Below are positions 1 to 64,000 of a stretch of DNA of 64,000 bases, piece by piece. Within the stretch, counting starts at the first letter, position 1. The number at the start of each line of letters is the position of its first letter. The stretch is from Williamsia serinedens (GTDB lineage: Bacteria > Actinomycetota > Actinomycetes > Mycobacteriales > Mycobacteriaceae), in assembly GCF_024171725.1 (NCBI RefSeq), contig NZ_JAMTCG010000005.1:372001-436000 (forward strand), given 5' to 3'. The translations under genes were made by a program, and so were the position numbers. The notes beneath the pieces were generated by a model. It was given only the letters and a program-made list of their open reading frames with translations, did not search any database and was not told the origin of the DNA.

Positions 1-441
1 GTGTCGATCGTGTCCGTGGGCTCGGGTGTGTTCCTGGTGTCGGGTGTGGCGAGCGCGCTGTACCTGATCAAGCTGCGCTGGCCCGAGGCCGGGACCGGCA
101 TCGGCGGCCGCATCCTCGACCGTCTGCCCTCTGCGGAGGCACTGGACCGCGTGGCCTACAAGACCGTCGTGTTCGCGTTCCCGCTGTTCGGACTCGGGGT
201 GATCTGCGGTGCCATCTGGGCCGAGTCGGCCTGGGGTCGCTTCTGGGGGTGGGACCCCAAGGAGACGGTGTCGTTCATCGCCTGGATCATCTACGCGGCG
301 TACCTGCACGCGCGCGCGACGGCAGGCTGGCGGAACACGAACGCGGCGTGGATCAACATCGCCGGCTTCGTGGCGATGCTGTTCAACCTCTTCATCATCA
401 ACCTCGTCGTGTCGGGGCTGCACTCCTACGCCGGACTCTGA
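1..441 (+). CDS. ccsB: Cytochrome c biogenesis protein CcsB/CcsA-type, C-terminal part
   Basis: This is the C-terminal part of the integral membrane haem-handling protein of system II cytochrome c maturation, which with ResB presents haem for attachment to apocytochrome c outside the membrane. The visible 146 residues carry the family's tryptophan-rich WWD-type signature (WGRFWGWDPKET at about residues 78-89), followed by further membrane helices. Family members are usually about 300-340 residues, so the N-terminal half lies before the window; the GTG at base 1 is probably an internal valine codon. In M. tuberculosis the ortholog sits a few genes from menA, as here. The family assignment is secure; the true start cannot be seen. 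Confidence 0.9.
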   Translation: MSIVSVGSGVFLVSGVASALYLIKLRWPEAGTGIGGRILDRLPSAEALDRVAYKTVVFAFPLFGLGVICGAIWAESAWGRFWGWDPKETVSFIAWIIYAAYLHARATAGWRNTNAAWINIAGFVAMLFNLFIINLVVSGLHSYAGL

Positions 442-481
442 GCCCGGCCGGGCGCAGCGCCCGATCACGACGGGGTCGGTG

Positions 482-907
482 TCAGGACGCCTCGGCCTGC
501 TTCTTGACGACCTTGAGCAGTTCGATGACGGTGTCGATCGTCGACGCGGACAGGTCGCCGTGGCGGAACGCGGCGATGTGGGCACCGGTCTCGGCGGCCA
601 TGGCGACGTACTCGCGCTGCTGCTCCACCCGCTTGAGGTCTTCCTCGGGATCGGTGAGGAAGTAGGTCACGCTGATCTCGAACGCGCGTGAGATGGCCTC
701 GACGGTGCGGAACGAGGGCGTCTTGGCCTTCCCGGTGCGCAACTGCGAGATGTAGGCATCCGACAGGGTGTACCCGAGCCGATTCGCCTTCAGGGCGATC
801 TTCTTGCCCGTGTAGGGGATGCCGTTCTCGTCCCGCACCGTGTCGAACAGCTCGTTGAGGCTGTCGGCGAACGGCTTCGCGGTCCGGACGTCGTCTGTGA
901 TGGACAT
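482..907 (-). CDS. EspR-like helix-turn-helix DNA-binding protein
   Basis: A 141-residue cytoplasmic DNA-binding protein with an XRE-type helix-turn-helix at about residues 35-75 (SDAYISQLRTGKAKTPS) and a C-terminal helical segment that probably dimerises. The N-terminal FADSLNELFDTV element, the LS..YISQLR..K..NPS-like recognition helix and the overall length match mycobacterial EspR, a nucleoid-associated regulator of ESX-1 genes. The ATG at 907 follows a GGGAGAGCAACC-type ribosome site. Nothing adjacent shows what it regulates; the type VII-like locus lies 38 kb away. XRE family is secure, the EspR subfamily is likely. Confidence 0.75.
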   Translation of the reverse strand: MSITDDVRTAKPFADSLNELFDTVRDENGIPYTGKKIALKANRLGYTLSDAYISQLRTGKAKTPSFRTVEAISRAFEISVTYFLTDPEEDLKRVEQQREYVAMAAETGAHIAAFRHGDLSASTIDTVIELLKVVKKQAEAS

Positions 908-1320
908 GTGGTTGCTCTCCCGAATCCAGACAGGAAAAGGCTTCTGCCGAGATCCCCACGATCCCGGTCACCGAGCCGATTCCTTGACTGGTTGTTGTCG
1001 CATGCGAGGCGGAGCACGCCCTGCATGTTTGACGAACTCTACCGCCCGTCGAGCTTTTTGCGGAGTGGTGACGACCACTGTTGTCTCGGGCGGCAATCCG
1101 CATCCATGCGGTTCGCCAGCGCAACAAAGCAGCTGGTCATGCGGATGACCGGCTCAGGCGCCGGGATCTCGAATTCGGCCCGTCGGGACGGTCCACCTAC
1201 AGGGTTCCCGCTCCACCTGCAGTGCGCCCCGGCGCAGACGCTCCACTTTTTCGAGGACGCTCCGGATATATCCGGAGCGTCCTCGAACAACCGGAGCGGG
1301 AACCCTGCAACCGGAGCGGG
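908..1320. other. Intergenic region with nested inverted repeats
   Basis: This 413-bp stretch separates the EspR-like gene from the small membrane protein gene, both on the minus strand. Apparent reading frames here have atypical composition, and the one at 1039-1290 begins inside a perfect palindrome, so I do not call a gene. It probably holds the EspR-like promoter at 908-1050 and the palindrome structure annotated separately. Confidence 0.6.
1200..1307. repeat. Perfect 38-bp palindrome inside a 15-bp inverted repeat
   Basis: Bases 1250-1287 form a perfect 38-bp palindrome (half-site TTCGAGGACGCTCCGGATA). It is flanked by a second perfect inverted repeat, 1200-1214 (CAGGGTTCCCGCTCC) against 1293-1307. 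A 12-bp direct repeat AACCGGAGCGGG occurs at 1289-1300 and 1309-1320. There is no U-tract after the stem on either strand, so it is not a textbook intrinsic terminator, although it lies just downstream of the 1321-1539 gene and could end its transcript. Confidence 0.85.
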
Positions 1321-1539
1321 TCAGGCGGCGCCGGTCGGGGCGGGAGGCTCGTCGCCCTTGTCGGCGTCGGAGCCGCCCGTGCGACGACGCTCCTTGCCGA
1401 GGTCCCAGAGGAAGTCGGCGTCGTCGTCGGGGCCGATCGGGCCGCGCCGCGGACCCTGCACGTCCTGTTCCGGTTTGAAGGCACGCCACACCAGATAGGC
1501 CACCCCGACTGCCACCACGAACGCGATCACATAGACCAC
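1321..1539 (-). CDS. Small single-pass membrane protein
   Basis: A 72-residue protein with one N-terminal hydrophobic helix (about residues 2-18) followed by a charged, proline-rich cytoplasmic tail (DDDADFLWDLGKERRR). No enzyme motif is visible. Small membrane proteins of this kind occur beside ccsA/ccsB in mycobacteria, so it is probably part of the conserved neighbourhood, but its role is unknown. A GGAGGTGTCC ribosome site stands just upstream of the start. Codon use matches the neighbours. Confidence 0.7.
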   Translation of the reverse strand: MVYVIAFVVAVGVAYLVWRAFKPEQDVQGPRRGPIGPDDDADFLWDLGKERRRTGGSDADKGDEPPAPTGAA

Positions 1540-1603
1540 CGGACACCTCCACTACCCGTCGTTCCAGGGTACGCGAGGTGTGCCGACGACCCCGGGACGC
1601 GAA

Positions 1604-1634
1604 ACGGACCCCGACCGTGGTGGTCGAGGTCCGT
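1604..1634 (-). terminator. Hairpin downstream of the bldC-like gene
   Basis: ACGGACC (1604-1610) pairs with GGTCCGT (1628-1634), with an inner CGACC/GGTCG stem. It begins 18 bp after the stop codon of the minus-strand bldC-like gene. It is GC-rich with no clear U-tract, as is usual for actinobacterial terminators. Confidence 0.5.
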
Positions 1635-1651
1635 TCGACAGATGCGAGTGG

Positions 1652-1879
1652 TCAGTCGGTGCGGCGGTTCAGCAGCGCGACGACGTCGGCCTCACGGAAG
1701 CGACGGTGGCCGCCCGGGGTGCGGATCGCGCCCAGCAGGCCCGAGCTGGCCCAGCGTGCGACGGTCTTCGGATTGACGTTGAACATCGCGGCGACCTGAC
1801 CGGGCGTCAGCGTGTGCTGGCTCGCCAGCCGCGGGGTGATCATCGACGGTGTCCCTGTGGTCGGATGAACTGCGGTCAT
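1652..1879 (-). CDS. bldC: BldC-like MerR-family DNA-binding protein
   Basis: A 75-residue protein that is almost entirely one winged helix-turn-helix (LTPGQVAAMFNVNPKTVARW at residues 24-43, then RTPGGHRRFREADV). It matches the BldC family, small MerR-like proteins that bind direct repeats cooperatively; BldC controls developmental timing in Streptomyces. I chose the ATG at 1879 because an AGGAGG ribosome site lies five bases upstream; a longer reading to 1915 lacks such support. There is no effector-binding domain, as expected for the family. Identity is strong; its targets here are unknown. Confidence 0.85.
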   Translation of the reverse strand: MTAVHPTTGTPSMITPRLASQHTLTPGQVAAMFNVNPKTVARWASSGLLGAIRTPGGHRRFREADVVALLNRRTD

Positions 1880-2034
1880 GATGCCTCCTGATGCGAGGTC
1901 GAACGATGGGTTCACGTTCTGACGCCGTCATGGTTACACCCGAAATGCCAGGTGTTCGAACCGTCAGGGGCTGGTAAACCAACAGTAAAAATCGGACATC
2001 GCGGGCGCCGAAGGCCGCGTCGTAGGCTGGCGGG

Positions 2035-2388
2035 GTGAGCGACACCCCCGATCAGACCCCGTCCGCCGACCGGCCGCAGGACGCCGTCCGCCCCGGTGCG
2101 GGCGGGCGTCTCGCCTCCGCGTTGGCCCTGTACACCGTCGTCCGGCTGGCCCTGGTCGTGGTGATCGCCGCGATCATCTACTTCGTGGGGAAGGCCGCCG
2201 GGACCGACGTGCCGATCCTCGTCGCCGCCATCTTCGCGGTGATCATCGCGCTGCCGCTGGGCATGATCGCGTTCAAGTCGCTGCGCCTGCGGGTCAACGC
2301 CGCCATCGCCGAGGTCGACGAGGACCGTCGCCGCAAGCGGGAGGCGCTGCAGTCGCGCCTACGGGGTGAGTCGGGCTCCCGCCCGTGA
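2035..2388 (+). CDS. DUF4229 family membrane protein
   Basis: A 117-residue protein with a disordered, proline- and aspartate-rich N-terminus, two hydrophobic segments (about residues 28-53 and 58-78) and a basic C-terminal tail. This is the layout of DUF4229, an actinobacterial family of unknown function often found near menaquinone genes. It starts with GTG. Its stop overlaps the start of the cysteine-synthase-like gene in a GTGA junction, so the two are translationally coupled and this is the first gene of a four-gene operon. Confidence 0.75.
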
Positions 2389-3509
2389 CGTCGGGTGTCG
2401 CCGGGGCCGGCACCTGGACCGACCACCGCGCCGACCGGTCGTGGACGCAGAACGCGATCCGGCTCATCGAGGCCGACGCGACCCGCAGCGCCGACACCCA
2501 CCTGCTGCGGTTCCCGCTCCCGGCGTGGTCGCAGGCGTCGGGTGGCGTCGATCTGTACCTCAAGGACGAGAGCACCCACATCACCGGCTCGCTCAAGCAC
2601 CGGTTGGCACGCTCGCTGTTCCTGTACGCGCTGTGCAACGGGTGGATCCGCCCGGGCGCGCCGGTCGTGGAGGCGTCGTCCGGCTCGACGGCGGTGTCGG
2701 AGGCCTACTTCGCCGCCCTCATCGGGGTGCCGTTCGTCGCGGTGATGCCCCGCACGACGTCGCCGAGCAAGATCGCCCTCATCGAGCGCCAGGGCGGGCA
2801 GTGCCACTTCGTCGACGCCGCGTCCGAGGTCTACACGGCCGCAGCCGATCTCGCACACCGCACGGGCGGGCACTTCATCGACCAGTTCACGATGGCCGAA
2901 CGGGCCACCGACTGGCGGGGCAACAACAACATCGCCGAGTCGATCTTCGGTCAGCTCGCCGACGAGCGCCACCCGGTGCCGACGTGGATCGTCGTCGGCG
3001 CGGGCACCGGTGGCACGTCGGCGACCATCGGCCGCTACATCCGGTATCGCCGCCATCCCACGTGGCTGGCCGTCGTCGACCCCGAGAACTCCGTCTTCGC
3101 ACCGGCCTACGCGACCGGTGACCCCACGGTCTCGTCGCCGGTGGGGTCGCGGATCGAGGGGATCGGGCGCCCGCGCGTCGAACCGTCGTTCGTCTCGCAG
3201 GTCATCGACGCGATGATCACCGTGCCCGACGCGGCCTCGGTCGCCACCGCGCGCCTGGTCAGCGAGGTGCTCGGCCGACGCGTCGGCGGATCGACCGGGA
3301 CCAACATGTGGGGTGTCTTCGGTCTCGTCGCGCAGATGGTCGCGGCCGGGCGTGCGGGAAGTGTCGTCACGCTGCTCTGCGACGCCGGAGATCGCTACGC
3401 CGACACCTACTTCGACGACTCCTGGGTCGCCGCGCAGGGCCTGTCGCTGGACCGGCCACGGCAGATCCTCGACGGGTTCTGGCGCGACGGGTCCTGGCCC
3501 GCCCCATGA
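2385..3509 (+). CDS. cysK2: CysK2-like PLP-dependent S-sulfocysteine synthase
   Basis: A fold-type II PLP enzyme of 374 residues. The Schiff-base lysine is Lys71 in [10 protein letters not shown]; the substrate loop is [10 protein letters not shown] rather than the SSGNTG of ordinary CysK; the phosphate-binding glycine loop is [12 protein letters not shown] near residue 210. Length and motifs resemble M. tuberculosis CysK2 (Rv0848), which makes S-sulfocysteine from O-phosphoserine and thiosulfate. The exact substrate here is inferred. GTG start overlapping the upstream stop (GTGA); its own stop overlaps the next ATG (ATGA). In this operon the gene is coupled to an ABC transporter, which could move a sulfur compound or peptide. 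Confidence 0.8.
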
Positions 3510-4195
3510 CCGATCCGGGGGGAGCGGCGATCGACGCGGTCGATCTCGTGCGCGAGTACCGCATGGGGGATCAGACGGTCCGCGCGCTCGACGGGCTGAC
3601 GCTGCGCCTCGACGCCGGACAGTTCGTGTCCGTGGTCGGGCCGTCGGGGGCGGGGAAGTCGACGCTGCTGCACGTCATGGGTGCGCTCGACGTGCCTGAC
3701 TCGGGCCGGATCACGGTGGACGGCAGCGACATCACCGCCATGGACGACGACGAGCTGTCGACGTTCCGCCGACGTCGCGTCGGGTTCGTCTTCCAGTTCT
3801 TCAACCTCGTGCCGACGCTGTCGGCGTGGGAGAACGTCGCGCTGCCGCGCCTTCTCGACGGGACCCCGTTGCGGCGCAGCCGATCCGACGCGGAGGCGCT
3901 GCTCGACCGCGTGGGCCTCGGACACCGCGCCTCGCACCGGCCGGGCGAGTTGTCGGGCGGGCAGATGCAGCGCGTCGCCATCGCCCGGTCGCTCATCATG
4001 GGCCCGCGCATCGTCCTCGCCGACGAGCCCACCGGCAACTTGGACTCGCAGACGGGCGCAGCGATTCTCGAGCTGCTCGGTGAGGTCGCCCGCGACGGTG
4101 CCGGGCGGCTCGTCGTGATGGTCACCCACGACGCGGCCGCGGCCGGCGTCGCCGACCGGACGCTGACCGTCCGCGACGGACGCATCGAGTCGTGA
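3506..4195 (+). CDS. ABC transporter ATP-binding protein, MacB/LolD type
   Basis: A 229-residue ATPase subunit with all motifs intact: Walker [10 protein letters not shown] (about residues 46-54), Q-loop [12 protein letters not shown], signature [15 protein letters not shown], Walker [14 protein letters not shown] and switch histidine MVTHD. FQFFNL after the Q-loop and the short length place it in the MacB/LolD/FtsE-like group, which powers mechanotransmission permeases rather than substrate channels. It overlaps its neighbours by ATGA and GTGA, and its partner permease follows directly. Substrate unknown. Confidence 0.9.
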
Positions 4196-6786
4196 CGACC
4201 CGCACCCGGGAGACGGCGCAGGCGCCCGTCTCGACGTCGCCGCCGGGGCGCGTCGTGGCGGCACTCGGTCGGCTGCGGGTGCTGAACCTGCGGGAGACAC
4301 GGACGCACCGGCTGCGGCTGATCACATCGCTGCTCGTCATCGCGGTGTCGTCGCTGCTGCTCGTGGCCGTGCTCAGCACCTACGGCTCGATCACCGACTC
4401 GGTGTCGCGGCTGTCGGCCACCATCGCCGGCGACGCGGACCTCGACGTCGGCGCCATCGGGGACGCGGGCATCGACCAGTCGCTCGTCGGCGAGATCCGC
4501 CGCGGTGTCCCGCAGGCGCAGACCGTCGCGCCGATCGTGCGGTCGTCGGCCACCCTCGGCACCGACGGCACGCGTGTCGCCGTCCTCGGCGCCGACACCT
4601 CCGCCCTGGGGCTCGGTGGCGCGTTGCGGTCGGTGCTGACCTCGGGTGAGGGTGGCTCCGCCCGGCAATTCGACCCGTCGACCTCGGTCGCGGTGGGCCC
4701 GGGTCTCGGCCTGTCGGAGGGACAACGCATCCGCGTCGGCGGGGTCGAGGTGAGCGTCGGCGCGGTGGTCCGGTCCGACGCCGCGCGTCCGATCGCGGAC
4801 GGGCGCTTCGTCGCGGCGTTCCTACCGCTGGCGCAACGCATCACCGGCGAGTCGAACCGTGTCGACTCGATCCTCGTCGCCGCCCGCCCCGGCGTCTCCA
4901 CCGACGACCTGCGGTCGCGTGTCGAGGCGGTCGTCGAGGGGCGGGCCGTCGTCAACGACCCCGAGTACCGCGCCGCCCAGGTCGCGACAGCCAGTGCGGT
5001 CACCCGGGACTCGACGCTGCTCGTCGCCCTCATCTCGGTGGTCATCGCGGCGTTCTTGGTCTTCAACACGATGACGATGGCCGTCGCGTCCCGGCGGCCG
5101 GTCCTGGCGATGGTCCGCGCGATCGGGGGTCGGCGCGGCCCGCTGGTGCGCGACCTCATCGCCGAGGCCGGCGTGATCGGTGCCGTCGGCGGACTCATCG
5201 GTGTGCCGCTGGGGATGCTGGCCGGACGGTGGATCATCGGGCGGTTGCCGTCGGCGAACGTCGACCAGGTCGACGCCACCGTCACCTACTCGCTCTCCTG
5301 GTACGCGCCGGTCGTCGCCATCGTGGCGTGCGTCCTCGCCTGCGCCGCAGCCAGTCTGCTGGCCGCACGGTCGGTGCTGCGGCTGTCGCCGGTCGAGGCG
5401 ATGTCGCCCGCGCAGGCGGACGAGCGGTCGCGGGGATCGCTGCGCCTCGAGGTGGTCGCCGGCGTCGTCGGGCTGGCTCTCATCGCGGTCGGCTGGCTCA
5501 TCGCCTACACCGTCACCGGGCGTGCCGTGTTCTCCGCGGCGGTGCTCTCCAGCATCGGTGGGTTGCTCGTGTTCTTCGGTCTGACGCGGCTGATCGTGGC
5601 CGCGATCGTCGGGCTGGTGCGACGCCTGGGCGGTCCCGGTCAGCTCGCCGCGGTCACCGCCGAACGCACACCGCGCCGCGTGTGGACCACCGCCATGACG
5701 GTGGCCGTCGCGGTCTCGGTCGGCATCGGCACGTCGGGGGCGATGAACGACCTCATCGGGTCGGTGTCCGGTGCGCTCGACGGCGTCGGCGATCCCGACC
5801 TCTACGTGTCCACCCAGCCCGTCAGCGACATCCCCGCCGGTCCTGTGCTCGATCCCCGTGTCCGCGAGGCGGTCTCGACCGTCCCGGGGGTGTCGCGGGT
5901 GGTCGGGGGCCAGTGGGCCTACCTCAACCTCGGTGCCGCGCGCGTCGTCGTGCAGGGCCTCACGCCGGGTGTGCAGTCGCCGTTCGTGAAGCGTGCCGCG
6001 CCGGACGTCGTTCAGCGCACCATCGCCGGCGACGGCATCGTTCTGTCGAAGGTGTTGTCGGCGACGGTGAAGAAGGGCGTCGGCGACGAGGTCCGGCTCG
6101 CCACCCCGGTCGGCTATCGGACGCTGCGGGTCCTACAGGTCGTCGACTACCCGGCGATCGAGTCGGGCACGGCCGCGATGTCGTTCGGTCTCCTGCAGCA
6201 GTGGTTCCAGCGTCCCGGCGACACGTTCCTGCAGGTGACCATCGCGCCCGGCGCCGACCCGACGGCGGTGCGGACGGCGGTGACCCGGGCGGCTCAGGGC
6301 GCGGTCGCCGGCGACAGCAGTGCCGTGCGCCCTTACGTCTATTCGGGGCCGGAGACGCTCGACGCGACCCGCGCGTCGGTCGAGCAGTCGGGACAGTTCA
6401 CCATCGCCATCCAGTGGATCGTCGCGCTGGTCGCGGCGATCGCGCTGCTCAACACCCTGCTGCTGTCGGTGATCGAACGCCGACGGGAGATCGGGGTGCT
6501 GCGGGCGATGGGCGCGTCCCGACGGTTCGCGTCCCGGATGGTCGTCGCGGAGGCCGCCGGCATCGCGGGCGTCGGCGCGGTGCTCGGCGTCGCGAGCGGG
6601 GAACTGCTGCACGCCATCAGCGACCAGGTGCTCGGCGTGACCACCGCCGTCTCCATCAGCTACCAGCCGCAGGTCTTCACCGTCGTCTATGTCGCCGCGG
6701 CGTTCCTGCTGTGCGTCGTCGGAGCGGTGGTCCCGGCCCAGCGCGCCGGTCGCCTCACCATCGTCGACGCCATCGCAGACGAGTAA
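4192..6786 (+). CDS. FtsX-like ABC permease, duplicated
   Basis: An 864-residue permease with two FtsX/MacB-type membrane domains. A first helix near residues 40-62 leads to an extracytoplasmic region (about 65-270), three helices (about 275-400), a further membrane segment (about 425-475), a second extracytoplasmic region (about 520-725) and a last three-helix bundle ending at residue 860. This 10-helix duplicated layout is typical of actinobacterial partners of LolD/MacB ATPases, which act in lipoprotein, antibiotic-peptide or envelope-stress processes. GTG start overlaps the ATPase stop (GTGA). It closes the DUF4229-CysK2-ABC operon. Substrate unknown. Confidence 0.85.
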   Translation: MTTRTRETAQAPVSTSPPGRVVAALGRLRVLNLRETRTHRLRLITSLLVIAVSSLLLVAVLSTYGSITDSVSRLSATIAGDADLDVGAIGDAGIDQSLVGEIRRGVPQAQTVAPIVRSSATLGTDGTRVAVLGADTSALGLGGALRSVLTSGEGGSARQFDPSTSVAVGPGLGLSEGQRIRVGGVEVSVGAVVRSDAARPIADGRFVAAFLPLAQRITGESNRVDSILVAARPGVSTDDLRSRVEAVVEGRAVVNDPEYRAAQVATASAVTRDSTLLVALISVVIAAFLVFNTMTMAVASRRPVLAMVRAIGGRRGPLVRDLIAEAGVIGAVGGLIGVPLGMLAGRWIIGRLPSANVDQVDATVTYSLSWYAPVVAIVACVLACAAASLLAARSVLRLSPVEAMSPAQADERSRGSLRLEVVAGVVGLALIAVGWLIAYTVTGRAVFSAAVLSSIGGLLVFFGLTRLIVAAIVGLVRRLGGPGQLAAVTAERTPRRVWTTAMTVAVAVSVGIGTSGAMNDLIGSVSGALDGVGDPDLYVSTQPVSDIPAGPVLDPRVREAVSTVPGVSRVVGGQWAYLNLGAARVVVQGLTPGVQSPFVKRAAPDVVQRTIAGDGIVLSKVLSATVKKGVGDEVRLATPVGYRTLRVLQVVDYPAIESGTAAMSFGLLQQWFQRPGDTFLQVTIAPGADPTAVRTAVTRAAQGAVAGDSSAVRPYVYSGPETLDATRASVEQSGQFTIAIQWIVALVAAIALLNTLLLSVIERRREIGVLRAMGASRRFASRMVVAEAAGIAGVGAVLGVASGELLHAISDQVLGVTTAVSISYQPQVFTVVYVAAAFLLCVVGAVVPAQRAGRLTIVDAIADE

Positions 6787-6809
6787 CCACCCGAGCACTC
6801 CCCGCCTCA

Positions 6810-6831
6810 CCCCACCCCCACCCCCACCCCC
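6810..6831 (-). other. G-quadruplex-forming tract
   Basis: On the minus strand four G-runs of 5, 5, 5 and 4 are each separated by a single T (plus-strand C-runs at 6810-6813, 6815-6819, 6821-6825, 6827-6831). Single-base loops and long runs give a near-ideal quadruplex motif. It lies 24 bp after the permease stop codon and four bp before the inverted 21-bp array. Confidence 0.8.
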
Positions 6832-6834
6832 ACG

Positions 6835-6991
6835 CGTCGAGTGGGCGGTTACAGACGTCGACTGGGCGGTTACCGATGGGCGTCGTCCAACGCCGCCCAC
6901 TCGACGTCCGGAAACGCCCACTCGACGTCTGGAAACGCCCACTCGACGTCCGGAAACGCCCAACCGACGTCCGGAAACGCCCAACCGACGG
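6835..6991. repeat. Head-to-head 21-bp tandem repeat array A
   Basis: The left arm holds two 21-bp units (6835-6855 and 6856-6876, core CGTCGAGTGGGCGG) and a partial one. The right arm holds four full 21-bp units in the opposite orientation (6895-6915, 6916-6936, 6937-6957, 6958-6978, core GCCCACTCGACGTCCGGAAA) plus a partial to 6991. Units differ by one to three bases. The arms can pair into a long cruciform. The period equals two helical turns. Both strands read open because 21 is divisible by three, but I do not think it is coding. Confidence 0.9.
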
Positions 6992-7029
6992 GTGATGACG
7001 GGGTGGTGGCAACCGGTACGTCAAGAAAG

Positions 7030-7059
7030 GTTGACAGCGATCGCGTTGTCAACATAACC
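7030..7059 (+). promoter_or_regulatory. Sigma70-type promoter overlapping an inverted-repeat operator
   Basis: TTGACA (7031-7036) and ATAACC (7054-7059) are 17 bp apart and make a good vegetative promoter. The -35 is also the left arm of an inverted repeat, GTTGACA (7030-7036), 10 bp, TGTCAAC (7047-7053), so a bound repressor would cover the promoter. Transcription should start near 7066, within a few bases of the GTG at 7068, which predicts a leaderless mRNA; no ribosome site is visible. Confidence 0.65.
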
Positions 7060-7067
7060 TGACAGCC

Positions 7068-7289
7068 GTGCACGGCGAGAACGACGACATCACCACCGCA
7101 GCTGCGAGTACGGACCCGGCCCAGGGGCTCGCCGCGGTGCGGGCTCTCCGGACGCTCGCCGACCGCCTCGAGGAGGTCCAGGTCGGCAACGCGCGGGAGC
7201 AGGGATGGAGTTGGCAGGCGATCGCCGAGGTCCTCGGGATCAGCCGCCAGGCCGTGCACCAGAAACACTCGACCCCGAAGGGACACTGA
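7068..7289 (+). CDS. Small helix-turn-helix protein upstream of a Clp-N gene
   Basis: A 73-residue protein: a helical N-terminal half (AVRALRTLADRLEEVQVGNAR) and a C-terminal helix-turn-helix (WSWQAIAEVLGISRQAVHQK, residues 47-66). This small HTH protein paired with a Clp N-terminal-domain protein recurs in actinobacteria. The GTG start lies only a few bases after the predicted transcription start, so it is probably leaderless. One base separates its stop from the next ATG. The palindrome over its own promoter suggests autoregulation; that is inference. Confidence 0.8.
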   Translation: MHGENDDITTAAASTDPAQGLAAVRALRTLADRLEEVQVGNAREQGWSWQAIAEVLGISRQAVHQKHSTPKGH

Positions 7290-7290
7290 C

Positions 7291-8121
7291 ATGTTCGACC
7301 ACATGACCCGCGAGAACAGGCACATCCTGTCCTTCGCCATGGAAGAGGCCGCCGACCTCGGGCACGCCCAACTCGGCACCGATCACCTGATCCTCGGGAT
7401 GCTCTGCAACGCCCGCAGCGACGTCTACGCGCTGCTCACCGAGCAGGGCTTCACCCTCGCCGCCGCCCGCGAGACCGTCCGGGAGATCCACGGCGACGAC
7501 GACGGCGCCGCGACGGCGACCGCCGAGGCCGACGCCGAGCAGGTCGACGAGGACCGCGAGGCCCTGAAGTCCGTCGGCATCGACCTCGACAAGGTCGCCG
7601 ACGCCATCAAGCGCGCGTTCGGCACCGACATCACCGACGGCTGGTCCCAGCGCGGGCCGGAGCGCCGCGGCCGCGGCGGACCGCACCGGCACGACCACCG
7701 GGGACACGATCACCGCGGTCACGACCACGGCGGGCGGGGCCGTCGCGGCCACGGCCGCGGACCCTGGGACGGTCCCGACTGTGGACCGGGCGGCCGACGC
7801 GGACCGGGTGGGCCCGGCGCCTGGGGTGACGACGAGGCGTGGGAGGCCGGCCCGTGGCAGCACGGCCGGGGACGACGTGGCCCGCGTGGCCGCGGCGGTC
7901 CCTGGGGCCGCCCCCGGTTCTCCGCCTCAGCCCGTGCCGCGCTCGGTGAGGCCGTGCGCATCTGCCGCGAGTCCGCGACCGACGACGAACGCGGGGGCCG
8001 ACTGCGCGCCGAGCACGTCCTGCTCGGGATCCTGGCCGTCGGCGACGAGCAGTCGCGCCGGCTGATCGAGTCGGTCACCACCGTCGACCGCCTGCGCGAG
8101 GCACTCACCGCCGCCGTCTGA
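7291..8121 (+). CDS. Clp N-terminal-domain protein with His/Gly/Arg-rich linker
   Basis: A 276-residue protein with two Clp-N (ClpA/ClpC N-domain) half repeats and no AAA+ ATPase domain. The first repeat is at about residues 1-60 (ENRHILSFAMEEAADLGHAQ ... TDHLILGML); the second at about 210-276 (SARAALGEAVRICRES ... AEHVLLGILA). Between them a low-complexity linker of some 90 residues is rich in His, Gly and Arg (HDHRGHDHRGHDHGGRG) and might bind metal ions. Stand-alone Clp-N proteins may act as ClpC adaptors or decoys. Co-transcribed with the upstream HTH gene. The fold is clear, the function inferred. Confidence 0.8.
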   Translation: MFDHMTRENRHILSFAMEEAADLGHAQLGTDHLILGMLCNARSDVYALLTEQGFTLAAARETVREIHGDDDGAATATAEADAEQVDEDREALKSVGIDLDKVADAIKRAFGTDITDGWSQRGPERRGRGGPHRHDHRGHDHRGHDHGGRGRRGHGRGPWDGPDCGPGGRRGPGGPGAWGDDEAWEAGPWQHGRGRRGPRGRGGPWGRPRFSASARAALGEAVRICRESATDDERGGRLRAEHVLLGILAVGDEQSRRLIESVTTVDRLREALTAAV

Positions 8122-8139
8122 GGCGGAACGCACTGTGGT

Positions 8140-8166
8140 CCCGCGGCCGTCGTGGACGGCCGCGGG
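8140..8166. terminator. Bidirectional terminator hairpin
   Basis: A perfect 12-bp stem (CCCGCGGCCGTC, 8140-8151) with a three-base loop pairs with 8155-8166. It lies between the convergent Clp-N and menA genes and can serve both strands. Confidence 0.8.
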
Positions 8167-8167
8167 G

Positions 8168-9043
8168 CTACATGCTCCCGACGACGAGGCCGACGAACGT
8201 CGCCACCGACCACGCCACCATCGCCAACCCGGTCTGCGCGAGCGCCGGGATCAACGCCATGCCCTGCGCGCCCGACCGCACGGGCGCGTTCGCTCGGACG
8301 GCCAACGGGACGGCGACCAGACCGAGCAGAGCCCACGGCGTCGCGGCGACGAGGACGAGCGTCGCGACCGTCGGCACCGCCAGGAGGGCCAGATGCGCAG
8401 TCCGCGTGCGGGTGTCACCGAGTCGCACCGCGAGCGTCGTCTTGCCCGTGACCGAGTCGCTCGGGATGTCGCGCAGGTTGTTGGCCACCAACACCGCGCT
8501 GGAGTAGCTGCCGACGGCGACGGCCGCGACGACGCCGACCCAGTCGATGCGCTCGGCCTGGACGAACTCGGTCCCCAGCACCGCGACGAGGCCGAAGAAC
8601 ACGAACACCGCGACCTCGCCGAATCCCGCGTAGCCGTAGGGCTTCGACCCGCCGGTGTAGAACCACGCCCCCGCGATGCACACCGCGCCGACGACGATCA
8701 GCCACCACGCCGACGTCAGCGCGAGCACCACGCCGGCGACGGCCGCGATCCCGAACGCCGCGAACGCCGCCCGCCTCACCGCCGACGGCGTCGCCGCGCC
8801 GGAACCGACGAGGCGCATCGGGCCGACGCGGTCGTCGTCGGTGCCGCGGATGCCGTCGGAGTAGTCGTTGGCGTAGTTGACGCCAACGATCAACGCGACG
8901 GACACGACGAGCGCCAGCAGCGCCTTCCACCACACCGCACCGTCGAGCCATGCCGCCGCACCCGTCCCGGCGACCACCGGGGCGATCGCGTTCGGGAACG
9001 TACGGGGCCGTGCGCCCTCGACCCACTCCTTGGGACTTGCCAT
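8168..9043 (-). CDS. menA: 1,4-dihydroxy-2-naphthoate polyprenyltransferase
   Basis: A 291-residue UbiA-family membrane prenyltransferase that attaches a polyprenyl chain to 1,4-dihydroxy-2-naphthoate to make demethylmenaquinone. The first Asp-rich motif is [17 protein letters not shown] (about residues 60-76) and the second [20 protein letters not shown] (about 187-206), with seven to nine hydrophobic segments around them. The N-terminal [17 protein letters not shown] is typical of actinobacterial MenA. menE lies 12 kb away on the same strand. It is divergent from the AfsR-type gene. Confidence 0.95.
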
Positions 9044-9144
9044 GGCGCGATTCTCCCACCCCCCGGCTTACCCTCGATGCACGGACCGACGCGCGCCTGG
9101 GCGTCGGCACCGAGCAGCTCCGACCCGCCGACGACGAGGACCCC

Positions 9145-12100
9145 ATGACGACCGTGACCATCGGACTCCTCGGTCCGGTCGCGGTCGACAGCGGCGACGG
9201 CATGCAGGCGGTCCCCGGGGCCCGGGCACGCCGACTGCTCGCGGCGCTCGCGGTCGATCCCGGCGCGCTGCGGTCGTCGCGCTCGCTCATCGAGACCGTC
9301 TGGGACGACGCCCCGCCGCAGTCACCGCAGGCGGCGCTGCACACCCAGGTCTCCCGGCTCCGACAGGCCCTTCCCGACGGGGTGCTCCTCGCCGAACCGT
9401 CCGGGTACCGACTGCTCGCCGACGCCGTGACCACGGACCTCGCCCGGGCGGACGGCCTCCTCGACGCCGGCACCCCGACCGCGCTCGACGAGGCGATCGG
9501 ACTGTGGCGCGGGACGCCCGGGGACGACCTCGTCGGTCCTCTCGCCGAGGACGTCCGCGCCCGCGCCGACGATCTCCGTCGCCGCATCGACTTCCGCCGT
9601 GCCCAGGTGGCTCTCGCCGACGGCGACGCCGACACGGCCCGTCGGCTCGTCGCGGCGCTCTGCGCGGCGGACCCGCTCGACGAGCCCGCGCATCTGCTGC
9701 ACATGCAGGCGCTCGCGGCCGCGGGTCGCACGGGCGACGCGCTGGCCGTCTTCGCGCGTATCCGGCGGGCCCTGTCCAGCGAACTCGGCGTCGACCCGGG
9801 CGCCGAACTCGACGAGCTGCACCGCAGCCTCCTGCGGGCGTCCGGGCCGACTCCCGCGAGCACGCCCGCGCCCTCCCGGCAGGCCCGCGCCGTCGGCCTC
9901 CGGGCCGAACCGAACCCGCTGTTGGGCCGCGACGAGGACATCGACGACCTCGTCGCCGCCCTGGCGCGGAATCGCGTGGTCACCGTCACCGGTCCGGGGG
10001 GCGCCGGGAAAACCCGTGTCGCCCAGGCCGTCGCGCGCACCGTGCACGAGACCGGGCGGGACGTGTTCGTCGTCGAACTCGCCTCGGTGCGGTCCGACGA
10101 CGACGTCGTGGCCGCGATCGCGGCCGGCCTCGGGGTGGGGGAGAACGACGTCGTCGCGGCCAACCGCGGTCGTCTGCCGGTCGGTGACCTCGCCGCGCGC
10201 GTCGCCGACGCGGTCGCCGGGCGCGGCGTCCTGCTGGTCCTCGACAACTGCGAACAGATCGTCGACGGCGCGGCCCGCACGGTCGCCGACCTCATCGCCG
10301 CGGCCGGCGACGTGACGGTGCTCGCGACCTCGCGGTCGCCGCTGATGATCGCCGGTGAGGTCACACATCGACTGCGCCCGTTGGCGATCGAGGAGACCGC
10401 GGCGACGTCATCACCGGCCGTCGACCTCTTCGTCGCCCGCGCGACCGCCGTCCGTCCCGACGTCACCATCGACCGCCGGCGGATCGCGGACCTGTGTGCG
10501 CGTCTGGACGGACTGCCCCTGGCCATCGAGCTCGCCGCCGCCCGGGCGCGGAGCATGTCGGTCGCCGACATCGCCGACCTGCTGACCCGACGGCTCACGA
10601 CGAGCAGGCTGTCGGTGTTCCGGAGCGGCGATCGCACGGCGCCGCGACGACATCAGACGCTCGAGGCGGTCATCGGGTGGAGCTGGGACCTGCTCGACGA
10701 CGACGCGCGGGCCCTGCTGCGGACCCTGTGTCGCTTCCCGTCGGGCTTCACCGCCGACGCGGCGCACCACGTGATGGCCGAGGTCGTCGGCGCCGATGCG
10801 GTGGTCGTCGACGACGCGTTGGAGTCCCTGGTGGCGCAGTCGCTGGTGGGTGTCGACGAGGCGGACGGGCGGACGCGCTACCGGATGCTGGAGATGGTGC
10901 GGGAGTTCGGCGCCGAACGCCTGGCGGAGACGCAGGACGCGGTCCGCGTCGACGCGGCGATGACCCACTGGGCCTCGGGGTTCGCCGAGACCGCCCGGGA
11001 CCTGTTCGACGGAGGCGACAACCGCGACGCCGCGGTCATGACGACAGCCGAGAGCGGCAACCTCGTCTGGATCCTCCGGCGGTGCCTCGAGCACCATCCC
11101 GACACCCGGCCTCTCGACGCCGTCGACGGGGTGCTCGCGATTTTTCCCGTGCTCGCCGCGAGCTGGGTGGCACGCGGATTGCACGCGGAGGTGCGCGCTT
11201 TCGCGCCGCGGGTGGTCGCGACGTTGACCACGCCCATCGCACCCGAGGACGAACGAACCCGCGAGAAACGCCTGGCGGCACTGCTCATGGCCACGGGCCA
11301 CCTGATGATGATCCGCCCCGACATGAGGGCCGTCGCCCGCGGGATGACCGCACTCCGGACCGCCTACCGACGGTCCGAGATCATGACGCGCCCGGCTGAT
11401 TTCGCCGCCGCGCTGATGCTCAGCCGCAGACCGTACGAGGGTCTGCGGCTCATCACCAGGGGTACCCGCGCCGACGACCCAGAGGTGCGGACCATCGCGC
11501 TGTCGCTGCGGTCCAACGTCGCGGAGAACCTGTCGGATCTCGATGCGGCACTGCGCGACTCACTCGCGGCGCAGGCCCTCGCCGCGGCTCGCGGCAACAG
11601 TTGGATGCTCGCGATGGGAGCGACCGAGATCGCCGGGATCCACGGTCAGTCCGGCCGGTACGAGGAGGCCGCCGAGACCTACCGCGCGTCGATCGGCGGG
11701 CTGGAGGAGTTGGGGGCCGTCGACGAGGCGAGGCAGGTGCGCTGCTACCTCGTCGCCGTGTTGGCCGGCCTCGGGCGGCTCGACGAGGCGTCCGCGGAGT
11801 TCGACATGGTGTCGGGAGGGTGGAAGCCGGGCGACCCGATACCGACCGGCTCACCGGAGACGGTCGGTCTGATGCTCGTCGTCGCGGCCGAACTCGCCTG
11901 GCAGCGTGGCGAGTCGGACGCGACAGCCGATCTCGCTCTGACCGTCGCACGGTTCGTCGTCGGGGAGCACCTGCAGAGCTCGGACCCGTCGTATCTGTTG
12001 ACGCTGAGCGCCGCGATCGCACTCGCCGCCACCTGCGGCCGACCCGGCGAGATCCTGGAGTTCGCACCGTCCCTGGCGGGGATGGTCGGCGGCCACCACC

Positions 12101-12384
12101 CGGGGGGTGTCGCGGATCTTCCGCAGTACGGCGCTGCGGCCATTGCGGTCGGTGCGGCACGGTGCACCCGCCGGGCCGGCGACCCGTCCGGGCTGCGCCT
12201 GTTGGCGTACGGCATCCGCATCGGTGGTCGACGGGATCACCCTGTGCTGCTGCGGATCGCCGACGACCCCGCGACGGTCGCCTGTGTCGACGCGTCGACG
12301 TGGGAGGCGACCCTGGCGGACGCGACGAGGATGCCCCGCCGAGACATCGGGCGGGACATCCTCGCGCTGCTCCGGGAGCGGTGA
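9145..12384 (+). CDS. SARP/AfsR-type ATPase transcriptional regulator
   Basis: A 1079-residue regulator. Residues 1-90 form an OmpR-like winged-helix DNA-binding domain (TIGLLGPVAV ... AALHTQVSRLRQALP), then a bacterial transcriptional activation domain to about 250. An NB-ARC/STAND ATPase follows, with Walker A GPGGAGKTRVAQ near residue 285 and Walker B VLLVLDNCEQ near 360, and a long helical repeat region to the end. This is the AfsR/SARP layout, activating secondary metabolism or stress genes after ligand sensing. ATG at 9145 follows GAGGA. Its stop abuts the stop of the convergent exporter operon, whose export function could be its target; no biosynthetic cluster adjoins it. Confidence 0.85.
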   Translation: MTTVTIGLLGPVAVDSGDGMQAVPGARARRLLAALAVDPGALRSSRSLIETVWDDAPPQSPQAALHTQVSRLRQALPDGVLLAEPSGYRLLADAVTTDLARADGLLDAGTPTALDEAIGLWRGTPGDDLVGPLAEDVRARADDLRRRIDFRRAQVALADGDADTARRLVAALCAADPLDEPAHLLHMQALAAAGRTGDALAVFARIRRALSSELGVDPGAELDELHRSLLRASGPTPASTPAPSRQARAVGLRAEPNPLLGRDEDIDDLVAALARNRVVTVTGPGGAGKTRVAQAVARTVHETGRDVFVVELASVRSDDDVVAAIAAGLGVGENDVVAANRGRLPVGDLAARVADAVAGRGVLLVLDNCEQIVDGAARTVADLIAAAGDVTVLATSRSPLMIAGEVTHRLRPLAIEETAATSSPAVDLFVARATAVRPDVTIDRRRIADLCARLDGLPLAIELAAARARSMSVADIADLLTRRLTTSRLSVFRSGDRTAPRRHQTLEAVIGWSWDLLDDDARALLRTLCRFPSGFTADAAHHVMAEVVGADAVVVDDALESLVAQSLVGVDEADGRTRYRMLEMVREFGAERLAETQDAVRVDAAMTHWASGFAETARDLFDGGDNRDAAVMTTAESGNLVWILRRCLEHHPDTRPLDAVDGVLAIFPVLAASWVARGLHAEVRAFAPRVVATLTTPIAPEDERTREKRLAALLMATGHLMMIRPDMRAVARGMTALRTAYRRSEIMTRPADFAAALMLSRRPYEGLRLITRGTRADDPEVRTIALSLRSNVAENLSDLDAALRDSLAAQALAAARGNSWMLAMGATEIAGIHGQSGRYEEAAETYRASIGGLEELGAVDEARQVRCYLVAVLAGLGRLDEASAEFDMVSGGWKPGDPIPTGSPETVGLMLVVAAELAWQRGESDATADLALTVARFVVGEHLQSSDPSYLLTLSAAIALAATCGRPGEILEFAPSLAGMVGGHHPGGVADLPQYGAAAIAVGAARCTRRAGDPSGLRLLAYGIRIGGRRDHPVLLRIADDPATVACVDASTWEATLADATRMPRRDIGRDILALLRER

Positions 12385-13218
12385 TCAGGCGTTGCGCATG
12401 TAGGCACGCACGGTCAGCGGGGCGAAGATCGCGGTGATCACCGCGGCGCCGACCAGCGACCACACGACGTGGATGCCGACGTGGCCGCTGTTGGTCAACT
12501 CCCGCACCGCGGTCACCAGGTGCGACACCGGGTTGACCTTGACGAAGGCCTGCAGCCAGCCGGGCATGGTCTCGACGTTCACGAACGCGTTCGACAGGAA
12601 CGTCAGCGGGAACAGCAGCATCAGCGAGAAGCCCTGCACCGCAGAGGCGCTCTTCACCAGCATGCCCATCAGCGCCCAGATCCACGACACCGCGAAGCTG
12701 CACACCAGCACGAGCAGCATGGCGCCGAGCAGGCCCAACACCTCGGGGCGCCACCCGATCGCGATGCCGACGACGAAGGTGATGACGGTCGCGATGACGT
12801 AGCGCAGGACGTCGGCCAGCAATGCGCCGGCAAGCGGGCTCACGCGGGCGATCGGCAGTGCCCGGAACCGGTCGAAGACACCCTTGTTCATGTCCTCCCG
12901 CAGCTGCGTCCCGGTGACCACGGAGGTCGTGATCACCGTCTGGACGAGGATGCCGGGGATGATCACCGGCAGGTACGCCGAGACGCTGCCGGCGAGCGCG
13001 CCGCCGAAGATGTAGGTGAACATCAGCGTGAAGATGACGGGCTGCAGCACGACGTCGAACAGCTGCTCGGGGTTGTGTCGGATCTTGAGCATTCCGCGGT
13101 AGCCCATGGTGAACGACTGCGCGACGGTCGCGCCGAGGCCGACCGTGCGCGGTGGGTCCGACACCCGGGCGGCCAGGGAGATCTCGTCGGACGTGGTGGG
13201 GGACAGGGTGGCGGTCAT
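12385..13218 (-). CDS. ABC-2 type drug exporter permease (DrrB-like)
   Basis: A 277-residue ABC-2 permease with six predicted helices (first near residues 57-75, last near 245-265). It carries the family segment TQLREDMNKGVFDRFRALPI between helices two and three. Such permeases export hydrophobic drugs or lipids; daunorubicin DrrB and mycobacterial DrrB/DrrC are the closest models. The ATG overlaps the upstream ATPase stop (ATGA), so the two are coupled. Substrate unknown. Confidence 0.85.
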   Translation of the reverse strand: MTATLSPTTSDEISLAARVSDPPRTVGLGATVAQSFTMGYRGMLKIRHNPEQLFDVVLQPVIFTLMFTYIFGGALAGSVSAYLPVIIPGILVQTVITTSVVTGTQLREDMNKGVFDRFRALPIARVSPLAGALLADVLRYVIATVITFVVGIAIGWRPEVLGLLGAMLLVLVCSFAVSWIWALMGMLVKSASAVQGFSLMLLFPLTFLSNAFVNVETMPGWLQAFVKVNPVSHLVTAVRELTNSGHVGIHVVWSLVGAAVITAIFAPLTVRAYMRNA

Positions 13219-14198
13219 GCTGCGGTCTCCTCGGTGGCGTCGGGGGTGGGGGTGCCGGTGATGGTCATGAAGACCTCGTCGAGGCTGGGTTTGGCGACGG
13301 TCAGCTCGCTGACGGCGATCTGCGCCTCGACGAGCGCGGCCATGACGACGCCGACCTGATCCGGTCGCGGCAGCGGCGCGGTGATGCGTCCGGCCTCGGG
13401 GGAGAGGGTCGCCCGCTCGCCGAGTGAGCGTTCGACGACGGTGAGGGTCGCGTCGGCGTCGGCGCGGTCGGTGGGTCGGACGATCAGCGAGTTGGCGCCG
13501 ACGGAATCCTTCAACTCGTCGGCGGTGCCGTCGGCGATCTTCCGGCCGCGGTCGATCACGGCGATGCGGTCGGCGAGCTGGTCGGCCTCGTCGAGGTACT
13601 GCGTCGTCAGCAGCACCGTCGACCCCTGTGCGACGAGGCGGCGGATCGTGTCCCACATCTGCGCGCGGGTGCGGGGATCGAGACCGGTGGTGGGCTCGTC
13701 GAGGAACAGCAGCGGCGGGGTGGAGATGAGGCTGGCCGCCAGGTCGAGGCGTCGGCGCATGCCGCCCGAGAACTCCGACAGCGGTCGGGCGGCGGCCTCC
13801 TCGAGGCCGAACTCCTCGAGCAGCTCGGCGGCTTTGGTGCGCGCCTGGGCGCGGCCGAGGCCGAGCAGTCGGGCGAACACGACGAGGTTCTCGCGGGCCG
13901 TCAGCGTCTCGTCGACCGACGCGTACTGACCGGTGACGCCGATCAGCGAGCGGACGGCGACGGGTTCGGCGACGACGTCGTGGCCGAAGATGCGCGCTGA
14001 CCCGCCGTCGGGGCGCAGCAGCGTGGCGAGCATGCGGACGGTGGTGGTCTTGCCGGCGCCGTTGGGTCCGAGGACGCCGTAGACGGAACCGGTCGGGACG
14101 ACGAGGTCGACACCGTCGACCGCACGGGTGGATCCGAACGTCTTGACGAGGCCGCGGGCGTCGATCGCCGGGGCCTGCGTCGGTGTGGGTGTGGTCAT
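13215..14198 (-). CDS. ABC exporter ATP-binding protein (DrrA-like)
   Basis: A 327-residue ATPase. Motifs: Walker A GPNGAGKTTTVRML near residue 41, Q-loop GVTGQYASVDETLT, signature LSEFSGGMRRRLDLA, Walker B LLFLDEPTTGLD, switch LLTTQYLDEAD with Gln in place of His (usual for DrrA). The last 90 residues form a DrrA-type C-terminal domain ending ELTVAKPSLDEVFMTITG. It powers the downstream permease. The promoter must lie in or beside the 21-bp repeat array between this gene and the LCP gene. Confidence 0.9.
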   Translation of the reverse strand: MTTPTPTQAPAIDARGLVKTFGSTRAVDGVDLVVPTGSVYGVLGPNGAGKTTTVRMLATLLRPDGGSARIFGHDVVAEPVAVRSLIGVTGQYASVDETLTARENLVVFARLLGLGRAQARTKAAELLEEFGLEEAAARPLSEFSGGMRRRLDLAASLISTPPLLFLDEPTTGLDPRTRAQMWDTIRRLVAQGSTVLLTTQYLDEADQLADRIAVIDRGRKIADGTADELKDSVGANSLIVRPTDRADADATLTVVERSLGERATLSPEAGRITAPLPRPDQVGVVMAALVEAQIAVSELTVAKPSLDEVFMTITGTPTPDATEETAA

Positions 14199-14290
14199 GG
14201 CGACGACTGTGCGCCCGGGCTCTGTCGTGGCGCTGTCGTCGTCTGTCGTGGGTGCCGGGAGCTGTCACCGACCTGCCCGCCCAGGCGTGA

Positions 14291-14493
14291 CCCCGTTCGG
14301 TGGGCAGCAAGAACCGTCTGTTGGGCAGCAGGAACCGTTTGTTGGGCAGCAGGGACATCCTGATGGGCGGTCGGGACAGGGCCGCCGTTTCAACCGCCCA
14401 GCGAACGGCTCCAACCGCCCGACGAACGGTTCCGACTGCCCGACGAACGGTTCCGACTGCCCGACGAACGGCTCCGACCGTCCGACGAACGGG
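14291..14493. repeat. Head-to-head 21-bp tandem repeat array B
   Basis: The left arm has four 21-bp units (14299-14319, 14320-14340, 14341-14361, 14362-14382; core TTGGGCAGCAGGAACCGT). The right arm has four units of the reverse complement (14399-14419, 14420-14440, 14441-14461, 14462-14482; core CGACGAACGGTTCCGACTGC) with partial copies at both ends. The layout and the in-register core CCG-N2-CGTCG are shared with array A at 6835-6991. It fills most of the 389-bp gap (14199-14587) between divergent genes; I see no gene there. Confidence 0.9.
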
Positions 14494-14587
14494 TGAAAAG
14501 GGCTGTACGCGGGGCTTTTCCGTTTCGCCCGTGTCGCGGCGCCGCTCTCAGAAGGTTCTCAGTGACATCTGCATAAGGTGTCCGACG

Positions 14588-16000
14588 ATGTCGCAGCCCC
14601 CGCCCCCGCGTCGTCGGCCCACCGCCGGCGAGCTGGTGCGTGCCCGGCAGGCGCGCGACGGCGGCGTCCCCGATCTCGCCGCGGGGTACCGCAGCGTCCC
14701 GGAGACCGACCACGAGCCTCCACGACGGCGCGAGCGCGCGACACCGCACCGCAGGCGGACCACCGCCCGACGCCGTCGGTCACCGCTCACCGTCCCGCGG
14801 GGCGTGGCCGCCGCGATGTCGTGCGCGGTCCTCGTCGCCTGCGGCGTCGGATGGGCAGGGGCCAATCAGGTGAGCGGCGGGTTCCACACGTCGAACGCCC
14901 TCGGCAACGCGCCCAAGTCGCGCGACGGCGCGGAGAACATCCTGCTGATGGGCCTCGACACCCGCAACGACCGTGACGGCAACCCGCTGCCGGCGGACGT
15001 CCTGGCGCAACTGCACGCCGGCGACGGCTCGGAGGGCGGGTACAACACCAACACCCTGATCCTCATCCACGTGCCGGCGGACGGGAAGCAGATCACCGCG
15101 TTCTCCATCCCGCGCGACGACTACGTCACCATGGTCAACCCCGACGGCAGCACCGGCATCGACGGCACCGACAAGGCCAAGATCAAGGAGGCCTACGGCC
15201 GGGCGAAGGCGCAGGAGGAGGACCAGCTCAGCGCGCAGGGGGTCACCGATCCCGTCCAGCTCGAGACGCAGGGCCGCGACGCGGGCCGCGCCGAGACGAT
15301 CGCCACGGTCCGATCGCTCACCGGTGTGCCCATCGACCGCTTCGCCGAGGTCAGCCTCGTCGGCTTCTACGACATCGCGAAGGCCCTCGGCGGGGTGACC
15401 GTCTGCCTGAATCACGCTGTCTCCGACAGCTACTCGGGCGCGCACTTCGCCGCGGGCGTGCACAAGCTGAACGCCGCGCAGTCGCTGGCCTTCGTCCGGC
15501 AGCGGCACGGGCTCGACAACGGCGACCTCGATCGCACCCACCGACAGCAGGCCTTCCTGCTCTCGGTGGAGCACGAACTGCAGTCCTCCGGCGTCTTCTC
15601 CGACCTGGGCAAGCTCAGTTCGCTCGTCGACGTGGCGCAGAAGGACGTCGTGCTGTCGTCGGGGTGGAACATCCTCGACGACGCCCAGCAGCTCGGTCAG
15701 ATCGCCGGGCAGTCGGTCACGTTCACGACCCTGCCGGTGCTGCGCTACGACACCGTCGACGACCAGGACGTCAACATCGTCGACCCGGACGCCATCAAGC
15801 GCCAGGTGCAGACCGCATTCGGGATCACGCCGCCGGCGGCCGCGTCGACGTCGTCGACGACGAGTGACGCAGCGGCGCAACAGGTGTCGGGGTCACAGAA
15901 CCAGGCGTCGTCGGACACCGGTGACGGTGACACCGACAGCACCCCGGATCAGGGCAAGCCCGTCTCCACGACGGCGAACGGCATCCCCTGCGTCAACTGA
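14588..16000 (+). CDS. LCP (LytR-CpsA-Psr) family cell-wall ligase
   Basis: A 470-residue membrane-anchored transferase: a long basic cytoplasmic N-terminus (residues 1-75), one membrane helix (about 77-100) and an extracytoplasmic LCP domain with NILLMGLDTRNDRDG, FSIPRDDYV and the catalytic arginines in AFVRQRHGLDNGDLDRTHRQ. LCP enzymes move polyprenyl-linked polymers onto peptidoglycan; in mycolata this joins arabinogalactan to the wall. The Ser/Thr-rich C-terminal tail (about 415-470) looks disordered. I chose ATG 14588; a longer frame would read through the repeat array. No C-terminal LytR_C domain is apparent. Confidence 0.9.
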   Translation: MSQPPPPRRRPTAGELVRARQARDGGVPDLAAGYRSVPETDHEPPRRRERATPHRRRTTARRRRSPLTVPRGVAAAMSCAVLVACGVGWAGANQVSGGFHTSNALGNAPKSRDGAENILLMGLDTRNDRDGNPLPADVLAQLHAGDGSEGGYNTNTLILIHVPADGKQITAFSIPRDDYVTMVNPDGSTGIDGTDKAKIKEAYGRAKAQEEDQLSAQGVTDPVQLETQGRDAGRAETIATVRSLTGVPIDRFAEVSLVGFYDIAKALGGVTVCLNHAVSDSYSGAHFAAGVHKLNAAQSLAFVRQRHGLDNGDLDRTHRQQAFLLSVEHELQSSGVFSDLGKLSSLVDVAQKDVVLSSGWNILDDAQQLGQIAGQSVTFTTLPVLRYDTVDDQDVNIVDPDAIKRQVQTAFGITPPAAASTSSTTSDAAAQQVSGSQNQASSDTGDGDTDSTPDQGKPVSTTANGIPCVN

Positions 16001-16009
16001 CGACAGGAC

Positions 16010-16273
16010 TCAGAGCTGGTCGAGATCGACGATCCCGTCCTGCAGCGCGCGGGCGAGAAGTGCGGCCTTCGTCGTGGCGGGACGCCCGACTGCCTCGTAC
16101 TTCGTGCGGATCCGCGCGATGTGGGTGTTCACCGTCGACTCGGCGATGAAGAGCTGCTGACCCACCTCCTCCTTGGAGTCGGCGAGGACCCAGGCCCGCA
16201 GGACCTCACGCTCACGCAGGCTCAGGCCGGGATCGGGCAGATCGGTACTCGGGGGTTCGAGCACGGCAGTCAT
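16010..16273 (-). CDS. Receiver-less LuxR-type helix-turn-helix protein
   Basis: An 87-residue protein that is nearly all one GerE/LuxR helix-turn-helix (LSLREREVLRAWVLADSKEE ... AESTVNTHIARIRTKYEAVG). It has no receiver or ligand domain. Its HTH closely resembles that of the response regulator at 18695-19360: both share R-I-R-x-K-Y, G-R-P-A, T-K-x-x-L and R-A-x-x-D-G. It may have arisen by duplication and could compete for the same sites. ATG at 16273 follows a GAGGAG site. It is the last gene of the minus-strand signalling cluster, separated by 133 bp. Confidence 0.8.
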   Translation of the reverse strand: MTAVLEPPSTDLPDPGLSLREREVLRAWVLADSKEEVGQQLFIAESTVNTHIARIRTKYEAVGRPATTKAALLARALQDGIVDLDQL

Positions 16274-16406
16274 CGGTCTCCTCGGGAAGGCGCCGGAAGC
16301 TGGTCTCGGCCGGCGATGATCGAACGGTAACCCCCGAGTCGGACAATCCTCCAGACACCGAGGCCGGTGACCCCGACACTGGTATCACACTTAGCCGCAT
16401 GAACAT

Positions 16407-17465
16407 TCAGCCCGGCGAAGCAGTTGCACGGCGCATCTGTCGGCCGGAGTCGTCGAGGTCGAGACGCCGGACACCGGACTCGTCGCGGACGATCACAGAT
16501 GCAGCGGCCGCCCGACCCGGAGGCAGAAGCCGGACGCGGACGTCGCCGCTGTGCGTCGACGCCAGAGCCTGGACGACCGCGTCGGTCACACGTGCGCGCG
16601 CACCGACGTCGAGGCCGTCGGGACCGCCGGAGTCGTCGAGGAGGACGACCTCGACACCCCGCGCACGGGCGGATCGCGCCGCGTCGGCGATGGCGGGGTC
16701 GTCCAGTCCGGGCGCGCGGAGCCGATCGCGCAGGTGGGCCTCGAGGAGGCGGCACGCGAGGCGGTCGTCGTCGTCGAGGTGTTCGCCGGCGGCGATGCGA
16801 TCCAGCAGTGGTCGGGCGAGCCGATCGAGTTCGCGCAGCTGTGCGTCGCGCTCGAGGCTCGTCGCCTCGGCTGCGGCCAGTTCGGCGCTGCGGCGCTTCC
16901 CTGCGTCCCGGAGGTCGAACACCAGTTTCGCGCCGGGACGCAGCGTCAGGCTGAAGACGGTGGCCATGACAAGGGGGCCGAGATCGATCAGCACGTTGCC
17001 GATGTTGTCGAGCGGCCCCTCGCCGAGGAGGGAGAACCGTGCCACGTAGACCGCAAGCATCAGTGCCATTCCGCACCAGGCGCTTCCGGTCCGCCCGCGC
17101 ACGCACATGAACGCCAACACCATCGTGCCGATGCCGTGCGACCACCCCGACACCGGTGCCGGCAGGTCCCGTCCGCACCCGGCGAGGATGATCGCACACG
17201 ACACTCCCGGTGCCGACGCCATCGCAGTGGCGGCCATGCGCGGCAACGGATCTCCGCGGACGGCGATCAGGGCGACGGTCGCGCTGCCGGTGATCCCGAG
17301 GCCCACGATCATCGCCGCGATCGCGGTCACCGTGCGCGGCGTCACGGCGAGCAGGGCGAACGCGATGCAGGAAAGGTAGACGCCGACCACCCACCGTGCC
17401 GCGGGGGTGTGCATCCCGATCAGTGCGCGGGCGTCGCGGGGGGTCGCGTCATCGATCAGCAGCAT
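16407..17465 (-). CDS. Membrane protein with degenerate kinase-like C-terminus
   Basis: A 352-residue protein with six to seven N-terminal membrane segments (residues 25-170) and a cytoplasmic C-terminal half containing a helical linker (RRSAELAAAEATSLERDAQL). The C-terminal region is laid out like a histidine kinase (ARVTDAVVQALAS ... VIVRDESGVRRLDLDD), but I see no phospho-acceptor histidine and no intact N, G1 or G2 ATP-binding box. It lies four bases after the histidine kinase stop, in the same operon. It may be a partner or decoy sensor that has lost catalysis; that is inference. Confidence 0.65.
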   Translation of the reverse strand: MLLIDDATPRDARALIGMHTPAARWVVGVYLSCIAFALLAVTPRTVTAIAAMIVGLGITGSATVALIAVRGDPLPRMAATAMASAPGVSCAIILAGCGRDLPAPVSGWSHGIGTMVLAFMCVRGRTGSAWCGMALMLAVYVARFSLLGEGPLDNIGNVLIDLGPLVMATVFSLTLRPGAKLVFDLRDAGKRRSAELAAAEATSLERDAQLRELDRLARPLLDRIAAGEHLDDDDRLACRLLEAHLRDRLRAPGLDDPAIADAARSARARGVEVVLLDDSGGPDGLDVGARARVTDAVVQALASTHSGDVRVRLLPPGRAAAASVIVRDESGVRRLDLDDSGRQMRRATASPG

Positions 17466-17469
17466 CGGG

Positions 17470-18693
17470 TCACCGTCGCCACGTGATCGCGACACGGGTT
17501 CCGCGTCCGGGTGTGGAGCTGACGTCGGCGTCGCCGCCGTCGACCTGCCGCATCCGACCGACGATGCTGACGGCGATGCCCAGTCGGTGGGGCGCGACGT
17601 CATCGGGAGCGAAACCGCGACCGTCGTCGACGACCGAGACCTCGATCGTGTTCTCGCGCAGATCGACCCGCACATCACGTGTCGGCGCGTGCGCGTGGCG
17701 CAGGCTGTTCCGCACGGCCTCGCCGGTCGCCGCGGTGATCGTCTGGACCACTGTGGTCGGGTAATCGACCGTGTCCGGTTCAGCGGGGAGCGAGATGTCC
17801 GGGCGCACGGTGTCGTCGAGATCGGTGACGACCGCGCGGAGTCGACGCGCCGCGGTCGCCGCGGAGACGGTCGCGTCCGGCGTCGACGGCGCGGCGAGGT
17901 CGTCGAGGTCGTCGAGGGTCCGGCCGGCGAGGGCGCGCACGTCGGTGGTGTTCCCCATGCGCGCGGCTCCCAGCAACGTGGCCATCACGCCGTCGTGGGT
18001 GAGCGCGTCGAAGCGGGCTCGTTCGGCTGTGCGCGCCTGTGCCGCGGCGGTCTCGGCCGCCAGTCGATAGGTGGCATCGCGAGTCTGGTCGAGGAGTCGC
18101 GCAGTGCGGACCCCGATCACCGTGGCGCACACATAGGGCATCGAATAGGCGAAGGCGAACGCGAGGTCGGGGAGAGGCGCGACACGTACGCCGGCGTCCT
18201 TCACCGGTGTGTTGCACACGACGACCGCGGTGGACACGACGAGGAGGTAGACCAACGGTCGGATTCCGGGCTGGAGGCCGAGCGCGACCGCGACGAGGCC
18301 CATGAACGTGGCGTACCAGAGCCCCGAGGCGATCGAGGTGTGCACCCCGGTCCAGCCGATGGGGGTGAGCAGCACGGCCACGAGGAACGCGGCGGCCGCG
18401 ATCTGGGTGGTCCACCGGATCCATCGCTGCGATCCCACGATTCCGGCCGCCCCGATCGCCAACCCGCTGCCGAACACCGCGATCGGGGCACCGATGGCCC
18501 ACCACGAGCGCATGAAGTCGAACGACGCACCGATGCTCGGGATGCTGATCAGCAGATAGGCCAGATAGCCGGCGCCGACGAAGATCGCGAACTGACGGGT
18601 GATGCGTCGTTCCGCGTCCCCGGCCGTCTCCGGCGGCCGCGGCTCGGAGACCTGTGCTGCGGCGGTCCGGTCGACGTCGAGTGCGGCGACCAC
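17470..18693 (-). CDS. Sensor histidine kinase, NarL-partner type
   Basis: A 407-residue kinase: six to seven membrane helices (residues 35-200), a helical dimerisation segment with the phospho-acceptor candidate in RFDALTHDGVMATLLGAAR (about residue 250), and a HATPase_c domain with N-box GEAVRNSLRHAHA, G1 box VVDDGRGFAPDD and G2-like GRGTRVAI at the end. This matches HPK7-type kinases that pair with LuxR-type regulators, and its regulator is the adjacent upstream gene (one-base gap). The membrane part has little extracellular sequence, suggesting sensing within the membrane. Start GTG; signal unknown. Confidence 0.85.
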   Translation of the reverse strand: MVAALDVDRTAAAQVSEPRPPETAGDAERRITRQFAIFVGAGYLAYLLISIPSIGASFDFMRSWWAIGAPIAVFGSGLAIGAAGIVGSQRWIRWTTQIAAAAFLVAVLLTPIGWTGVHTSIASGLWYATFMGLVAVALGLQPGIRPLVYLLVVSTAVVVCNTPVKDAGVRVAPLPDLAFAFAYSMPYVCATVIGVRTARLLDQTRDATYRLAAETAAAQARTAERARFDALTHDGVMATLLGAARMGNTTDVRALAGRTLDDLDDLAAPSTPDATVSAATAARRLRAVVTDLDDTVRPDISLPAEPDTVDYPTTVVQTITAATGEAVRNSLRHAHAPTRDVRVDLRENTIEVSVVDDGRGFAPDDVAPHRLGIAVSIVGRMRQVDGGDADVSSTPGRGTRVAITWRR

Positions 18694-18694
18694 G

Positions 18695-19360
18695 TCAGGA
18701 GGCGGGGTCGCGGCGGGGCATCGGAAGGAAGCCGTCCTCCACGGCCCGCTTGTAGAGGTCGGTCTTGGTCTTCGCCGGTCGGCCGGCGTTGGCGTACTTC
18801 ACCCGGATCCGGTCGAGGTACATGTTCACCGTGTCCACGGCGAGGTACGTCAGCTCGGCGACGCGTGCTGCCGACTCGCCGGACGCGTAGAGCTCCAACA
18901 CCTCCCGTTGCCGGGGCGAGAGATCCACGACGAACGACTCGTCGGCGTCGATGGCGGCAGCCCAGTCCATCGTGGGGACGGACTCGCCCCGTGCCGCGGT
19001 GCGGATGGCCTCGAGGACCACCGCGGCCGGGCTCGACTTGCGGACCACACCGAGCACGTCCGCCGACGCCGCCGAGCGCACCAGGAAGGGGTCCTCGGCG
19101 GAGGTGTACACCAGCGTGTCGATGCCGTGCGCGTGCAGTGCCTCGACGTTCGCGCGGGGCGAGCTGCCGTCGGGGAGACGCAGATCGAGCACGGCGAGCG
19201 TGACGCCGTGGGTGGTGGCGAGGAGATCGTCGACGGTGGGTGCGCCGCCCGCGAACTCGAGGTCGTCGGCGGTGCTCAGCATGTGTTCCACGCCGAGGAT
19301 GGAGATCTCGTGGTCATCGATGACTCCGATGCGAGGGTGTCGGTCCGCCGACTCTGCCAC
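18695..19360 (-). CDS. NarL/LuxR-family response regulator
   Basis: A 221-residue regulator. The receiver (residues 1-120) has the acidic pair in IGVIDDHEIS, the phosphorylation aspartate in LAVLDLRLPDG and the conserved lysine in VVRKSSP. The LuxR-type HTH at about 150-210 reads LSPRQREVLELYASGESAAR ... RIRVKYANAGRPAKTKTDL. It is the first gene of the operon with its kinase. I chose GTG 19360 because the receiver fold begins ten residues later. It is divergent from the nitroreductase gene across 166 bp. Confidence 0.85.
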   Translation of the reverse strand: MAESADRHPRIGVIDDHEISILGVEHMLSTADDLEFAGGAPTVDDLLATTHGVTLAVLDLRLPDGSSPRANVEALHAHGIDTLVYTSAEDPFLVRSAASADVLGVVRKSSPAAVVLEAIRTAARGESVPTMDWAAAIDADESFVVDLSPRQREVLELYASGESAARVAELTYLAVDTVNMYLDRIRVKYANAGRPAKTKTDLYKRAVEDGFLPMPRRDPAS

Positions 19361-19526
19361 TGATGGGGGTCCCGTCTCGTCCGCTGTTCTGACGACAGCT
19401 CGACCACATCGTGACCGACGTCGGGGCATGTCGTGGCGCCAAAGTGGCCGACACGTCCAGTTTTGTCGTCCGAACAGGGGAGTTGTCCGCACACACGTCC
19501 GACGACGGGTCGGCCACCATGGACCC

Positions 19527-20177
19527 ATGACGACCCTCGACCTGACACCCGACGACCTGCTGACGACGACGCGCACCGTGCGCAAGCGCCTGGACCTCGA
19601 CCGGCCGGTCGGGATCGAGATCATCCGCGAGTGCCTCGAGGTCGCGCTGCAGGCCCCGTCGGGGTCGAACCGGCAGGGGTGGCAGTGGGTGGTCGTCACC
19701 GACGCCGAGCAGCGCCGGCGGGTCGGCGACATCTACCGCGAGGAGACGCGGCGTTACCTCGAGTCGAAGTACGCCGCGGACAAGCTGTTCGCCGACGACG
19801 CCGAGCGCTCACAGGTGCAGCAGCGCGTCGGGTCCAGCGTGCGGCACCTCGGCGAGACGATGGGACAGGTGCCGGTGCTGCTGGTGCCGTGCATCAAGGC
19901 GGGCACGGAGCTGCCGGCGGGCAATCAGGCCGGGCTGTGGGGCTCGCTTCTGCCGGCGGTGTGGAGCTACGCCCTCGCCGCCCGTGCCCGTGGGCTCGGG
20001 ACGGCCTGGACAACGCTGCACCTCGACCGCCGCGAGCGCGACGTCGCCGACATCCTCGGCATCCCCGAGGGCTATCACCAGGGCGCGCTGATCCCGACGG
20101 CGTACTACACCGGCGAGACCTTCAAGCCCGCGCCCCGTGCACCCCTCGACGAGGTTCTCCACGTCGATCGGTGGTGA
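19527..20177 (+). CDS. Nitroreductase family flavoprotein (Rv3368c-like)
   Basis: A 216-residue FMN-dependent nitroreductase. It has the N-terminal RTVRKRLDLDRPV and the FMN-contact segment ALQAPSGSNRQGWQWVVV, with a central AVWSYALAARARGLGTAWTT and a C-terminal LGIPEGYHQGALIPTAY. Motifs and length agree closely with M. tuberculosis Rv3368c. The family reduces nitro groups or quinones with NAD(P)H. ATG at 19527. It stands alone and intact, in contrast to the broken nitroreductase at 37285-37980. Confidence 0.88.
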   Translation: MTTLDLTPDDLLTTTRTVRKRLDLDRPVGIEIIRECLEVALQAPSGSNRQGWQWVVVTDAEQRRRVGDIYREETRRYLESKYAADKLFADDAERSQVQQRVGSSVRHLGETMGQVPVLLVPCIKAGTELPAGNQAGLWGSLLPAVWSYALAARARGLGTAWTTLHLDRRERDVADILGIPEGYHQGALIPTAYYTGETFKPAPRAPLDEVLHVDRW

Positions 20178-20207
20178 CGACACCCCACCGCCCGGCCTGA
20201 CGCGTGA

Positions 20208-20402
20208 TCAGTCCTCGGCGTCGGGCACGTCGAGTTCGTCGGGGTCGGCGCCGTGGACGATCTGTTCCTCGTGTCGGGCGCGCTCGTCGAGCTCGTCGGT
20301 GTCGGGACGCGCACTCTCCTTCGCGTGTTCGCGGTGGTCGGGGTGCACCTCCTCGCTGGGCACCATGACCTCGTCCAGGGTCGGCTCGTCGGGTGCGCTC
20401 AC
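20208..20402 (-). CDS. Small acidic protein, second gene of a stress-type pair
   Basis: A 64-residue, highly acidic, probably disordered protein (many Asp, Glu and His; EEVHPDHREHAKES). It has no hydrophobic segment or known motif. GTG start at 20402 overlaps the stop of the 53-residue gene in a GTGA junction, which supports both being translated. The pair lies downstream of a sigma-F-like promoter at 20594-20618. Function unknown. Confidence 0.6.
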   Translation of the reverse strand: MSAPDEPTLDEVMVPSEEVHPDHREHAKESARPDTDELDERARHEEQIVHGADPDELDVPDAED

Positions 20403-20560
20403 GGGTGCCCTCCCGGGTCGGTGGCGTGCTGCGGGGGAGCGGTGTAGCCCTGGGCGTTCTCGTCGGGCGTGGCCGGTGCGGCGTCCTCGTCCACTCCCTC
20501 GGGCGGCGCGGTGTAGCCGGTGGCGTTCTCGTCGGATGTGGCCGGATCGGTGTCGGGCAC
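20399..20560 (-). CDS. 53-residue protein with an internal repeat
   Basis: A short protein built on two near-identical blocks, ATSDENATGYTAPP and ATPDENAQGYTAPP, with acidic linkers. The GTG start at 20560 has an AGGAGG ribosome site four to five bases upstream, and the stop overlaps the next gene (GTGA). It is soluble, probably disordered, and has no family I recognise. The promoter about 35 bp upstream has the GTTT-N15-GGGTAC form of sigma-F/B-type stress promoters, suggesting general-stress or stationary-phase expression. Confidence 0.65.
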   Translation of the reverse strand: MPDTDPATSDENATGYTAPPEGVDEDAAPATPDENAQGYTAPPQHATDPGGHP

Positions 20561-20593
20561 GGTTCCTCCTCGCGTCGGTGGGTCCGACGAGGA

Positions 20594-20618
20594 GTACCCC
20601 GCCGCCGAGGCCCGAAAC
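20594..20618 (-). promoter_or_regulatory. Sigma-F-like promoter
   Basis: On the minus strand GTTT (20618-20615) is followed after 15 bp by GGGTAC (20599-20594), matching the actinobacterial sigma-F/B consensus GTTT-N15-GGGTAT. It stands 34 bp before the GTG at 20560. The same flanking sequence, GACGTTTCGGGCC, recurs in the second promoter at 20923-20948. Confidence 0.6.
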
Positions 20619-20628
20619 GTCCGGCGGG

Positions 20629-20886
20629 TCAGGTCTCGTCGGCCGTCGACGACGGATGCGGTGTGACCGACACCCCGCCGGCGTTCGGTTGCATGGTCAC
20701 GGTGGATCCGTCGGCGGCGATGTGTCCGGCGGGTGAGGTCGTGTGCGGCGCGGGCGCAGGAGCGCCTGCGGCGCCGCGACGGCGCACGACGGCGACCACG
20801 CCTGCGACAGCCGCGGCGACGACCGCGACCAGCCCTCCGAGGTGTCGACGTGATGTCGGTGGGGAAGAGACGACGGAACGGGACAC
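20629..20886 (-). CDS. Small membrane-anchored protein
   Basis: An 85-residue protein with a short basic N-terminus, one hydrophobic helix (GGLVAVVAAAVAGVVAVV, residues 17-34) and an extended tail rich in Thr, Pro, Ala and Ser. GTG at 20886 follows an AGGAGG ribosome site. A sigma-F-like promoter lies 37-62 bp upstream, overlapping the end of menE. No family recognised; promoter sharing suggests joint regulation with the two small genes downstream. Confidence 0.65.
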   Translation of the reverse strand: MSRSVVSSPPTSRRHLGGLVAVVAAAVAGVVAVVRRRGAAGAPAPAPHTTSPAGHIAADGSTVTMQPNAGGVSVTPHPSSTADET

Positions 20887-20922
20887 TGTTCCTCCTCGTG
20901 GTGTGGCTGCGACCGTCGGCGA

Positions 20923-20948
20923 GTGCCCTCGGGACGCGGGCCCGAAAC
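20923..20948 (-). promoter_or_regulatory. Second sigma-F-like promoter
   Basis: On the minus strand GTTT (20948-20945) is followed after 16 bp by GGGCAC (20928-20923). The context GACGTTTCGGGCC matches the promoter at 20594-20618 almost exactly. It precedes the gene starting at 20886 and lies at the 3' end of menE. Confidence 0.5.
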
Positions 20949-20949
20949 G

Positions 20950-22062
20950 TCAGGCGAACCGCGCCCGCAACGCCGCGCGGTCGACCTTGCCCGGCCCGCG
21001 CAGGGGCAGGGCGTCGACGACGACCACCTCGCGCGGCACCGCGATGCGGTCGAGGCGCTCCCGCACGGCCGACTGCACCGAATCGGCCCGCACCTCAGCC
21101 CCTTTCGCGGCGACCACCACGGCCACGACCTTCTCGCCGAGGCGCTCGTCGGGCAATCCGACGACCGCACACTCGGCGACGGTGGGGTCGGCGAGGACGG
21201 CCGCCTCCACCACCTGGGGGACGACGGTCAGACCGCCGCTGGTGATGGCCTCGTCGGCGCGTCCGACGATCGACAGCACACCGTCGTCGACGCGGCCGAG
21301 GTCGTCGGTGAGGAACTCGCCCGGCTGGGCGAAGGCCGGATGGTCGGGTCGGTTGCGGTAGCCCAGCGCCACCATCGGCCCCGACAGCGCGACACGTCCG
21401 ACGCCGTCGACCGGCGCATCGAGCCGGATCCGCACCCCCGGCAACGGGATACCGTCGTACACGCAGCCGCCGCCGGTCTCGCTCATGCCGTAGGTCCGCA
21501 CGATCGGCAGACCCGCGTCGACCGCCCGCGCCTGCAGCGGGGCCGGGGTCGCGGCGCCGCCGACGAGGATCGCGTCGACCTCGCGCAGGGCTGCGACGGC
21601 GCTCGGGTCGTCGAGGACCTTCACCAGCTGCGTCGGCACCAACGAGGTGTACCGCCGCGGACCGTCCACGCGATCCAGGGCCGCGACGAGTGCAGCGGGG
21701 TCGAAGCCGCCGCCGACGTCGATCACCGTCGGCGTGAAACCCGCACGCAGGCAGCGCAACAGCACCTGCAACCCGGCGATGTGATGGGCGGGCAGCGCGA
21801 GCAGCCACCCGCCCGGCCCGCCGAGACGCTCCTGTGTGGCCGCAGCCGACGCGGCGAGGGTCGCCGCGGTGTGCATGGCGCCCTTCGGCACGCCGGTGCT
21901 CCCCGACGTCGCGACGACCAGTGCGACCTCGTCGTCGACGGGCTCACCCGCGGCCAGGGCCGTCGTCAAGCGCTCCGTCTCCCGGGAGTCGCCGGCGGGC
22001 ACCGGCAGCGCGGCGATCGAGCCGTCGACGACTGCGCGCAGACGGTCGGTCGCGCGCAGCAC
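20950..22062 (-). CDS. menE: o-Succinylbenzoate-CoA ligase
   Basis: An acyl-CoA synthetase of about 370 residues that activates o-succinylbenzoate with CoA and ATP in menaquinone synthesis. The P-loop is VVATSGSTGVPKGAMHTA (about residues 49-66); later motifs are RTYGMSETGGGCVYDG, FLTDDLGRVDDGVLSIVGRAD and the C-terminal lysine in LRGPGKVDRAALRARF. It is shorter than proteobacterial MenE but normal for mycolata. The GTG at 22062 is my choice by homology; an earlier non-ATG start cannot be excluded, as about 45 bases upstream remain open. It is part of the conserved menE-DUF3349-pitA block. Confidence 0.9.
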   Translation of the reverse strand: MLRATDRLRAVVDGSIAALPVPAGDSRETERLTTALAAGEPVDDEVALVVATSGSTGVPKGAMHTAATLAASAAATQERLGGPGGWLLALPAHHIAGLQVLLRCLRAGFTPTVIDVGGGFDPAALVAALDRVDGPRRYTSLVPTQLVKVLDDPSAVAALREVDAILVGGAATPAPLQARAVDAGLPIVRTYGMSETGGGCVYDGIPLPGVRIRLDAPVDGVGRVALSGPMVALGYRNRPDHPAFAQPGEFLTDDLGRVDDGVLSIVGRADEAITSGGLTVVPQVVEAAVLADPTVAECAVVGLPDERLGEKVVAVVVAAKGAEVRADSVQSAVRERLDRIAVPREVVVVDALPLRGPGKVDRAALRARFA

Positions 22063-22109
22063 ATCCGGCCCCGACGGCAGCGGGAGGAGCTCGAGCAGGC
22101 GGACAGCGC

Positions 22110-22439
22110 TCAGCTCGGGTCCGCCTTCGGCGTCTCGGTGTCGCAGGTCCAGCCCGCGCCCTCCAGCACCGACCGCACACGCTCGATGTCGGCGTCGGCG
22201 GGCATCTCGTCGGTCATCTTGGTGATGAGCACGGCGACGTCGACGCGCGTGATCGGTTCGAAGTCCGGGTTCGACGCCGCCTCGGTGGCGAGGTGGTCGG
22301 CGATCTGGCGGACCTCGTCGTCGGTGAGCTGGCGACGCAGCAGCGCGACCAGCGGGATGTAGTCACCGGCCGGCACACCGTGGGGGTACCCCGCGCGCAG
22401 CCAACCGATGATCGAGCGCATCAGGTGGGAACGGTCCAC
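22110..22439 (-). CDS. DUF3349 family protein (Rv0543c-like)
   Basis: A 109-residue all-helical protein with the family hallmarks IIGWLRAGYPHGVPAGDYIP (near residues 9-28) and LVALLRRQLTDDEV. DUF3349 proteins are small, cytosolic and of unknown function; Rv0543c is the mycobacterial member at this position beside menE. The GTG at 22439 follows a GAGGAGG site five bases upstream, so the longer frame to 22526 is not needed. A second member follows at 22567-22872. Confidence 0.85.
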   Translation of the reverse strand: MDRSHLMRSIIGWLRAGYPHGVPAGDYIPLVALLRRQLTDDEVRQIADHLATEAASNPDFEPITRVDVAVLITKMTDEMPADADIERVRSVLEGAGWTCDTETPKADPS

Positions 22440-22566
22440 GACGCCCTCCTCGGTCTCGTCGCCTCCTCGGCGATGGGGGACAGCGCGCGCTGTCTTCTCA
22501 GCGCGAGAGTGTGTCCATGGTCCCACAGTCGACGCTGTCGTCGCAGGTCGCGACGGCCGTCGGGTG

Positions 22567-22872
22567 TCAGTCGGCGGGCTGCGCCAGCGGCCAACCGACC
22601 GACGCCAACCGCGAGGCGACCTGGTTGATCTCCTCCGGGTTCGGCTCGGTCTCGATGACCCGGTGGATCGCGCCGCGGATCTGCTCCTCGGTGACCGGCT
22701 CGTCGGTGCCGTGCTCCTTGAACACGGTGAGGATCGCGCGGGTCACCTGCTCCTCGTCGAGCGAGCGCTTCAGCAGTGCGAGCAGAGGGAAGTAGTCCTT
22801 GGGCGGCACACCCTCGGGGTACCCCTGACGGAGCCACCCGAGGACGGCGTCGAACGTCTTCGCGTCCGCCAT
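22567..22872 (-). CDS. DUF3349 family protein, second copy
   Basis: A 101-residue paralog of the neighbouring protein: VLGWLRQGYPEGVPPKDYFP and LLALLKRSLDEEQV align directly with it. Its ATG overlaps the stop of the upstream membrane gene by one base (TGATG), so those two are coupled. The pair suggests a heteromer or divergent tandem duplicates. Function unknown. Confidence 0.85.
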   Translation of the reverse strand: MADAKTFDAVLGWLRQGYPEGVPPKDYFPLLALLKRSLDEEQVTRAILTVFKEHGTDEPVTEEQIRGAIHRVIETEPNPEEINQVASRLASVGWPLAQPAD

Positions 22873-23156
22873 CACTTCACCGGTGCGAAGGGGAAGAGGT
22901 TCACGCCGAAGTGGTAGTTGATCGTCGTGCGGGTGATCCACAGGATGCCCAGGACGATCACGGCGCCGACCAGCACGAACAGGGCGATGCCGGCGTAGCG
23001 GAGCGCGGCGTTCGGGGCGGTGGTGGTGCCGTCGGCGGCGTTGTCCCCGGAGCCGGCCGCGACGAGCCGCAGGCCGACAGCGAACAACGCCGGCAGGCCC
23101 GCGCCCAGCACCAGGCCCACAGCCAGCACCTTCAGGATGGCCTCGAATTCGTGCAT
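22872..23156 (-). CDS. Small two-helix membrane protein (Rv0544c-like)
   Basis: A 94-residue protein with two hydrophobic segments (about residues 8-32 and 53-74) separated by a polar loop, ending NYHFGVNLFPFAPVK. It sits between pitA and DUF3349, the position of Rv0544c in M. tuberculosis. A GAGGAG site precedes the ATG. It could assist the PitA transporter, but nothing in the sequence proves this. Confidence 0.75.
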   Translation of the reverse strand: MHEFEAILKVLAVGLVLGAGLPALFAVGLRLVAAGSGDNAADGTTTAPNAALRYAGIALFVLVGAVIVLGILWITRTTINYHFGVNLFPFAPVK

Positions 23157-23193
23157 GTCTCCTCGATCGTGTCGGGGTCGTTGCGGTGGACGG

Positions 23194-24432
23194 TCAGCGA
23201 GACCCGGCGCCGGCCGGGATCTTGTCGTCGGCGACCTCGGCGGGGATGACGCTGTTCGACGTCTCGTCCCACTCGGCGTTGACGTTCGAGCTGTCGACCT
23301 TCTGCTGCTGCGCACGCCAGTACATGAACCCGCTGAGCACGGCGAGGATCACGAAGATGACGATCGCGCCGGCCGCCCCGCCGATGACGTTGGCGATGCC
23401 GTAGGTGGCGGCGCCGACCAGGCCCGCGAGCGGCAGCGTGGTGACCCAGGCGACGACCATGCGTCCGGCGACACCCCAGCGGACCGACGCGCCCGGCTTG
23501 CCGACACCCGAGCCGAGGATGGACCCGGTCGCGACGTGCGTGGTCGACAGGGCCATCCCGGCGGCGCTCGAGGTGAGGATGATCGCGGCCGACGACGCCT
23601 CGGCGGCCATGCCCTGCGGGGCCTTGATCTCGACGAGGCCCTTGCCCAGCGTGCGGATGACGCGCCAGCCACCGATGTAGGTGCCGAGCGCGATCGCCAG
23701 GGCGCAGGAGAACACGATCCAGATCGGGAGTCCCTCGCTGACCGACCCCGCGGAGAGGTGGCCGGTGGCGATGAGGGCCAGGGCGATGACACCCATCGTC
23801 TTCTGCGCGTCACCGGTGCCGTGGGCGAGCGAGACCAGCGAGGCGGTCGCGATCTGACCGGCCCGGAAGCCGCTCTCCTTCTTCGACTCGGCGATCGCCG
23901 AGGTGATGCGATAGACGAGCCAGGTGCCGAGCGCGGCGACCGCGATCGCGATGACCGGGGCGAGCAGTGCCGGCAGCACGACCTTGTTGACGATGCCGTC
24001 CCAGTTGACCCCCGAGGTCCCGATGGCGGCGATGCCCGACCCGATCAGTCCGCCGAACAGCGCATGCGACGAGCTCGACGGCAGACCGAACAGCCAGGTG
24101 AAGAGGTTCCAGAGGATGCCGCCGATGAGGCCGGCAAAGATGATGACCAGTGCCTTCTGGCCGTCCAGCCCGCTGATCAGGTCGCCGGCGTTCGGGCCCT
24201 TGGTCTGCTGGATCTTCAGCACGTCCTTGGTGATGGTCGCGGCGACCTGGACCGAGAGGAACGCTCCGACGAGGTTGAGGATCGCCGACAGTCCGACGGC
24301 GACCTTCGGCTTGAGAGCGCCGGTGGCGATGGACGTGGCCATCGCGTTGCCGGTGTCGTGGAAGCCGTTGGTGAAGTCGAATCCGAGGGCGGTGATCACC
24401 AGCAGCACCAGGATCAGCATCTCTGCGCTCAT
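23194..24432 (-). CDS. pitA: Low-affinity inorganic phosphate transporter
   Basis: A 412-residue PiT-family transporter taking up metal-phosphate with protons. Both family signature repeats are visible: GFDFTNGFHDTGNAMATSIA near residue 17 and HVATGSILGSGVGKPGASVR near 300, each within hydrophobic helices (about ten in total). GLPSSSSHALFGGLIGSG and SLAHGTGDAQKTMGVI are also typical. The last 45 residues are a polar cytoplasmic tail. It is syntenic with Rv0545c. Confidence 0.95.
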   Translation of the reverse strand: MSAEMLILVLLVITALGFDFTNGFHDTGNAMATSIATGALKPKVAVGLSAILNLVGAFLSVQVAATITKDVLKIQQTKGPNAGDLISGLDGQKALVIIFAGLIGGILWNLFTWLFGLPSSSSHALFGGLIGSGIAAIGTSGVNWDGIVNKVVLPALLAPVIAIAVAALGTWLVYRITSAIAESKKESGFRAGQIATASLVSLAHGTGDAQKTMGVIALALIATGHLSAGSVSEGLPIWIVFSCALAIALGTYIGGWRVIRTLGKGLVEIKAPQGMAAEASSAAIILTSSAAGMALSTTHVATGSILGSGVGKPGASVRWGVAGRMVVAWVTTLPLAGLVGAATYGIANVIGGAAGAIVIFVILAVLSGFMYWRAQQQKVDSSNVNAEWDETSNSVIPAEVADDKIPAGAGSR

Positions 24433-24568
24433 GCCCGAAATCTTCCGCCCGCACCGTGTGGATGTCCAAACCGGACAGGACGAATACCCGACGCTGACCT
24501 GCGGGTTTGGAGTTCTTACAGCGCCAGTTTGCCAACTGTTCATCTTCACAGGGCAGGCGTGCCCGGTA

Positions 24569-24958
24569 CTACCGATCGTCGTTTCGTGTATCGCGTCGCA
24601 GCGGGTGGTCACCGGGGACCTCGACGACGACGAGAGTGCGCCCGTCGGGGTCGTGGACGTGCATCTCGCGGAGCCCCCACGGCTCGGTCCGTGCCTCCCG
24701 GTCGATCGGGACACCGGCGTCGAGCAACGACCGCTGCGCGTCCTCGATGTCACGCACCTGGAGCCACAGCGAGGTCGACGCCGCGTCGGTGTCCGACTGC
24801 AGGTGTGCCGCGACCTCGATCAGCGTCGAGCCGGCGAAGAAGACCGTCCCGCCGGGGTACTCCCGCGCGATCGCCAGTCCGAGGGCGTCGCGGTAGAAGG
24901 CCGTCGTCGCCGCGGCGTCCCGCGGTCGTAGGAGGACACGCGCGCTGAGGATCTCCAT
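24569..24958 (-). CDS. Glyoxalase/VOC superfamily protein (Rv0546c-like)
   Basis: A 129-residue VOC-fold protein with two beta-alpha-beta-beta-beta modules (VLLRPRDAAATTAFYRDALG at the start; LREMHVHDPDGRTLVVVEVP at the end). Metal ligands could be Glu and His of the second module, but the full glyoxalase I set is not evident, so the substrate is open. It sits next to pitA, as Rv0546c does. ATG at 24958. Confidence 0.8.
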   Translation of the reverse strand: MEILSARVLLRPRDAAATTAFYRDALGLAIAREYPGGTVFFAGSTLIEVAAHLQSDTDAASTSLWLQVRDIEDAQRSLLDAGVPIDREARTEPWGLREMHVHDPDGRTLVVVEVPGDHPLRRDTRNDDR

Positions 24959-24976
24959 GCGTGTCGTCTTACCCGA

Positions 24977-25765
24977 TCAGCTGCTCAGCACGTCCTGCAT
25001 CCCCGGGGCGAGGACGTCGGAGAGGTCCGACCACGGGACGGTGATCGTGACGAGGCCGTCGGCGTAGGCGCCGACCTGGTAGTCGCCGAAGTGGATCTGC
25101 ATGCCCTCCGGTGACGCGGTCCAGTTGGCGAAGTTCTTCTCGTCGGGCGTGATCCCGCTGCGCTCGTACCGGTCGCCGACGACGGTGCTGGGCAGGATCC
25201 GTGCCGCCTCCTGCGACAGCCGTCGCAGGCCGGTGCCGAGGTCGGAGAAGGCGTCGGACAGGGTGATCGGTTTCGCGGTGTCGGCGTCGATGGTCACGGT
25301 GGCGAGCAGCGAGTCGCCGTGCGTGCCGGGCGGATTCGCCGTCCAGTAGCTGATCAGCTCGGCGCTGACGACGCGGGAGCCGATGTGGAACGGCCCGGCG
25401 CGGTAGCCGTCGCGGAGGGTGAAGTCCATCCCCGAGTAGTCGTCGTCGATCTGATCCTGCAGCGCGGCCCGCATCGACTGGTTGAACTCCGCGGTGACCG
25501 CCGGGTTCCCGCCGGCGAGTTGGGGGATGGCGACGTCGTACGACGCCCGCGCGGTCGTGCCGGTCACCCGGGTGCTGGTCTGCGTGTACGCGGCCGCGGC
25601 CTTCGAGGATGTCGTCGTCGAGGTCGGGGCGGTCGACGACGGCGACCGGGTGACCGTCACGAGGGTGGTGACCGTCCCGGGGCCCGTGTCGCCGCCGGAC
25701 GAGCATGCCGCCAGTGTCGACGCCGCCACGGCTGCCGCGACGGCTGCTGTCAGGACTCGTCTCAT
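24977..25765 (-). CDS. Secreted lipoprotein, DUF3298/RsiV-like
   Basis: A 262-residue protein with a lipoprotein signal (residues 1-21, lipobox LAAC), a Thr/Ser-rich linker, and an extracytoplasmic domain with PAVTAEFNQSMRAALQDQID, ISYWTANPPGTHGDS and PITLSDAFSD followed by a C-terminal beta region. This resembles the RsiV/DUF3298 fold, shared with MPT64-type mycobacterial antigens. It is anchored outside the cell membrane; binding partner unknown. The promoter faces the oxidoreductase gene. Confidence 0.7.
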   Translation of the reverse strand: MRRVLTAAVAAAVAASTLAACSSGGDTGPGTVTTLVTVTRSPSSTAPTSTTTSSKAAAAYTQTSTRVTGTTARASYDVAIPQLAGGNPAVTAEFNQSMRAALQDQIDDDYSGMDFTLRDGYRAGPFHIGSRVVSAELISYWTANPPGTHGDSLLATVTIDADTAKPITLSDAFSDLGTGLRRLSQEAARILPSTVVGDRYERSGITPDEKNFANWTASPEGMQIHFGDYQVGAYADGLVTITVPWSDLSDVLAPGMQDVLSS

Positions 25766-25818
25766 GCCTCAGGGATAGCCCCTCCCACCCCCGCGGACAA
25801 GAGAGCATGCGACTGACG

Positions 25819-25838
25819 ACCATAAGATGAGTTATGGT
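25819..25838. promoter_or_regulatory. Inverted-repeat operator candidate in a divergent promoter region
   Basis: ACCATAA (25819-25825), six bases, TTATGGT (25832-25838) form a perfect seven-bp inverted repeat in the 147-bp gap between the lipoprotein gene and the F420-type oxidoreductase gene. The AT-rich arms stand out from the surrounding GC-rich DNA, as an operator or divergent -10 region would. Confidence 0.5.
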
Positions 25839-25912
25839 GATGCCGGTCTCGTCGTCGAGTCGGCGTCGGGCATCATCGTCGACAACGCGGTCGAGACGAA
25901 GGGCGGTTGGGC

Positions 25913-26965
25913 GTGAAGATCGGTATGGCCATCAACTACGCGGGTGACTTCACGGAGACCATCGACAACCTCCTCGAGTTCGAGGCCGCCGGCCTCGACC
26001 GTGTCACCGTCCCCGAGGCCTACAGCTTCGACGCCGTCAGCCAGCTCGGCTACATCGCGGCGAAGACGACGACCCTCGAGCTCGCGACCGGCATCCTGCC
26101 GATGTTCTCGCGCACGCCGACCAACATCGCCATGACCGCCGCCGGTCTCGACTACATCTCCGGCGGTCGTGCCGTGCTCGGCATCGGCGCATCGGGCCCG
26201 CAGGTCATCGAGGGCTTCCACGGCGTGAAGTACGACGCCCCGCTGGGCCGTGCCCGTGAGTACGCCGACATCTGCCGCATGGTGTGGCGTCGTGACCGCG
26301 TCGAGTACAAGGGCAAGTACTACACGCTGCCGCTCACCGCCGAGGACGGCGGCACGGGGCTGGGCAAGCCGCTCAAGCTGATCAATCACCCTGTGCGAGA
26401 TCGCATCCCGATGGCCCTGGCCGCCATCGGCCCGAAGAACGTCGCGCTGGCCGCGGAGAAGTTCGAGGAGTGGCAGCCGATCTTCTTCCACCCCGAGCAC
26501 GTCGACGTCGCGTTCGGCGAGGCACTGCAGAAGGGCAAGGCCAAGCGCGAGCCCGAACTCGGTGAGCTGAACATCTCGGTGACCACCGCGCTGCTCATCA
26601 CCGACGACGCCGACAAGGCCGCTGCCGCAAGGGAACTGGTCAGTCACCAGGTGGCGCTGTACGTGGGCGGCATGGGTGCTCGCGGCAAGAACTTCTACAA
26701 CGACCTCGCCGTCCGCTACGGCTACGTCGACGAGGCCAAGACGATCCAGGACCTGTACCTCGACGGCAAGAAGAACGAAGCGGCGCAGGCGGTTCCGGAC
26801 GACCTCGTCCGGCAGATCTCGCTCATCGGTTCGCGTGACGAGGTCGTCGACCGGGTGGCGGCGTTCACCGACGGTGGTGTCACCATGGCGCTCGCCACGC
26901 CGATGGCGGGCAATCATGCCGACGACGTCGCGCAGGTGCGGACTCTCAAGGAGATCGTGAGCTGA
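25913..26965 (+). CDS. LLM-class F420-type oxidoreductase
   Basis: A 350-residue luciferase-like TIM-barrel oxidoreductase. Evidence: MKIGMAINYAGDFTETIDNL at the start, VPEAYSFDAVSQLGYIAAKT (about residues 37-56), TGILPMFSRTPTNIAMTAAG and SGGRAVLGIGASGPQVIEGF. These are typical of mycobacterial F420-dependent enzymes acting on aldehydes, ketones or lipid intermediates. FMN use cannot be excluded. GTG at 25913 chosen because the barrel's first strand begins there. Single gene ended by a palindromic hairpin. Confidence 0.85.
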   Translation: MKIGMAINYAGDFTETIDNLLEFEAAGLDRVTVPEAYSFDAVSQLGYIAAKTTTLELATGILPMFSRTPTNIAMTAAGLDYISGGRAVLGIGASGPQVIEGFHGVKYDAPLGRAREYADICRMVWRRDRVEYKGKYYTLPLTAEDGGTGLGKPLKLINHPVRDRIPMALAAIGPKNVALAAEKFEEWQPIFFHPEHVDVAFGEALQKGKAKREPELGELNISVTTALLITDDADKAAAARELVSHQVALYVGGMGARGKNFYNDLAVRYGYVDEAKTIQDLYLDGKKNEAAQAVPDDLVRQISLIGSRDEVVDRVAAFTDGGVTMALATPMAGNHADDVAQVRTLKEIVS

Positions 26966-26967
26966 CG

Positions 26968-26981
26968 CCCCGCCGGCGGGG
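26968..26981. terminator. Palindromic terminator candidate
   Basis: CCCCGCCGGCGGGG is a perfect palindrome three bases after the oxidoreductase stop codon, between convergent genes. No U-tract on either side. Confidence 0.45.
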
Positions 26982-27004
26982 ATCCACCTACTGCTGACGA
27001 CGGG

Positions 27005-27322
27005 TCAGTGCGCCTCGTTGTAGGCGTCGACGATCACCTTCGGCACGCGGCCGCGTTCGCTGATGTCCCAGCCGTTCTCGACGGCCCAGGCGCGGATGTC
27101 GGCGACCGACGCCGCGGCGCGAGCGGCGTCGGACCGACGGGTGGTCCGCTTGCGCGAGATCTTCGCGTATTCCTGCAGCATCGACCGCAGTTCGTCTGCG
27201 CTCTCCTGCGATGTCTCGAGCTGGTACTCGGACCCGTCGATGCCGAACCGGACGGTTTCCGGGTCCGACAAGACTTTCCCACTCAAATCGTCGACGACCT
27301 CGACAACCGTGATCCGCGCCAT
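27005..27322 (-). CDS. lsr2: Lsr2 nucleoid-associated xenogeneic silencer
   Basis: A 105-residue H-NS-like protein that coats AT-rich DNA. The N-terminal oligomerisation domain (residues 1-55) has ETVRFGIDGSEYQLETS and ADELRSMLQEYAKISRK; a basic linker follows (RKRTTRRSD); the C-terminal DNA-binding domain has DIRAWAVENGWDISERGRVP with the RGR minor-groove hook. Its upstream region is the most AT-rich in this part of the window, consistent with autoregulation. It lies at the start of the accessory block. Confidence 0.93.
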   Translation of the reverse strand: MARITVVEVVDDLSGKVLSDPETVRFGIDGSEYQLETSQESADELRSMLQEYAKISRKRTTRRSDAARAAASVADIRAWAVENGWDISERGRVPKVIVDAYNEAH

Positions 27323-27560
27323 TGGTGAATGATAACGCTTATATGAGGTTTATGACAGCAAATTTTTGTGACGAACCACAATTCCCGACTCGTTACATCA
27401 TCTAATTGTCAGTCTTCTGGATCGGGTGTTGTGTCCGTTCCACGGACTGTTCGACGCGGTAATCAGCAAGATCGATCGTCGCCTCCGAGTGTCACCCGAA
27501 GTCGGACAGGCATCTATACAGTCACAACATCTGTTGCACACCGGCGTCGGGGGGTGAGTC
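27323..27560. promoter_or_regulatory. AT-rich divergent promoter region of lsr2 and a GGDEF gene
   Basis: This 238-bp gap between divergent genes has AT stretches such as GCAAATTTTTGTGAC and TCATCTAATTGTCAG that contrast with the surrounding GC content. It is a natural Lsr2 target and holds both promoters; I could not fix the -35 and -10 boxes. Confidence 0.5.
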
Positions 27561-28655
27561 GTGGCCGACAGCGTCGCGGAACTCCTCCGTCGATGGTGGA
27601 CCCGGGAGTTCGAGCACGGGTGGGCGTTCCAGCACATGCGGTCGAGCGGACTCCTGCGGTCGCAGCAGATCGTCGTGGGCATCGGGTGCCTGCTCTTCGG
27701 CCTGTCGGGTGTGCTGTCCCTGCCGATGGTCAACCCGTGGGTCCGCGACGGCGCGGGCGCCTGGGTGGTGCTCGTCGCCATCGCGGTGAGTTCCTGTGTG
27801 CTGGCGCTGTTCTGGTGGACGCATCCGCGGCCGCGGCTGGTGGTGTCGGGTGTGTTCATCGCCTACGCCGACGCCGCGGTCGTCACGGTGATGGCCATGT
27901 ACCGAGACGCCTACCAGTCGATGCCGGGGCTGGTGCTGCTGACCGCCGTCAGCGTCTACACGGTGATGCACCACGGCGCGCGAGCGGTGATGGCGCAGAC
28001 CGTGGCGACCCTCTGCGCCACGGTCGCGTGGGCGTCGTGGGTCGTGATCCAGGGTGGCGTCCCCGTGGTCGACGTGGTCATCCGCTCGCTGATGATCGTG
28101 CCGGTGACGGTCTGCATCCCGCTCCTCCTCGTCCCGCTGGTGGCGACGCTCCGGAGGGATGCGAACGGGTCGTTCCGCGACGACATGACCGGTCTGCACA
28201 ATCGCCGCGGGATGCAGATTCACGCGGGCGAGCTGATCGACCGCGGCGCCGCGTTCTCGTTGCTGCTCATCGACATCGACCGGTTCAAGGTCATCAACGA
28301 CCGCTACGGGCACGCTGCCGGCGACAACGCGCTCGTGGTGGTCGCCGGCGTGATGCGACGTATCGCACTGCCGGACGCCGTCGTCGCGCGCATCGGCGGC
28401 GACGAGTTCGCCATCGTGCTGGAAGGCGATCACCCCATGGCCGCCCGGCTGGCCGAGGGGTTGCACCATGCCATCGCCGCCGAGGGCATCACGGGTTCCG
28501 TCCCGCGGATGACCGTCAGCATCGGGATCGCTACGGTTCCGCCCGACCTGCACGGTGACGCGCTCTTCGTCGACCTCGACCAGGTGTTGGTGCGCGCCGA
28601 TCGCGCGATGTACGCCGCCAAGCACGACGGGGGAGCACGCACGGTCGGGGCCTGA
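27561..28655 (+). CDS. Membrane diguanylate cyclase
   Basis: A 364-residue protein with about six membrane helices (residues 38-195) and a C-terminal GGDEF domain (about 205-364). The active-site loop is RIGGDEFAIVL (canonical GGDEF), preceded by DDMTGLHNRRGM and LLLIDIDRFKVINDRYGHAAGD. It should make cyclic di-GMP from GTP. No inhibitory RxxD site stands directly before GGDEF. No EAL or PilZ partner was found, although a cellulose-synthase-like operon lies 22 kb downstream. GTG start after a GGGGGTGA stretch. Confidence 0.9.
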   Translation: MADSVAELLRRWWTREFEHGWAFQHMRSSGLLRSQQIVVGIGCLLFGLSGVLSLPMVNPWVRDGAGAWVVLVAIAVSSCVLALFWWTHPRPRLVVSGVFIAYADAAVVTVMAMYRDAYQSMPGLVLLTAVSVYTVMHHGARAVMAQTVATLCATVAWASWVVIQGGVPVVDVVIRSLMIVPVTVCIPLLLVPLVATLRRDANGSFRDDMTGLHNRRGMQIHAGELIDRGAAFSLLLIDIDRFKVINDRYGHAAGDNALVVVAGVMRRIALPDAVVARIGGDEFAIVLEGDHPMAARLAEGLHHAIAAEGITGSVPRMTVSIGIATVPPDLHGDALFVDLDQVLVRADRAMYAAKHDGGARTVGA

Positions 28656-28659
28656 GCCC

Positions 28660-29751
28660 TCAGCCCGTCGGCGTCCGGTCGCGAGAGGGCAGGACTCGGT
28701 GGACCGTCGACGTGCGTGCGCGGGTCAGGTGCCTGCCCAGGACTCCACGGATCCGGGCGACGGGCCACATGGCGATCACCACCGCCACGGCGACGATCTG
28801 CGCGACGACCGTCGTCTGATCGGTGCCGATGGCGTAGGGGAGCGCGATGCCGATCGCGCACAGGGTGACGAAGCAGGCGAGGCTGCGCGAGCCGATCGTC
28901 GCGACCGGTGCGACCAGGCGTGGTCGGGTGCGTTCGAGACGACGAGCGAGGTGGTAGAGCAGCGTGAACGCCGCCCACGCCATGACGATCCGCCCCGGGG
29001 CGCAGTAGCTCTTGCCGAACACCGGGTCGACGATCCCGGCCACCAGGGCACCGGTGTGGGCGAGCAGCAGGACCACGAACGTCACCCACGCCACGACCCG
29101 CGCGCGTCGCGATCGCAGGGCGGGGGCGATCCGCTCCCAGTGCCATCCGACGAGCAGGCCGCTGCAGTACAGGGCCTGCCAGGACGCCCACGCGAAGTAG
29201 GTCTCCGGGTTCGGCTGGTCGGGGAGACGGCCCCACTCGGTGGCGAGGCTTGTGACGTACAGCGCGATCGACGACGCGACGACCACGTGCCACCACCCGC
29301 GGGCGAGCAGCGGAACCCACAGCATCGTCAGCGCCATGATGATGACGTACAGCGACAGGATGTCGATGTTCTCGGGGTTGATCTGCAGCGTCAGCAGCCA
29401 TCCCGCGATGCGCGATGCCGAATACGCCTCCAGGTCCGGCAGTGACTCGCGCGGCGCCAGGATCCCGGCGACGACGGCGGCACCCGCCAGCGCGATGTGT
29501 GCGACGTAGAGCAGGATGAGGCGCCGTCCGACGCGGCGCTCGGCCTCGACGACCGACCGTCGGGCGCGGCGAGAACTCACCATCCCGAGCACCACGCCGG
29601 CGAGCAGGACGAACCCCGACGCCCCGTCGACCCCGGGCACGATGTGCACCAGCATCCACAGCGGCGATCCGATGCACAGGTGGCCGATCACCATGCTGGC
29701 GATGCAGAGTCCGCGCACCGCGTCGAGCGCTGTTTCCCTCCGGTTCGCCAT
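28660..29751 (-). CDS. OpgC-like membrane acyltransferase
   Basis: A 363-residue integral membrane protein with ten or so helices. The N-terminal RRETALDAVRGLCIASMVIGH and a central ENIDILSLYVIIMALTMLWVP match the OpgC family, which succinylates periplasmic glucans in proteobacteria; actinobacterial members are uncharacterised. It could acylate an exported glycan. It follows the A-T-TE synthetase on the same strand after 72 bp that contain a hairpin, so it may have separate transcription. It ends four bases from the convergent GGDEF gene. Confidence 0.75.
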   Translation of the reverse strand: MANRRETALDAVRGLCIASMVIGHLCIGSPLWMLVHIVPGVDGASGFVLLAGVVLGMVSSRRARRSVVEAERRVGRRLILLYVAHIALAGAAVVAGILAPRESLPDLEAYSASRIAGWLLTLQINPENIDILSLYVIIMALTMLWVPLLARGWWHVVVASSIALYVTSLATEWGRLPDQPNPETYFAWASWQALYCSGLLVGWHWERIAPALRSRRARVVAWVTFVVLLLAHTGALVAGIVDPVFGKSYCAPGRIVMAWAAFTLLYHLARRLERTRPRLVAPVATIGSRSLACFVTLCAIGIALPYAIGTDQTTVVAQIVAVAVVIAMWPVARIRGVLGRHLTRARTSTVHRVLPSRDRTPTG

Positions 29752-29800
29752 CGCGTGACCGTAACGTGACGCGAGGGATCCGGCATCTCATCCGGCATCT

Positions 29801-29818
29801 CGGACCGGGCCGGGTCCG
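29801..29818 (-). terminator. Hairpin after the synthetase gene
   Basis: CGGACC (29801-29806) pairs with GGTCCG (29813-29818) six bases after the synthetase stop codon on the minus strand. A 12-bp direct repeat ATCCGGCATCTC lies next to it. No U-tract. Confidence 0.4.
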
Positions 29819-29823
29819 CGGGC

Positions 29824-32313
29824 TCAGACCCTGGACACCGCCGCGTCGACGGCAGCTGCGACCGTCGGGGCATGGACCGGGGACTGGAAGTCCGCGTGGG
29901 CCAGGCCCGTCGAGACCTCCGAGAAGTGCCCCGTCGTCAGTTCCGCCCAGCGGCTCATCGCCTGACGGTTGCCCGACGAACGGATCATCGTGATCGGCGC
30001 GGTGACCGCGTCCGGCCGGTGGCGTCGGGTCATGCCGATGGACTGGTTGAGGAAGGCCAGCGTCATCATCTCTGGCTCGAAACGGAGCGGGCCCGCGACC
30101 GTGATGGCCCATCGGGCGCGGGCGAGATCGCGCAGTGGCGCCCGCATCGTCTGCAACACCGTGTCGCCGGCGCCGTCGAGCGGCGACGGGGTGAGCAGGG
30201 CGTCGAGCAGTACCACCTGCGTCACCTCGTCGTGGTCGCCCTCCATCACCCGGCACATCTCGTGCGCGACGAGTCCGCCGAACGAGAAGCCGCACAACAC
30301 GTACGGGCCTCGCGGGAGCGCCGCGCGAACGTCCTCGACGGCCCGGTGTGCGGCACGGGAGACGGAACGATCGGGGATCCCGCGACGGTCGAGGCCATGG
30401 GCCTGGACGCACCAGACGTCGTGGTCGGGGTGAAGCCAGCGGGACAGTGGTGCGAGCGACACGGCCTGGGCACCGGCGCCCGAGACGAGGATCAGGGGTC
30501 GGCCCGGGCCCGGCCGCAGGTGGACGAGATCGGTGGGACCGTCGTCCGGAGCGGCGCCGCGCAGTCGCCGCACGATGTGACGCGGCGTGGGATCGGCGGC
30601 GAACTCGCTCATCGGTATGGCGCACCGGAACTCGTCATGGACGTCGGCGAGGAGGCGGATCAGAGACAGCGAGCTGACCCCGGCGTCGACGAGGTCGATG
30701 TCCATCGACCGTGGCCGGTGCCCGGCGACCTGGTCGACGAGTTCGGCGACCCGCGCCTCGTCGGAGGCGAAAGCCGCCTGGGTCGGCGTCGACGCGTCGA
30801 CCCGCACGGCGGGAACGAGACGGTCGCGGGCGATCTTCCCGCCGGCGGTCATGGGAAAGGCGTCGTGGCAGGTCAAAGAGGACGGTCGGTGTGATCGCGC
30901 GAGACGGTCCGCCGTGAACGACGTGATCGCGCGGGAGTCGGCCAACGGGCCGGCGACGACGTGCGCGTCCAGGCGTGCGATCCGGTCGCCGTCCCAGGCG
31001 GGCACCACGGCTGCGGCGACGACGTCCGGGTGCTCGGACAGGGCGTGCTCGATGGCGCCGAGCTCGATCCGCACGCCGTTCCACTTGACCTGGTGATCGT
31101 CACGGCCGGTGATCCTGACGTGGCCGGACGAGCTGAGGAATCCGCGATCGCCGGTGCGGTACATCCGTGTGCCGGTCAGTGGGAACGGCGCCGCGACGAA
31201 GCGCGCGGCGGTCGTCACGGGGTCGTCGAGGTACCCGCGCGCGAGCTGGGCGCCGGCGATGTAGATGTCGCCCACCTCGTCGGGCGCGGTCGGGTTCAGC
31301 TGCGCGTCGAGAACGAGCAGCGACGACCCGCTGATCGGTGGGCCGGACGAGATCGGTGGCGACGGCGCGCGTTCCACCGCCGTCGCGCTGACCGCGACCA
31401 TGCACTCCGCCGGTCCGTATGCGTTGACGACCAGTGCGTTGGGGAACACCTGGCGAGCGCCGTCGGCGACCGATGGGTCGAGGCGCTCACCGCAGGAGAC
31501 GATCTTGGTGACCGACGGGAACGTCGCCGCGCCTGCTGTCGAGGTCAGCATCGACAGCACCGTCGGGACCGCGGCGACGAACGTCACCGAGTGCCGGCTG
31601 ATCAACCGCAACATCTCCGCGGGCTGTTCCACCGCGTTCTCCGGCGCCACGACGACCCGAGCGCCCGACAACGTGGGCAGCAGCATCTCGTAGAACGACA
31701 GGTCGAATGTCGGTGCGCTGCAGAACAGGACCGTCGACTCGAAACCGACGTCGAGCAGGGCGCGGGCCTCGGCCATGTGATGCACGAGTGCGCGTCGCGT
31801 GTCGACCACGCCCTTCGGGCGCCCGGTGGACCCGGACGTGAAGACCGTGATCGATGCGGCGTCGGCGGACACCGGTCGAGGACCTCGCTCGCGGGGCGGG
31901 GCGTCGGTCCGCAGATGCCGGAGATCGAGGGTCGACGCGCCCGGGAGATCGGTGAGGTCGGAGTGGCCGTCGTGGATCAGCAGCCGGGGACGCGCGCGCT
32001 CCACGGTCGCGCGGCGTGTCGAGTGAGGCGCGCGCCGGTCGACGGGGAGGTACACCCCGCCGGCGTGGAGGATCGCGAGCGGCGCGATCACCGACCACAC
32101 ACCACGGGAGACGTCGACGGCGACGACCGCCTCAGGACCGACGCCGGCGTCGTCGAGGCGCTCGGCCAGCGCGAGCACGCAGCGTCGGACCGTGTCCAGA
32201 TCCCACTCCGCGTGCCCGGCGATCAGTGCCGACCGGTGCGGATGACGGCGGCATGCAGCGTCGAACAGCTCGAACAACGAGTCTGTGGCCGGTGTCGTGC
32301 GCGTCAGAACCAC
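29824..32313 (-). CDS. Single-module NRPS-like synthetase (A-T-TE)
   Basis: An 829-residue enzyme. The adenylation domain (about 1-510) has A3 VFTSGSTGRPKGV, A4 TFDLSFYEML (the Asp that binds an amino-acid alpha-amine is present), A5 NAYGPAECMV, A7 YRTGDRG, A8 HQVKWNGVRIELGAIE and A10 MTAGGKIARDRL. The carrier domain (about 530-600) has its phosphopantetheine serine in DLVDAGVSSLSLIRLL. The thioesterase (about 615-829) has CGFSFGGLVAHEM. With no condensation domain it should activate one amino acid and release, hydrolyse or dimerise it. GTG 32313 chosen after GGGGGT. No MbtH gene is nearby. Product unknown. Confidence 0.85.
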   Translation of the reverse strand: MVLTRTTPATDSLFELFDAACRRHPHRSALIAGHAEWDLDTVRRCVLALAERLDDAGVGPEAVVAVDVSRGVWSVIAPLAILHAGGVYLPVDRRAPHSTRRATVERARPRLLIHDGHSDLTDLPGASTLDLRHLRTDAPPRERGPRPVSADAASITVFTSGSTGRPKGVVDTRRALVHHMAEARALLDVGFESTVLFCSAPTFDLSFYEMLLPTLSGARVVVAPENAVEQPAEMLRLISRHSVTFVAAVPTVLSMLTSTAGAATFPSVTKIVSCGERLDPSVADGARQVFPNALVVNAYGPAECMVAVSATAVERAPSPPISSGPPISGSSLLVLDAQLNPTAPDEVGDIYIAGAQLARGYLDDPVTTAARFVAAPFPLTGTRMYRTGDRGFLSSSGHVRITGRDDHQVKWNGVRIELGAIEHALSEHPDVVAAAVVPAWDGDRIARLDAHVVAGPLADSRAITSFTADRLARSHRPSSLTCHDAFPMTAGGKIARDRLVPAVRVDASTPTQAAFASDEARVAELVDQVAGHRPRSMDIDLVDAGVSSLSLIRLLADVHDEFRCAIPMSEFAADPTPRHIVRRLRGAAPDDGPTDLVHLRPGPGRPLILVSGAGAQAVSLAPLSRWLHPDHDVWCVQAHGLDRRGIPDRSVSRAAHRAVEDVRAALPRGPYVLCGFSFGGLVAHEMCRVMEGDHDEVTQVVLLDALLTPSPLDGAGDTVLQTMRAPLRDLARARWAITVAGPLRFEPEMMTLAFLNQSIGMTRRHRPDAVTAPITMIRSSGNRQAMSRWAELTTGHFSEVSTGLAHADFQSPVHAPTVAAAVDAAVSRV

Positions 32314-32554
32314 CAGGACCCCCAAAGAATATCTATGCCCCCCGCGGCGCCCTCGAAGGATCGCAATCGTGCGATCGTGCAGCGAGGTTACCTGTCTGTC
32401 ATCTGGCTGTATGTCGACTGTGAAGGTGAATCCGTTACTGCACAACATTTTTCGCTTATCTCGGTATTGACCGATTCGCACGGCTTGCCGTTGCCGGGTG
32501 TCGCCGCTCCCGCGATGCGAGAATCGACGTGCTCACCCGCCACCAGGAGGCTGC

Positions 32555-33463
32555 ATGCCGTCGCCGTTCGACCCCGAGTTGCGTTCCTACGACGAGGACC
32601 GCGCGATCCACGGCAGTTTCCCGGTGCATCTCCGGGCCCTGATGGCCGCGAAGACCGTCGTGAAGAAGGCCATCGCGACCGGGACTCCCGCGCCGCCGGT
32701 CGACAAGCCGTATCGCGTCGTCGCGGTGCTGGGTCAGTCGAACGCCAGCGGAGCCGGGAACGAGGAGCCTGGTGTCACGCCGCCGCCGATACATCCGCTG
32801 GTGCACCAGTGGCCCGGGTGTGGGCGGTATCGCGGGCGGAAGATCCTGCTCGCCGAGGATCCGCTGCTGCACGAGGTGCCCGGCGCCGGTGTGGGTTTCG
32901 CGACGACCTTCGGGTCACTGCTCGCCGAGGCGACCGGTGACCCGGTCCTGCTGGTGCCGTGCGCCCGCGGCGACACGTCGTTCTATCCGAAGAACGGCTA
33001 CTCCTGGGATCCCGACAACCACGACGTACGCCACAACCTCTACGACTACTCGATCCAGCAGATCGACTCGGCACTGAAGGAGACAGGCCAGAAGCTCGAC
33101 TGCATCCTGTGGCACCAGGGCGAGTCCGACGGGCCGTTGTCGGAGCCGGAGGTGTTCCGGCGCCAGTTCGACCGACTGATCGAGGGCCTGCGCGAGCGCT
33201 ACGGACCCGTCCCGTTCATCCTCGGGCAGCTCAGCCCGGAGTACATGAACTTTGGCCCGCCCAAGCTCGCCGGGATCGACGCCGTCCACCAGGACACCCC
33301 AAACCGCTGGGACCACGCCCGGTTCGTCCCGTCGCCGCCCGGGATGCTCAACGGCGCCCCCGGCAGCGGATTGCCCGAGGACCCGCACTTCACCGCCGAG
33401 GCCGGCCGCATCATCGGGCGCCGGATGTTCGAGGCCTACCAGGACTTCGCGCGGTCGAGCTGA
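32555..33463 (+). CDS. SGNH/sialate-O-acetylesterase-like carbohydrate esterase
   Basis: A 302-residue protein with the SASA/DUF303 esterase layout: nucleophile serine in VAVLGQSNASGAGN (about residue 61), oxyanion asparagine or glycine in CILWHQGESDGPLS, and the catalytic Asp-x-x-His in EDPHFTAEAGRIIGRR near the end. No signal peptide is visible, so it would act in the cytosol or use another export route. AGGAGG lies four bases before the ATG. It is divergent from the A-T-TE synthetase; both could modify one product, which is inference. Confidence 0.75.
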   Translation: MPSPFDPELRSYDEDRAIHGSFPVHLRALMAAKTVVKKAIATGTPAPPVDKPYRVVAVLGQSNASGAGNEEPGVTPPPIHPLVHQWPGCGRYRGRKILLAEDPLLHEVPGAGVGFATTFGSLLAEATGDPVLLVPCARGDTSFYPKNGYSWDPDNHDVRHNLYDYSIQQIDSALKETGQKLDCILWHQGESDGPLSEPEVFRRQFDRLIEGLRERYGPVPFILGQLSPEYMNFGPPKLAGIDAVHQDTPNRWDHARFVPSPPGMLNGAPGSGLPEDPHFTAEAGRIIGRRMFEAYQDFARSS

Positions 33464-33513
33464 CTGCAGCGAGAACGGCTCACACTGTGGAGTTGTCAAG
33501 GTACTGATGCGGT

Positions 33514-33530
33514 CCTGACCGGTGGTCAGG
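33514..33530. terminator. Hairpin between convergent genes
   Basis: CCTGACC (33514-33520), a three-base loop and GGTCAGG (33524-33530) lie between the esterase gene and the HNH gene, which converge. Confidence 0.45.
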
Positions 33531-33571
33531 TGCTCGCAATGTGCTGCCGCTGCGGGTTCTGCGTGTCCGAG

Positions 33572-34861
33572 TCAGGCGGCCATGGCGTCGAGTCGGAGTG
33601 TTCGTCGGTTGTAGGCGGGTTGTAGTTCGCGTCGGGGGTCGACGGTGGCGGGTGGTCGGATCCAGGGGTGGCGGTCGGAACCCATCTCGATCTCCCAGCC
33701 GTGCTGGTGCACGGCGACGTGGCAGGTGCGGCACAGCAGGCACCCGTTGTCGCAGGTCGTGGCCCCGCCCTGCGAGAACGGCAGGATGTGGTGGACATCG
33801 GTCCACGACGCGGGATTCCCGCACATCACGCACGACTGATCACGCGCCACGATCGCTTTGCGGGTGCGCCCGGTGAACAACCTGGCCTTCGGGGAGATGT
33901 CGACCGGCGCGGCGTCGACATCCACGGCGATGCGGGTGACCGACGCGTCGCATGACAGCAGCGACACGGCTTCGTCGGAGACGCTGCCCATCCACTGCAG
34001 ATGCGCCGGCCCCGCCGGGGTGATCCCGCAACACTCGGCCTGGGTGGCGGGCACGGTCAGCAGGATCTCCGTCTTCGCCGATCCGACGAGCCCGTCGACG
34101 CCGAGTGCCCGGGATGCCGCCTCCAGCGCTTGTACGAACGCATCGGCCCGGCGCTGCGGCGCCGGCCGCGGGTCCGGGGTCCCGTCGGGTAGCGGACGAG
34201 GCCGTGACGCGGTGTCGATGCACGAGATGAGTCGTTCGCCGGCGACGACGTCGAGGTCGAACGACCCCGCCAACCGGCCATCGTCCCGCTGCGCCCACGA
34301 CACCTCGTTGAGCGTCGTGTCCTCGGCAACGGGCGTGCCCGCCTCGTCGCCGGCATCTACCGCTGACTCGTGCTCCAGCGCGATGGCGCGCGCTCGGTCG
34401 TCGATCTCGACCGGGGACCGGCCCGCCAGGGCGTGCCCGATCAACACCGCCTCGGTCTCGGTTGCGAACTCCGACCCCAGCAGCGACCGGGTGCGCGTGC
34501 AGACGTGCCGAACTCCGCGGGCGACGACGTCGGCGTACTCCGCCGAGAGCGATCCGTCCCGCAGGTGCCGCGCCAGCGCCGGCAGATGCGCGATCGCCCG
34601 CTCGAGCCGGATCGCCCGCGCCGCCACGACCGGCACACAGCCGTGACGGCGCAGCAACTCCCGCACCGACATCCCCACCCGCTTCGCCGCGCCCCGGCAC
34701 TCGACCTCCCCGGTCACCCGGGCCAGCAACCCGTCCGCAGCGTTGCGGGCCGCGACCGCCGCACGCACCCCCGCCACCAGCGCGTCATCGTCGGCGGGGA
34801 TCGCGCACTCGCGGACGGCATCGGCGAGGCGGTCCGCCGCCTCGAGCACTTCGTCGAACAT
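33572..34861 (-). CDS. 13E12 repeat family DUF222-HNH endonuclease protein
   Basis: A 429-residue protein of the 13E12/REP13E12 family, repeated in many mycolata genomes. The DUF222 region covers residues 1-330 (RLADAVRECAI, GMSVRELLRRHGCVP, LRDGSLSAEYADVVARGV). A C-terminal HNH nuclease domain follows: RDQSCVMCGNPASWTDVHHI, then GGATTCDNGCLLCRTCHVAVH, with paired cysteines and histidines for zinc and catalysis. I use ATG 34861; a start at 34891 is possible. It appears intact. These genes are presumed selfish or repetitive elements; no flanking repeats are obvious here. Confidence 0.88.
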   Translation of the reverse strand: MFDEVLEAADRLADAVRECAIPADDDALVAGVRAAVAARNAADGLLARVTGEVECRGAAKRVGMSVRELLRRHGCVPVVAARAIRLERAIAHLPALARHLRDGSLSAEYADVVARGVRHVCTRTRSLLGSEFATETEAVLIGHALAGRSPVEIDDRARAIALEHESAVDAGDEAGTPVAEDTTLNEVSWAQRDDGRLAGSFDLDVVAGERLISCIDTASRPRPLPDGTPDPRPAPQRRADAFVQALEAASRALGVDGLVGSAKTEILLTVPATQAECCGITPAGPAHLQWMGSVSDEAVSLLSCDASVTRIAVDVDAAPVDISPKARLFTGRTRKAIVARDQSCVMCGNPASWTDVHHILPFSQGGATTCDNGCLLCRTCHVAVHQHGWEIEMGSDRHPWIRPPATVDPRRELQPAYNRRTLRLDAMAA

Positions 34862-35027
34862 GTGTACGACCGTAGAACTGGCCACCGACACAGGCCGAAA
34901 ACGGTCGGATCACCGTCTAGGGTCTGTGGACCCAGGGCGATCTGTGGACAGACTTGTCGGACCGTCCCGCTACCTTTCGGGCATCTCGGACTCGCACTCG
35001 GCGAATCCCGTTGTCTCGGAGGTCATC

Positions 35028-35423
35028 ATGTCGGTCTGTGCTCGCGTCGCGTCCGTGTTCGTCCTGTCCGTCTCGCTGCTCGCCGGTGGTGTCGGCGTCG
35101 CCGGCGCCGTCGTGACGGATTCCTACGACACGACGCGGCAGGTGATGTGCTCCGCGACGGGCGCCGCCGTCGACGTCTCGTACACGAACGCCTACGGGAA
35201 CACGACGTCGCGGGAGAACGTGTCGCTGCGGGGTCGTCCGATCGGGGGCGGGCACACCTGCATCAGCGTGGACTCTCGGTCCGGCGAGTACGGCGACTCC
35301 CTCGGAACGTTGATCTCCGATGAGAGCGGTGGCTACGTCTACTGCGCGATCTACGTCAACGGCGTCAAGGTGTCGGAGTCGGAGGACGACAGCTCGTACT
35401 ACAGCATGGCGTCCTGCATGTGA
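35028..35423 (+). CDS. Small secreted protein
   Basis: A 131-residue protein with a Sec signal peptide (residues 1-27, cleavage after VAGA) and a mature domain of about 100 residues likely to form a beta sandwich: YVYCAIYVNGVKVSESEDD near the end faintly resembles the extracellular domain of MmpS-type proteins. Three cysteines are present in the mature part. GGAGGT precedes the ATG. Its stop overlaps the start of the first cutinase-like gene (GTGA), so the two are probably co-expressed. Function unknown. Confidence 0.65.
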   Translation: MSVCARVASVFVLSVSLLAGGVGVAGAVVTDSYDTTRQVMCSATGAAVDVSYTNAYGNTTSRENVSLRGRPIGGGHTCISVDSRSGEYGDSLGTLISDESGGYVYCAIYVNGVKVSESEDDSSYYSMASCM

Positions 35424-36364
35424 CCTGCGATTTCTTCGCGGTACCGCGGCTACGGCATCATCGTGGGGTGCGGCGGGCGACTCGGTGGGTGACGACAGTC
35501 GTCGTCGGGCTCTCCGCGATCGGCCTGCTCGCCGTCCCCGCGCCCGCCCTGGCACGCAGCGAATCGTGTGCCCCGGTCGTCGTCATCCCGATCCGGGGGA
35601 GCGGCGACGGCAGTGTCGGCGCCCGGCGCTACGGCGACATGGTCACCGACGGCTGGGAGGGCGCGACGCTCAGCACCCTCCTCTCCGAGACCTACCGGGA
35701 TCAGCCGGCGATCCGCGCCGTGCCCGTTCTCTCCGTCGGCCGCGGTTATCAAGCCGTCGGCACCGAGGACGGGATCCGGCACCGCAGCTTCGGCCGGTCC
35801 GTCGCGTCGGGTGTCTCGACGGCCGTCGACGCCTACGACTCCGCGCGGGCGGAAGGCAGTCCGGGATGCGCCCCGATGGTGGTCCTCGTCGGTTTCTCGC
35901 AGGGTGCAGCCGTGGCCCGCGGAGTCGCCGTCGAGCTGTCGAAGCGGTCGGTGGTGGCCGCGGCCGTACTGATGGGTGACCCGCTGCAGAAGCCGGAGGC
36001 CGACGGTGTGATGGGCACCGGCGACCGCGGCGAGGGGATCTGGCGCAATCGGGTCGGTGCGGTGGTCAGCGGCGTCGACGCCCAGGGCGCCGACGCCTAC
36101 TACGCGATCCGCGGGATGCGCCGCATGTCCGTGTGTCACGTCGGGGATCCGGTGTGCGACTTCCGCATCGGCACCGATGTCTCCGGGCACCCGCACACCA
36201 CATATCTCGCCGACACCACGCGGTTCCAGACGTCCTCCCGCGCGACGCCGCTGGGACCGTCGGAACTCGACGTCCTCGCCGCGACCCTGCGCGGGGACAT
36301 CCTCTGGGCCGCCGAGCGCTACACACCGGCGAGCCAGTCCCGCACGAGCTCGACGAGGACCTGA
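35420..36364 (+). CDS. Cutinase-family secreted serine esterase, copy 1
   Basis: An alpha/beta hydrolase of the cutinase/CULP family. The signal peptide is best seen from the internal GTG at 35468 (RRATRWVTTVVVGLSAIGLL ... ALA), so that may be the true start; the GTGA overlap favours 35420. The nucleophile serine is in VLVGFSQGAAVARG; the acid in HVGDPVCDFR; the histidine in SGHPHTTYL. Four conserved cysteines are present (SESCAP, GSPGCAP, VCHVGDPVC). Mycobacterial relatives are lipid esterases or phospholipases. A similar gene follows in tandem. Confidence 0.85.
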   Translation: MTCDFFAVPRLRHHRGVRRATRWVTTVVVGLSAIGLLAVPAPALARSESCAPVVVIPIRGSGDGSVGARRYGDMVTDGWEGATLSTLLSETYRDQPAIRAVPVLSVGRGYQAVGTEDGIRHRSFGRSVASGVSTAVDAYDSARAEGSPGCAPMVVLVGFSQGAAVARGVAVELSKRSVVAAAVLMGDPLQKPEADGVMGTGDRGEGIWRNRVGAVVSGVDAQGADAYYAIRGMRRMSVCHVGDPVCDFRIGTDVSGHPHTTYLADTTRFQTSSRATPLGPSELDVLAATLRGDILWAAERYTPASQSRTSSTRT

Positions 36365-36424
36365 CCGCAGCACCGACTCCGACGATCGGTGGGCGGACGC
36401 GATCGCATCGTGCATGCTTGATCC

Positions 36425-37288
36425 ATGGTGGGGAAACGGTGGGGTGCCGCGCTCGCAGCTGTCGTCGTCGCGGCGTCGGGTCTGATCGCGACGAGTGGGT
36501 CGGCGGGCGCGGACGTTCTCGGGCTGGGCGGTTCGTGTCCGGCGGCGGTGGTGATCCCCGCCCGCGGCAGCGGCGATCCCGTCGCTTCGCAGCAGTACGG
36601 CAACAGCCGCAGCGACGGCTACGAGGGCCCGCTGTTGTCGACGCTCCTCGCCGCGACCTATCGGGACGACCCTTCCATCGCGTCAATCCCCGTTGTGACC
36701 ACCGGCCCCGGGTACCGCGCGGTGTCGGTGCCGGAGGGGACGGCGAACCGCTCGTTCGGGATCTCGATCGCCTCCGGGGTCGCGGCCGTGATCGCCCGAT
36801 ACGACGCCGTCTCCGCCGCAGGTGGATTCGGCTGCCGACCGAAAGCCGTCCTGGTCGGGTACTCGCAAGGTGCAGCCGTGGTCCGAGCGGCGGCAATCGC
36901 GCTGGCGCCGCGCCGAGTGGTGAGCGCGGTGATGCTGTTCGGTGACCCTCGGCAGCGGCCGTCCGCGCCCGGTGTCGTCGGCGCGGGGTCCACGGGCAGC
37001 GGGGTCTGGCGCGATGAGGGCGTCGCACTGGCGTCCGGTGTCTCGACGGTGGGCATCGAGACCTACTACCAACTCCCCGGGCTACAGCGCTGGGCTCTGT
37101 GTCACGATCGGGATCCGTTGTGCGACTTCGGCCCTGACGCCGACTTCGCCGGCGACCCGCACAAGACCTACCTCCAGCCGGACCAGCTGTTCGTCCCGGC
37201 AGCGGGGCAGGCGCCGACGTCGCAGACCGAACTGCAGGTCGCGGTCGCCACGCTCCGCGGGTTCATCGCCGGCGCGACCCGGCGGTGA
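36425..37288 (+). CDS. Cutinase-family secreted serine esterase, copy 2
   Basis: A 287-residue paralog of the preceding gene: signal peptide (residues 1-29), nucleophile serine in VLVGYSQGAAVVRA, acid in HDRDPLCDFG, histidine in AGDPHKTYL, and cysteines at corresponding places. The two differ throughout, so the duplication is old. The stop overlaps the start of the broken nitroreductase (GTGA). The substrate is unknown; lipids or polyesters are usual for the family. Confidence 0.88.
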   Translation: MVGKRWGAALAAVVVAASGLIATSGSAGADVLGLGGSCPAAVVIPARGSGDPVASQQYGNSRSDGYEGPLLSTLLAATYRDDPSIASIPVVTTGPGYRAVSVPEGTANRSFGISIASGVAAVIARYDAVSAAGGFGCRPKAVLVGYSQGAAVVRAAAIALAPRRVVSAVMLFGDPRQRPSAPGVVGAGSTGSGVWRDEGVALASGVSTVGIETYYQLPGLQRWALCHDRDPLCDFGPDADFAGDPHKTYLQPDQLFVPAAGQAPTSQTELQVAVATLRGFIAGATRR

Positions 37289-37980
37289 CAGATCGACCCA
37301 CGACGGTCGAGGACGCGGTGCTCTCACGGCACAGCGTGCGGGCGTTCAGCGACAGGCCGGTCCCGCGAGAGACGGTCGAACGTCTCCTGGGCCTCGCTGC
37401 GCGCTCGGCAAGCAACTCGAATTCGCAGCCGTGGCACGTCTACGTCCTCACCGGTGATCGCAAGGACCGGCTGACGCGCGCTCTCTGGGCAGCACTCGAC
37501 GAGGGTCGCTCGGCCACCGATCCGCGGTACGGGTATTAGCCACCGCCGGGCGAGTGGGAGGAGCCCTTCCGCAGTCGCCGGTCCGTCTTCGGCCGCGGGC
37601 TCTATCAGGACACGCTCGGCATCGCCCGCGACGACCGTGACGGGAGGGCCGCGCATCATCGCCGCAACTACGCGTTCTTCGGGGCGCCGGTCGGACTCAT
37701 CATCACCGTCAGTGCCGACCTGGGGGCGGGCGCGTTCGTCGACGCCGGACTGTTCCTGCAGGCGCTCATGCTGCTCGCTCGTGCCGAGGGCCTCGACACC
37801 TGCGCGCAGGCGTCCTTCGTCGACTTCGACCCGGTGATCCGCGGCGAACTGGCGATCCCCGACGACCGGATCATCGTCTGTGGGATGTCACTCGGCTACG
37901 CCGACGACACCGAGAGGGTCAACGCGTTCCGCTCCGACCGCGAGCCCCTCGACGCCGTCGTCACGTTCGTCGGCGAGTAG
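37285..37980 (+). pseudogene. Nitroreductase gene interrupted by an in-frame TAG
   Basis: The first 84 codons encode a nitroreductase N-terminus (LSRHSVRAFSDRPVPRETVE, ARSASNSNSQPWHVYVLTG). A TAG at 37537-37539 stops it after RYGY. The same frame then continues without a shift for 146 codons with the rest of the domain (EEPFRSRRSVFGRGLY, YAFFGAPVGLIITVSADLG, LDTCAQASFVDFDPVIRGEL, IIVCGMSLGYAD). The total of 231 residues is normal for the family. A single-base change from a Tyr codon (TAC or TAT) explains it. It may be a fresh pseudogene, a read-through gene or a sequencing error. No compensating restart with a good ribosome site is seen. Confidence 0.9.
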
Positions 37981-37984
37981 CGGA

Positions 37985-38623
37985 TCAGTCGTCGACGCGA
38001 TCGGCGACGAGGGACACCAGTCGGCAGAACTCGTCGGGGACGGCGGATCGGGGTCGAGGGAGCGCGCTGCTGAGCTGCCCGACAGCCGCGCGCCCCTGGA
38101 CGTACGCGGTCACCGCCGTCGTGTCCGACTGCGACGAAGGGCCGGTGTACCGCGTGGTCGAGCGGATGACCAGCACGCCGGACGGGCAGCCCTGCGGCAC
38201 AGGCAGGATCGACGACGACGAGGTGTACGTCTCGGTGTCGGTGCGTTGGCGATAGTCGGGACACCGGTCCACCACTGCGCGTGTCTGCGCGACGGATTCG
38301 CCGCCTGTGACGATCGACTGTGCGTACGTCGGGAGCGTCGTGTCCGACGGCTCGGCGAGCACCCCGACCGTCGACGCGCGCAGCTGACGATCGGCCTGGC
38401 CGGCGATCACCGGCCCGCAGTCCGCCGGCGTCGTCGAGCCGCCGATGCCGGGCGGCGCCGTGTTCGACAGCCGCGACACCTGATACCCGGCCGGGAAGTC
38501 GTCGGCGGTCAGGTAGGGGCTGTCGGGGTTCGTCGTCGACGGATTGCTCACCCGATAGACCACGAACCCCACCACCAGGATCGCCACCGCGACGACGACG
38601 ATCATGATCCGACGTCGCATCAC
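37985..38623 (-). CDS. Anchored secreted protein, sensor-domain-like
   Basis: A 212-residue protein with one N-terminal membrane helix (residues 5-24) and an extracytoplasmic domain containing three or four cysteines (PADCGPVI, VVDRCPDYR, PQGCPSGV, FCRLV) and TVGVLAEPSDTTLPTYAQS. The layout resembles the actinobacterial PknH-like sensor or DUF5642-type lipoproteins, but I cannot name the family firmly. A GGGAGGG ribosome site stands five bases before the GTG at 38623. It converges on the broken nitroreductase with a four-base gap. Confidence 0.65.
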   Translation of the reverse strand: MMRRRIMIVVVAVAILVVGFVVYRVSNPSTTNPDSPYLTADDFPAGYQVSRLSNTAPPGIGGSTTPADCGPVIAGQADRQLRASTVGVLAEPSDTTLPTYAQSIVTGGESVAQTRAVVDRCPDYRQRTDTETYTSSSSILPVPQGCPSGVLVIRSTTRYTGPSSQSDTTAVTAYVQGRAAVGQLSSALPRPRSAVPDEFCRLVSLVADRVDD

Positions 38624-39072
38624 TGTCGCCCTCCCGTCGATCGATCGGATGATCGTTCCAGTGTTCCAGGGTGCTGTGAACAGTCGACGACATGCGCCAC
38701 GGACGTGGTCTCCGACCCGGGATGAGGGAGTGGGTCGGGCGGTGTGTGTCGGTCACGAGCACGTCCGCGGCGGCCGAATCCGACGGTCGTCACCTCCGCT
38801 GTCCCGTCCGAACGCACTGCGTAGCAACATCATCGACCTTCAACGCGTCGTGCCGCCATTCGTCTCACGCGATCGACGGACGCTGCATCACGCTGCCCCG
38901 ACTCCCATTTCGCAAGGCTCACTTGATCGTTCGCCTGCCGCAGTAAGTTCGGCGTCCCGCCCCACGTCACTGCGCTGTCCACTGAACATGTGATTGATCA
39001 TCACGAGCGGGTCTCGATACGGTCACCGGACAGGCCGCTCGGGGGCGGGCGAGAACGACCGTGGGAGACCGA
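38624..39072. other. Intergenic region upstream of the type VII-like operon
   Basis: This 449-bp stretch lies between the divergent 37985-38623 gene and the type VII-like operon. Open frames in it lack ribosome sites and typical codon bias, so I call no gene. It must hold the operon promoter; the segment 38820-39000 is less GC-rich than its surroundings. No repeat or RNA structure was recognised. Confidence 0.5.
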
Positions 39073-39786
39073 GTGGCCGAGATGAACTGTGCCAGTTGCG
39101 ATGCGCTTCTTCGTGATGGTGCACCGTTCTGCGACACCTGCGGCACACCCGTGCGCGGTCGAGTCGTCACCGCGCCGGCGTCCGTGTCGCCCGCGGCCTC
39201 ACCCGTCGACGCTACCCCTGACGAGCGGAACCAGGACGCCCCCTCGCGCACGTCGGACACCCTGCCTGCCGGCGTGGGAGTCCGGGTCGCGTGTGCAGCC
39301 ATCGACGCCGGTGTGCCCCTCGCCGCTGGTGGACTCGTCGTCGTCGCTGCAGCCGTCACGGGGATCGCCGGGCTGGGGTACGTCGTCGCGCCGCTGGTCG
39401 TCCTCGCCCTGGGCATCTGGAACCTGGCGTTCGCCGCGCTCACCGGCGCGAGTTTCGGTCGCGCCGCCATGGGCACCAGGGTTGTCACAGGAGACCCGGA
39501 CGCCCCCGCACCCGGCCTCTCGCGCGTGTGGGTCCGCGCTCTAGTCGCGTCGCTCACGGGTGGCCTGGCGTGCCTCGGTGTCCTCGGCGACCCGCGCCGA
39601 CGCGGATGGCACGATCGCGCCGCGGGAGTCGAGGTCATCGACATCCTCAACGGCCCGAACCCGTTCGGCGAACGTCCCGTCGCCCCGGTCCTCCGACGCG
39701 CCCGACGCGGTCTGGTCGACGTCTCCTCACCGATCTCGCGCCCCGTCTCGGCCGTCGATCCGGTCGATCAGCCGGCGACGACGTGA
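39073..39786 (+). CDS. Zinc-ribbon RDD-family membrane protein
   Basis: A 237-residue protein with an N-terminal zinc ribbon (CASCDALLRDGAPFCDTCG, two CxxC knuckles), a disordered linker, and an RDD domain with three membrane helices (about residues 80-165; VRVACAAIDAGVPLAAGGLV, then ALTGASFGRAAMGTRVV) and RRGWHDRAAGVEVID. I chose GTG 39073 because GGGAG lies five bases upstream; a GTG at 39061 is an alternative. It is the first gene of the type VII-like operon, coupled by GTGA to the ATPase. RDD proteins have no fixed role; here it may anchor or regulate the ATPase. Confidence 0.75.
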   Translation: MAEMNCASCDALLRDGAPFCDTCGTPVRGRVVTAPASVSPAASPVDATPDERNQDAPSRTSDTLPAGVGVRVACAAIDAGVPLAAGGLVVVAAAVTGIAGLGYVVAPLVVLALGIWNLAFAALTGASFGRAAMGTRVVTGDPDAPAPGLSRVWVRALVASLTGGLACLGVLGDPRRRGWHDRAAGVEVIDILNGPNPFGERPVAPVLRRARRGLVDVSSPISRPVSAVDPVDQPATT

Positions 39787-42700
39787 GGCTCGCACTGGCG
39801 GTGCGCGGCGTCGACGAATCGCTGGTCCGCGTCGCGGCCACCACCGACGGCACCGCGACGGTGCAAGACCTCGCGACCGCCCTCCGCGACGGTGACCCCC
39901 GGGGAAGGGTGGACACGCAGTCGGTCACGGTCCGTCTGTGGCGGGACGGACAGGCGCAGTCGACGCTCTCACCGGGGATGCCACTGGTGCAGAGCGGTAT
40001 CCGCTCGGGTGCCACCGTCGAGGTCGTCGCCGCTCCCTCGGACGATCTCGTGGAGGGGACCGTGCGTGGCCGGTCCGTCGCGATGGTCCGGATCGTCTCG
40101 GGTCCCGACGGCGGCAAGGAGTTCCTCGTCCCGTCGGGTGTCAGCACCGTCGGGTCGGCTGCCACCGATCACGTCCGTGTCGTCGACCCGGCCGTGGGGG
40201 CCGCACGCATCGTCCTGAACGTCGGCGAGAACATCGAGATCGTCGCGGGTGACCCGATCCGTCTGGGGACGCGGACCGTCACCCGGGCGTTGATCCGTCC
40301 CGACGACGTCGTCGGCGTGGGTGGGACCACATTCGTGGTCCTCCCGACCCACCGCTCGGGTCTCGACGGTGATGACAGCGGCATCGAGATCAACCGGTCG
40401 CCGCGCGTCGTCGCGCGCTTCGCCGGGATGACGCTGCGCGCTCCCGAGCCCCCGAAGCCACCGCAACCGCAACGGTTTCCCCTCGTGTCGATGCTGGCGC
40501 CACTGGCGATGGGACTCGTGCTGCTGGCGGCCACACGCAGCGTTCTGTCCGTCGTCTTCGTGGCCCTGAGCCCACTCCTGATGCTGGGGATGTGGCTCGA
40601 CGGTCGGATGCAGGAGTCGAAGGCCCGTCGGGTGGGGACGGAACGTTTCACCGCCGCCGTCGCCGCCTTCCGCGCGGACCTCGACAAGCACTCCCGTGTC
40701 GAGCGGGCGGTCCGTCTGTCGGAGTCGCCGTCGGCACAGGACGCGATCACCGCGATCCACCGCCACGGTCCGCTGTTGTGGACGCACCGGCCCGAGCACT
40801 CGGGCTATCTGACCGTCCGGCTCGGCCTGGGTGAGTGCCCCTCCCGCACGGTCGTGGAGCTGCCCGAACGCGGTGAGGCCGAGGAGTCGCACTGGGCGGC
40901 CCTGGTCGACGTCGCCACGGAGTACCGCACCATCACCGATGTCCCCGTCGTCGCGGACCTCCGTTCCTCGGGCGCGCTGGGCGTCTGCGGGCCGCGATCA
41001 CTGGCCGACGGCGTCGCGCGCGCGGTGCTGGTCCAGCTCGTCGGGCTGCACTCGCCGGCCGAGATGGTGGTGGCCGCAGTGGTGTCCGAGGACAGGGTCG
41101 CGGTCTGGGACTGGGTGGAATGGCTTCCGCATCTGGGATCGGTGCACAGCCCGCTCGAGGGGGAGCACGCAGCGTCGACGCCCACGGGCTGCGCATCGCT
41201 CATCACCCGCCTCGACGAGGTGGTCCGTCGGCGACGCGCGGATCGCGACGCGCGCGGGATCAACCGCGGTGCGACGTCGCAGGCCGACACGGCGATGCCG
41301 CTCGTCGAGAAGCCGATCACGGACGTGCCCGCGATCGTCGTCCTCGTCGACGACGCCGCACCCATCGACCGCGCGCGGGCTGTCCGTCTCGCCGAGACCG
41401 GGCCGGACGTCGGTGTGCATCTCATCTGGGTGGCGTCTCAGATCTCGGCGCTGCCCGCCGCGTGCAGGTCGTTCGTCCTCGTCGAGGATGCGGCGTCGGG
41501 GTCGACCGCGGGATCGGTCCGCGTGGGCACCCACACGTTCCCGATGGAGACCGAGTCGGTCGGGGTCGATGCGGCGCAGGACATCGCGGTCCTCCTCGCC
41601 CCGCTGGTCGACGTCGGTGTCGCCGCCGACGACCGCACCGACCTGCCGTCGTCGCTGCACCTGCTGTCGCTCACCGGGGACGGGATCGCGACGGATCCGT
41701 CGGCGGTGATCGCGCGCTGGGAGGCCACCGACTCGGTGATCGACCGCAGCGGGCGTCGTCGGCGGCGTTCGGTGGCGACCGGTCTGCGCGCGCCGGTCGG
41801 CTCCACCGGTGCGGACACCTTCTGGCTCGACCTGCGCCGCGACGGGCCCCACGCTCTCCTCGGCGGGACGACGGGCTCGGGGAAGAGCGAGTTCCTGCAG
41901 TCGTGGATCCTCGGGATGGCCGCCGAGCACAGCCCCGACCGCGTCTCGTTCCTCTTCGTCGACTACAAGGGCGGCACGGCGTTCGCGGACTGTGTCCGTC
42001 TGCCGCACACCGTCGGCCTAGTCACCGATCTCTCAGCGCACCTCGTCGATCGGGCGCTCGCGTCGCTCCGTGCAGAACTGCGCTTCCGCGAGCACCTGCT
42101 GAACGTCAAACGAGTCAAAGACCATCGGACGCTGGAGGAGTCGGGTGATCCCGACGCCCCTCCCAGTCTGGTCGTGGTGGTCGACGAGTTCGCGGCGCTG
42201 GTCCACGACGTCCCCGAGTTCGTCGACGGGATGGTCGATCTCGCGGCTCGCGGCCGGTCGTTGGGTCTGCACGTCATCCTCGCCACCCAGCGACCCGCCG
42301 GTGTCATCAAGGAGAACCTGCGGGCGAACGCGAACCTGCGGATCGCGCTGCGCATGGCGGACGCGGACGACTCGGTGGACATCCTCAACGCGCCCGATGC
42401 GGCTCACTTCCCAGCACATGTGCCGGGCCGCGCCGCGGCCAAGATCGGCAACGCGCCCCTGCGGGCGTTCCAGGGCGGATACAGCGGGGGGTGGAGCGCC
42501 GGTCGTGGCTCGACGGCTGCGGTCGACCTCACGCCGCTCGCGCTCGGCGACGGACGACCCTGGGCGTCTGAACGATCTGACGACGTCGACAACGACGACC
42601 TCGGCGCGCCCGACATGGTCCTCGTCGTGGACACGGTGATCGCCGCTGCGGAACGGCTCGAGATCCCGTCGCCCCGCAGACCGTGGTTGCCCGAGCTGCC

Positions 42701-44195
42701 GCCGGCGTGTGACGTCCGTGAGCTCGATGCGGAATCGCCGGGGTCATATCCGATCGGGGTCCTCGATCTGCCCGAACAGCAACGCCAGCCGGTCGCGGTC
42801 TACACGCCCGAGAAGGACGGCACCATGCTGGTGCTGGGGACCGGTGGGTCGGGCAAGTCCGCCGCCCTCCGGACCGTCGCGGTGTCGGCGACCCTCGCCG
42901 AACCCCTCGGCGTGGAGATCTACGGGATCGACTGCGGGTCCGGCGGTCTGCGGATGCTCGAGCCCCTGCCGACGGTGGGCGCAGTCATCGCGCTCGACGA
43001 CGAGGAGCGGATCGGTCGGCTGTTGCGACGGGTCTGGGCTCTCATCGAGTCCCGGATCGCCGAGTTCGGCACGGCGGTCTCGGGCCTCGCGGAACATCGT
43101 GCGGCCGTGCCGTCGTCGACAGACCCGCGGGTCCTGCTCCTCGTCGACCAGATCGGGGCGTTCCGCGACGCCTACGAGGTGTCGACGACCGCGCCCTTCG
43201 TCGACCTGCTCACCCGGATCGCCGCCAACGGTCGGGCCGTCGGTGTCCACGTCGTCGCCTCGGCCGACCGGCCGAACGCCGTACCTCCCGCACTCGCCGC
43301 CGTCGTCACCCACCGGATCACGCTGCGCCTCGCGGACGAGACCGCCTACACCCTGGCGGGTGTCCGGCCGGGTGCCCTCGACGCCACCGCCCCGCCCGGG
43401 CGCGGCATCGTCGACGGGGTCGAGATGCAGTTCGCCACGGCGGGCGGCTCGCAGGACGTCGGACGCCAGTCCGCGGCGCTGCGTGACATCGTCGACGGCC
43501 TCGACGCGACGACGTCCGCCCCAGGCGTCGAACGGCTCTCGGAGATGATCTGGCTCGACGAGCTGCCGGCCGAGAGTGGGGGAGAGCCGGTGGTGGGCGT
43601 CCGGGACCTCGATCTGCAACCCGCCACCGTCACACCGTCCGGCGTCCTCATGGTGACCGGTCCGCCCGGCAGCGGGCGGTCGACGGCGCTCACGACGATT
43701 GTCGCGGCGGCCCGCCGTGCCCGACCCGGTCTCAAGACGATCCTCATCGCGCCGTTCCGGACACCTCTCGCCGGCTCCGATGTCTGGGACGCGGTGGCCG
43801 TCGGCGACGAGGCACTCGTGGAGCGCGCCGACATGTTCATCGCCGCGGCCGAATCCGCCCCCGCCGGTGACCTTCTCGCGGTGGTCGAGTCGGCGACCTC
43901 GATCCGCGGGGCGGCGGAATCCGAGCTGGCGCGCGTGCTCAAGGTCCTCGTCGACCGTGATCACGGTGTCGTCGGCGAGGCCGAGGTCTCGACCTGGAAC
44001 TCGGCATTCACCATCGGACCGATCTTCAAGGCCGCACGACGCGGCCTGCTCCTGCACCCGGGCGATCTCGACGGCGACTCGCTGTTCGGGACGCCGGTGC
44101 GCCGGCCCCCGACGGGCCCCATGATCCCGGGCCGCGGCTACCTCGTCGAACGAGGTTCTGCGACACGTGTGCAGTTGGCGATCGTCGGCAACTGA
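39783..44195 (+). CDS. FHA-bearing EssC/EccC-like FtsK/SpoIIIE ATPase
   Basis: A 1470-residue type VII-secretion-type motor. Residues 1-85 look ubiquitin-like; about 95-185 is an FHA-like domain (MVRIVSGPDGGKEFLVPSG ... GGTTFVVL); two membrane helices lie near 235-275. Three FtsK-type ATPase modules follow. D1 has Walker A GGTTGSGKSEF near 694 and Walker B VVVVDEFAAL near 796. D2 has GTGGSGKSA near 1018 but VLLLVDQIG near 1117. D3 has GPPGSGRST near 1292, with Arg for Lys. Only D1 looks fully catalytic, as is known for EccC. The N-terminal FHA resembles EssC of firmicutes rather than mycobacterial EccC. GTGA start overlap; the WXG100 gene follows. Confidence 0.85.
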   Translation: MRLALAVRGVDESLVRVAATTDGTATVQDLATALRDGDPRGRVDTQSVTVRLWRDGQAQSTLSPGMPLVQSGIRSGATVEVVAAPSDDLVEGTVRGRSVAMVRIVSGPDGGKEFLVPSGVSTVGSAATDHVRVVDPAVGAARIVLNVGENIEIVAGDPIRLGTRTVTRALIRPDDVVGVGGTTFVVLPTHRSGLDGDDSGIEINRSPRVVARFAGMTLRAPEPPKPPQPQRFPLVSMLAPLAMGLVLLAATRSVLSVVFVALSPLLMLGMWLDGRMQESKARRVGTERFTAAVAAFRADLDKHSRVERAVRLSESPSAQDAITAIHRHGPLLWTHRPEHSGYLTVRLGLGECPSRTVVELPERGEAEESHWAALVDVATEYRTITDVPVVADLRSSGALGVCGPRSLADGVARAVLVQLVGLHSPAEMVVAAVVSEDRVAVWDWVEWLPHLGSVHSPLEGEHAASTPTGCASLITRLDEVVRRRRADRDARGINRGATSQADTAMPLVEKPITDVPAIVVLVDDAAPIDRARAVRLAETGPDVGVHLIWVASQISALPAACRSFVLVEDAASGSTAGSVRVGTHTFPMETESVGVDAAQDIAVLLAPLVDVGVAADDRTDLPSSLHLLSLTGDGIATDPSAVIARWEATDSVIDRSGRRRRRSVATGLRAPVGSTGADTFWLDLRRDGPHALLGGTTGSGKSEFLQSWILGMAAEHSPDRVSFLFVDYKGGTAFADCVRLPHTVGLVTDLSAHLVDRALASLRAELRFREHLLNVKRVKDHRTLEESGDPDAPPSLVVVVDEFAALVHDVPEFVDGMVDLAARGRSLGLHVILATQRPAGVIKENLRANANLRIALRMADADDSVDILNAPDAAHFPAHVPGRAAAKIGNAPLRAFQGGYSGGWSAGRGSTAAVDLTPLALGDGRPWASERSDDVDNDDLGAPDMVLVVDTVIAAAERLEIPSPRRPWLPELPPACDVRELDAESPGSYPIGVLDLPEQQRQPVAVYTPEKDGTMLVLGTGGSGKSAALRTVAVSATLAEPLGVEIYGIDCGSGGLRMLEPLPTVGAVIALDDEERIGRLLRRVWALIESRIAEFGTAVSGLAEHRAAVPSSTDPRVLLLVDQIGAFRDAYEVSTTAPFVDLLTRIAANGRAVGVHVVASADRPNAVPPALAAVVTHRITLRLADETAYTLAGVRPGALDATAPPGRGIVDGVEMQFATAGGSQDVGRQSAALRDIVDGLDATTSAPGVERLSEMIWLDELPAESGGEPVVGVRDLDLQPATVTPSGVLMVTGPPGSGRSTALTTIVAAARRARPGLKTILIAPFRTPLAGSDVWDAVAVGDEALVERADMFIAAAESAPAGDLLAVVESATSIRGAAESELARVLKVLVDRDHGVVGEAEVSTWNSAFTIGPIFKAARRGLLLHPGDLDGDSLFGTPVRRPPTGPMIPGRGYLVERGSATRVQLAIVGN

Positions 44196-44219
44196 CGTCC
44201 TCGAGAAAGGCTCCACCCC

Positions 44220-44483
44220 ATGGCATTCATCGGCAACGATCCCGGCCAGCTGCGCAACCTCGCGGCACAGCTCAACGGCAACGCGGACCAGATCCAGAAC
44301 ATCCTCACCCAGCTGACCTCGCAGCTGAACAACGTCCAGTGGCAGGGTGCGGACGCCGCCCGGTTCCGCTCCGAGTGGACGGGCCAGCACACCTCGCAGC
44401 TGCGTGCGGTCATCAACGCCCTCCACGACGCCTCGCGTACCGCGACCACCAACGCATCCCAGCAGGAGACGGCGAGCGCCTGA
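44220..44483 (+). CDS. WXG100 family secreted protein
   Basis: An 87-residue helical-hairpin protein with the turn motif WQG in NNVQWQGADAARFRSEW (about residues 40-50). It is a classic ESAT-6/CFP-10-size type VII substrate. No C-terminal YxxxD/E export signal is visible (it ends ASQQETASA). A GAGAAAGG ribosome-site-like stretch precedes the ATG. It lies 24 bp after the ATPase and probably pairs with the following WXG-type protein. Confidence 0.92.
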   Translation: MAFIGNDPGQLRNLAAQLNGNADQIQNILTQLTSQLNNVQWQGADAARFRSEWTGQHTSQLRAVINALHDASRTATTNASQQETASA

Positions 44484-44508
44484 CGGCGATCGATCCGAGG
44501 GGACACCG

Positions 44509-45309
44509 ATGACATTCGACGGCGCGGACACCGCTGCTCTCACGACACTCGCCGGCCAGATGGGCCGCGCCGCAGACGACCTCGACCACGTCGTCGCATC
44601 GATGGGGTCGACCCTCGGATCGACGCAGTGGACGGGCGCGGACGCCGCGCGATTCCGTTCGACCTGGGACTCGGACTCCGCCCGCGCATTGCGCGCGGCG
44701 AGCAGCGCCCTGCGCGACGCGGGCCGGCGACTGGTCGCCGAGGCGCGCCAGCAGGATCAGGCCAGTGCTGCCGATGGCGGCTCGATCGGCGGTGCGATCG
44801 CGGGGGGCGGCGCGATCGCGGGAGGTGGTGCAGCCTTCATCGGTGGCGCGACCGACGGACTCATCGACCGTTTCGACCGGGCCGTTCCGGGCGGCCTGGC
44901 GAACCTCGGTTCTCTGGGACTCTCGGCGTCGGCGATGGGGCTCGACAAGGCGTTCGATCTCGTCACGAGAGATCTGAACGTCGGCGCCGGCCTCAGCGCG
45001 GCCACCTCCGCATGGCATCTCGGCGAGGCCGCCGGTGCTCTCGCATCGGGGGACTACATGGGTGCTCTGGATTCGGGCCTCCATTCGGCGGCGGACGGTC
45101 TCAAGGCGGCGCCCAACCCGACGCTGAACCTAACCGGCTCCGCGCTGGGGATATGGACCTTCGTCGGCGAGGAGGCCGTGAAGGCGGACTTCCCGAACAC
45201 GTGGGGCCCGACCATGGACTACATCCGCACGAACCCGATGGACGCCATGGGTGGCGCGCTCGACGGGATCACCAACTCGTGGACATCGATTGCAGGAGCG
45301 ATCCTGTGA
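44509..45309 (+). CDS. Long WXG100-type protein with a C-terminal extension
   Basis: A 266-residue protein whose first 95 residues form a WXG100 hairpin (WTG turn in GSTQWTGADAARFRSTW) nearly identical at the turn to its neighbour. A Gly/Ala-rich hydrophobic stretch follows (AIAGGGAIAGGGAAFIGG, about 100-117), then an Ala/Gly-rich domain of about 140 residues ending PMDAMGGALDGITNSWTS. No nuclease or NADase motif is seen. The layout fits a type VII effector or a membrane-active substrate. Its stop overlaps the next start (GTGA), a position often held by a chaperone or immunity gene. Confidence 0.8.
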   Translation: MTFDGADTAALTTLAGQMGRAADDLDHVVASMGSTLGSTQWTGADAARFRSTWDSDSARALRAASSALRDAGRRLVAEARQQDQASAADGGSIGGAIAGGGAIAGGGAAFIGGATDGLIDRFDRAVPGGLANLGSLGLSASAMGLDKAFDLVTRDLNVGAGLSAATSAWHLGEAAGALASGDYMGALDSGLHSAADGLKAAPNPTLNLTGSALGIWTFVGEEAVKADFPNTWGPTMDYIRTNPMDAMGGALDGITNSWTSIAGAIL

Positions 45310-45953
45310 CGAACCTCGCCTTCACCGACGACGAGGTCGTCGCAGCCGCCTCCTTCCGTGAGAAGGGGTGGCCGACGCCGGTCGCTCTGGCCGACAACGG
45401 GAACCCGACTCGGGACGAGGCTCAGGCCGCGGTTCGGCGGGGCGCCCGCTCGTTGCTCGCCCGCGGACTGCTCGCGATGACCGACGGACGGGCCGAGCTG
45501 TCGGCCGAGGTGACCGTGCCGCTCGAGCGCATGTCCGACCTGCGCCACGTCGTGGTGTACCCGGCGCGTAGCTCCGACCCGGCACATGCGTTGTATCCGC
45601 TGCTCTACGTCCATCCCGCTGTCGACGGCGAGATGGTCGTCGAACTCGACTCGGGCGACGGGATCCGCGGTGTCGCGACGATGGTGACGGACGCCGTGGC
45701 CGACCAGCTGATCACCACGGCGAGATCGGTCTTCCGGCGGGAGCAGTCCGGTGACCGACCCGTGCTGCACCTTGTCCGCATTCATCCCGACGGCGCGGAA
45801 CTCTCCGTCGTCTCACCGGGGGAGATCGTCATCTCGACGATCGAGGCCGACGGGTCCTCCACGCCGTCCGCGGTCACCCCCTTCTTCGACACCGCCATCA
45901 TCCGAGCCCTCCTCGCACCACTGGGCCTCGAACAGGAAGAGCAACCGGCATGA
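45306..45953 (+). CDS. Unknown soluble protein of the type VII-like operon
   Basis: A 215-residue protein without signal peptide or membrane helix. It has a mixed alpha/beta character: ARSLLARGLLAMTDGRAELS, then LRHVVVYPARSSDPAHALYP, VVELDSGDGIRGVATMV and a C-terminal helix. Size, cytosolic nature and position just after the WXG substrates suggest an EspG-like chaperone or an immunity protein, but I cannot show sequence identity with either. It is coupled on both sides (GTGA, ATGA). Confidence 0.6.
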   Translation: MTNLAFTDDEVVAAASFREKGWPTPVALADNGNPTRDEAQAAVRRGARSLLARGLLAMTDGRAELSAEVTVPLERMSDLRHVVVYPARSSDPAHALYPLLYVHPAVDGEMVVELDSGDGIRGVATMVTDAVADQLITTARSVFRREQSGDRPVLHLVRIHPDGAELSVVSPGEIVISTIEADGSSTPSAVTPFFDTAIIRALLAPLGLEQEEQPA

Positions 45954-47527
45954 GTGACACACCCACCGTCCCCGTCCCGACCGCGGCCGCGACCCGACGC
46001 CGTCGGACGGTGATCCTCTCGTCGCTGGCCGGCGTCCTCGCGGTCATCGTCGTCGCGGCCACCGTCATGGTGGTGAGCATGCGGCCGGACTCGGGTGCGC
46101 CCGATCCCCGGGTCGACCTCGCGTCGGTCTCGACCGTCGGGCCGAATCCGTTCGCCGCGTTGACGAACGCGACCGCCGCGCCGGTGGAGGCCACGCGCGT
46201 CGACACCTCACTTGCCCGACCGGCGAGCGGGGCGACGCAGCTCGTCGGAACGACACCCGGGCTGTACGCGGGAAGCGACGGCAGCCGATGCGACCCCGCC
46301 GCCTTGGCGCGCTACCTCGGTTCGGACTTCACCCGTGCGCAGGCGTGGGCCGGCGTCTTCGGCATCACCGCCGACCAGATCCCGTACTTCCTCAACAGCC
46401 TGACCCCCGTCACGCTCACCGCGGACACCTGGGTGACCAATCACTCCTGGGAGGACGGCGTCGCCCGGCCCTTCCAGTCGGTGCTGCAGGCCGGCACACC
46501 GGTGCTCGTCGACTCCGAGGGCGTGCCCCGCGTCCGATGTGCCTGCGGCAACCCGCTGGGTCCGCCGGCGAGTGCCCCGCTGTCCGGGTTCCGGACGTCG
46601 GGTGCCGCGTGGCCGGGCTACCAGACCACTCGCGTGGTGCACGTGCAGACCGCCGCTCCTGCCGCTGCGCCCGGACAGGTCCAGGCATCGGCTCCGGCCT
46701 CGCTGACGGTGCGCAACGCGTCGACCGGTGACCTCGTCCAGCAGGCCTTCTCCGCGCTGCTGAACCTCGCGTCGCTGCCGCCGCTGGCCAAGCCCCTGCC
46801 CACCGCGGCATCGATGAACGTCCCGTTCCGATCGACCGATCCAGCGGTGGCCCAGTCGAACGGCGTCACGACGCAGGGCGTCGCGCTGCCGGAGATGACC
46901 CGCGCGGCAGCGGGCGTGACGGTGTCGGAGACCGCCACCTCGACAACCGAGTCGTCTGCGGCGCCTGCGCCGTCCACGGCCGCCGCAGCGGCCGCGACGT
47001 CGATCCCGTCGTCGTCCGTCGCGCCCGCGGTGATCCCGCCGCCTGTCGCCCCGGTCGCACCCGTCGCCCCGCCGGTCGAGTCGTCGGCTGCTCTGCCGCC
47101 CCCGCCGGTCGAGTCGTCCGCACCGGTCGCGGGGCCCGCGCCGACGAGTGAGCCGCCGAGCACCTCGGCCGGCCCGCTCCCCACGAAGTTCACCGGGACG
47201 GGTTCGGGCATCACGGGATTCACCTACGCGGACACCTCCGGGGCGCCGGTCCGGTGTTCGGTGCAGGCCGTCCCGGTGTCGACGCCGACCGAGGTCCCGC
47301 CGACCTCGTCCGACCCGTCCGCATCGGACACCCCTGCGCCGGCCCCGGAGACGACCGAGGCCACACCGACGGACGCGACGGTGACGTGCTCCGACGGTTC
47401 GACGACCACGGTTCCCCTGACGACCCTGTCGCAGGCGACCGTGCAGTCCTCGACGGACACGCAGGGAGTCTGGACCGTGAGTCTGGGTGGTGCGTCCATC
47501 CCGGTCACCGAGGCGACCTGGGGCTGA
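45950..47527 (+). CDS. Membrane-anchored DUF6777-like protein with Pro/Ser/Ala-rich stalk
   Basis: A 525-residue protein: short cytoplasmic N-terminus, one membrane helix (residues 22-43), and an extracytoplasmic domain (about 85-215) with TPGLYAGSDGSRCDPAALAR, ADTWVTNHSWEDGVARPFQS and VPRVRCACGNPLGPP, which I recall as the DUF6777 pattern. A long Pro/Ala/Ser-rich segment (about 320-420) and a short C-terminal beta region with two cysteines follow. It could reach into the cell wall. ATGA overlap with the previous gene makes it the last gene of the type VII-like operon; a hairpin follows. Confidence 0.7.
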   Translation: MSDTPTVPVPTAAATRRRRTVILSSLAGVLAVIVVAATVMVVSMRPDSGAPDPRVDLASVSTVGPNPFAALTNATAAPVEATRVDTSLARPASGATQLVGTTPGLYAGSDGSRCDPAALARYLGSDFTRAQAWAGVFGITADQIPYFLNSLTPVTLTADTWVTNHSWEDGVARPFQSVLQAGTPVLVDSEGVPRVRCACGNPLGPPASAPLSGFRTSGAAWPGYQTTRVVHVQTAAPAAAPGQVQASAPASLTVRNASTGDLVQQAFSALLNLASLPPLAKPLPTAASMNVPFRSTDPAVAQSNGVTTQGVALPEMTRAAAGVTVSETATSTTESSAAPAPSTAAAAAATSIPSSSVAPAVIPPPVAPVAPVAPPVESSAALPPPPVESSAPVAGPAPTSEPPSTSAGPLPTKFTGTGSGITGFTYADTSGAPVRCSVQAVPVSTPTEVPPTSSDPSASDTPAPAPETTEATPTDATVTCSDGSTTTVPLTTLSQATVQSSTDTQGVWTVSLGGASIPVTEATWG

Positions 47528-47541
47528 CACCCCGTTCCGCA

Positions 47542-47579
47542 GACGCCGCCCACGCCCGGACCCGGGTGTGGGCGGCGTC
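47542..47579 (+). terminator. Terminator hairpin of the type VII-like operon
   Basis: GACGCCGCCCAC (47542-47553) pairs perfectly with GTGGGCGGCGTC (47568-47579), starting 15 bp after the last stop codon of the operon. It is GC-rich without a U-tract. Confidence 0.65.
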
Positions 47580-47635
47580 GTGTCGGCGTGCTGCCGCGGC
47601 CGCGACGCAGCGGAGCGTTGTGCCACGCTGGTCGG

Positions 47636-47896
47636 GTGCGTGATCCCAGCGTGTTCCACGCCCTCGTCCTCATGCACCTGCTGTTCGCGGCGGCGCTGTG
47701 GGCGCTGCTGCGGCCCAGCGTGCGTGCCGCAGTCGCGTGCGCGGTGGTGGCGATCGCCTGGGTGATCTGGAACGGGCCGATCGAGGGTGCGGTGCTCGTC
47801 TCGTTCACCCCGGACCACGGCATCACCGAGTCCGACGTGCTCGGTGCCGTCGCGCTGGTGATCGCGGGTGCGACGGTGGTCCGAGCCCGCCGGTGA
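47636..47896 (+). CDS. Small three-helix membrane protein
   Basis: An 86-residue, mostly hydrophobic protein with three predicted membrane helices (about residues 8-24, 28-45 and 66-82). GTG start at 47636. No family recognised. It lies between the type VII-like operon terminator and the glycosidase gene. Confidence 0.6.
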   Translation: MRDPSVFHALVLMHLLFAAALWALLRPSVRAAVACAVVAIAWVIWNGPIEGAVLVSFTPDHGITESDVLGAVALVIAGATVVRARR

Positions 47897-48025
47897 CCGG
47901 GCGCGGTCGCGCACGACGTTCCCCCGCCGTGACCGAGCGGACGACGCGGGTACCGATCCCGCATCTTCAACTCATCGAATGGAATCTGCACGATCGCGGA
48001 CTCCCGCAGCTTGTACGGTCAGCGG

Positions 48026-49132
48026 ATGAATGCGCGGACGCGGTGGTCGCTGGTCTACGCGGCGGTGGCGGTGCTGCTCACCGTCACGGCCTGCACCGTG
48101 CGCGCCGAGCCCGCGCCGGACCCGCCCCGTACCGTGGCCGCCACCTCGAGCGGGTTCACCCTCGACGGTGATCCGTGGTGGCCGTCCGGGATGGACGCCT
48201 ACCAGTTGGCGACGAACTGGTCGATCAACCGCGGTTGCGGCGCCCAGGTCGATCTCGACGCCTACTTCGGCAGCCTCCCCCCGAACGCGCTGACCCGCTT
48301 CGATCTGTTCGCGGCCCTGGCGGTCAACAAATTCACCGGCGCCGTGGACTTCCGTCCCGCCGACGCGGTGTTCGCTGCCGCGGCGCGGCACCACCAACTG
48401 GTGCTGCCGGTGCTGGTCGGTGGTGACGGGGCCTGCGAGAGCGGCGAGTTCAAGCAACGTGACTGGTACGTCGACGGGTGGAAGACGGAGTCCGCGTTCG
48501 GCGGGATGACCTACCAGCAGTGGCTCACCACCGCCGTCACGCGATGGCGCGGCTCCCCGGCGCTGGCCGGGTGGGAGCCGGTGGGTGAGCCCGAGCCGGG
48601 TGTCTGTGGCCGGTCGTGCGCATTCCCCGACCGGACGTGCCCGTCAGATGCCGGCGCGGTGCTCCGCGGGTTCTTCGACACCGCGGGTGGCGCCGTCCGC
48701 GCGCTCGACCCGAATCGGCTCGTGTTCTCCGGGCTCGCGGGTGGCGGGCAATGTGGCAGCGCGGGAGACGACTACGAGCTCGTCGGCCGGTCACCCGGTG
48801 TCTCCGTGCTGGACTATCACGACTACGGCGCCGACGGTGTGCCGCTGCCCGGTGACCAGTGGAACGGGCTGGGGCGGCGGATCACCCAGGCCAGGGCGGT
48901 GGGCAAGCCGATCGTGGTGAACGAGATCGGACAGAACGCAGGATCGTGTGGCACCGTCGACGACCGCGCGACCGACGTCCGTCGGAAGGTGACGGGTCAG
49001 CGAGCCGCGGGGACCGCCGGAGCCCTCTTCTGGGCGTTCGTCCCCGACCCACGGAACGACCAGTGCACCTTTGACATCGGTCCGGGGGACCCGCTCTTCG
49101 GCCTGGCAGGGGACATGCTCAGTCAGGGGTGA
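48026..49132 (+). CDS. GH5-like glycoside hydrolase lipoprotein
   Basis: A 368-residue protein with a lipoprotein signal (lipobox VTAC at about residues 20-23) and a TIM-barrel glycosidase-like domain. The acid/base glutamate is probably in LAGWEPVGEPEPG and the nucleophile in GKPIVVNEIGQNAGSC; the first strand has PSGMDAYQLATNW. This resembles GH5-type cellulases and mannanases. ATG 48026 chosen by signal peptide. It overlaps by 14 bp, tail to tail, a cellulose-synthase-like operon, and bacterial cellulose loci usually include an endoglucanase. Confidence 0.7.
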   Translation: MNARTRWSLVYAAVAVLLTVTACTVRAEPAPDPPRTVAATSSGFTLDGDPWWPSGMDAYQLATNWSINRGCGAQVDLDAYFGSLPPNALTRFDLFAALAVNKFTGAVDFRPADAVFAAAARHHQLVLPVLVGGDGACESGEFKQRDWYVDGWKTESAFGGMTYQQWLTTAVTRWRGSPALAGWEPVGEPEPGVCGRSCAFPDRTCPSDAGAVLRGFFDTAGGAVRALDPNRLVFSGLAGGGQCGSAGDDYELVGRSPGVSVLDYHDYGADGVPLPGDQWNGLGRRITQARAVGKPIVVNEIGQNAGSCGTVDDRATDVRRKVTGQRAAGTAGALFWAFVPDPRNDQCTFDIGPGDPLFGLAGDMLSQG

Positions 49133-50807
49133 CGCGGTAGACCCGCCAGGTGGGGAGGTCGTCGGCGACGTTCGGGAACTCGAGGTCGAGTGACGCGATC
49201 CGCGCCCCGTCCCCGTACAGGGTCGGGTAGCGCTGGTTCACCGCGTCGGTGACACCACGGCCACTGCGGGGGACGGCGAGGATGTAGCGGATCCCGAAGC
49301 GGGCCGGGTCGTTGAGGATCTGCGTGAAGTCCTGGTCCGACGGGATGACGAAGCGCCGGGGATCCGTGGTCCGGGCGAGGATCGCGAAACCGTACAGCGT
49401 GTCCACCAGGACGCTCCCACTCGGGAGTCGCTGTGCATCCAGCCATTCGGCGATCTGTCGTTCGGTGGAGAAGGACTGCGCCACCCGCCGGTCCTTGTCG
49501 ACGCGAACGCCCGTTGCGGTGGCGTCGTCCAGGACGGTCGCGCGCAAGGCCGCCTCCTGCGGTGCGTAGCGCTGCGACGCCATCAGCCCCCACGCGGACG
49601 GCAGGCTGACGGCGGTCGCGGCGATCACGATCGTCGCCACGATCACCTGCGATCGTGCGGTCGGTCGGCGGATCTCGGCGGGCCGCACCCGGCGCCCCGG
49701 CCGGCGCGCCGGAACCGGCGACCGAGCTGACAGCGCGAGCATCGCGACAACGACCCCGAGCGGCACGGCCGCGATGTAGAAGCGGAGGAACCCGAACGTC
49801 GCGCCGGTCACGTAGCTGGCCCCCTGGAACACGAGCACAGCGCCGAACACGGCGACCGGCACACCGATCGGGGCGGCACGGCCCAGTGTGATCCGTCGTG
49901 CGCCGATCACCACCACACCCACGAGCAGGGCGGGGAACAGCAGGAACGCATCGACCACGACGAACGCGATGCGCTGCAGCAGATCCCCGGGTGTGCCGCC
50001 GGCCTGGCTCACGATCGCCGAGTTGCCGTACTCGGAGGTGAACTGCGCCAACGCGTTCCCGGTGATCAGCCAACTCGTCGCCGCCCACGCGACGAACGCC
50101 ACCACCGCAGGTGCGACCACGAGCGCCATGTCGACGACGACCCGCGAGATGCACCACCGCAACGGCCGGAGCGGACTGCGTCGCTGCAGCGAGACGACGC
50201 CGACCACGGCCGCCGCCGCAGCGGTCGCGGCGACGGCGTCGTAACGGGTGAGGTAAGCCAGTCCGAGACAGATCCCGGCGGTCACCAGATCGTGCACGTC
50301 GTCGGAATCGACCCACCGGATGAGTCGGCGAACGGCCCAGCACAGGAAGAACAGGAACGGCGCCTCGCTCATCCCGTTCCCGCCGTAGAACACGATCATC
50401 GGGTGCACCGCGAAGAGGATCGTCAGCGCCACCGTGCAGACGGTGGGCAGACGACGGTCCCGGCCGACACCCCACACGTGGTACACCGCCCCCGCCATGA
50501 ACACCGCCGACATGACAACGCCCGAGACGGCATCGGCGGTGATCCACGTGAAGGCATGCGCGAGCGCGACTGTCGGTAGCTGGATGAGGGCTGTCAGTGG
50601 CGTGAAGACGAAACCGATGGCGGCGACGTGCGGGTCGCGGCTGAAGATGACCGACTGGGCGGACTGCACCCGGGACAGGGCGTCGCCCATGAGGAACTGA
50701 CGGTCGACGGTGATGAACCACCCGGCGACGAGGAACAGGATCAGCGCCGCGGCGAAGACAGCAGCTCCCGGGCGACGTCGTCGACGCCGCACCGCCTCCG
50801 ACGTCAC
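49119..50807 (-). CDS. GT-C-like polytopic glycosyltransferase
   Basis: A 562-residue membrane protein with about ten helices (residues 17-415) and an extracytoplasmic C-terminal domain (about 415-562). After the first helix comes RQFLMGDALSRVQSA, whose acidic loop recalls the catalytic loop of GT-C enzymes using polyprenyl-phosphate sugars. YGGNGMSEAPFLFFLCWAVR and GLAYLTRYDAV are also typical of such proteins. GTG at 50807 overlaps the upstream stop (GTGA), making it the last gene of the four-gene operon. Sugar donor and acceptor unknown. Confidence 0.65.
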   Translation of the reverse strand: MTSEAVRRRRRRPGAAVFAAALILFLVAGWFITVDRQFLMGDALSRVQSAQSVIFSRDPHVAAIGFVFTPLTALIQLPTVALAHAFTWITADAVSGVVMSAVFMAGAVYHVWGVGRDRRLPTVCTVALTILFAVHPMIVFYGGNGMSEAPFLFFLCWAVRRLIRWVDSDDVHDLVTAGICLGLAYLTRYDAVAATAAAAAVVGVVSLQRRSPLRPLRWCISRVVVDMALVVAPAVVAFVAWAATSWLITGNALAQFTSEYGNSAIVSQAGGTPGDLLQRIAFVVVDAFLLFPALLVGVVVIGARRITLGRAAPIGVPVAVFGAVLVFQGASYVTGATFGFLRFYIAAVPLGVVVAMLALSARSPVPARRPGRRVRPAEIRRPTARSQVIVATIVIAATAVSLPSAWGLMASQRYAPQEAALRATVLDDATATGVRVDKDRRVAQSFSTERQIAEWLDAQRLPSGSVLVDTLYGFAILARTTDPRRFVIPSDQDFTQILNDPARFGIRYILAVPRSGRGVTDAVNQRYPTLYGDGARIASLDLEFPNVADDLPTWRVYRVTPD

Positions 50808-52303
50808 GTCTCCGCGACCGGGGACGGGGCGGCGGCGGGCTGCGTCGTGCTGCTCCCGATCCCGTGCGCCGTCTTCTCCCAGTACGACGGGTTGCGGAGC
50901 AGTTGCCAGGTCCCCTTGACCGCGGCGATGCCCATCAGGACCCAGTAGAAGGGCACGATGAGCGCAGGCCAGAACAACTCGGGCCTGTCGTCCTCGCGGA
51001 TGGCGATCAGCGTCATGTACACGGTCGCGGCGTTGCCCAGGATCATCGAGACCAGCGAGGGGTAGTAGATCGCCGGGGGCAGGATCTCGGTGATCTCGGT
51101 GGGCTGACCGAGGATCCAGACGATCAGCATGAACCAGAACGCGACGTTCAGGCATGCGATGAGCGGAGTCCCGGCGAAGAGCGTCGCCAACCGGAACGTC
51201 CCGACCGGTCCGAGGGTGCGCATCACGCTCACCGGTGTGCGCATGTGCACCAGGAACGTCTGGAGATAGCCCTTGTACCACCGCGATCGTTGGCGGATCC
51301 AGTTGATCGCGTCGATGTTCGCCTCCTCCCAGGTGGTGGAGTCGAGCACCGCCGTCCTCATGCCGTGCACCGCGATCCGGATGCCGAGGTCGGCGTCCTC
51401 GGTGACGTTGAACGGGTCCCACGCCCCGATCTCGTCGAGGACCCGCCGACGGAGGTGATTGGACGTGCCGCCCAACGGGATCGGCGACCGGCTCGCCATC
51501 AGGCCCGGCAGGAGGAACCCGAACCAGAGCCCGTAGTCGGCGGTGAACCACGCGGTCAGCACGTTGTCGCCGGAGTTGTGGAAGTCCAGCCGGGCCTGCA
51601 CGCAGGCGACGTCGTCGTCGAGCTCGGTGAAGGCGACGGCGACGCGTCGCAACTGCAGCGGGTCGGGGACGTCCTCGGCGTCGTAGATGGTGACGATGTC
51701 GCCGGTGGCGAAATGCAACCCGAAGTTGCACGCCTTGGGTTTGGTGCGCGGCTGCGCGGCCGGGACGAGCAGCACGGTCACGGCGCCGCTGCTGATCACG
51801 TCGGCCGCCGCGGTGATCGTGGCCTCGTCGTCCTCCTCGAGGAGCAGGAGCACCTGGAGCTTCTCGCGGGGGTAGCGCAGCGACTCCATCGCCGCGACCA
51901 GCCCACCGACGACCTCGGGTTCGTCGTAGGCGGGCACCAGGACCGTGTAGTTCGGGAGGTCGTCGTCGGCGAGGGCCAGGGCGGTCTCGTCGGACACGCG
52001 GATCGGCCCGCCGGCCAGTCCCCGCCGGAACAGGACGATGCGGTCGATGATCGTGGCGACGTAGGAGAACGTCGCGATGCCGGCGAGCGCGGTGAGGGTG
52101 GCGGTGGTCGCGAGCACAAGTCCCGCCACGACGAGCACCGTGACCACGACGAGAGTCCACTTCTGCCACGGCACGAACGCCACCGAAGCGGACAGATGGG
52201 GCCGCCCGACGCGGATGCCGTCGATGGAGTCCGTGAGCGCTTCGTCGACGGTGAGGCCGTCCGCGGTGGGCGGCATCGGGACCGCGCGGGGATCGCTGCT
52301 CAC
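50804..52303 (-). CDS. BcsA-like processive family-2 glycosyltransferase
   Basis: A 499-residue GT2 enzyme with two N-terminal helices, a cytosolic catalytic domain and C-terminal helices. The processive D,D,D,Q-x-x-R-W set is present: LVPAYDEPEVVGG, IYDAEDVPDPLQL, FNVTEDADLGIRI and WIRQRSRWYKGYL, plus the gating-type TWEEANIDAINW. This is the arrangement of cellulose and related beta-glucan synthases. There is no PilZ domain, so direct cyclic di-GMP control is not expected. GTG overlaps the upstream stop (GTGA). The product is inferred to be a beta-linked exopolysaccharide. Confidence 0.88.
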   Translation of the reverse strand: MSSDPRAVPMPPTADGLTVDEALTDSIDGIRVGRPHLSASVAFVPWQKWTLVVVTVLVVAGLVLATTATLTALAGIATFSYVATIIDRIVLFRRGLAGGPIRVSDETALALADDDLPNYTVLVPAYDEPEVVGGLVAAMESLRYPREKLQVLLLLEEDDEATITAAADVISSGAVTVLLVPAAQPRTKPKACNFGLHFATGDIVTIYDAEDVPDPLQLRRVAVAFTELDDDVACVQARLDFHNSGDNVLTAWFTADYGLWFGFLLPGLMASRSPIPLGGTSNHLRRRVLDEIGAWDPFNVTEDADLGIRIAVHGMRTAVLDSTTWEEANIDAINWIRQRSRWYKGYLQTFLVHMRTPVSVMRTLGPVGTFRLATLFAGTPLIACLNVAFWFMLIVWILGQPTEITEILPPAIYYPSLVSMILGNAATVYMTLIAIREDDRPELFWPALIVPFYWVLMGIAAVKGTWQLLRNPSYWEKTAHGIGSSTTQPAAAPSPVAET

Positions 52304-53871
52304 CGATCGGCCGCCTGTCGCGACGCGGCGGTGGCCACCTGCTGACGGACCATGGATCGTGCTGCTGCGGTGAGCATCTCGCGATCCTTGAACTCCGGGC
52401 GCTCGTCCCGGACGATCGCGTCACCCCGCAGCAGGATGGCGAGGAAGTCGCCGGCGGTGGAGAAGGGTGTGAGACGAGGGGTCGGGAACGGGGCACCGTC
52501 GCGGTGGTCGTCGACGGCGAGCAGCTGGATGCTCTGGGCGACCGGTCCGTCACTCCACCTCCACGTCAGCCGCGTGTACGTGAGGTAGCGCTTGTCGTCG
52601 ACGAGGGTGCCCAGCTGCCCGGTCACCCCGTCCCCCAACGGCACCGGGACGGCGGCGCTCATCCGCACGCCGGAGAGGTCGTAGACCATGTAGACGGGGT
52701 AGACCGAGAGCAGGATCGGTCGTCGGGTCGTGATGGTGTCGGCGACGATGACGCGACGCCGGCCCTCGAGGTCCCATGCGGGGTCGGAGAACCGTGCGAC
52801 CAGGCGTTGTCGCGTCATCGACCCACCCTTGCCGTAGAGCCGTCCGGCGAAGTCGTACCGCGTGAGGGCGGTCTGGTCCCACAGGTCGGGGACGACGGGG
52901 GGTCCGGTGGTCTGCAGGCCGGCGATCACCGGCCGCGGCGGTCGGATGTTGCCGCTGGGAACGGTGACGACGGCGATGGCCGCGGTGGCGACGAGGAGCG
53001 TCAGGACGACACGCCACGACCCCGATGCGACGACGCGTCGCGCCGGCATCCGGACGAGGTTGTTCGTGACGCCGAAGCGACGCACGTCGTCGATGTAGAG
53101 GGCGACACCCGAGGTGAGTCCCGCGACGAAAGCGGGCCCCGCGATGACCAGGGCCGGCGAGGTGTCCGGTGCGAGCATCCTCATGACGACCAGGGCCATC
53201 GCCCCTGCGCCGCCGGCGGTCACGGTCCCGATGGCGACGCGGGATGCGTTGCGGCCGGCCGCGAGTGCCGCGGACGCGACGGCGATCCCGATGATGACCG
53301 TCGACGCGGACGCCGCCGTACCGCCGAGGAGCAGTGTGAGCAGACGGATGGGGAAGGGGAACGTCGCGAGCAGGATCAGCCACGAGCCCCGGTGGCGCAG
53401 GGTCGGCCGGGTGCCGAACAGCAGCACGCACGACCCCAGCAGGAACATCCACAGCGCCAACAGATCGAGATGCAGTGTCAGGTACACGTCGGAGAACCGG
53501 GCGACCAGCTTGTACTGCACGACCCAGGCCAGTGCCAGCAGGATGACGCCGACGATCCCATCGCTCTGCCTGTCGTGGATGGGGAGCTGTGCGTGGTCTC
53601 GGGCGAGCACACCCATCGACACCATGATCGCGCCGCAGATCGCGATCGGTTGGTAGACCATGAGATTGCCGGTCGCCATCTCGCGCGCGACCGCTGCCAG
53701 GGTGGAATGGAACGCGATGCCGGTGGCCGCGAGGATCACCACCCAGCGCACGACCATGGTGGCCATGGCACGGCGCGCGTCGAACGTGGGCGTCGACGTG
53801 ATCGTTACGGCTGGGGGCTGCTCCTGCGGTGGTGGTACGCCGACAGCGGCAGGAGTGTCGAGGCTGGTCAT
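52300..53871 (-). CDS. Polytopic membrane protein of the cellulose-like operon
   Basis: A 523-residue protein with about ten membrane helices (residues 37-350) and an extracytoplasmic C-terminal domain of about 170 residues (RYDFAGRLYGKGGSMTRQRL ... GDAIVRDERPEFKDRE). Part of the helical region (RHRGSWLILLATFPFPIRLL) faintly recalls exosortases and the C-terminus their EpsI-type partner, but no catalytic cysteine is apparent, so this is only a suggestion. ATGA and GTGA overlaps tie it to the BcsB-like and BcsA-like genes. It may be a scaffold or export component. Confidence 0.65.
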   Translation of the reverse strand: MTSLDTPAAVGVPPPQEQPPAVTITSTPTFDARRAMATMVVRWVVILAATGIAFHSTLAAVAREMATGNLMVYQPIAICGAIMVSMGVLARDHAQLPIHDRQSDGIVGVILLALAWVVQYKLVARFSDVYLTLHLDLLALWMFLLGSCVLLFGTRPTLRHRGSWLILLATFPFPIRLLTLLLGGTAASASTVIIGIAVASAALAAGRNASRVAIGTVTAGGAGAMALVVMRMLAPDTSPALVIAGPAFVAGLTSGVALYIDDVRRFGVTNNLVRMPARRVVASGSWRVVLTLLVATAAIAVVTVPSGNIRPPRPVIAGLQTTGPPVVPDLWDQTALTRYDFAGRLYGKGGSMTRQRLVARFSDPAWDLEGRRRVIVADTITTRRPILLSVYPVYMVYDLSGVRMSAAVPVPLGDGVTGQLGTLVDDKRYLTYTRLTWRWSDGPVAQSIQLLAVDDHRDGAPFPTPRLTPFSTAGDFLAILLRGDAIVRDERPEFKDREMLTAAARSMVRQQVATAASRQAADR

Positions 53872-55805
53872 CGCTCGCCCCGACGGCGCACCCGACGCCA
53901 CACGAACCACGCCGCCCCGGCGACGACGAGGACGGCGGCGACGGAGCCGGCCGTCGCCACGATGACGCCCGAGTCGCTCCCACCGCCGGTGTCGGCGGCG
54001 GTGGTGTCCGTCGAGTCCGGTTGTGGGACGAGGACCGGTGTCCGGTCGTCGACAGCCAGCAGGGCGGCTCCGTCGAGGTTCGACCAGCGGCGCGGGTCGG
54101 CCGTGAGCCATCGCAGCACGGCGTCGAGCTGCGCGGGGTTGCCGTTCGACGACGCCACCAGGACGCTGCGACCGTTGCTGCGCGTGACCTGCAGCGCACC
54201 CAGCTTCACCGTCGGGCTGAGCGTCAACGACTGGCGTCGGCCGGCCTGCGCGTTCGCGGCGAGGGGATCGAGGGTGACCACGTCACCGCGGGCGCTGACG
54301 GGCAGGGTCGGGATGTCCCGCGCCGAACCGTCGGCGTCGATGATGACCGCGGGCGTGGACGAGGCCCGGGCCTCGTCGATCGGGACGACGTCGACCCCCA
54401 GCGGGGTGACCGTGAGGCTCTGCAGGCCCGCGGCGATGGTGACCGCCCGCGAGACGTCGGCGAGATCGCCACGTGTCCAGGCGAACTGGGCCCGGGGTTG
54501 CAGAGCCTGCGGCATGGATCCCAGTCCGGTGGGGATGGGCGGGTCGGCGCGGGTGAACTGGACCGGTGCCGTCGGGTCCAGCGAGATCGAGACACGTTGC
54601 GCCTGGCCGCATCCGCCTTGGTCGTCGCCGCGCTCGAGGGACACGGTGACGTCGAGGTAGCGGCGGAGGAGTCGGTCGGGGACGTCGACCCACCGGTCGA
54701 TGCTGCCCGACGCGGCGGTGGGCCACGACGCGATCGTCGTCGTCCCGGTCCGCACCACGATTCGTCCGCCGCCGTTCGACGGCAGTGGTGTGTAGGTGCC
54801 GCGGACCTCGAAGCGCACGTCGTGGGCGGGACCGCCGAGGCGCGTCTGGTCGATGCCGAACCCGATGACCGCGCGTCCGGTCCCGCTCGCCTCGCTCTCG
54901 CCGACACCGAGATCGGCCAGGGTGCGGACGGTGGGGGTGATCTGCGGGGCCGTTGCCGACTGGCCGGCGATGGCGGCCGACGCCACCGCGACGGTCGACA
55001 TCTGCGAGGTGATCAGCTGCGCCTGGGCGAGCAGGTCGCTGCCGCGGCCACCGATCTGCAGGTAGGGCCCGAAGGCGCCGGTGCGCAGCGCGGTTCCGCG
55101 GGCTGCGCTCTCGGCGAGCATGATCTGCCGCACCGTCGGGTCCTGCGCGACGTCGGGCGCGCCGGACGCGGGCAGCGCCCGGGTGCGGACGGCGATGGGT
55201 GTGGGCTTGTAGCGCCCGACGACAGCGGTGGCGAGGTTGATCGCCGCCGACGCCTCGGTCGGTGACGGCGTGGAGGGTATGAAGAGATCGATCGCGGTGA
55301 GCACCGGCGGGAGGAAGTCGGCGACGGTCGCGGGCACGGTTGGATTCCCGGTGTACGCGACCGTCATCCCGACGACTCGGAACGGCGTATCGGGGTCGAA
55401 GCGGCAGGTGCCCTCTCCGGTGAGATCGGTCCGCAGGGTGATGTCGGCGGCGTTGTCGGTGACCGGGATCCCCGCGAGACTCCACCGGACCGGTTGGGAC
55501 GGGTCGGACCCGAGGACCACCCGTGACAGGAACCGGTCGCCGCTGTAGGCGTCGACGGTGCCGGCGGTCACGCCCGGCGGCAGCTGCGCGGTGCCGCGGA
55601 GTTCAGTGGGAAGGGTGCCCGGGTCGACGGGGACGGTGAGGCTGTACTGGGCCTGTGGGGAGTCGAACTGCGCGGTCGACGCTGTCCCGACGGCGGAGAG
55701 CGGCTGGGGGGCGATGGGGTCCGACGGCGCGGCGAGGGCCGGTCCCGCGGTGACGATCAGTGCGGCTGCAGCCGAGACCACACCCAGAAGCCGTGACCAG
55801 ACCAC
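53868..55805 (-). CDS. BcsB-like extracytoplasmic subunit
   Basis: A 645-residue protein with a signal peptide (from GTG 55805, cleavage near ALAAP), a large beta-rich extracytoplasmic region and a C-terminal membrane anchor (GSVAAVLVVAGAAWFVWRRV). The pattern DVTVSLERGDDQGGCG, jelly-roll-like repeats, and the late SNGRSVLVASSNGNPAQLDA with VLRWLTADPRRWSNLDGAAL correspond to BcsB of cellulose synthase. It is first in the operon and should sit over the BcsA-like pore. A start at 55874 would destroy the signal peptide, so I use 55805. Confidence 0.75.
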   Translation of the reverse strand: MVWSRLLGVVSAAAALIVTAGPALAAPSDPIAPQPLSAVGTASTAQFDSPQAQYSLTVPVDPGTLPTELRGTAQLPPGVTAGTVDAYSGDRFLSRVVLGSDPSQPVRWSLAGIPVTDNAADITLRTDLTGEGTCRFDPDTPFRVVGMTVAYTGNPTVPATVADFLPPVLTAIDLFIPSTPSPTEASAAINLATAVVGRYKPTPIAVRTRALPASGAPDVAQDPTVRQIMLAESAARGTALRTGAFGPYLQIGGRGSDLLAQAQLITSQMSTVAVASAAIAGQSATAPQITPTVRTLADLGVGESEASGTGRAVIGFGIDQTRLGGPAHDVRFEVRGTYTPLPSNGGGRIVVRTGTTTIASWPTAASGSIDRWVDVPDRLLRRYLDVTVSLERGDDQGGCGQAQRVSISLDPTAPVQFTRADPPIPTGLGSMPQALQPRAQFAWTRGDLADVSRAVTIAAGLQSLTVTPLGVDVVPIDEARASSTPAVIIDADGSARDIPTLPVSARGDVVTLDPLAANAQAGRRQSLTLSPTVKLGALQVTRSNGRSVLVASSNGNPAQLDAVLRWLTADPRRWSNLDGAALLAVDDRTPVLVPQPDSTDTTAADTGGGSDSGVIVATAGSVAAVLVVAGAAWFVWRRVRRRGER

Positions 55806-56460
55806 CAGGTCCCCATTTCTCGATTGCACATCAAAACTTCGACAAGCCGCACAACAGTGCAAGTAATACACCACGGGTGCCGAGTCGGTGGCCTTACCGA
55901 TGGGTCAGTTCGTGCTGTATCGCATTGGGGGGGCGAGGATTCCGCACACTACAAGCAATCGGGATGACAACTGACAAATGTGGTGATGTGAATTCAATTC
56001 GGCTGGCGGCTGGAATGCGTCGACCGCATCGGGCCGATTCGATCGGCGCCGCCACGCGACAACGTTCGCGGCGAGAAGGAGTTGGGGTCCGAAACGATTC
56101 TGAACAGACTGTCCAGATTGGTCACACAAAGAACCGGATCTCTATGTCGAATGACTCGCGCGTGCCGTAGCTTTCATCGTGCAGGCGGCACGGGCCGCGG
56201 ACTCGCCCCCCCAGCACCAGAGCCCATCGACCCCTACAAGCGCCCCCTATGGCGCGTCGTGGAAACCCCCGGTCCGATTTCATCCCCCTGGCTCGGATCG
56301 GGGGCAGGGCGGTCCCACACCTTCGCCCGCGCTCTCGTTCCGCCAACCTTCGACTGCGATTCCTCGACTGTCGAAGGTGCCAACTGGAAGGGGGCGTGTG
56401 TGAAGCTCGGCGTGCCTGTTGAGAAGCGCCTCGTGGCAACCGCTTCGATGAATCTGCAGG

Positions 56461-56959
56461 TTACAGAATTATGTCGAACAGGGCGTGGTCGTTCGCGTCG
56501 TCGGTCCGACGATGGCCGCCGATCAGCGCGACCGCCTCGCGCAGGGTCGTGTCCCTCCAGCCATCGACCCCGGGGTCGTACCGCACGACCCCGATGGCGT
56601 CGGCCGATTCCGGGAGCGGGCCCGCACCGGATACGAGCAGGACGACGGGTATCTGGTGGCTGTGCGCCAAGGCCAGCGCGTAGCAACCTGCGCGTCCGGT
56701 TCTCTCGAATCGCCAGCGCATCGGCGCCTCTGACGACGTCACTCAGCGTCGAGAGGGTCATCTGCGCAAGATCGGACTCGGGGTGAGTGTCGACAATCCA
56801 GTCCGGAACCCCGTCCTGGCCGGTCCGCGAGACGCCGTACTCCGACCAGCGTCGACGTCGGTCACCGATCGGCGGCCCGTCATCGGGCGCGATGAGACGT
56901 ATGCGACGTGCCGTGGGCGTCTGAGCCAGGGACGCGAAACTCATCCCCAAATCGTGCAT
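56461..56959 (-). pseudogene. Frameshifted nucleotide-binding-like protein gene
   Basis: From ATG 56959 one frame reads ARRIRLIAPDDGPPIGDRRR, DWIVDTHPESDLAQMTLSTL and VVRGADALAIRENR. Near base 56700 protein-like sequence continues in another frame as GRAGCYALALAHSHQIPVVL, SADAIGVVRYDPGVDGWRD and TLREAVALIGG. Joined, the two give a plausible 165-residue Rossmann-like protein similar in pattern to nucleoside deoxyribosyltransferase or TIR-like folds. One extra base, or two missing, accounts for the break. The family is not certain. Confidence 0.4.
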
Positions 56960-57089
56960 CGTAAAGATTATTCGGCGGGACGATTCGCCGGACTTTGTGT
57001 AGCGACACGTTGATGCTGAACCGGCGGTACATTCCCTGCAATATCGGGCCCGTCGGCCTGATCGGGCTGTGTCTGAGGAGGAGGGCGCC

Positions 57090-57182
57090 ATGGCGCGGTG
57101 TCGGACGTTCTGCGGCACGGTGGTCACCGGTGCGCAGGTCCCCGTAGGCATCTTGTTCTTCCTCGCGAAACGAGCAAGGTGA
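57090..57182 (+). CDS. Possible 30-residue protein
   Basis: ATG at 57090 is preceded by a very strong purine run, GAGGAGGAGGGCGCC. The 30 codons give a short protein with a hydrophobic centre and basic end (VPVGILFFLAKRAR), ending TGA at 57182, 48 bp before the FkbM-type gene. It could be a leader peptide or small membrane protein; chance is also possible. Confidence 0.3.
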   Translation: MARCRTFCGTVVTGAQVPVGILFFLAKRAR

Positions 57183-57230
57183 TGGTGAAAGCGGGCTCGG
57201 TTTGTCGTCCATGAGGCGTGGGAGTGATGG

Positions 57231-57956
57231 ATGAACAAGGCATCAAAGCTGCTACGAATCCTGCGCGTGCCTGAATACCGGACTGCATTGCAGCGACACC
57301 GCGTCGCAGCTGCGGTCGAACACGCGGCGGTGCTGAGCGCCCTGGACGTCTCGTCGGTGGTCGATGTCGGGGGCAATCGAGGTCAATTCGCGCTCTTCGC
57401 CACACACGCTTTTCCGTCGGCCACGATCACTTCGTTCGAACCGTTGGCCGGCCCTGCCGGCACGTTCGCGGCGCTGTTCCGCGAGCACAGCCGGGTGACA
57501 CTGCATCAAGTCGCTCTGGGCGCCGAGGCCGGATCGGCGACGATGCACGTGTCCGGACACGACGATTCGTCATCTCTGCTTCCGATATCCGACCATCAGA
57601 ACGAACTGTTCCCGGGAACCGCCGAGGTCGCGACCGAAGCGGTGACGGTAGGCGTTCTCGCCGACTTCGTGGATACCGCCTCTTTCGACGGGCCTGCGCT
57701 ACTGAAACTCGATGTACAAGGGTTCGAACTGGAGGTACTTCGCGGCTGCGAATCAGAATTGGGGTCCTTTGACTACGTCTGCGCTGAGGGATCGTTCACC
57801 GAGCTGTACGAGGGTCAAGCTCTGGCGCCGCAGATCATCGACTGGCTCGACGACCGCGGTTTCTCGTTGACGACCGTCTACGGCCCGGTGGCCGACGACA
57901 TCGGCCGGCTGATTCAGGCTGACATGCTGTTCACTGCACGAGATCGCCTCTCGTAG
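57231..57956 (+). CDS. FkbM-family methyltransferase
   Basis: A 241-residue SAM-dependent methyltransferase: SAM-binding loop VVDVGGNRGQFALFA (about residues 43-57), acidic strand ITSFEPLAGP, and the FkbM motif LLKLDVQGFELEVLRGCE near 162. FkbM enzymes O-methylate sugars in polysaccharides and glycolipids. It opens the polysaccharide cluster and is followed after two bases by a glycosyltransferase. Confidence 0.88.
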   Translation: MNKASKLLRILRVPEYRTALQRHRVAAAVEHAAVLSALDVSSVVDVGGNRGQFALFATHAFPSATITSFEPLAGPAGTFAALFREHSRVTLHQVALGAEAGSATMHVSGHDDSSSLLPISDHQNELFPGTAEVATEAVTVGVLADFVDTASFDGPALLKLDVQGFELEVLRGCESELGSFDYVCAEGSFTELYEGQALAPQIIDWLDDRGFSLTTVYGPVADDIGRLIQADMLFTARDRLS

Positions 57957-57958
57957 CC

Positions 57959-59092
57959 ATGAGAATCCTGCACGTGGTCACGTTGGTGTCGCCGGACGGT
58001 GCCTTTGGCGGACCAGTGAGAGTGGCTCTCAATCTCGCAGTGGGACTTCAGGAATCCGGACATGACGTGGTGATTGCGGGTGCGTGTCGTGGTTTCGACA
58101 AGCGGCCCGAACACCTGGACGGTGTTTCCGCGAAGTTGTTTAAGGCGGTGCATTTCTCGCCCGGGATCTCGTTCGCGGGCGTCTCCGCGCCTGGCTTGAT
58201 GAGGTGGCTACACCGGAACCTGGTCACATTCGACGTGGTGCATGTTCATCTCGGCCGAGACCTTGTGACACTGCCGACGGCGCGGATGGCGCTCAAGCGG
58301 GGCGTTCCGTTGATCGCGCAGACCCACGGGATGATCGTTCCGATCGCCAACCCGATCGCCCGATTCCTCGACGTCGTGAGCGTCAAGGACACGTTGCGAC
58401 GCGCGTCGACGGTGCTCCATCTCAGCGCAGAGGAATCGGCGGAATTGCGGCAACTGACGCCGCTCACGAACTTGTGCGAGTTGCCGAACGGTGTCCCGAC
58501 CGCCGCGTTCGACGATGTGGAGCGTGCGGACCCGCCCGAGATTATCTTCATGGCGCGAGTGCACCCCCGGAAGCGTCCGGAGTTGTTCGTGAGGGCGGCC
58601 ATCGAGCTGATCAGAGAAGGTTCGAGAGCGCGTTTCACGATTGTCGGACCGGACGGTGGGGCTTTTGGCGCGGTGGAGCGGTTGATCGACGAGTCACCGC
58701 TGACATCGGCCCAGCGCAGTGCGCTCGTCGTGGAACCGGCTCTCGATCACGACGCCGCCCTGCGTCGACTCGCGGCTGCACGTGCGTTCGTCCTGCCGTC
58801 GTATCGCGAGCCGTTCGCGATGACGATCCTGGAGGCGATGTCGGTGGGAACACCGGTCATCGTCGGCCAGGGTGGGGGCTTGAGTTCGTTCGTGGATACG
58901 TCGGGCGCAGGGATGGTCGTCGACGGGTCGGTCGACCAGTTGGTGGAAGCGATGCGCGTACTCATCTCGCGGGGTGAGGACGCGCAGAGGATGGGCGAGG
59001 CCGGCCGAGCCGCGGTCCACGAGACGTACGGGATGTCCTCTGTGGTGTCACGTGTGCAGCGCATCTACGACGACGCCCTGGAGCGGCGCTGA
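57959..59092 (+). CDS. Family-4 glycosyltransferase
   Basis: A 377-residue GT-B retaining glycosyltransferase. N-terminal MRILHVVTLVSPDGAFGGPV has the GT4 acceptor-side glycine pattern; the donor-binding half has IIFMARVHPRKRPELFVRAA, FTIVGPDGG and the EX7E motif in SYREPFAMTILEAMSVGTPV. It adds a sugar from an NDP donor during repeat-unit assembly on the cytosolic face. Specificity not readable. Confidence 0.88.
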   Translation: MRILHVVTLVSPDGAFGGPVRVALNLAVGLQESGHDVVIAGACRGFDKRPEHLDGVSAKLFKAVHFSPGISFAGVSAPGLMRWLHRNLVTFDVVHVHLGRDLVTLPTARMALKRGVPLIAQTHGMIVPIANPIARFLDVVSVKDTLRRASTVLHLSAEESAELRQLTPLTNLCELPNGVPTAAFDDVERADPPEIIFMARVHPRKRPELFVRAAIELIREGSRARFTIVGPDGGAFGAVERLIDESPLTSAQRSALVVEPALDHDAALRRLAAARAFVLPSYREPFAMTILEAMSVGTPVIVGQGGGLSSFVDTSGAGMVVDGSVDQLVEAMRVLISRGEDAQRMGEAGRAAVHETYGMSSVVSRVQRIYDDALERR

Positions 59093-59328
59093 CGATCAGT
59101 GCTCGCACTGCAATGCGCAACCCGCGACGACAGTTTCTGCGAATTCTTCTGTACGGCAATGGACGTCACTTGCCCGTCCAGTCGACTCGAAGCGCGGCCA
59201 GGGAACTTCTGAGCGCGCAGCTCGCTCGCTGCCCGCGCGGGGTCCCCTGATCAACCGATAACCGATGAGGCGAAAGGAGTGCGCGATGCGCAACGTCAAA
59301 TATAGTAAGCACACGTGAGTTAACGAGA

Positions 59329-60675
59329 GTGGATACGATGCGCACTGTAACGAATCGTGCAGGTGAGGGTAGCTTTACGGACAACGCCGAGCCTCAATCC
59401 GGCGCGCAGAAGATCCGCTCGATCTTGTTCGTTGGCCTCAATTACAAGCCGGAGCCGACAGGGATCGCGGTGTACACGACCGATGCCGCGGAAGGGCTCG
59501 CCGCCCTGGGGCATCGGGTCACAGTGATCACGGGATATCCGCATTACCCGCAGTGGCACATGGACCGGCCCTATCTCTTCGGGCGTCGCGACGAACGTGT
59601 CCACGGCGTACGGGTGATCCGCGTGAAGCATCCGGTGCCGGGGCGACCGACCCTCCTTCACCGCGCGTTCATGGAGGTCGTGTTCGGCGTGAGGTCGGTT
59701 CGTGCGATCGCCTCCGCGCGTGACAACTACGACGCAGTCATCTGCGTGTCACCCGCTCTGCTCGCGAGCGCGATCGTGGTGGCGTGGTTCCGGCGCCGGA
59801 GGCACCGACCCGCTGTCGGGTTGTGGGTTCAGGATCTCTACAGCCGTGCGGCGGTCGAGACGGGTGGCGTGGCCGTACGGGCTGCAGCCTGGGTCTTTGC
59901 GCTCGAGTTGCGACTGCTGCACGCGGTCGACTCCGTGGCGGTGATCCATCAACGCTTCTCGACCCATGTCGTCGACGCCATGGGCGTCCCGATGCGCAGA
60001 ACGACGACCATCCGAAACTGGTGCCATTCCGCGCCTCGTCCCGAGATGACGCGTACGGAAGCCCGGGCCTCATTGGGATGGGATCAATGGCAGGGAGCGA
60101 TAGCGGTTCACGCCGGGAACATGGGTGTGAAACAGAACTTGGATGCGATCGTGGATGCGGCACGCGAAGCAACCAGAATCGGCGCAGACATCACTTTCGT
60201 TCTCATCGGCGATGGAAATCAGCGCACCAGACTGGAGAATTCCGCGCGAGGAATGAAGAATGTGGTCTTCATGGACCCCATGGGTGAAAGCGATTTTCGC
60301 GCAGCGTTGAGAGGGGCGGATGTGCTTCTGGTCAGTGAACTGCAATCGCTCCGAGAGATGTCACTCCCGAGCAAACTGACCTCGTATTTTCAGAGCGGAA
60401 CTCCCGTTGTTGCAGCAACACCGTCGGATTCGATCACCGCGAGTGAAATGGCGGAGTCGGGGGCGGGGCTCAGGGTCGAACCGGACGCTCCGCTGGCCAT
60501 CGTGGAGGCGATCCGCCATCTGGCGGACGACACCGAGTTCGCCAAACGCTGCGCGGAAGCGGCCATGCGACACGTCGATCACGTGTTGGGCCGAGACACC
60601 GCGATGACCGTTCTGCAGCACTGGATCGAGTCGCTGGCAGGGCGCGACGCGTCTGTCGTAGCGGCGGCGCGGTGA
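59329..60675 (+). CDS. WcaI-like family-4 glycosyltransferase
   Basis: A 448-residue GT4 enzyme resembling colanic-acid WcaI: ILFVGLNYKPEPTGIAVYTT near residue 32, VITGYPHYPQWHM, HGVRVIRVKHPVPGRPT, VGLWVQDLYSRAAVETG and the donor half IAVHAGNMGVKQNLDAIVDA, with SLREMSLPSKLTSYFQSGTP. Start GTG 59329; an ATG at 59338 is also possible. The 236-bp gap before it has no gene and probably a promoter. Its stop overlaps the next start (GTGA). Confidence 0.88.
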   Translation: MDTMRTVTNRAGEGSFTDNAEPQSGAQKIRSILFVGLNYKPEPTGIAVYTTDAAEGLAALGHRVTVITGYPHYPQWHMDRPYLFGRRDERVHGVRVIRVKHPVPGRPTLLHRAFMEVVFGVRSVRAIASARDNYDAVICVSPALLASAIVVAWFRRRRHRPAVGLWVQDLYSRAAVETGGVAVRAAAWVFALELRLLHAVDSVAVIHQRFSTHVVDAMGVPMRRTTTIRNWCHSAPRPEMTRTEARASLGWDQWQGAIAVHAGNMGVKQNLDAIVDAAREATRIGADITFVLIGDGNQRTRLENSARGMKNVVFMDPMGESDFRAALRGADVLLVSELQSLREMSLPSKLTSYFQSGTPVVAATPSDSITASEMAESGAGLRVEPDAPLAIVEAIRHLADDTEFAKRCAEAAMRHVDHVLGRDTAMTVLQHWIESLAGRDASVVAAAR

Positions 60676-61484
60676 TCGGCTCGTCGATCTCCGTCCTGGT
60701 CCCATGTCTCAATGCCGCGACATTCGTCGCCGAGGCCGTGGCAAGTGCACAAAATCAGATGGGTCCCGACGATGAGTTGATCATCCAGGACGGTGGTTCG
60801 ACGGACGGCACAGTCGACATCCTCAGGGCTGTCTGCGACAAGGACAATCGACTCACCCTCGTGCAGGAGAGGGACTCCGGGCAGTCGGATGCGTTGAACA
60901 AGGCGCTCGCGAGAGCAACCAAGGCGTGGGTTCTGTGGCTGAACGCGGACGACGTCATTCTTCCTGGCGCGATGGATTCGGTGCGGCGACGGATCTCAGA
61001 AGACCCACGGGCTGAGGTGATCTGCGGAGCGCATCGAATTCTCCGGTCTGACGGGGAGGTCGTCGACGAGTTCCCGGGTCGTCTCCTGACCACCTCGGAG
61101 GTTCTCCGCCGTGGGTGCGCAACCTTCTCGGGGTCGGTGGTCATGCGGACAGATCTCCTGCGCTCCGTCGGCGGATTCAGAACCGATCTCCAATGCACGA
61201 TGGACATGGCGCTCCAGCTGGAAGTGGCCGCACGCACTCCGCGTCAGTCTGTGATCGACGAGCCCATCGGCGCGCTCCGTTTCCATGAGGCATCAAAAAC
61301 GGCGCGGTTATGGCGCGTGTTCCTCTCCGAGTCCATGCATCTGCGGAGGGCCTACGCCAGCGGGCTGGGCGAGCAGGTGAACGCTGCGACGGGTGCCGCG
61401 ATCCTGGTTGCGTCTATTCCTGTGTTCCGAATTCGATTGACACCGTCCTACAGGCGAATTCGTCGGCTGGTGGCCGCGAGGTGA
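60672..61484 (+). CDS. Family-2 glycosyltransferase
   Basis: A 270-residue GT-A inverting glycosyltransferase with SISVLVPCLNAATFVAEAVA at the start, the nucleotide-binding DDELIIQDGGSTDGT, and the metal-binding DxD-type LWLNADDVILPGA near residue 95. No membrane helices, so it acts on the cytosolic face. GTGA overlaps on both sides link it to the WcaI-like gene and the flippase. Confidence 0.88.
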   Translation: MIGSSISVLVPCLNAATFVAEAVASAQNQMGPDDELIIQDGGSTDGTVDILRAVCDKDNRLTLVQERDSGQSDALNKALARATKAWVLWLNADDVILPGAMDSVRRRISEDPRAEVICGAHRILRSDGEVVDEFPGRLLTTSEVLRRGCATFSGSVVMRTDLLRSVGGFRTDLQCTMDMALQLEVAARTPRQSVIDEPIGALRFHEASKTARLWRVFLSESMHLRRAYASGLGEQVNAATGAAILVASIPVFRIRLTPSYRRIRRLVAAR

Positions 61485-62731
61485 CGGCAACTCAGGAGCG
61501 TCGGGCGAGCTCGGCCAGATCGGCATCGTTGTGGCGAGTCGTTTCTCGCGCCGCGAGCTCGGCGATGCTCGCGGCCACACTCGTGGTTCTCGCCGCGGGG
61601 ACCTCGGTTGCGCAGTTCGGGATAATGATGGTGGCGTACTCGGCTGCCCTCATCGTCGGGCTCGTGGCGGGGGGCGGTGCACCAGCGCGCGCTCTGCGCA
61701 CCGGCGGGGGCGCGTCGGGCCGCCGTCTGCTGCCATCACTGTTCGTGTCTCACACTGTGCCGCTGACGGTCCTCGGCGTCGGGATGCTCGCCGTCGCGTG
61801 GACCGCCGGCTGGCCGGTCGCAGTTGTGGTCGGACTGACGCTCGGTCTGTCGGACTCGTTTCAGAACTACGCGCAGTCCCACCTCGCCGGATTGCAGATG
61901 CACACTGCGACCAGCGCGCTCGTGATCGCTCAACGGGCCGTCCCGTTGGTGCTCGTCTGTATGGCGCCGGAACCGCTGGTCGGCGCGCTCATCGGTTTCG
62001 CCGCGATGGGTCTCCTTGCGATCGCGGCACCAGCGGTGGTGGTGGCCGTCGGTGAGTGGAAGGGGATTCGCCCGACGGGAAGCTGGGGGTTCTGGTCCTA
62101 CTCACTTACCGGGATCCTCTTCATGCTGCAGGTCCCGCTCGTCGGCTGGTTGGGTGCGGGCACGGTCGTGGCGTTCTTCGCGCTCGGTGCGCGGCTTGTC
62201 GGACCGGTGACGCTGATATCGGTCTCGCTGTCGACGGTGGTCATCCCCCAGATGGTGACGGCGATCGGAACGCCTCGACTCGACGTCCTCTATCGGCAGT
62301 TCCGGCGCCTCTGTTGGGCGTACCTCGTGCTCGTCGTGGCCGGGTCGGTCCCGGGCGCCTACCTCATCGTCGCCGTGCTCGGGCCCCGCTACGACCCCGC
62401 GGTACCGTTTCTCGTCGGAATGGCCGTGGGCGCAGGGCTGTCGGCGTGTTCGCAGGCTGCCAATGCGTTGCTGATCGCCGTACACCGACCGTGGCAATCC
62501 ACTGCTGCGATCGCTGCCGGCGGGGCCGTCTCGCTGGTCATCATCACCGCGCTGTGCGTGAGTGGCCTGCAGCAACACATCTGGGTCTCGCCGATCGTGG
62601 GAGAGACAGTCGTTCTGGCCGCGATGTCGCGCGCCGCTCGGGTGGCCCTCGCGGAGGTGAGGACGTCGGCTGAGGCCGACGACACGGTCGCCGGTGGAGT
62701 CCCGTGTCGAGCGGAGCCGCAATGCCGCTAG
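61481..62731 (+). CDS. Wzx-like polysaccharide flippase (MOP superfamily)
   Basis: A 416-residue protein with about twelve membrane helices and few charged loops, typical of Wzx/MATE-like exporters that flip undecaprenyl- or decaprenyl-linked repeat units outward (AQFGIMMVAYSAALIVGLVA, GLSDSFQNYAQSHLAGLQMH, RLVGPVTLISVSLSTVVIPQ). GTG overlap with the upstream stop. No Wzy polymerase is visible in the window; it may lie beyond the end. Confidence 0.75.
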   Translation: MTATQERRASSARSASLWRVVSRAASSAMLAATLVVLAAGTSVAQFGIMMVAYSAALIVGLVAGGGAPARALRTGGGASGRRLLPSLFVSHTVPLTVLGVGMLAVAWTAGWPVAVVVGLTLGLSDSFQNYAQSHLAGLQMHTATSALVIAQRAVPLVLVCMAPEPLVGALIGFAAMGLLAIAAPAVVVAVGEWKGIRPTGSWGFWSYSLTGILFMLQVPLVGWLGAGTVVAFFALGARLVGPVTLISVSLSTVVIPQMVTAIGTPRLDVLYRQFRRLCWAYLVLVVAGSVPGAYLIVAVLGPRYDPAVPFLVGMAVGAGLSACSQAANALLIAVHRPWQSTAAIAAGGAVSLVIITALCVSGLQQHIWVSPIVGETVVLAAMSRAARVALAEVRTSAEADDTVAGGVPCRAEPQCR

Positions 62732-63351
62732 GAGACTTCGCTGTTCTGTTGCGGTGGCGATCGGTGGCGATCGTGCTCGGGTGCCTACTCGTCGCGGTGA
62801 CGGTCGCGTATTCGGCAGATTCGCTCGTGGGCCGAACGTACGCGGCGACTGCGCGCGTCTATGTCGGCGTCGCCGCTCCGGTTGCGGCACCCGGCCAGTT
62901 GCCCACCGTGTCGGCGTTTTCCCGCGATCAGCTGACGGCCTTCTCGGCGTTGGCGGTGGGAAGCACGGTCACCGCCCCTGCGCGCGCGTCGGGGAAACTG
63001 GACATGACCGACAGCGAGCTCGCCCGATCCATCGAGATCACCTCACCGACCGAGACGACGCTCGTCGATGTCACCGTCTCATCCGGGTCTGCACGAGAGA
63101 GTGCACGGGCGGCGAATGCTGTTGCAGAACAACTGGCCGCCGTCATCGCCGACCCGGGATCCTCGATCAAGGCGCAGGTCGTCGAGCCCGCAGATGTGCC
63201 CTCCAACCCAGTTGCGCCCTTCACCCGCAGGAACGTCGGCCTCGCCGCCGTGATCGGACTCGTCATCGGTGCCGGATGGTGCCTGCGGGGCTCACTGATG
63301 CGCGAGATCGACACCTCGTGGACACGACACCGGAGGAATGCCTCAACATGA
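62722..63351 (+). CDS. Wzz/CapA-type chain-length protein
   Basis: A 209-residue protein with two membrane helices (about residues 17-35 and 171-190) enclosing an extracytoplasmic domain (RTYAATARVYVGVAAPVAAP ... IEITSPTETTLVDVTVSSGS, then the Pro-rich VEPADVPSNPVAPFTRRNVG before the second helix). This is the Wzz/CpsC topology, without a kinase domain. I chose ATG 62722 because GGAG lies five bases upstream; GTG 62704 is an alternative. ATGA overlap with the next gene. Confidence 0.8.
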   Translation: MPLGDFAVLLRWRSVAIVLGCLLVAVTVAYSADSLVGRTYAATARVYVGVAAPVAAPGQLPTVSAFSRDQLTAFSALAVGSTVTAPARASGKLDMTDSELARSIEITSPTETTLVDVTVSSGSARESARAANAVAEQLAAVIADPGSSIKAQVVEPADVPSNPVAPFTRRNVGLAAVIGLVIGAGWCLRGSLMREIDTSWTRHRRNAST

Positions 63352-64000
63352 TCCGTCGACTGCTTGCCGCTCTTCTGCGTCCGGTCGAGCCCTTCCTCTG
63401 GATGCTTCCCCCGTCGCGGCTCAAGAACCGGGCGCTGACGCTGATCGGGCACGACATCGCGGCGACAGCGCGAATCGGCCCTGTGTTGGTCCTCGGGTGT
63501 GAACGGATAGTCGTCGGCGAGAGGTCGACCATTGGGCCGTTCAACGTCTTTCGGTCGATGCGGCTGGTCCGGATCGGTATCGACTGCATCTTCGGTCAGC
63601 TCAACTACGTAAGCGCCGCGCCGAGTTTTCGGGCTCTGCACCCTGACGCGGGCGGGCTCATCATCGGCGACCTGACGATCGTGACGAACAGGCACTATTT
63701 CGATTGCTCGGGGGAAGTCGTGCTGAAGGCGCGGTCAATCGTCGGTGGCGTCCGCACGATTCTGCAGACCCACGAGGCGGACCTCGGACGGTGCACGCAA
63801 ACAGCGGGACGGATCACGCTGCATGAAGGTGCCATGACGGCGACTGGGTGCATCCTGATGCGGGGCGCCGAGCTGCCGTCCAATTCGATGCTCGCGGCGG
63901 GCTCATTGCTGAGGGGCGCCACGAAGAACGGGGCGCCCGCCGAACACCTCTACGTCGGCCGACCGGCCGAGGCGGTACGTCCTCTCCCGCCTATGAAGTA
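63348..64000 (+). CDS. Left-handed beta-helix acyltransferase, partial
   Basis: Reading on from the ATG at 63348 (ATGA overlap), the frame stays open to the window's end, giving at least 217 residues. The hexapeptide pattern of WcaB/WbbJ-type O-acetyltransferases is visible: IGPVLVLGCERIVVGERSTI, LIIGDLTIVTNRHYFDCSGE, LKARSIVGGVRTILQTHEAD and AMTATGCILMRGAELPSNSM. It probably acylates a sugar of the polysaccharide. The 3' end is missing. Confidence 0.8.
   Translation, partial: MIRRLLAALLRPVEPFLWMLPPSRLKNRALTLIGHDIAATARIGPVLVLGCERIVVGERSTIGPFNVFRSMRLVRIGIDCIFGQLNYVSAAPSFRALHPDAGGLIIGDLTIVTNRHYFDCSGEVVLKARSIVGGVRTILQTHEADLGRCTQTAGRITLHEGAMTATGCILMRGAELPSNSMLAAGSLLRGATKNGAPAEHLYVGRPAEAVRPLPPMK

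Follow-up and report, generated by a model that had tools for sequence, protein, structure and literature searches.

A reduced, probably export-competent type VII operon of Williamsia serinedens whose ATPase carries a predicted ubiquitin-like domain

In the window (the whole stretch of 64,000 nt of Williamsia serinedens DNA that was analysed), six co-directional genes, here called A to F, form an operon on the + strand at positions 39082–47527 (Table 1); all six frames are open, three of the five gene junctions overlap, and the two remaining gaps measure 24 and 25 bases. This agrees with an earlier note on the same DNA, which had described a strand-consistent, overlapping six-gene operon. Gene B starts with a GTG overlapping the stop of the RDD gene; the zinc ribbon of the RDD protein is weak in Pfam. 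The operon is real and conserved, as seen from its gene content and its recurrence in other genomes.

Table 1. Genes and domains of the operon, with positions in the window
Feature	Position	Strand	Evidence
Gene A, zinc-ribbon and RDD membrane protein, 234 aa	39082..39786	+	Pfam RDD 9.4e-12
Gene B, T7SS ATPase, 1470 aa	39783..44195	+	FtsK_SpoIIIE 5e-55 (Pfam), D1 trees
Predicted ubiquitin-like domain, ATPase residues 1-92	39783..40058	+	profile vs PDB ubiquitin folds
Degenerate FHA domain, ATPase residues about 98-201	40074..40385	+	motif alignment; PF16697 1.4e-4, under its cut-off
Gene C, WXG100 protein, 87 aa, TsxA/EsxA type	44220..44483	+	PF06013 1.1e-8
Gene D, long WXG protein, 266 aa, WXG-type N-terminus and glycine/alanine-rich C-terminal part	44509..45309	+	
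Gene E, soluble protein, 215 aa, candidate EspG-type chaperone	45306..45953	+	
Gene F, 525 aa: TM-like segment 18-36, outside DUF6777 domain, Pro/Ala/Ser/Thr-rich stalk	45950..47527	+	
DUF6777 domain of gene F	46241-46660	+	PF20568 9.8e-50

The ATPase has a transmembrane-like pair at residues 231–271 and three P-loop domains, with Walker-A-like motifs at residues 695, 1019 and 1293, the first two of which are standard, while the third carries Arg in place of Lys. An ATPase of the EccC/EssC type is encoded here beside a WXG100 protein, the combination by which type VII secretion systems are generally recognised. Matches of the ATPase in PADLOC (mad8, 1e-44; SspH, 3.8e-31; HerA) cover the FtsK/HerA domains only and were read as having no defence meaning.

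The N-terminal domain of the ATPase had been taken for an FHA domain in the earlier note; profile comparison shows instead that the first ~90 residues make up a predicted ubiquitin-like domain fused to the motor. When a profile of 38 ATPase N-termini was compared with the PDB, a redesigned ubiquitin was the best match (8.8e-8), followed by a match at 1.8e-5 and by ISG15 (1.7e-4); the EccD1 domain in the PDB gave 0.52. Against the ubiquitin-like domain of the host's own EccD, the profile of the N-terminus reached an E-value of 2.8e-5 with a score of 30.5, the best of 200 shuffles scoring 17.2. The window ATPase as a single sequence had no match to Pfam YukD up to E 1. In a small test set all 20 EccC N-termini gave no match or E 0.8 or worse, as did two further ATPases (L209, none; L211, 1.8). 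Among 32 other ATPases outside the profile build, 26 reach 1e-3 or better. Those that do not are L156, L253, L140, L160, L123 and L149, of which L123 and L140 begin at the end of a contig. Weak matches (1.2e-4 and 7.4e-5) were obtained for L251 and L252, whose genus has genomes of 2.1 Mb. A motor-fused domain of this kind would offer a direct handle on the role of the essential but unexplained EsaB/YukD component of type VII systems.

The FHA domain stands behind the ubiquitin-like one and is weakly recognisable in the window ATPase, in which Pfam finds no match to PF00498. The phosphothreonine-binding residues (G-R ... S-x-x-H ... N-G, read on the alignment as GRSHNG) are lost, the motif being changed to GSGRDP both in the window and in L083, its near twin, to GRGQGG in L084 and to GSLHAG in L219. 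The suggestion in the earlier note that this domain links the ATPase to firmicute EssC does not hold, since the FHA is degenerate and preceded by the ubiquitin-like domain, though the closest curated whole-protein model is indeed that of EssC (TIGR03928; 500.7 bits, below its cut-off of 778.4).

The position of the ATPase was assessed in a D1 tree (first ATPase domain; 86 rows, about 255 columns), in which it lies within an actinobacterial group of 63 rows set off by a branch with support 100/95; the 23 rows on the opposite side are 20 EccC, among them the host genome's own EccC and that of T. curvata, and three more, YukB, L209 and L211, which group together. The long rows of this tree are L159, L142, L136 and L253, and the join between the 63 and the 23 rows is flagged at L159, which adjoins that branch. 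Forcing the window ATPase, L084 and L219 into EccC was rejected (p-AU 0.0105), the group in this test having been named after the tree had been seen. In an earlier, 79-row tree, support was 90/78 at the branch enclosing the 53 corresponding rows and 99/89 at the next one in, with 51 rows. On the tree and the AU test a tie of the ATPase to ESX EccC is rejected, an outcome that the earlier note had named as support, and neither D1 tree places it within a known ESX clade. Inside the group the window ATPase belongs to a subclade of 33 rows (100/97), with L251 outside of it; the window ATPase, L084 and L219 form one clade (100/97). Single-domain searches of the PDB gave 167 bits for D1 of YukB, 122 for D1 of T. 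curvata and 83 for D1 of EccC5. The ATPase is matched at 1e-60 in 54 of 396 genomes of the phylum, some of these matches being EccC; in the order sampled around genome G268, the 248 genomes include 146 with a match of E 1e-70 or better, in at least one case (G314) through an EccC, and 71 with a match at 1e-200.

Upstream of the ATPase, relatives encode some or all of a large Ig/cadherin/fn3 protein, MoxR, DUF58, a TgpA-type transglutaminase, an RDD-FHA protein, PP2C, an FHA protein, a Ser/Thr kinase and a second FHA-like protein; the WXG genes lie downstream. Counting same-strand genes within 12 kb at the 33 loci of the subclade, and scoring genes as absent where a contig end cuts the locus, WXG genes were found at 26, RDD at 21, FHA-like genes at 17, TgpA at 16, PP2C at 15, the kinase at 14, DUF58 at 10, MoxR at 7, the large Ig protein and gene E at 5 each, and DUF6777 at 3. 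The reduced loci have no kinase, PP2C or FHA genes, and around the window ATPase no same-strand gene within 12 kb codes for a kinase or a large Ig-like protein. The RDD protein carries a C-terminal FHA in fuller operons (L117, L131, L191 and L128, with L221 just under the cut-off); at the reduced loci (window, L084 and L219) it has none. The earlier proposal that the operon could be a third, minimal class of type VII system stands only in part: the ATPase does branch apart from EccC, but the operon is a pared-down offshoot of a large lineage of actinobacteria, in which the fuller operon comprises about ten gene kinds. The further proposal of that note, that RDD and DUF6777 proteins take the place of the usual parts such as EccB, EccD and EccE, stays hypothetical, with RDD at 21 of the 33 loci and DUF6777 at just 3. 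It is thus probably a reduced form of a widespread type VII lineage apart from ESX and related to T7SSd, that is, a variant and no stand-alone class.

The FHA motif of the ATPase is GRSHNG in 27 members of the 33-row subclade; L121 differs at one place, L262 is degenerate and L125 has no domain. All 14 loci with a kinase have GRSHNG, and all five loci with a degenerate or missing FHA are without one. The idea that loss of the FHA goes with loss of the kinase is weakened by 14 further loci at which no kinase gene lies within 12 kb and the motif is intact or nearly so, and by the number of events: as the window, L084 and L219 are one clade, their loss is a single event, and with L262 and L125 the tree gives two, so that a paired test of kinase and FHA has no statistical power. 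For the window branch itself, we infer that control by phosphorylation has been lost. Natural loss of the FHA motif along with the kinase genes would make these loci a ready-made test of phosphorylation control in type VII export. Degenerate FHA domains are also seen at the f4 loci L139, L143, L151 and L152 (probably Streptomyces), which have kinases nearby.

A full-length ATPase is encoded in three of the eight genomes of the genus (100, 94 and 56% identity), the 94% identical one being that of 'Uncultured Williamsia sp. isolate 235-3Z' (G302); all six genes are present in all three (G000, G302 and G298), and in G298 gene F comes first, followed by A to E. At 1e-100 the ATPase is found in six of 151 genomes of the family. 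One of another genus (G563) has five of the six genes, namely those for RDD, ATPase, WXG100, long WXG and DUF6777 proteins, and gene E was not found in it; two others of the family (G532 and G403) have a fuller operon instead of the reduced set. The neighbourhood thus recurs, which the earlier note had named as support, and four genomes, belonging to two genera, are known to have the reduced set, gene E not having been found in one of them. That the operon is a decaying remnant in which export has ceased appears quite improbable: it has lost phosphoswitch residues and genes, is present in a minority of the genus and has Arg in its third Walker A motif, but its frames are open and mostly overlapping, its first two Walker A motifs are standard, and an ATPase 56% (G298) and 51% (G563) identical over nearly its full length indicates that the core has been kept in two genera.

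EccB is absent from the window, as the earlier note had stated, the sole match in the genome being on another contig (C8); EccD, EccE and mycosin were not found among the 26 stretches of the window given to Pfam, which cover a subset of its open reading frames and include one gene twice. Contig C8 holds a complete ESX set (EccB, EccC, EccD, mycosin and EccE), the host EccD carries a YukD domain, and EspG is also encoded in the genome. Among genomes carrying the ATPase, EccB is absent from 91 of 105 (42 of 51 in one set, 49 of 54 in the other); the set of 51 includes G110 and G187, which lie outside the ATPase tree group and are both without EccB, nine of the 51 were reached via named records, and a few genomes may be counted twice. 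Because so many carriers are without EccB, INDEPENDENCE from ESX is indicated for the lineage as a whole, which by its gene content has no need of EccB or the ESX core. For the window branch the situation is less simple, since EccB is present in all six carriers of the Mycobacteriaceae and the host has its complete ESX set, so that the operon might consist of a second ATPase with its cargo, borrowing EccB, EccD, EccE and mycosin from the ESX locus. Such borrowing is nevertheless unlikely; outside the Mycobacteriaceae 91 of the 99 carriers searched do without EccB, the ESX locus has an EccC of its own, and the ATPase appears to bring its own ubiquitin-like domain, which in ESX is part of EccD.

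Gene C, besides its Pfam match, resembles TIGR03930 (1.1e-9, below cut-off). Gene D has no match to Pfam WXG100 (PF06013), and its WXG reading relies on TIGR03930 (0.0025, below cut-off) and similarity to C. Genes in the position of D have a WXG-type start in common and diverge after it: CHAP C-termini are found in L221 (4.1e-12) and L123 (3.8e-7), an alpha/beta hydrolase in L129 (1.5e-6), a weak serine-hydrolase-like end in L219 (Lipase_3, 0.042), and hydrophobic or glycine/alanine-rich ends in the window, L084, L122, L127 and the second L221 gene. Varied C-termini are the pattern expected of cargo, and D therefore looks like cargo with an exchangeable C-terminus. Gene E has no match to PF14011, and its profile found nothing below 0.2 in the PDB. 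A profile of seven E-type sequences aligned with one of 29 EspG over 63 columns (E 4.4e-5, Prob 69) with a score of 37.9, as compared to at most 21.7 in 200 shuffles; with the four closest E sequences alone the E-value was 1.1e-3. E is likely, by this profile similarity, to be an EspG-type chaperone. The gene following the long WXG gene of L122 entered the E family only partially, and not before the search was iterated.

DUF6777, the outside domain of F, occurs in 17 of 296 genomes of the phylum. It forms the outside part of a kinase at L072 (Pkinase, 4.9e-39; DUF6777, 1.2e-58), adjoins PASTA at L082, and is elsewhere also found in proteins of exported appearance; this company suggests, by analogy, that F may contact or sense the cell wall. 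It is not a general partner of the ATPase, which at a phmmer E of 0.01 was found at none of 21 other DUF6777 loci, these reaching about 10 kb per side at most and four of them being shorter than 20 kb. Nothing on DUF6777 was found in the open-licence literature.

Taken together, we judge the operon to encode a type VII exporter that is reduced yet probably functional and whose lineage is distinct from that of ESX; that it exports at all we infer from its genes. By what is known of the family, the ATPase would assemble in the membrane and drive folded WXG-type cargo outward, with the RDD protein as core membrane partner; the ubiquitin-like component, which in other systems is EsaB/YukD or the EccD N-terminus, is by profile built into its own N-terminus. 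The WXG100 protein C would be the small export partner. D would be the cargo, its WXG end serving delivery and its C-terminus being exchangeable, and E, acting as an EspG-like chaperone, would pass it to the ATPase. In the fuller operon, the exporter would be switched by Ser/Thr kinase, PP2C phosphatase and FHA proteins through the FHA domains that ATPase and RDD protein carry; in the window branch these genes and the binding residues are gone, and a DUF6777 rod may link the machine to the cell wall. A wider and more tentative picture, which we hold to be possible rather than probable, is that mycolic-acid bacteria have, beside ESX, an independent exporter with an ATPase-built-in ubiquitin-like part, in which the ancestral kinase/phosphatase/FHA switch was exchanged for a wall-contacting DUF6777 rod, that the same fusion accounts for the ubiquitin-like protein reported to be missing in T7SSd, and that the PFNA 'signalling' operon of Bifidobacterium makes up the regulatory half of an exporter of this type. 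In the open-licence literature found, type VII secretion in Actinomycetota consists of ESX and a narrow T7SSd; with the ATPase matched in so many genomes of the order (146 and 71 of 248, at the two thresholds above), a second exporter that is widespread may so far be escaping study.

With T7SSa (ESX) the operon shares an FtsK-type ATPase with three P-loop domains, a WXG100 partner, a probable EspG-like chaperone and a predicted ubiquitin-like domain; it differs in that this domain is on the ATPase and not on EccD, in the absence of EccB from the window, and in an ATPase outside the EccC group. Likeness to T7SSb (EssC/YukB) lies in the N-terminal FHA extension ahead of the transmembrane pair, in TIGR03928 as best curated model, and in a single-domain match of D1 that is stronger to YukB than to EccC. 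However, the ATPase stays below the cut-off of that model, a ubiquitin-like domain stands where T7SSb has its first FHA, and YukB is outside the 63-row group; neither Pfam nor NCBIfam recognised an EssA-, EssB- or EsaA-like gene in the operon.

The PFNA operon of Bifidobacterium comprises, according to the available parts of two papers, pkb2, fn3, aaa-atp, duf58, tgm, prpC and fha (PMC8430577, PMC6803598). Compared by gene kinds at this level, it resembles what lies upstream of the ATPase in relatives: kinase, fn3/Ig giant, MoxR, DUF58, transglutaminase, PP2C and FHA. It differs in that FtsK, WXG and type VII are absent from the main texts of both papers. No paper on the combination of RDD, MoxR, FHA, WXG100 and transglutaminase was found in the accessible portions of the open-licence literature.

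T7SSd (Garrett, Higginson and Palmer 2024; PMC11217815) is a further close comparison. As far as the available part of that paper goes, it includes the kinase TsdD, TsdH and the large Ig protein TsdI, and no ubiquitin-like protein was found with it. Common to both are the occurrence in Actinomycetota, an FHA-bearing ATPase and WXG100. L251 fits the parts list given there (WXG, kinase, one-TM protein, a 1,798-aa Ig-like protein and the ATPase), and its ATPase is in the 63-row group. It is on this account conceivable, yet very unlikely, that the operon is simply T7SSd in another genus: the window ATPase has neither a TsdD-type kinase nor a TsdI-like gene within those 12 kb, the T7SSd list as available has no RDD, DUF6777 or E, and the 33-row subclade of the window excludes L251, whose companions on the tree are a Streptomyces plasmid locus and f4 loci. 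A further difference from T7SSd as so described is the ubiquitin-like domain predicted on the window ATPase itself, weakly seen also in the T7SSd-like L251 and L252; fusion of this domain to the ATPase would explain how T7SSd can do without a separate ubiquitin-like protein.

The cutinase-like hydrolase genes lie next to each other just upstream of the six-gene operon; the nitroreductase gene appears to be broken, split into two short frames, and in L083, the window's near twin, one 233-aa frame occupies the same place. The minus-strand block that follows the operon is perhaps a polysaccharide cluster.

Genes flanking the six-gene operon in the window
Feature	Position	Strand	Evidence
Cutinase-like hydrolase 1	35489-36364	+	PF01083, 4.2e-12
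Cutinase-like hydrolase 2	36425-37288	+	PF01083, 1.1e-11
Nitroreductase, apparently in two short frames	37285-37980	+	First piece PF00881, 3.2e-16
Protein without Pfam family	48011-49132	+	Pfam scan
Block with PMT-type mannosyltransferase and family-2 glycosyltransferase	49119-55829	-	Pfam scan

DUF6777 is also found in another genome of the phylum, as the outside domain of a Ser/Thr protein kinase (L072:1528-3855, minus strand). The ATPase lineage itself occurs on plasmids: on a Streptomyces plasmid (L192; NZ_CP109482.1) its companions are a WXG100 gene and a "putative T7SS-secreted protein", and transposase genes flank the locus on both sides; in the record of an Arthrobacter plasmid (L191; NZ_AP024648.1) the ATPase is split into two frames, of 1037 and 638 aa, and the fuller operon of the relatives lies upstream.

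In seven loci (L115, L116, L117, L118, L121, L122 and L130) a type VII ATPase is part of the same gene run as kinds of gene like those of the Bifidobacterium PFNA operon; these are an fn3/Ig giant, MoxR, DUF58 and transglutaminase, joined in some by PP2C, FHA and kinase. Two further loci, L251 and L252, are T7SSd-like, with a kinase, a one-TM protein and, in L251, a 1,798-aa Ig-like protein. T7SSd is stated in PMC11217815 to be without a ubiquitin-like protein; the ATPase N-termini of L251 and L252, however, match the ubiquitin-like profile weakly, which runs counter to that statement. Another locus of the same phylum (L211) groups PP2C, an FHA/zinc-ribbon protein, two EspG-like proteins and an EssC-like ATPase which starts without FHA. 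This gene set partly resembles T7SSc, a class whose description is limited to Bacillota.
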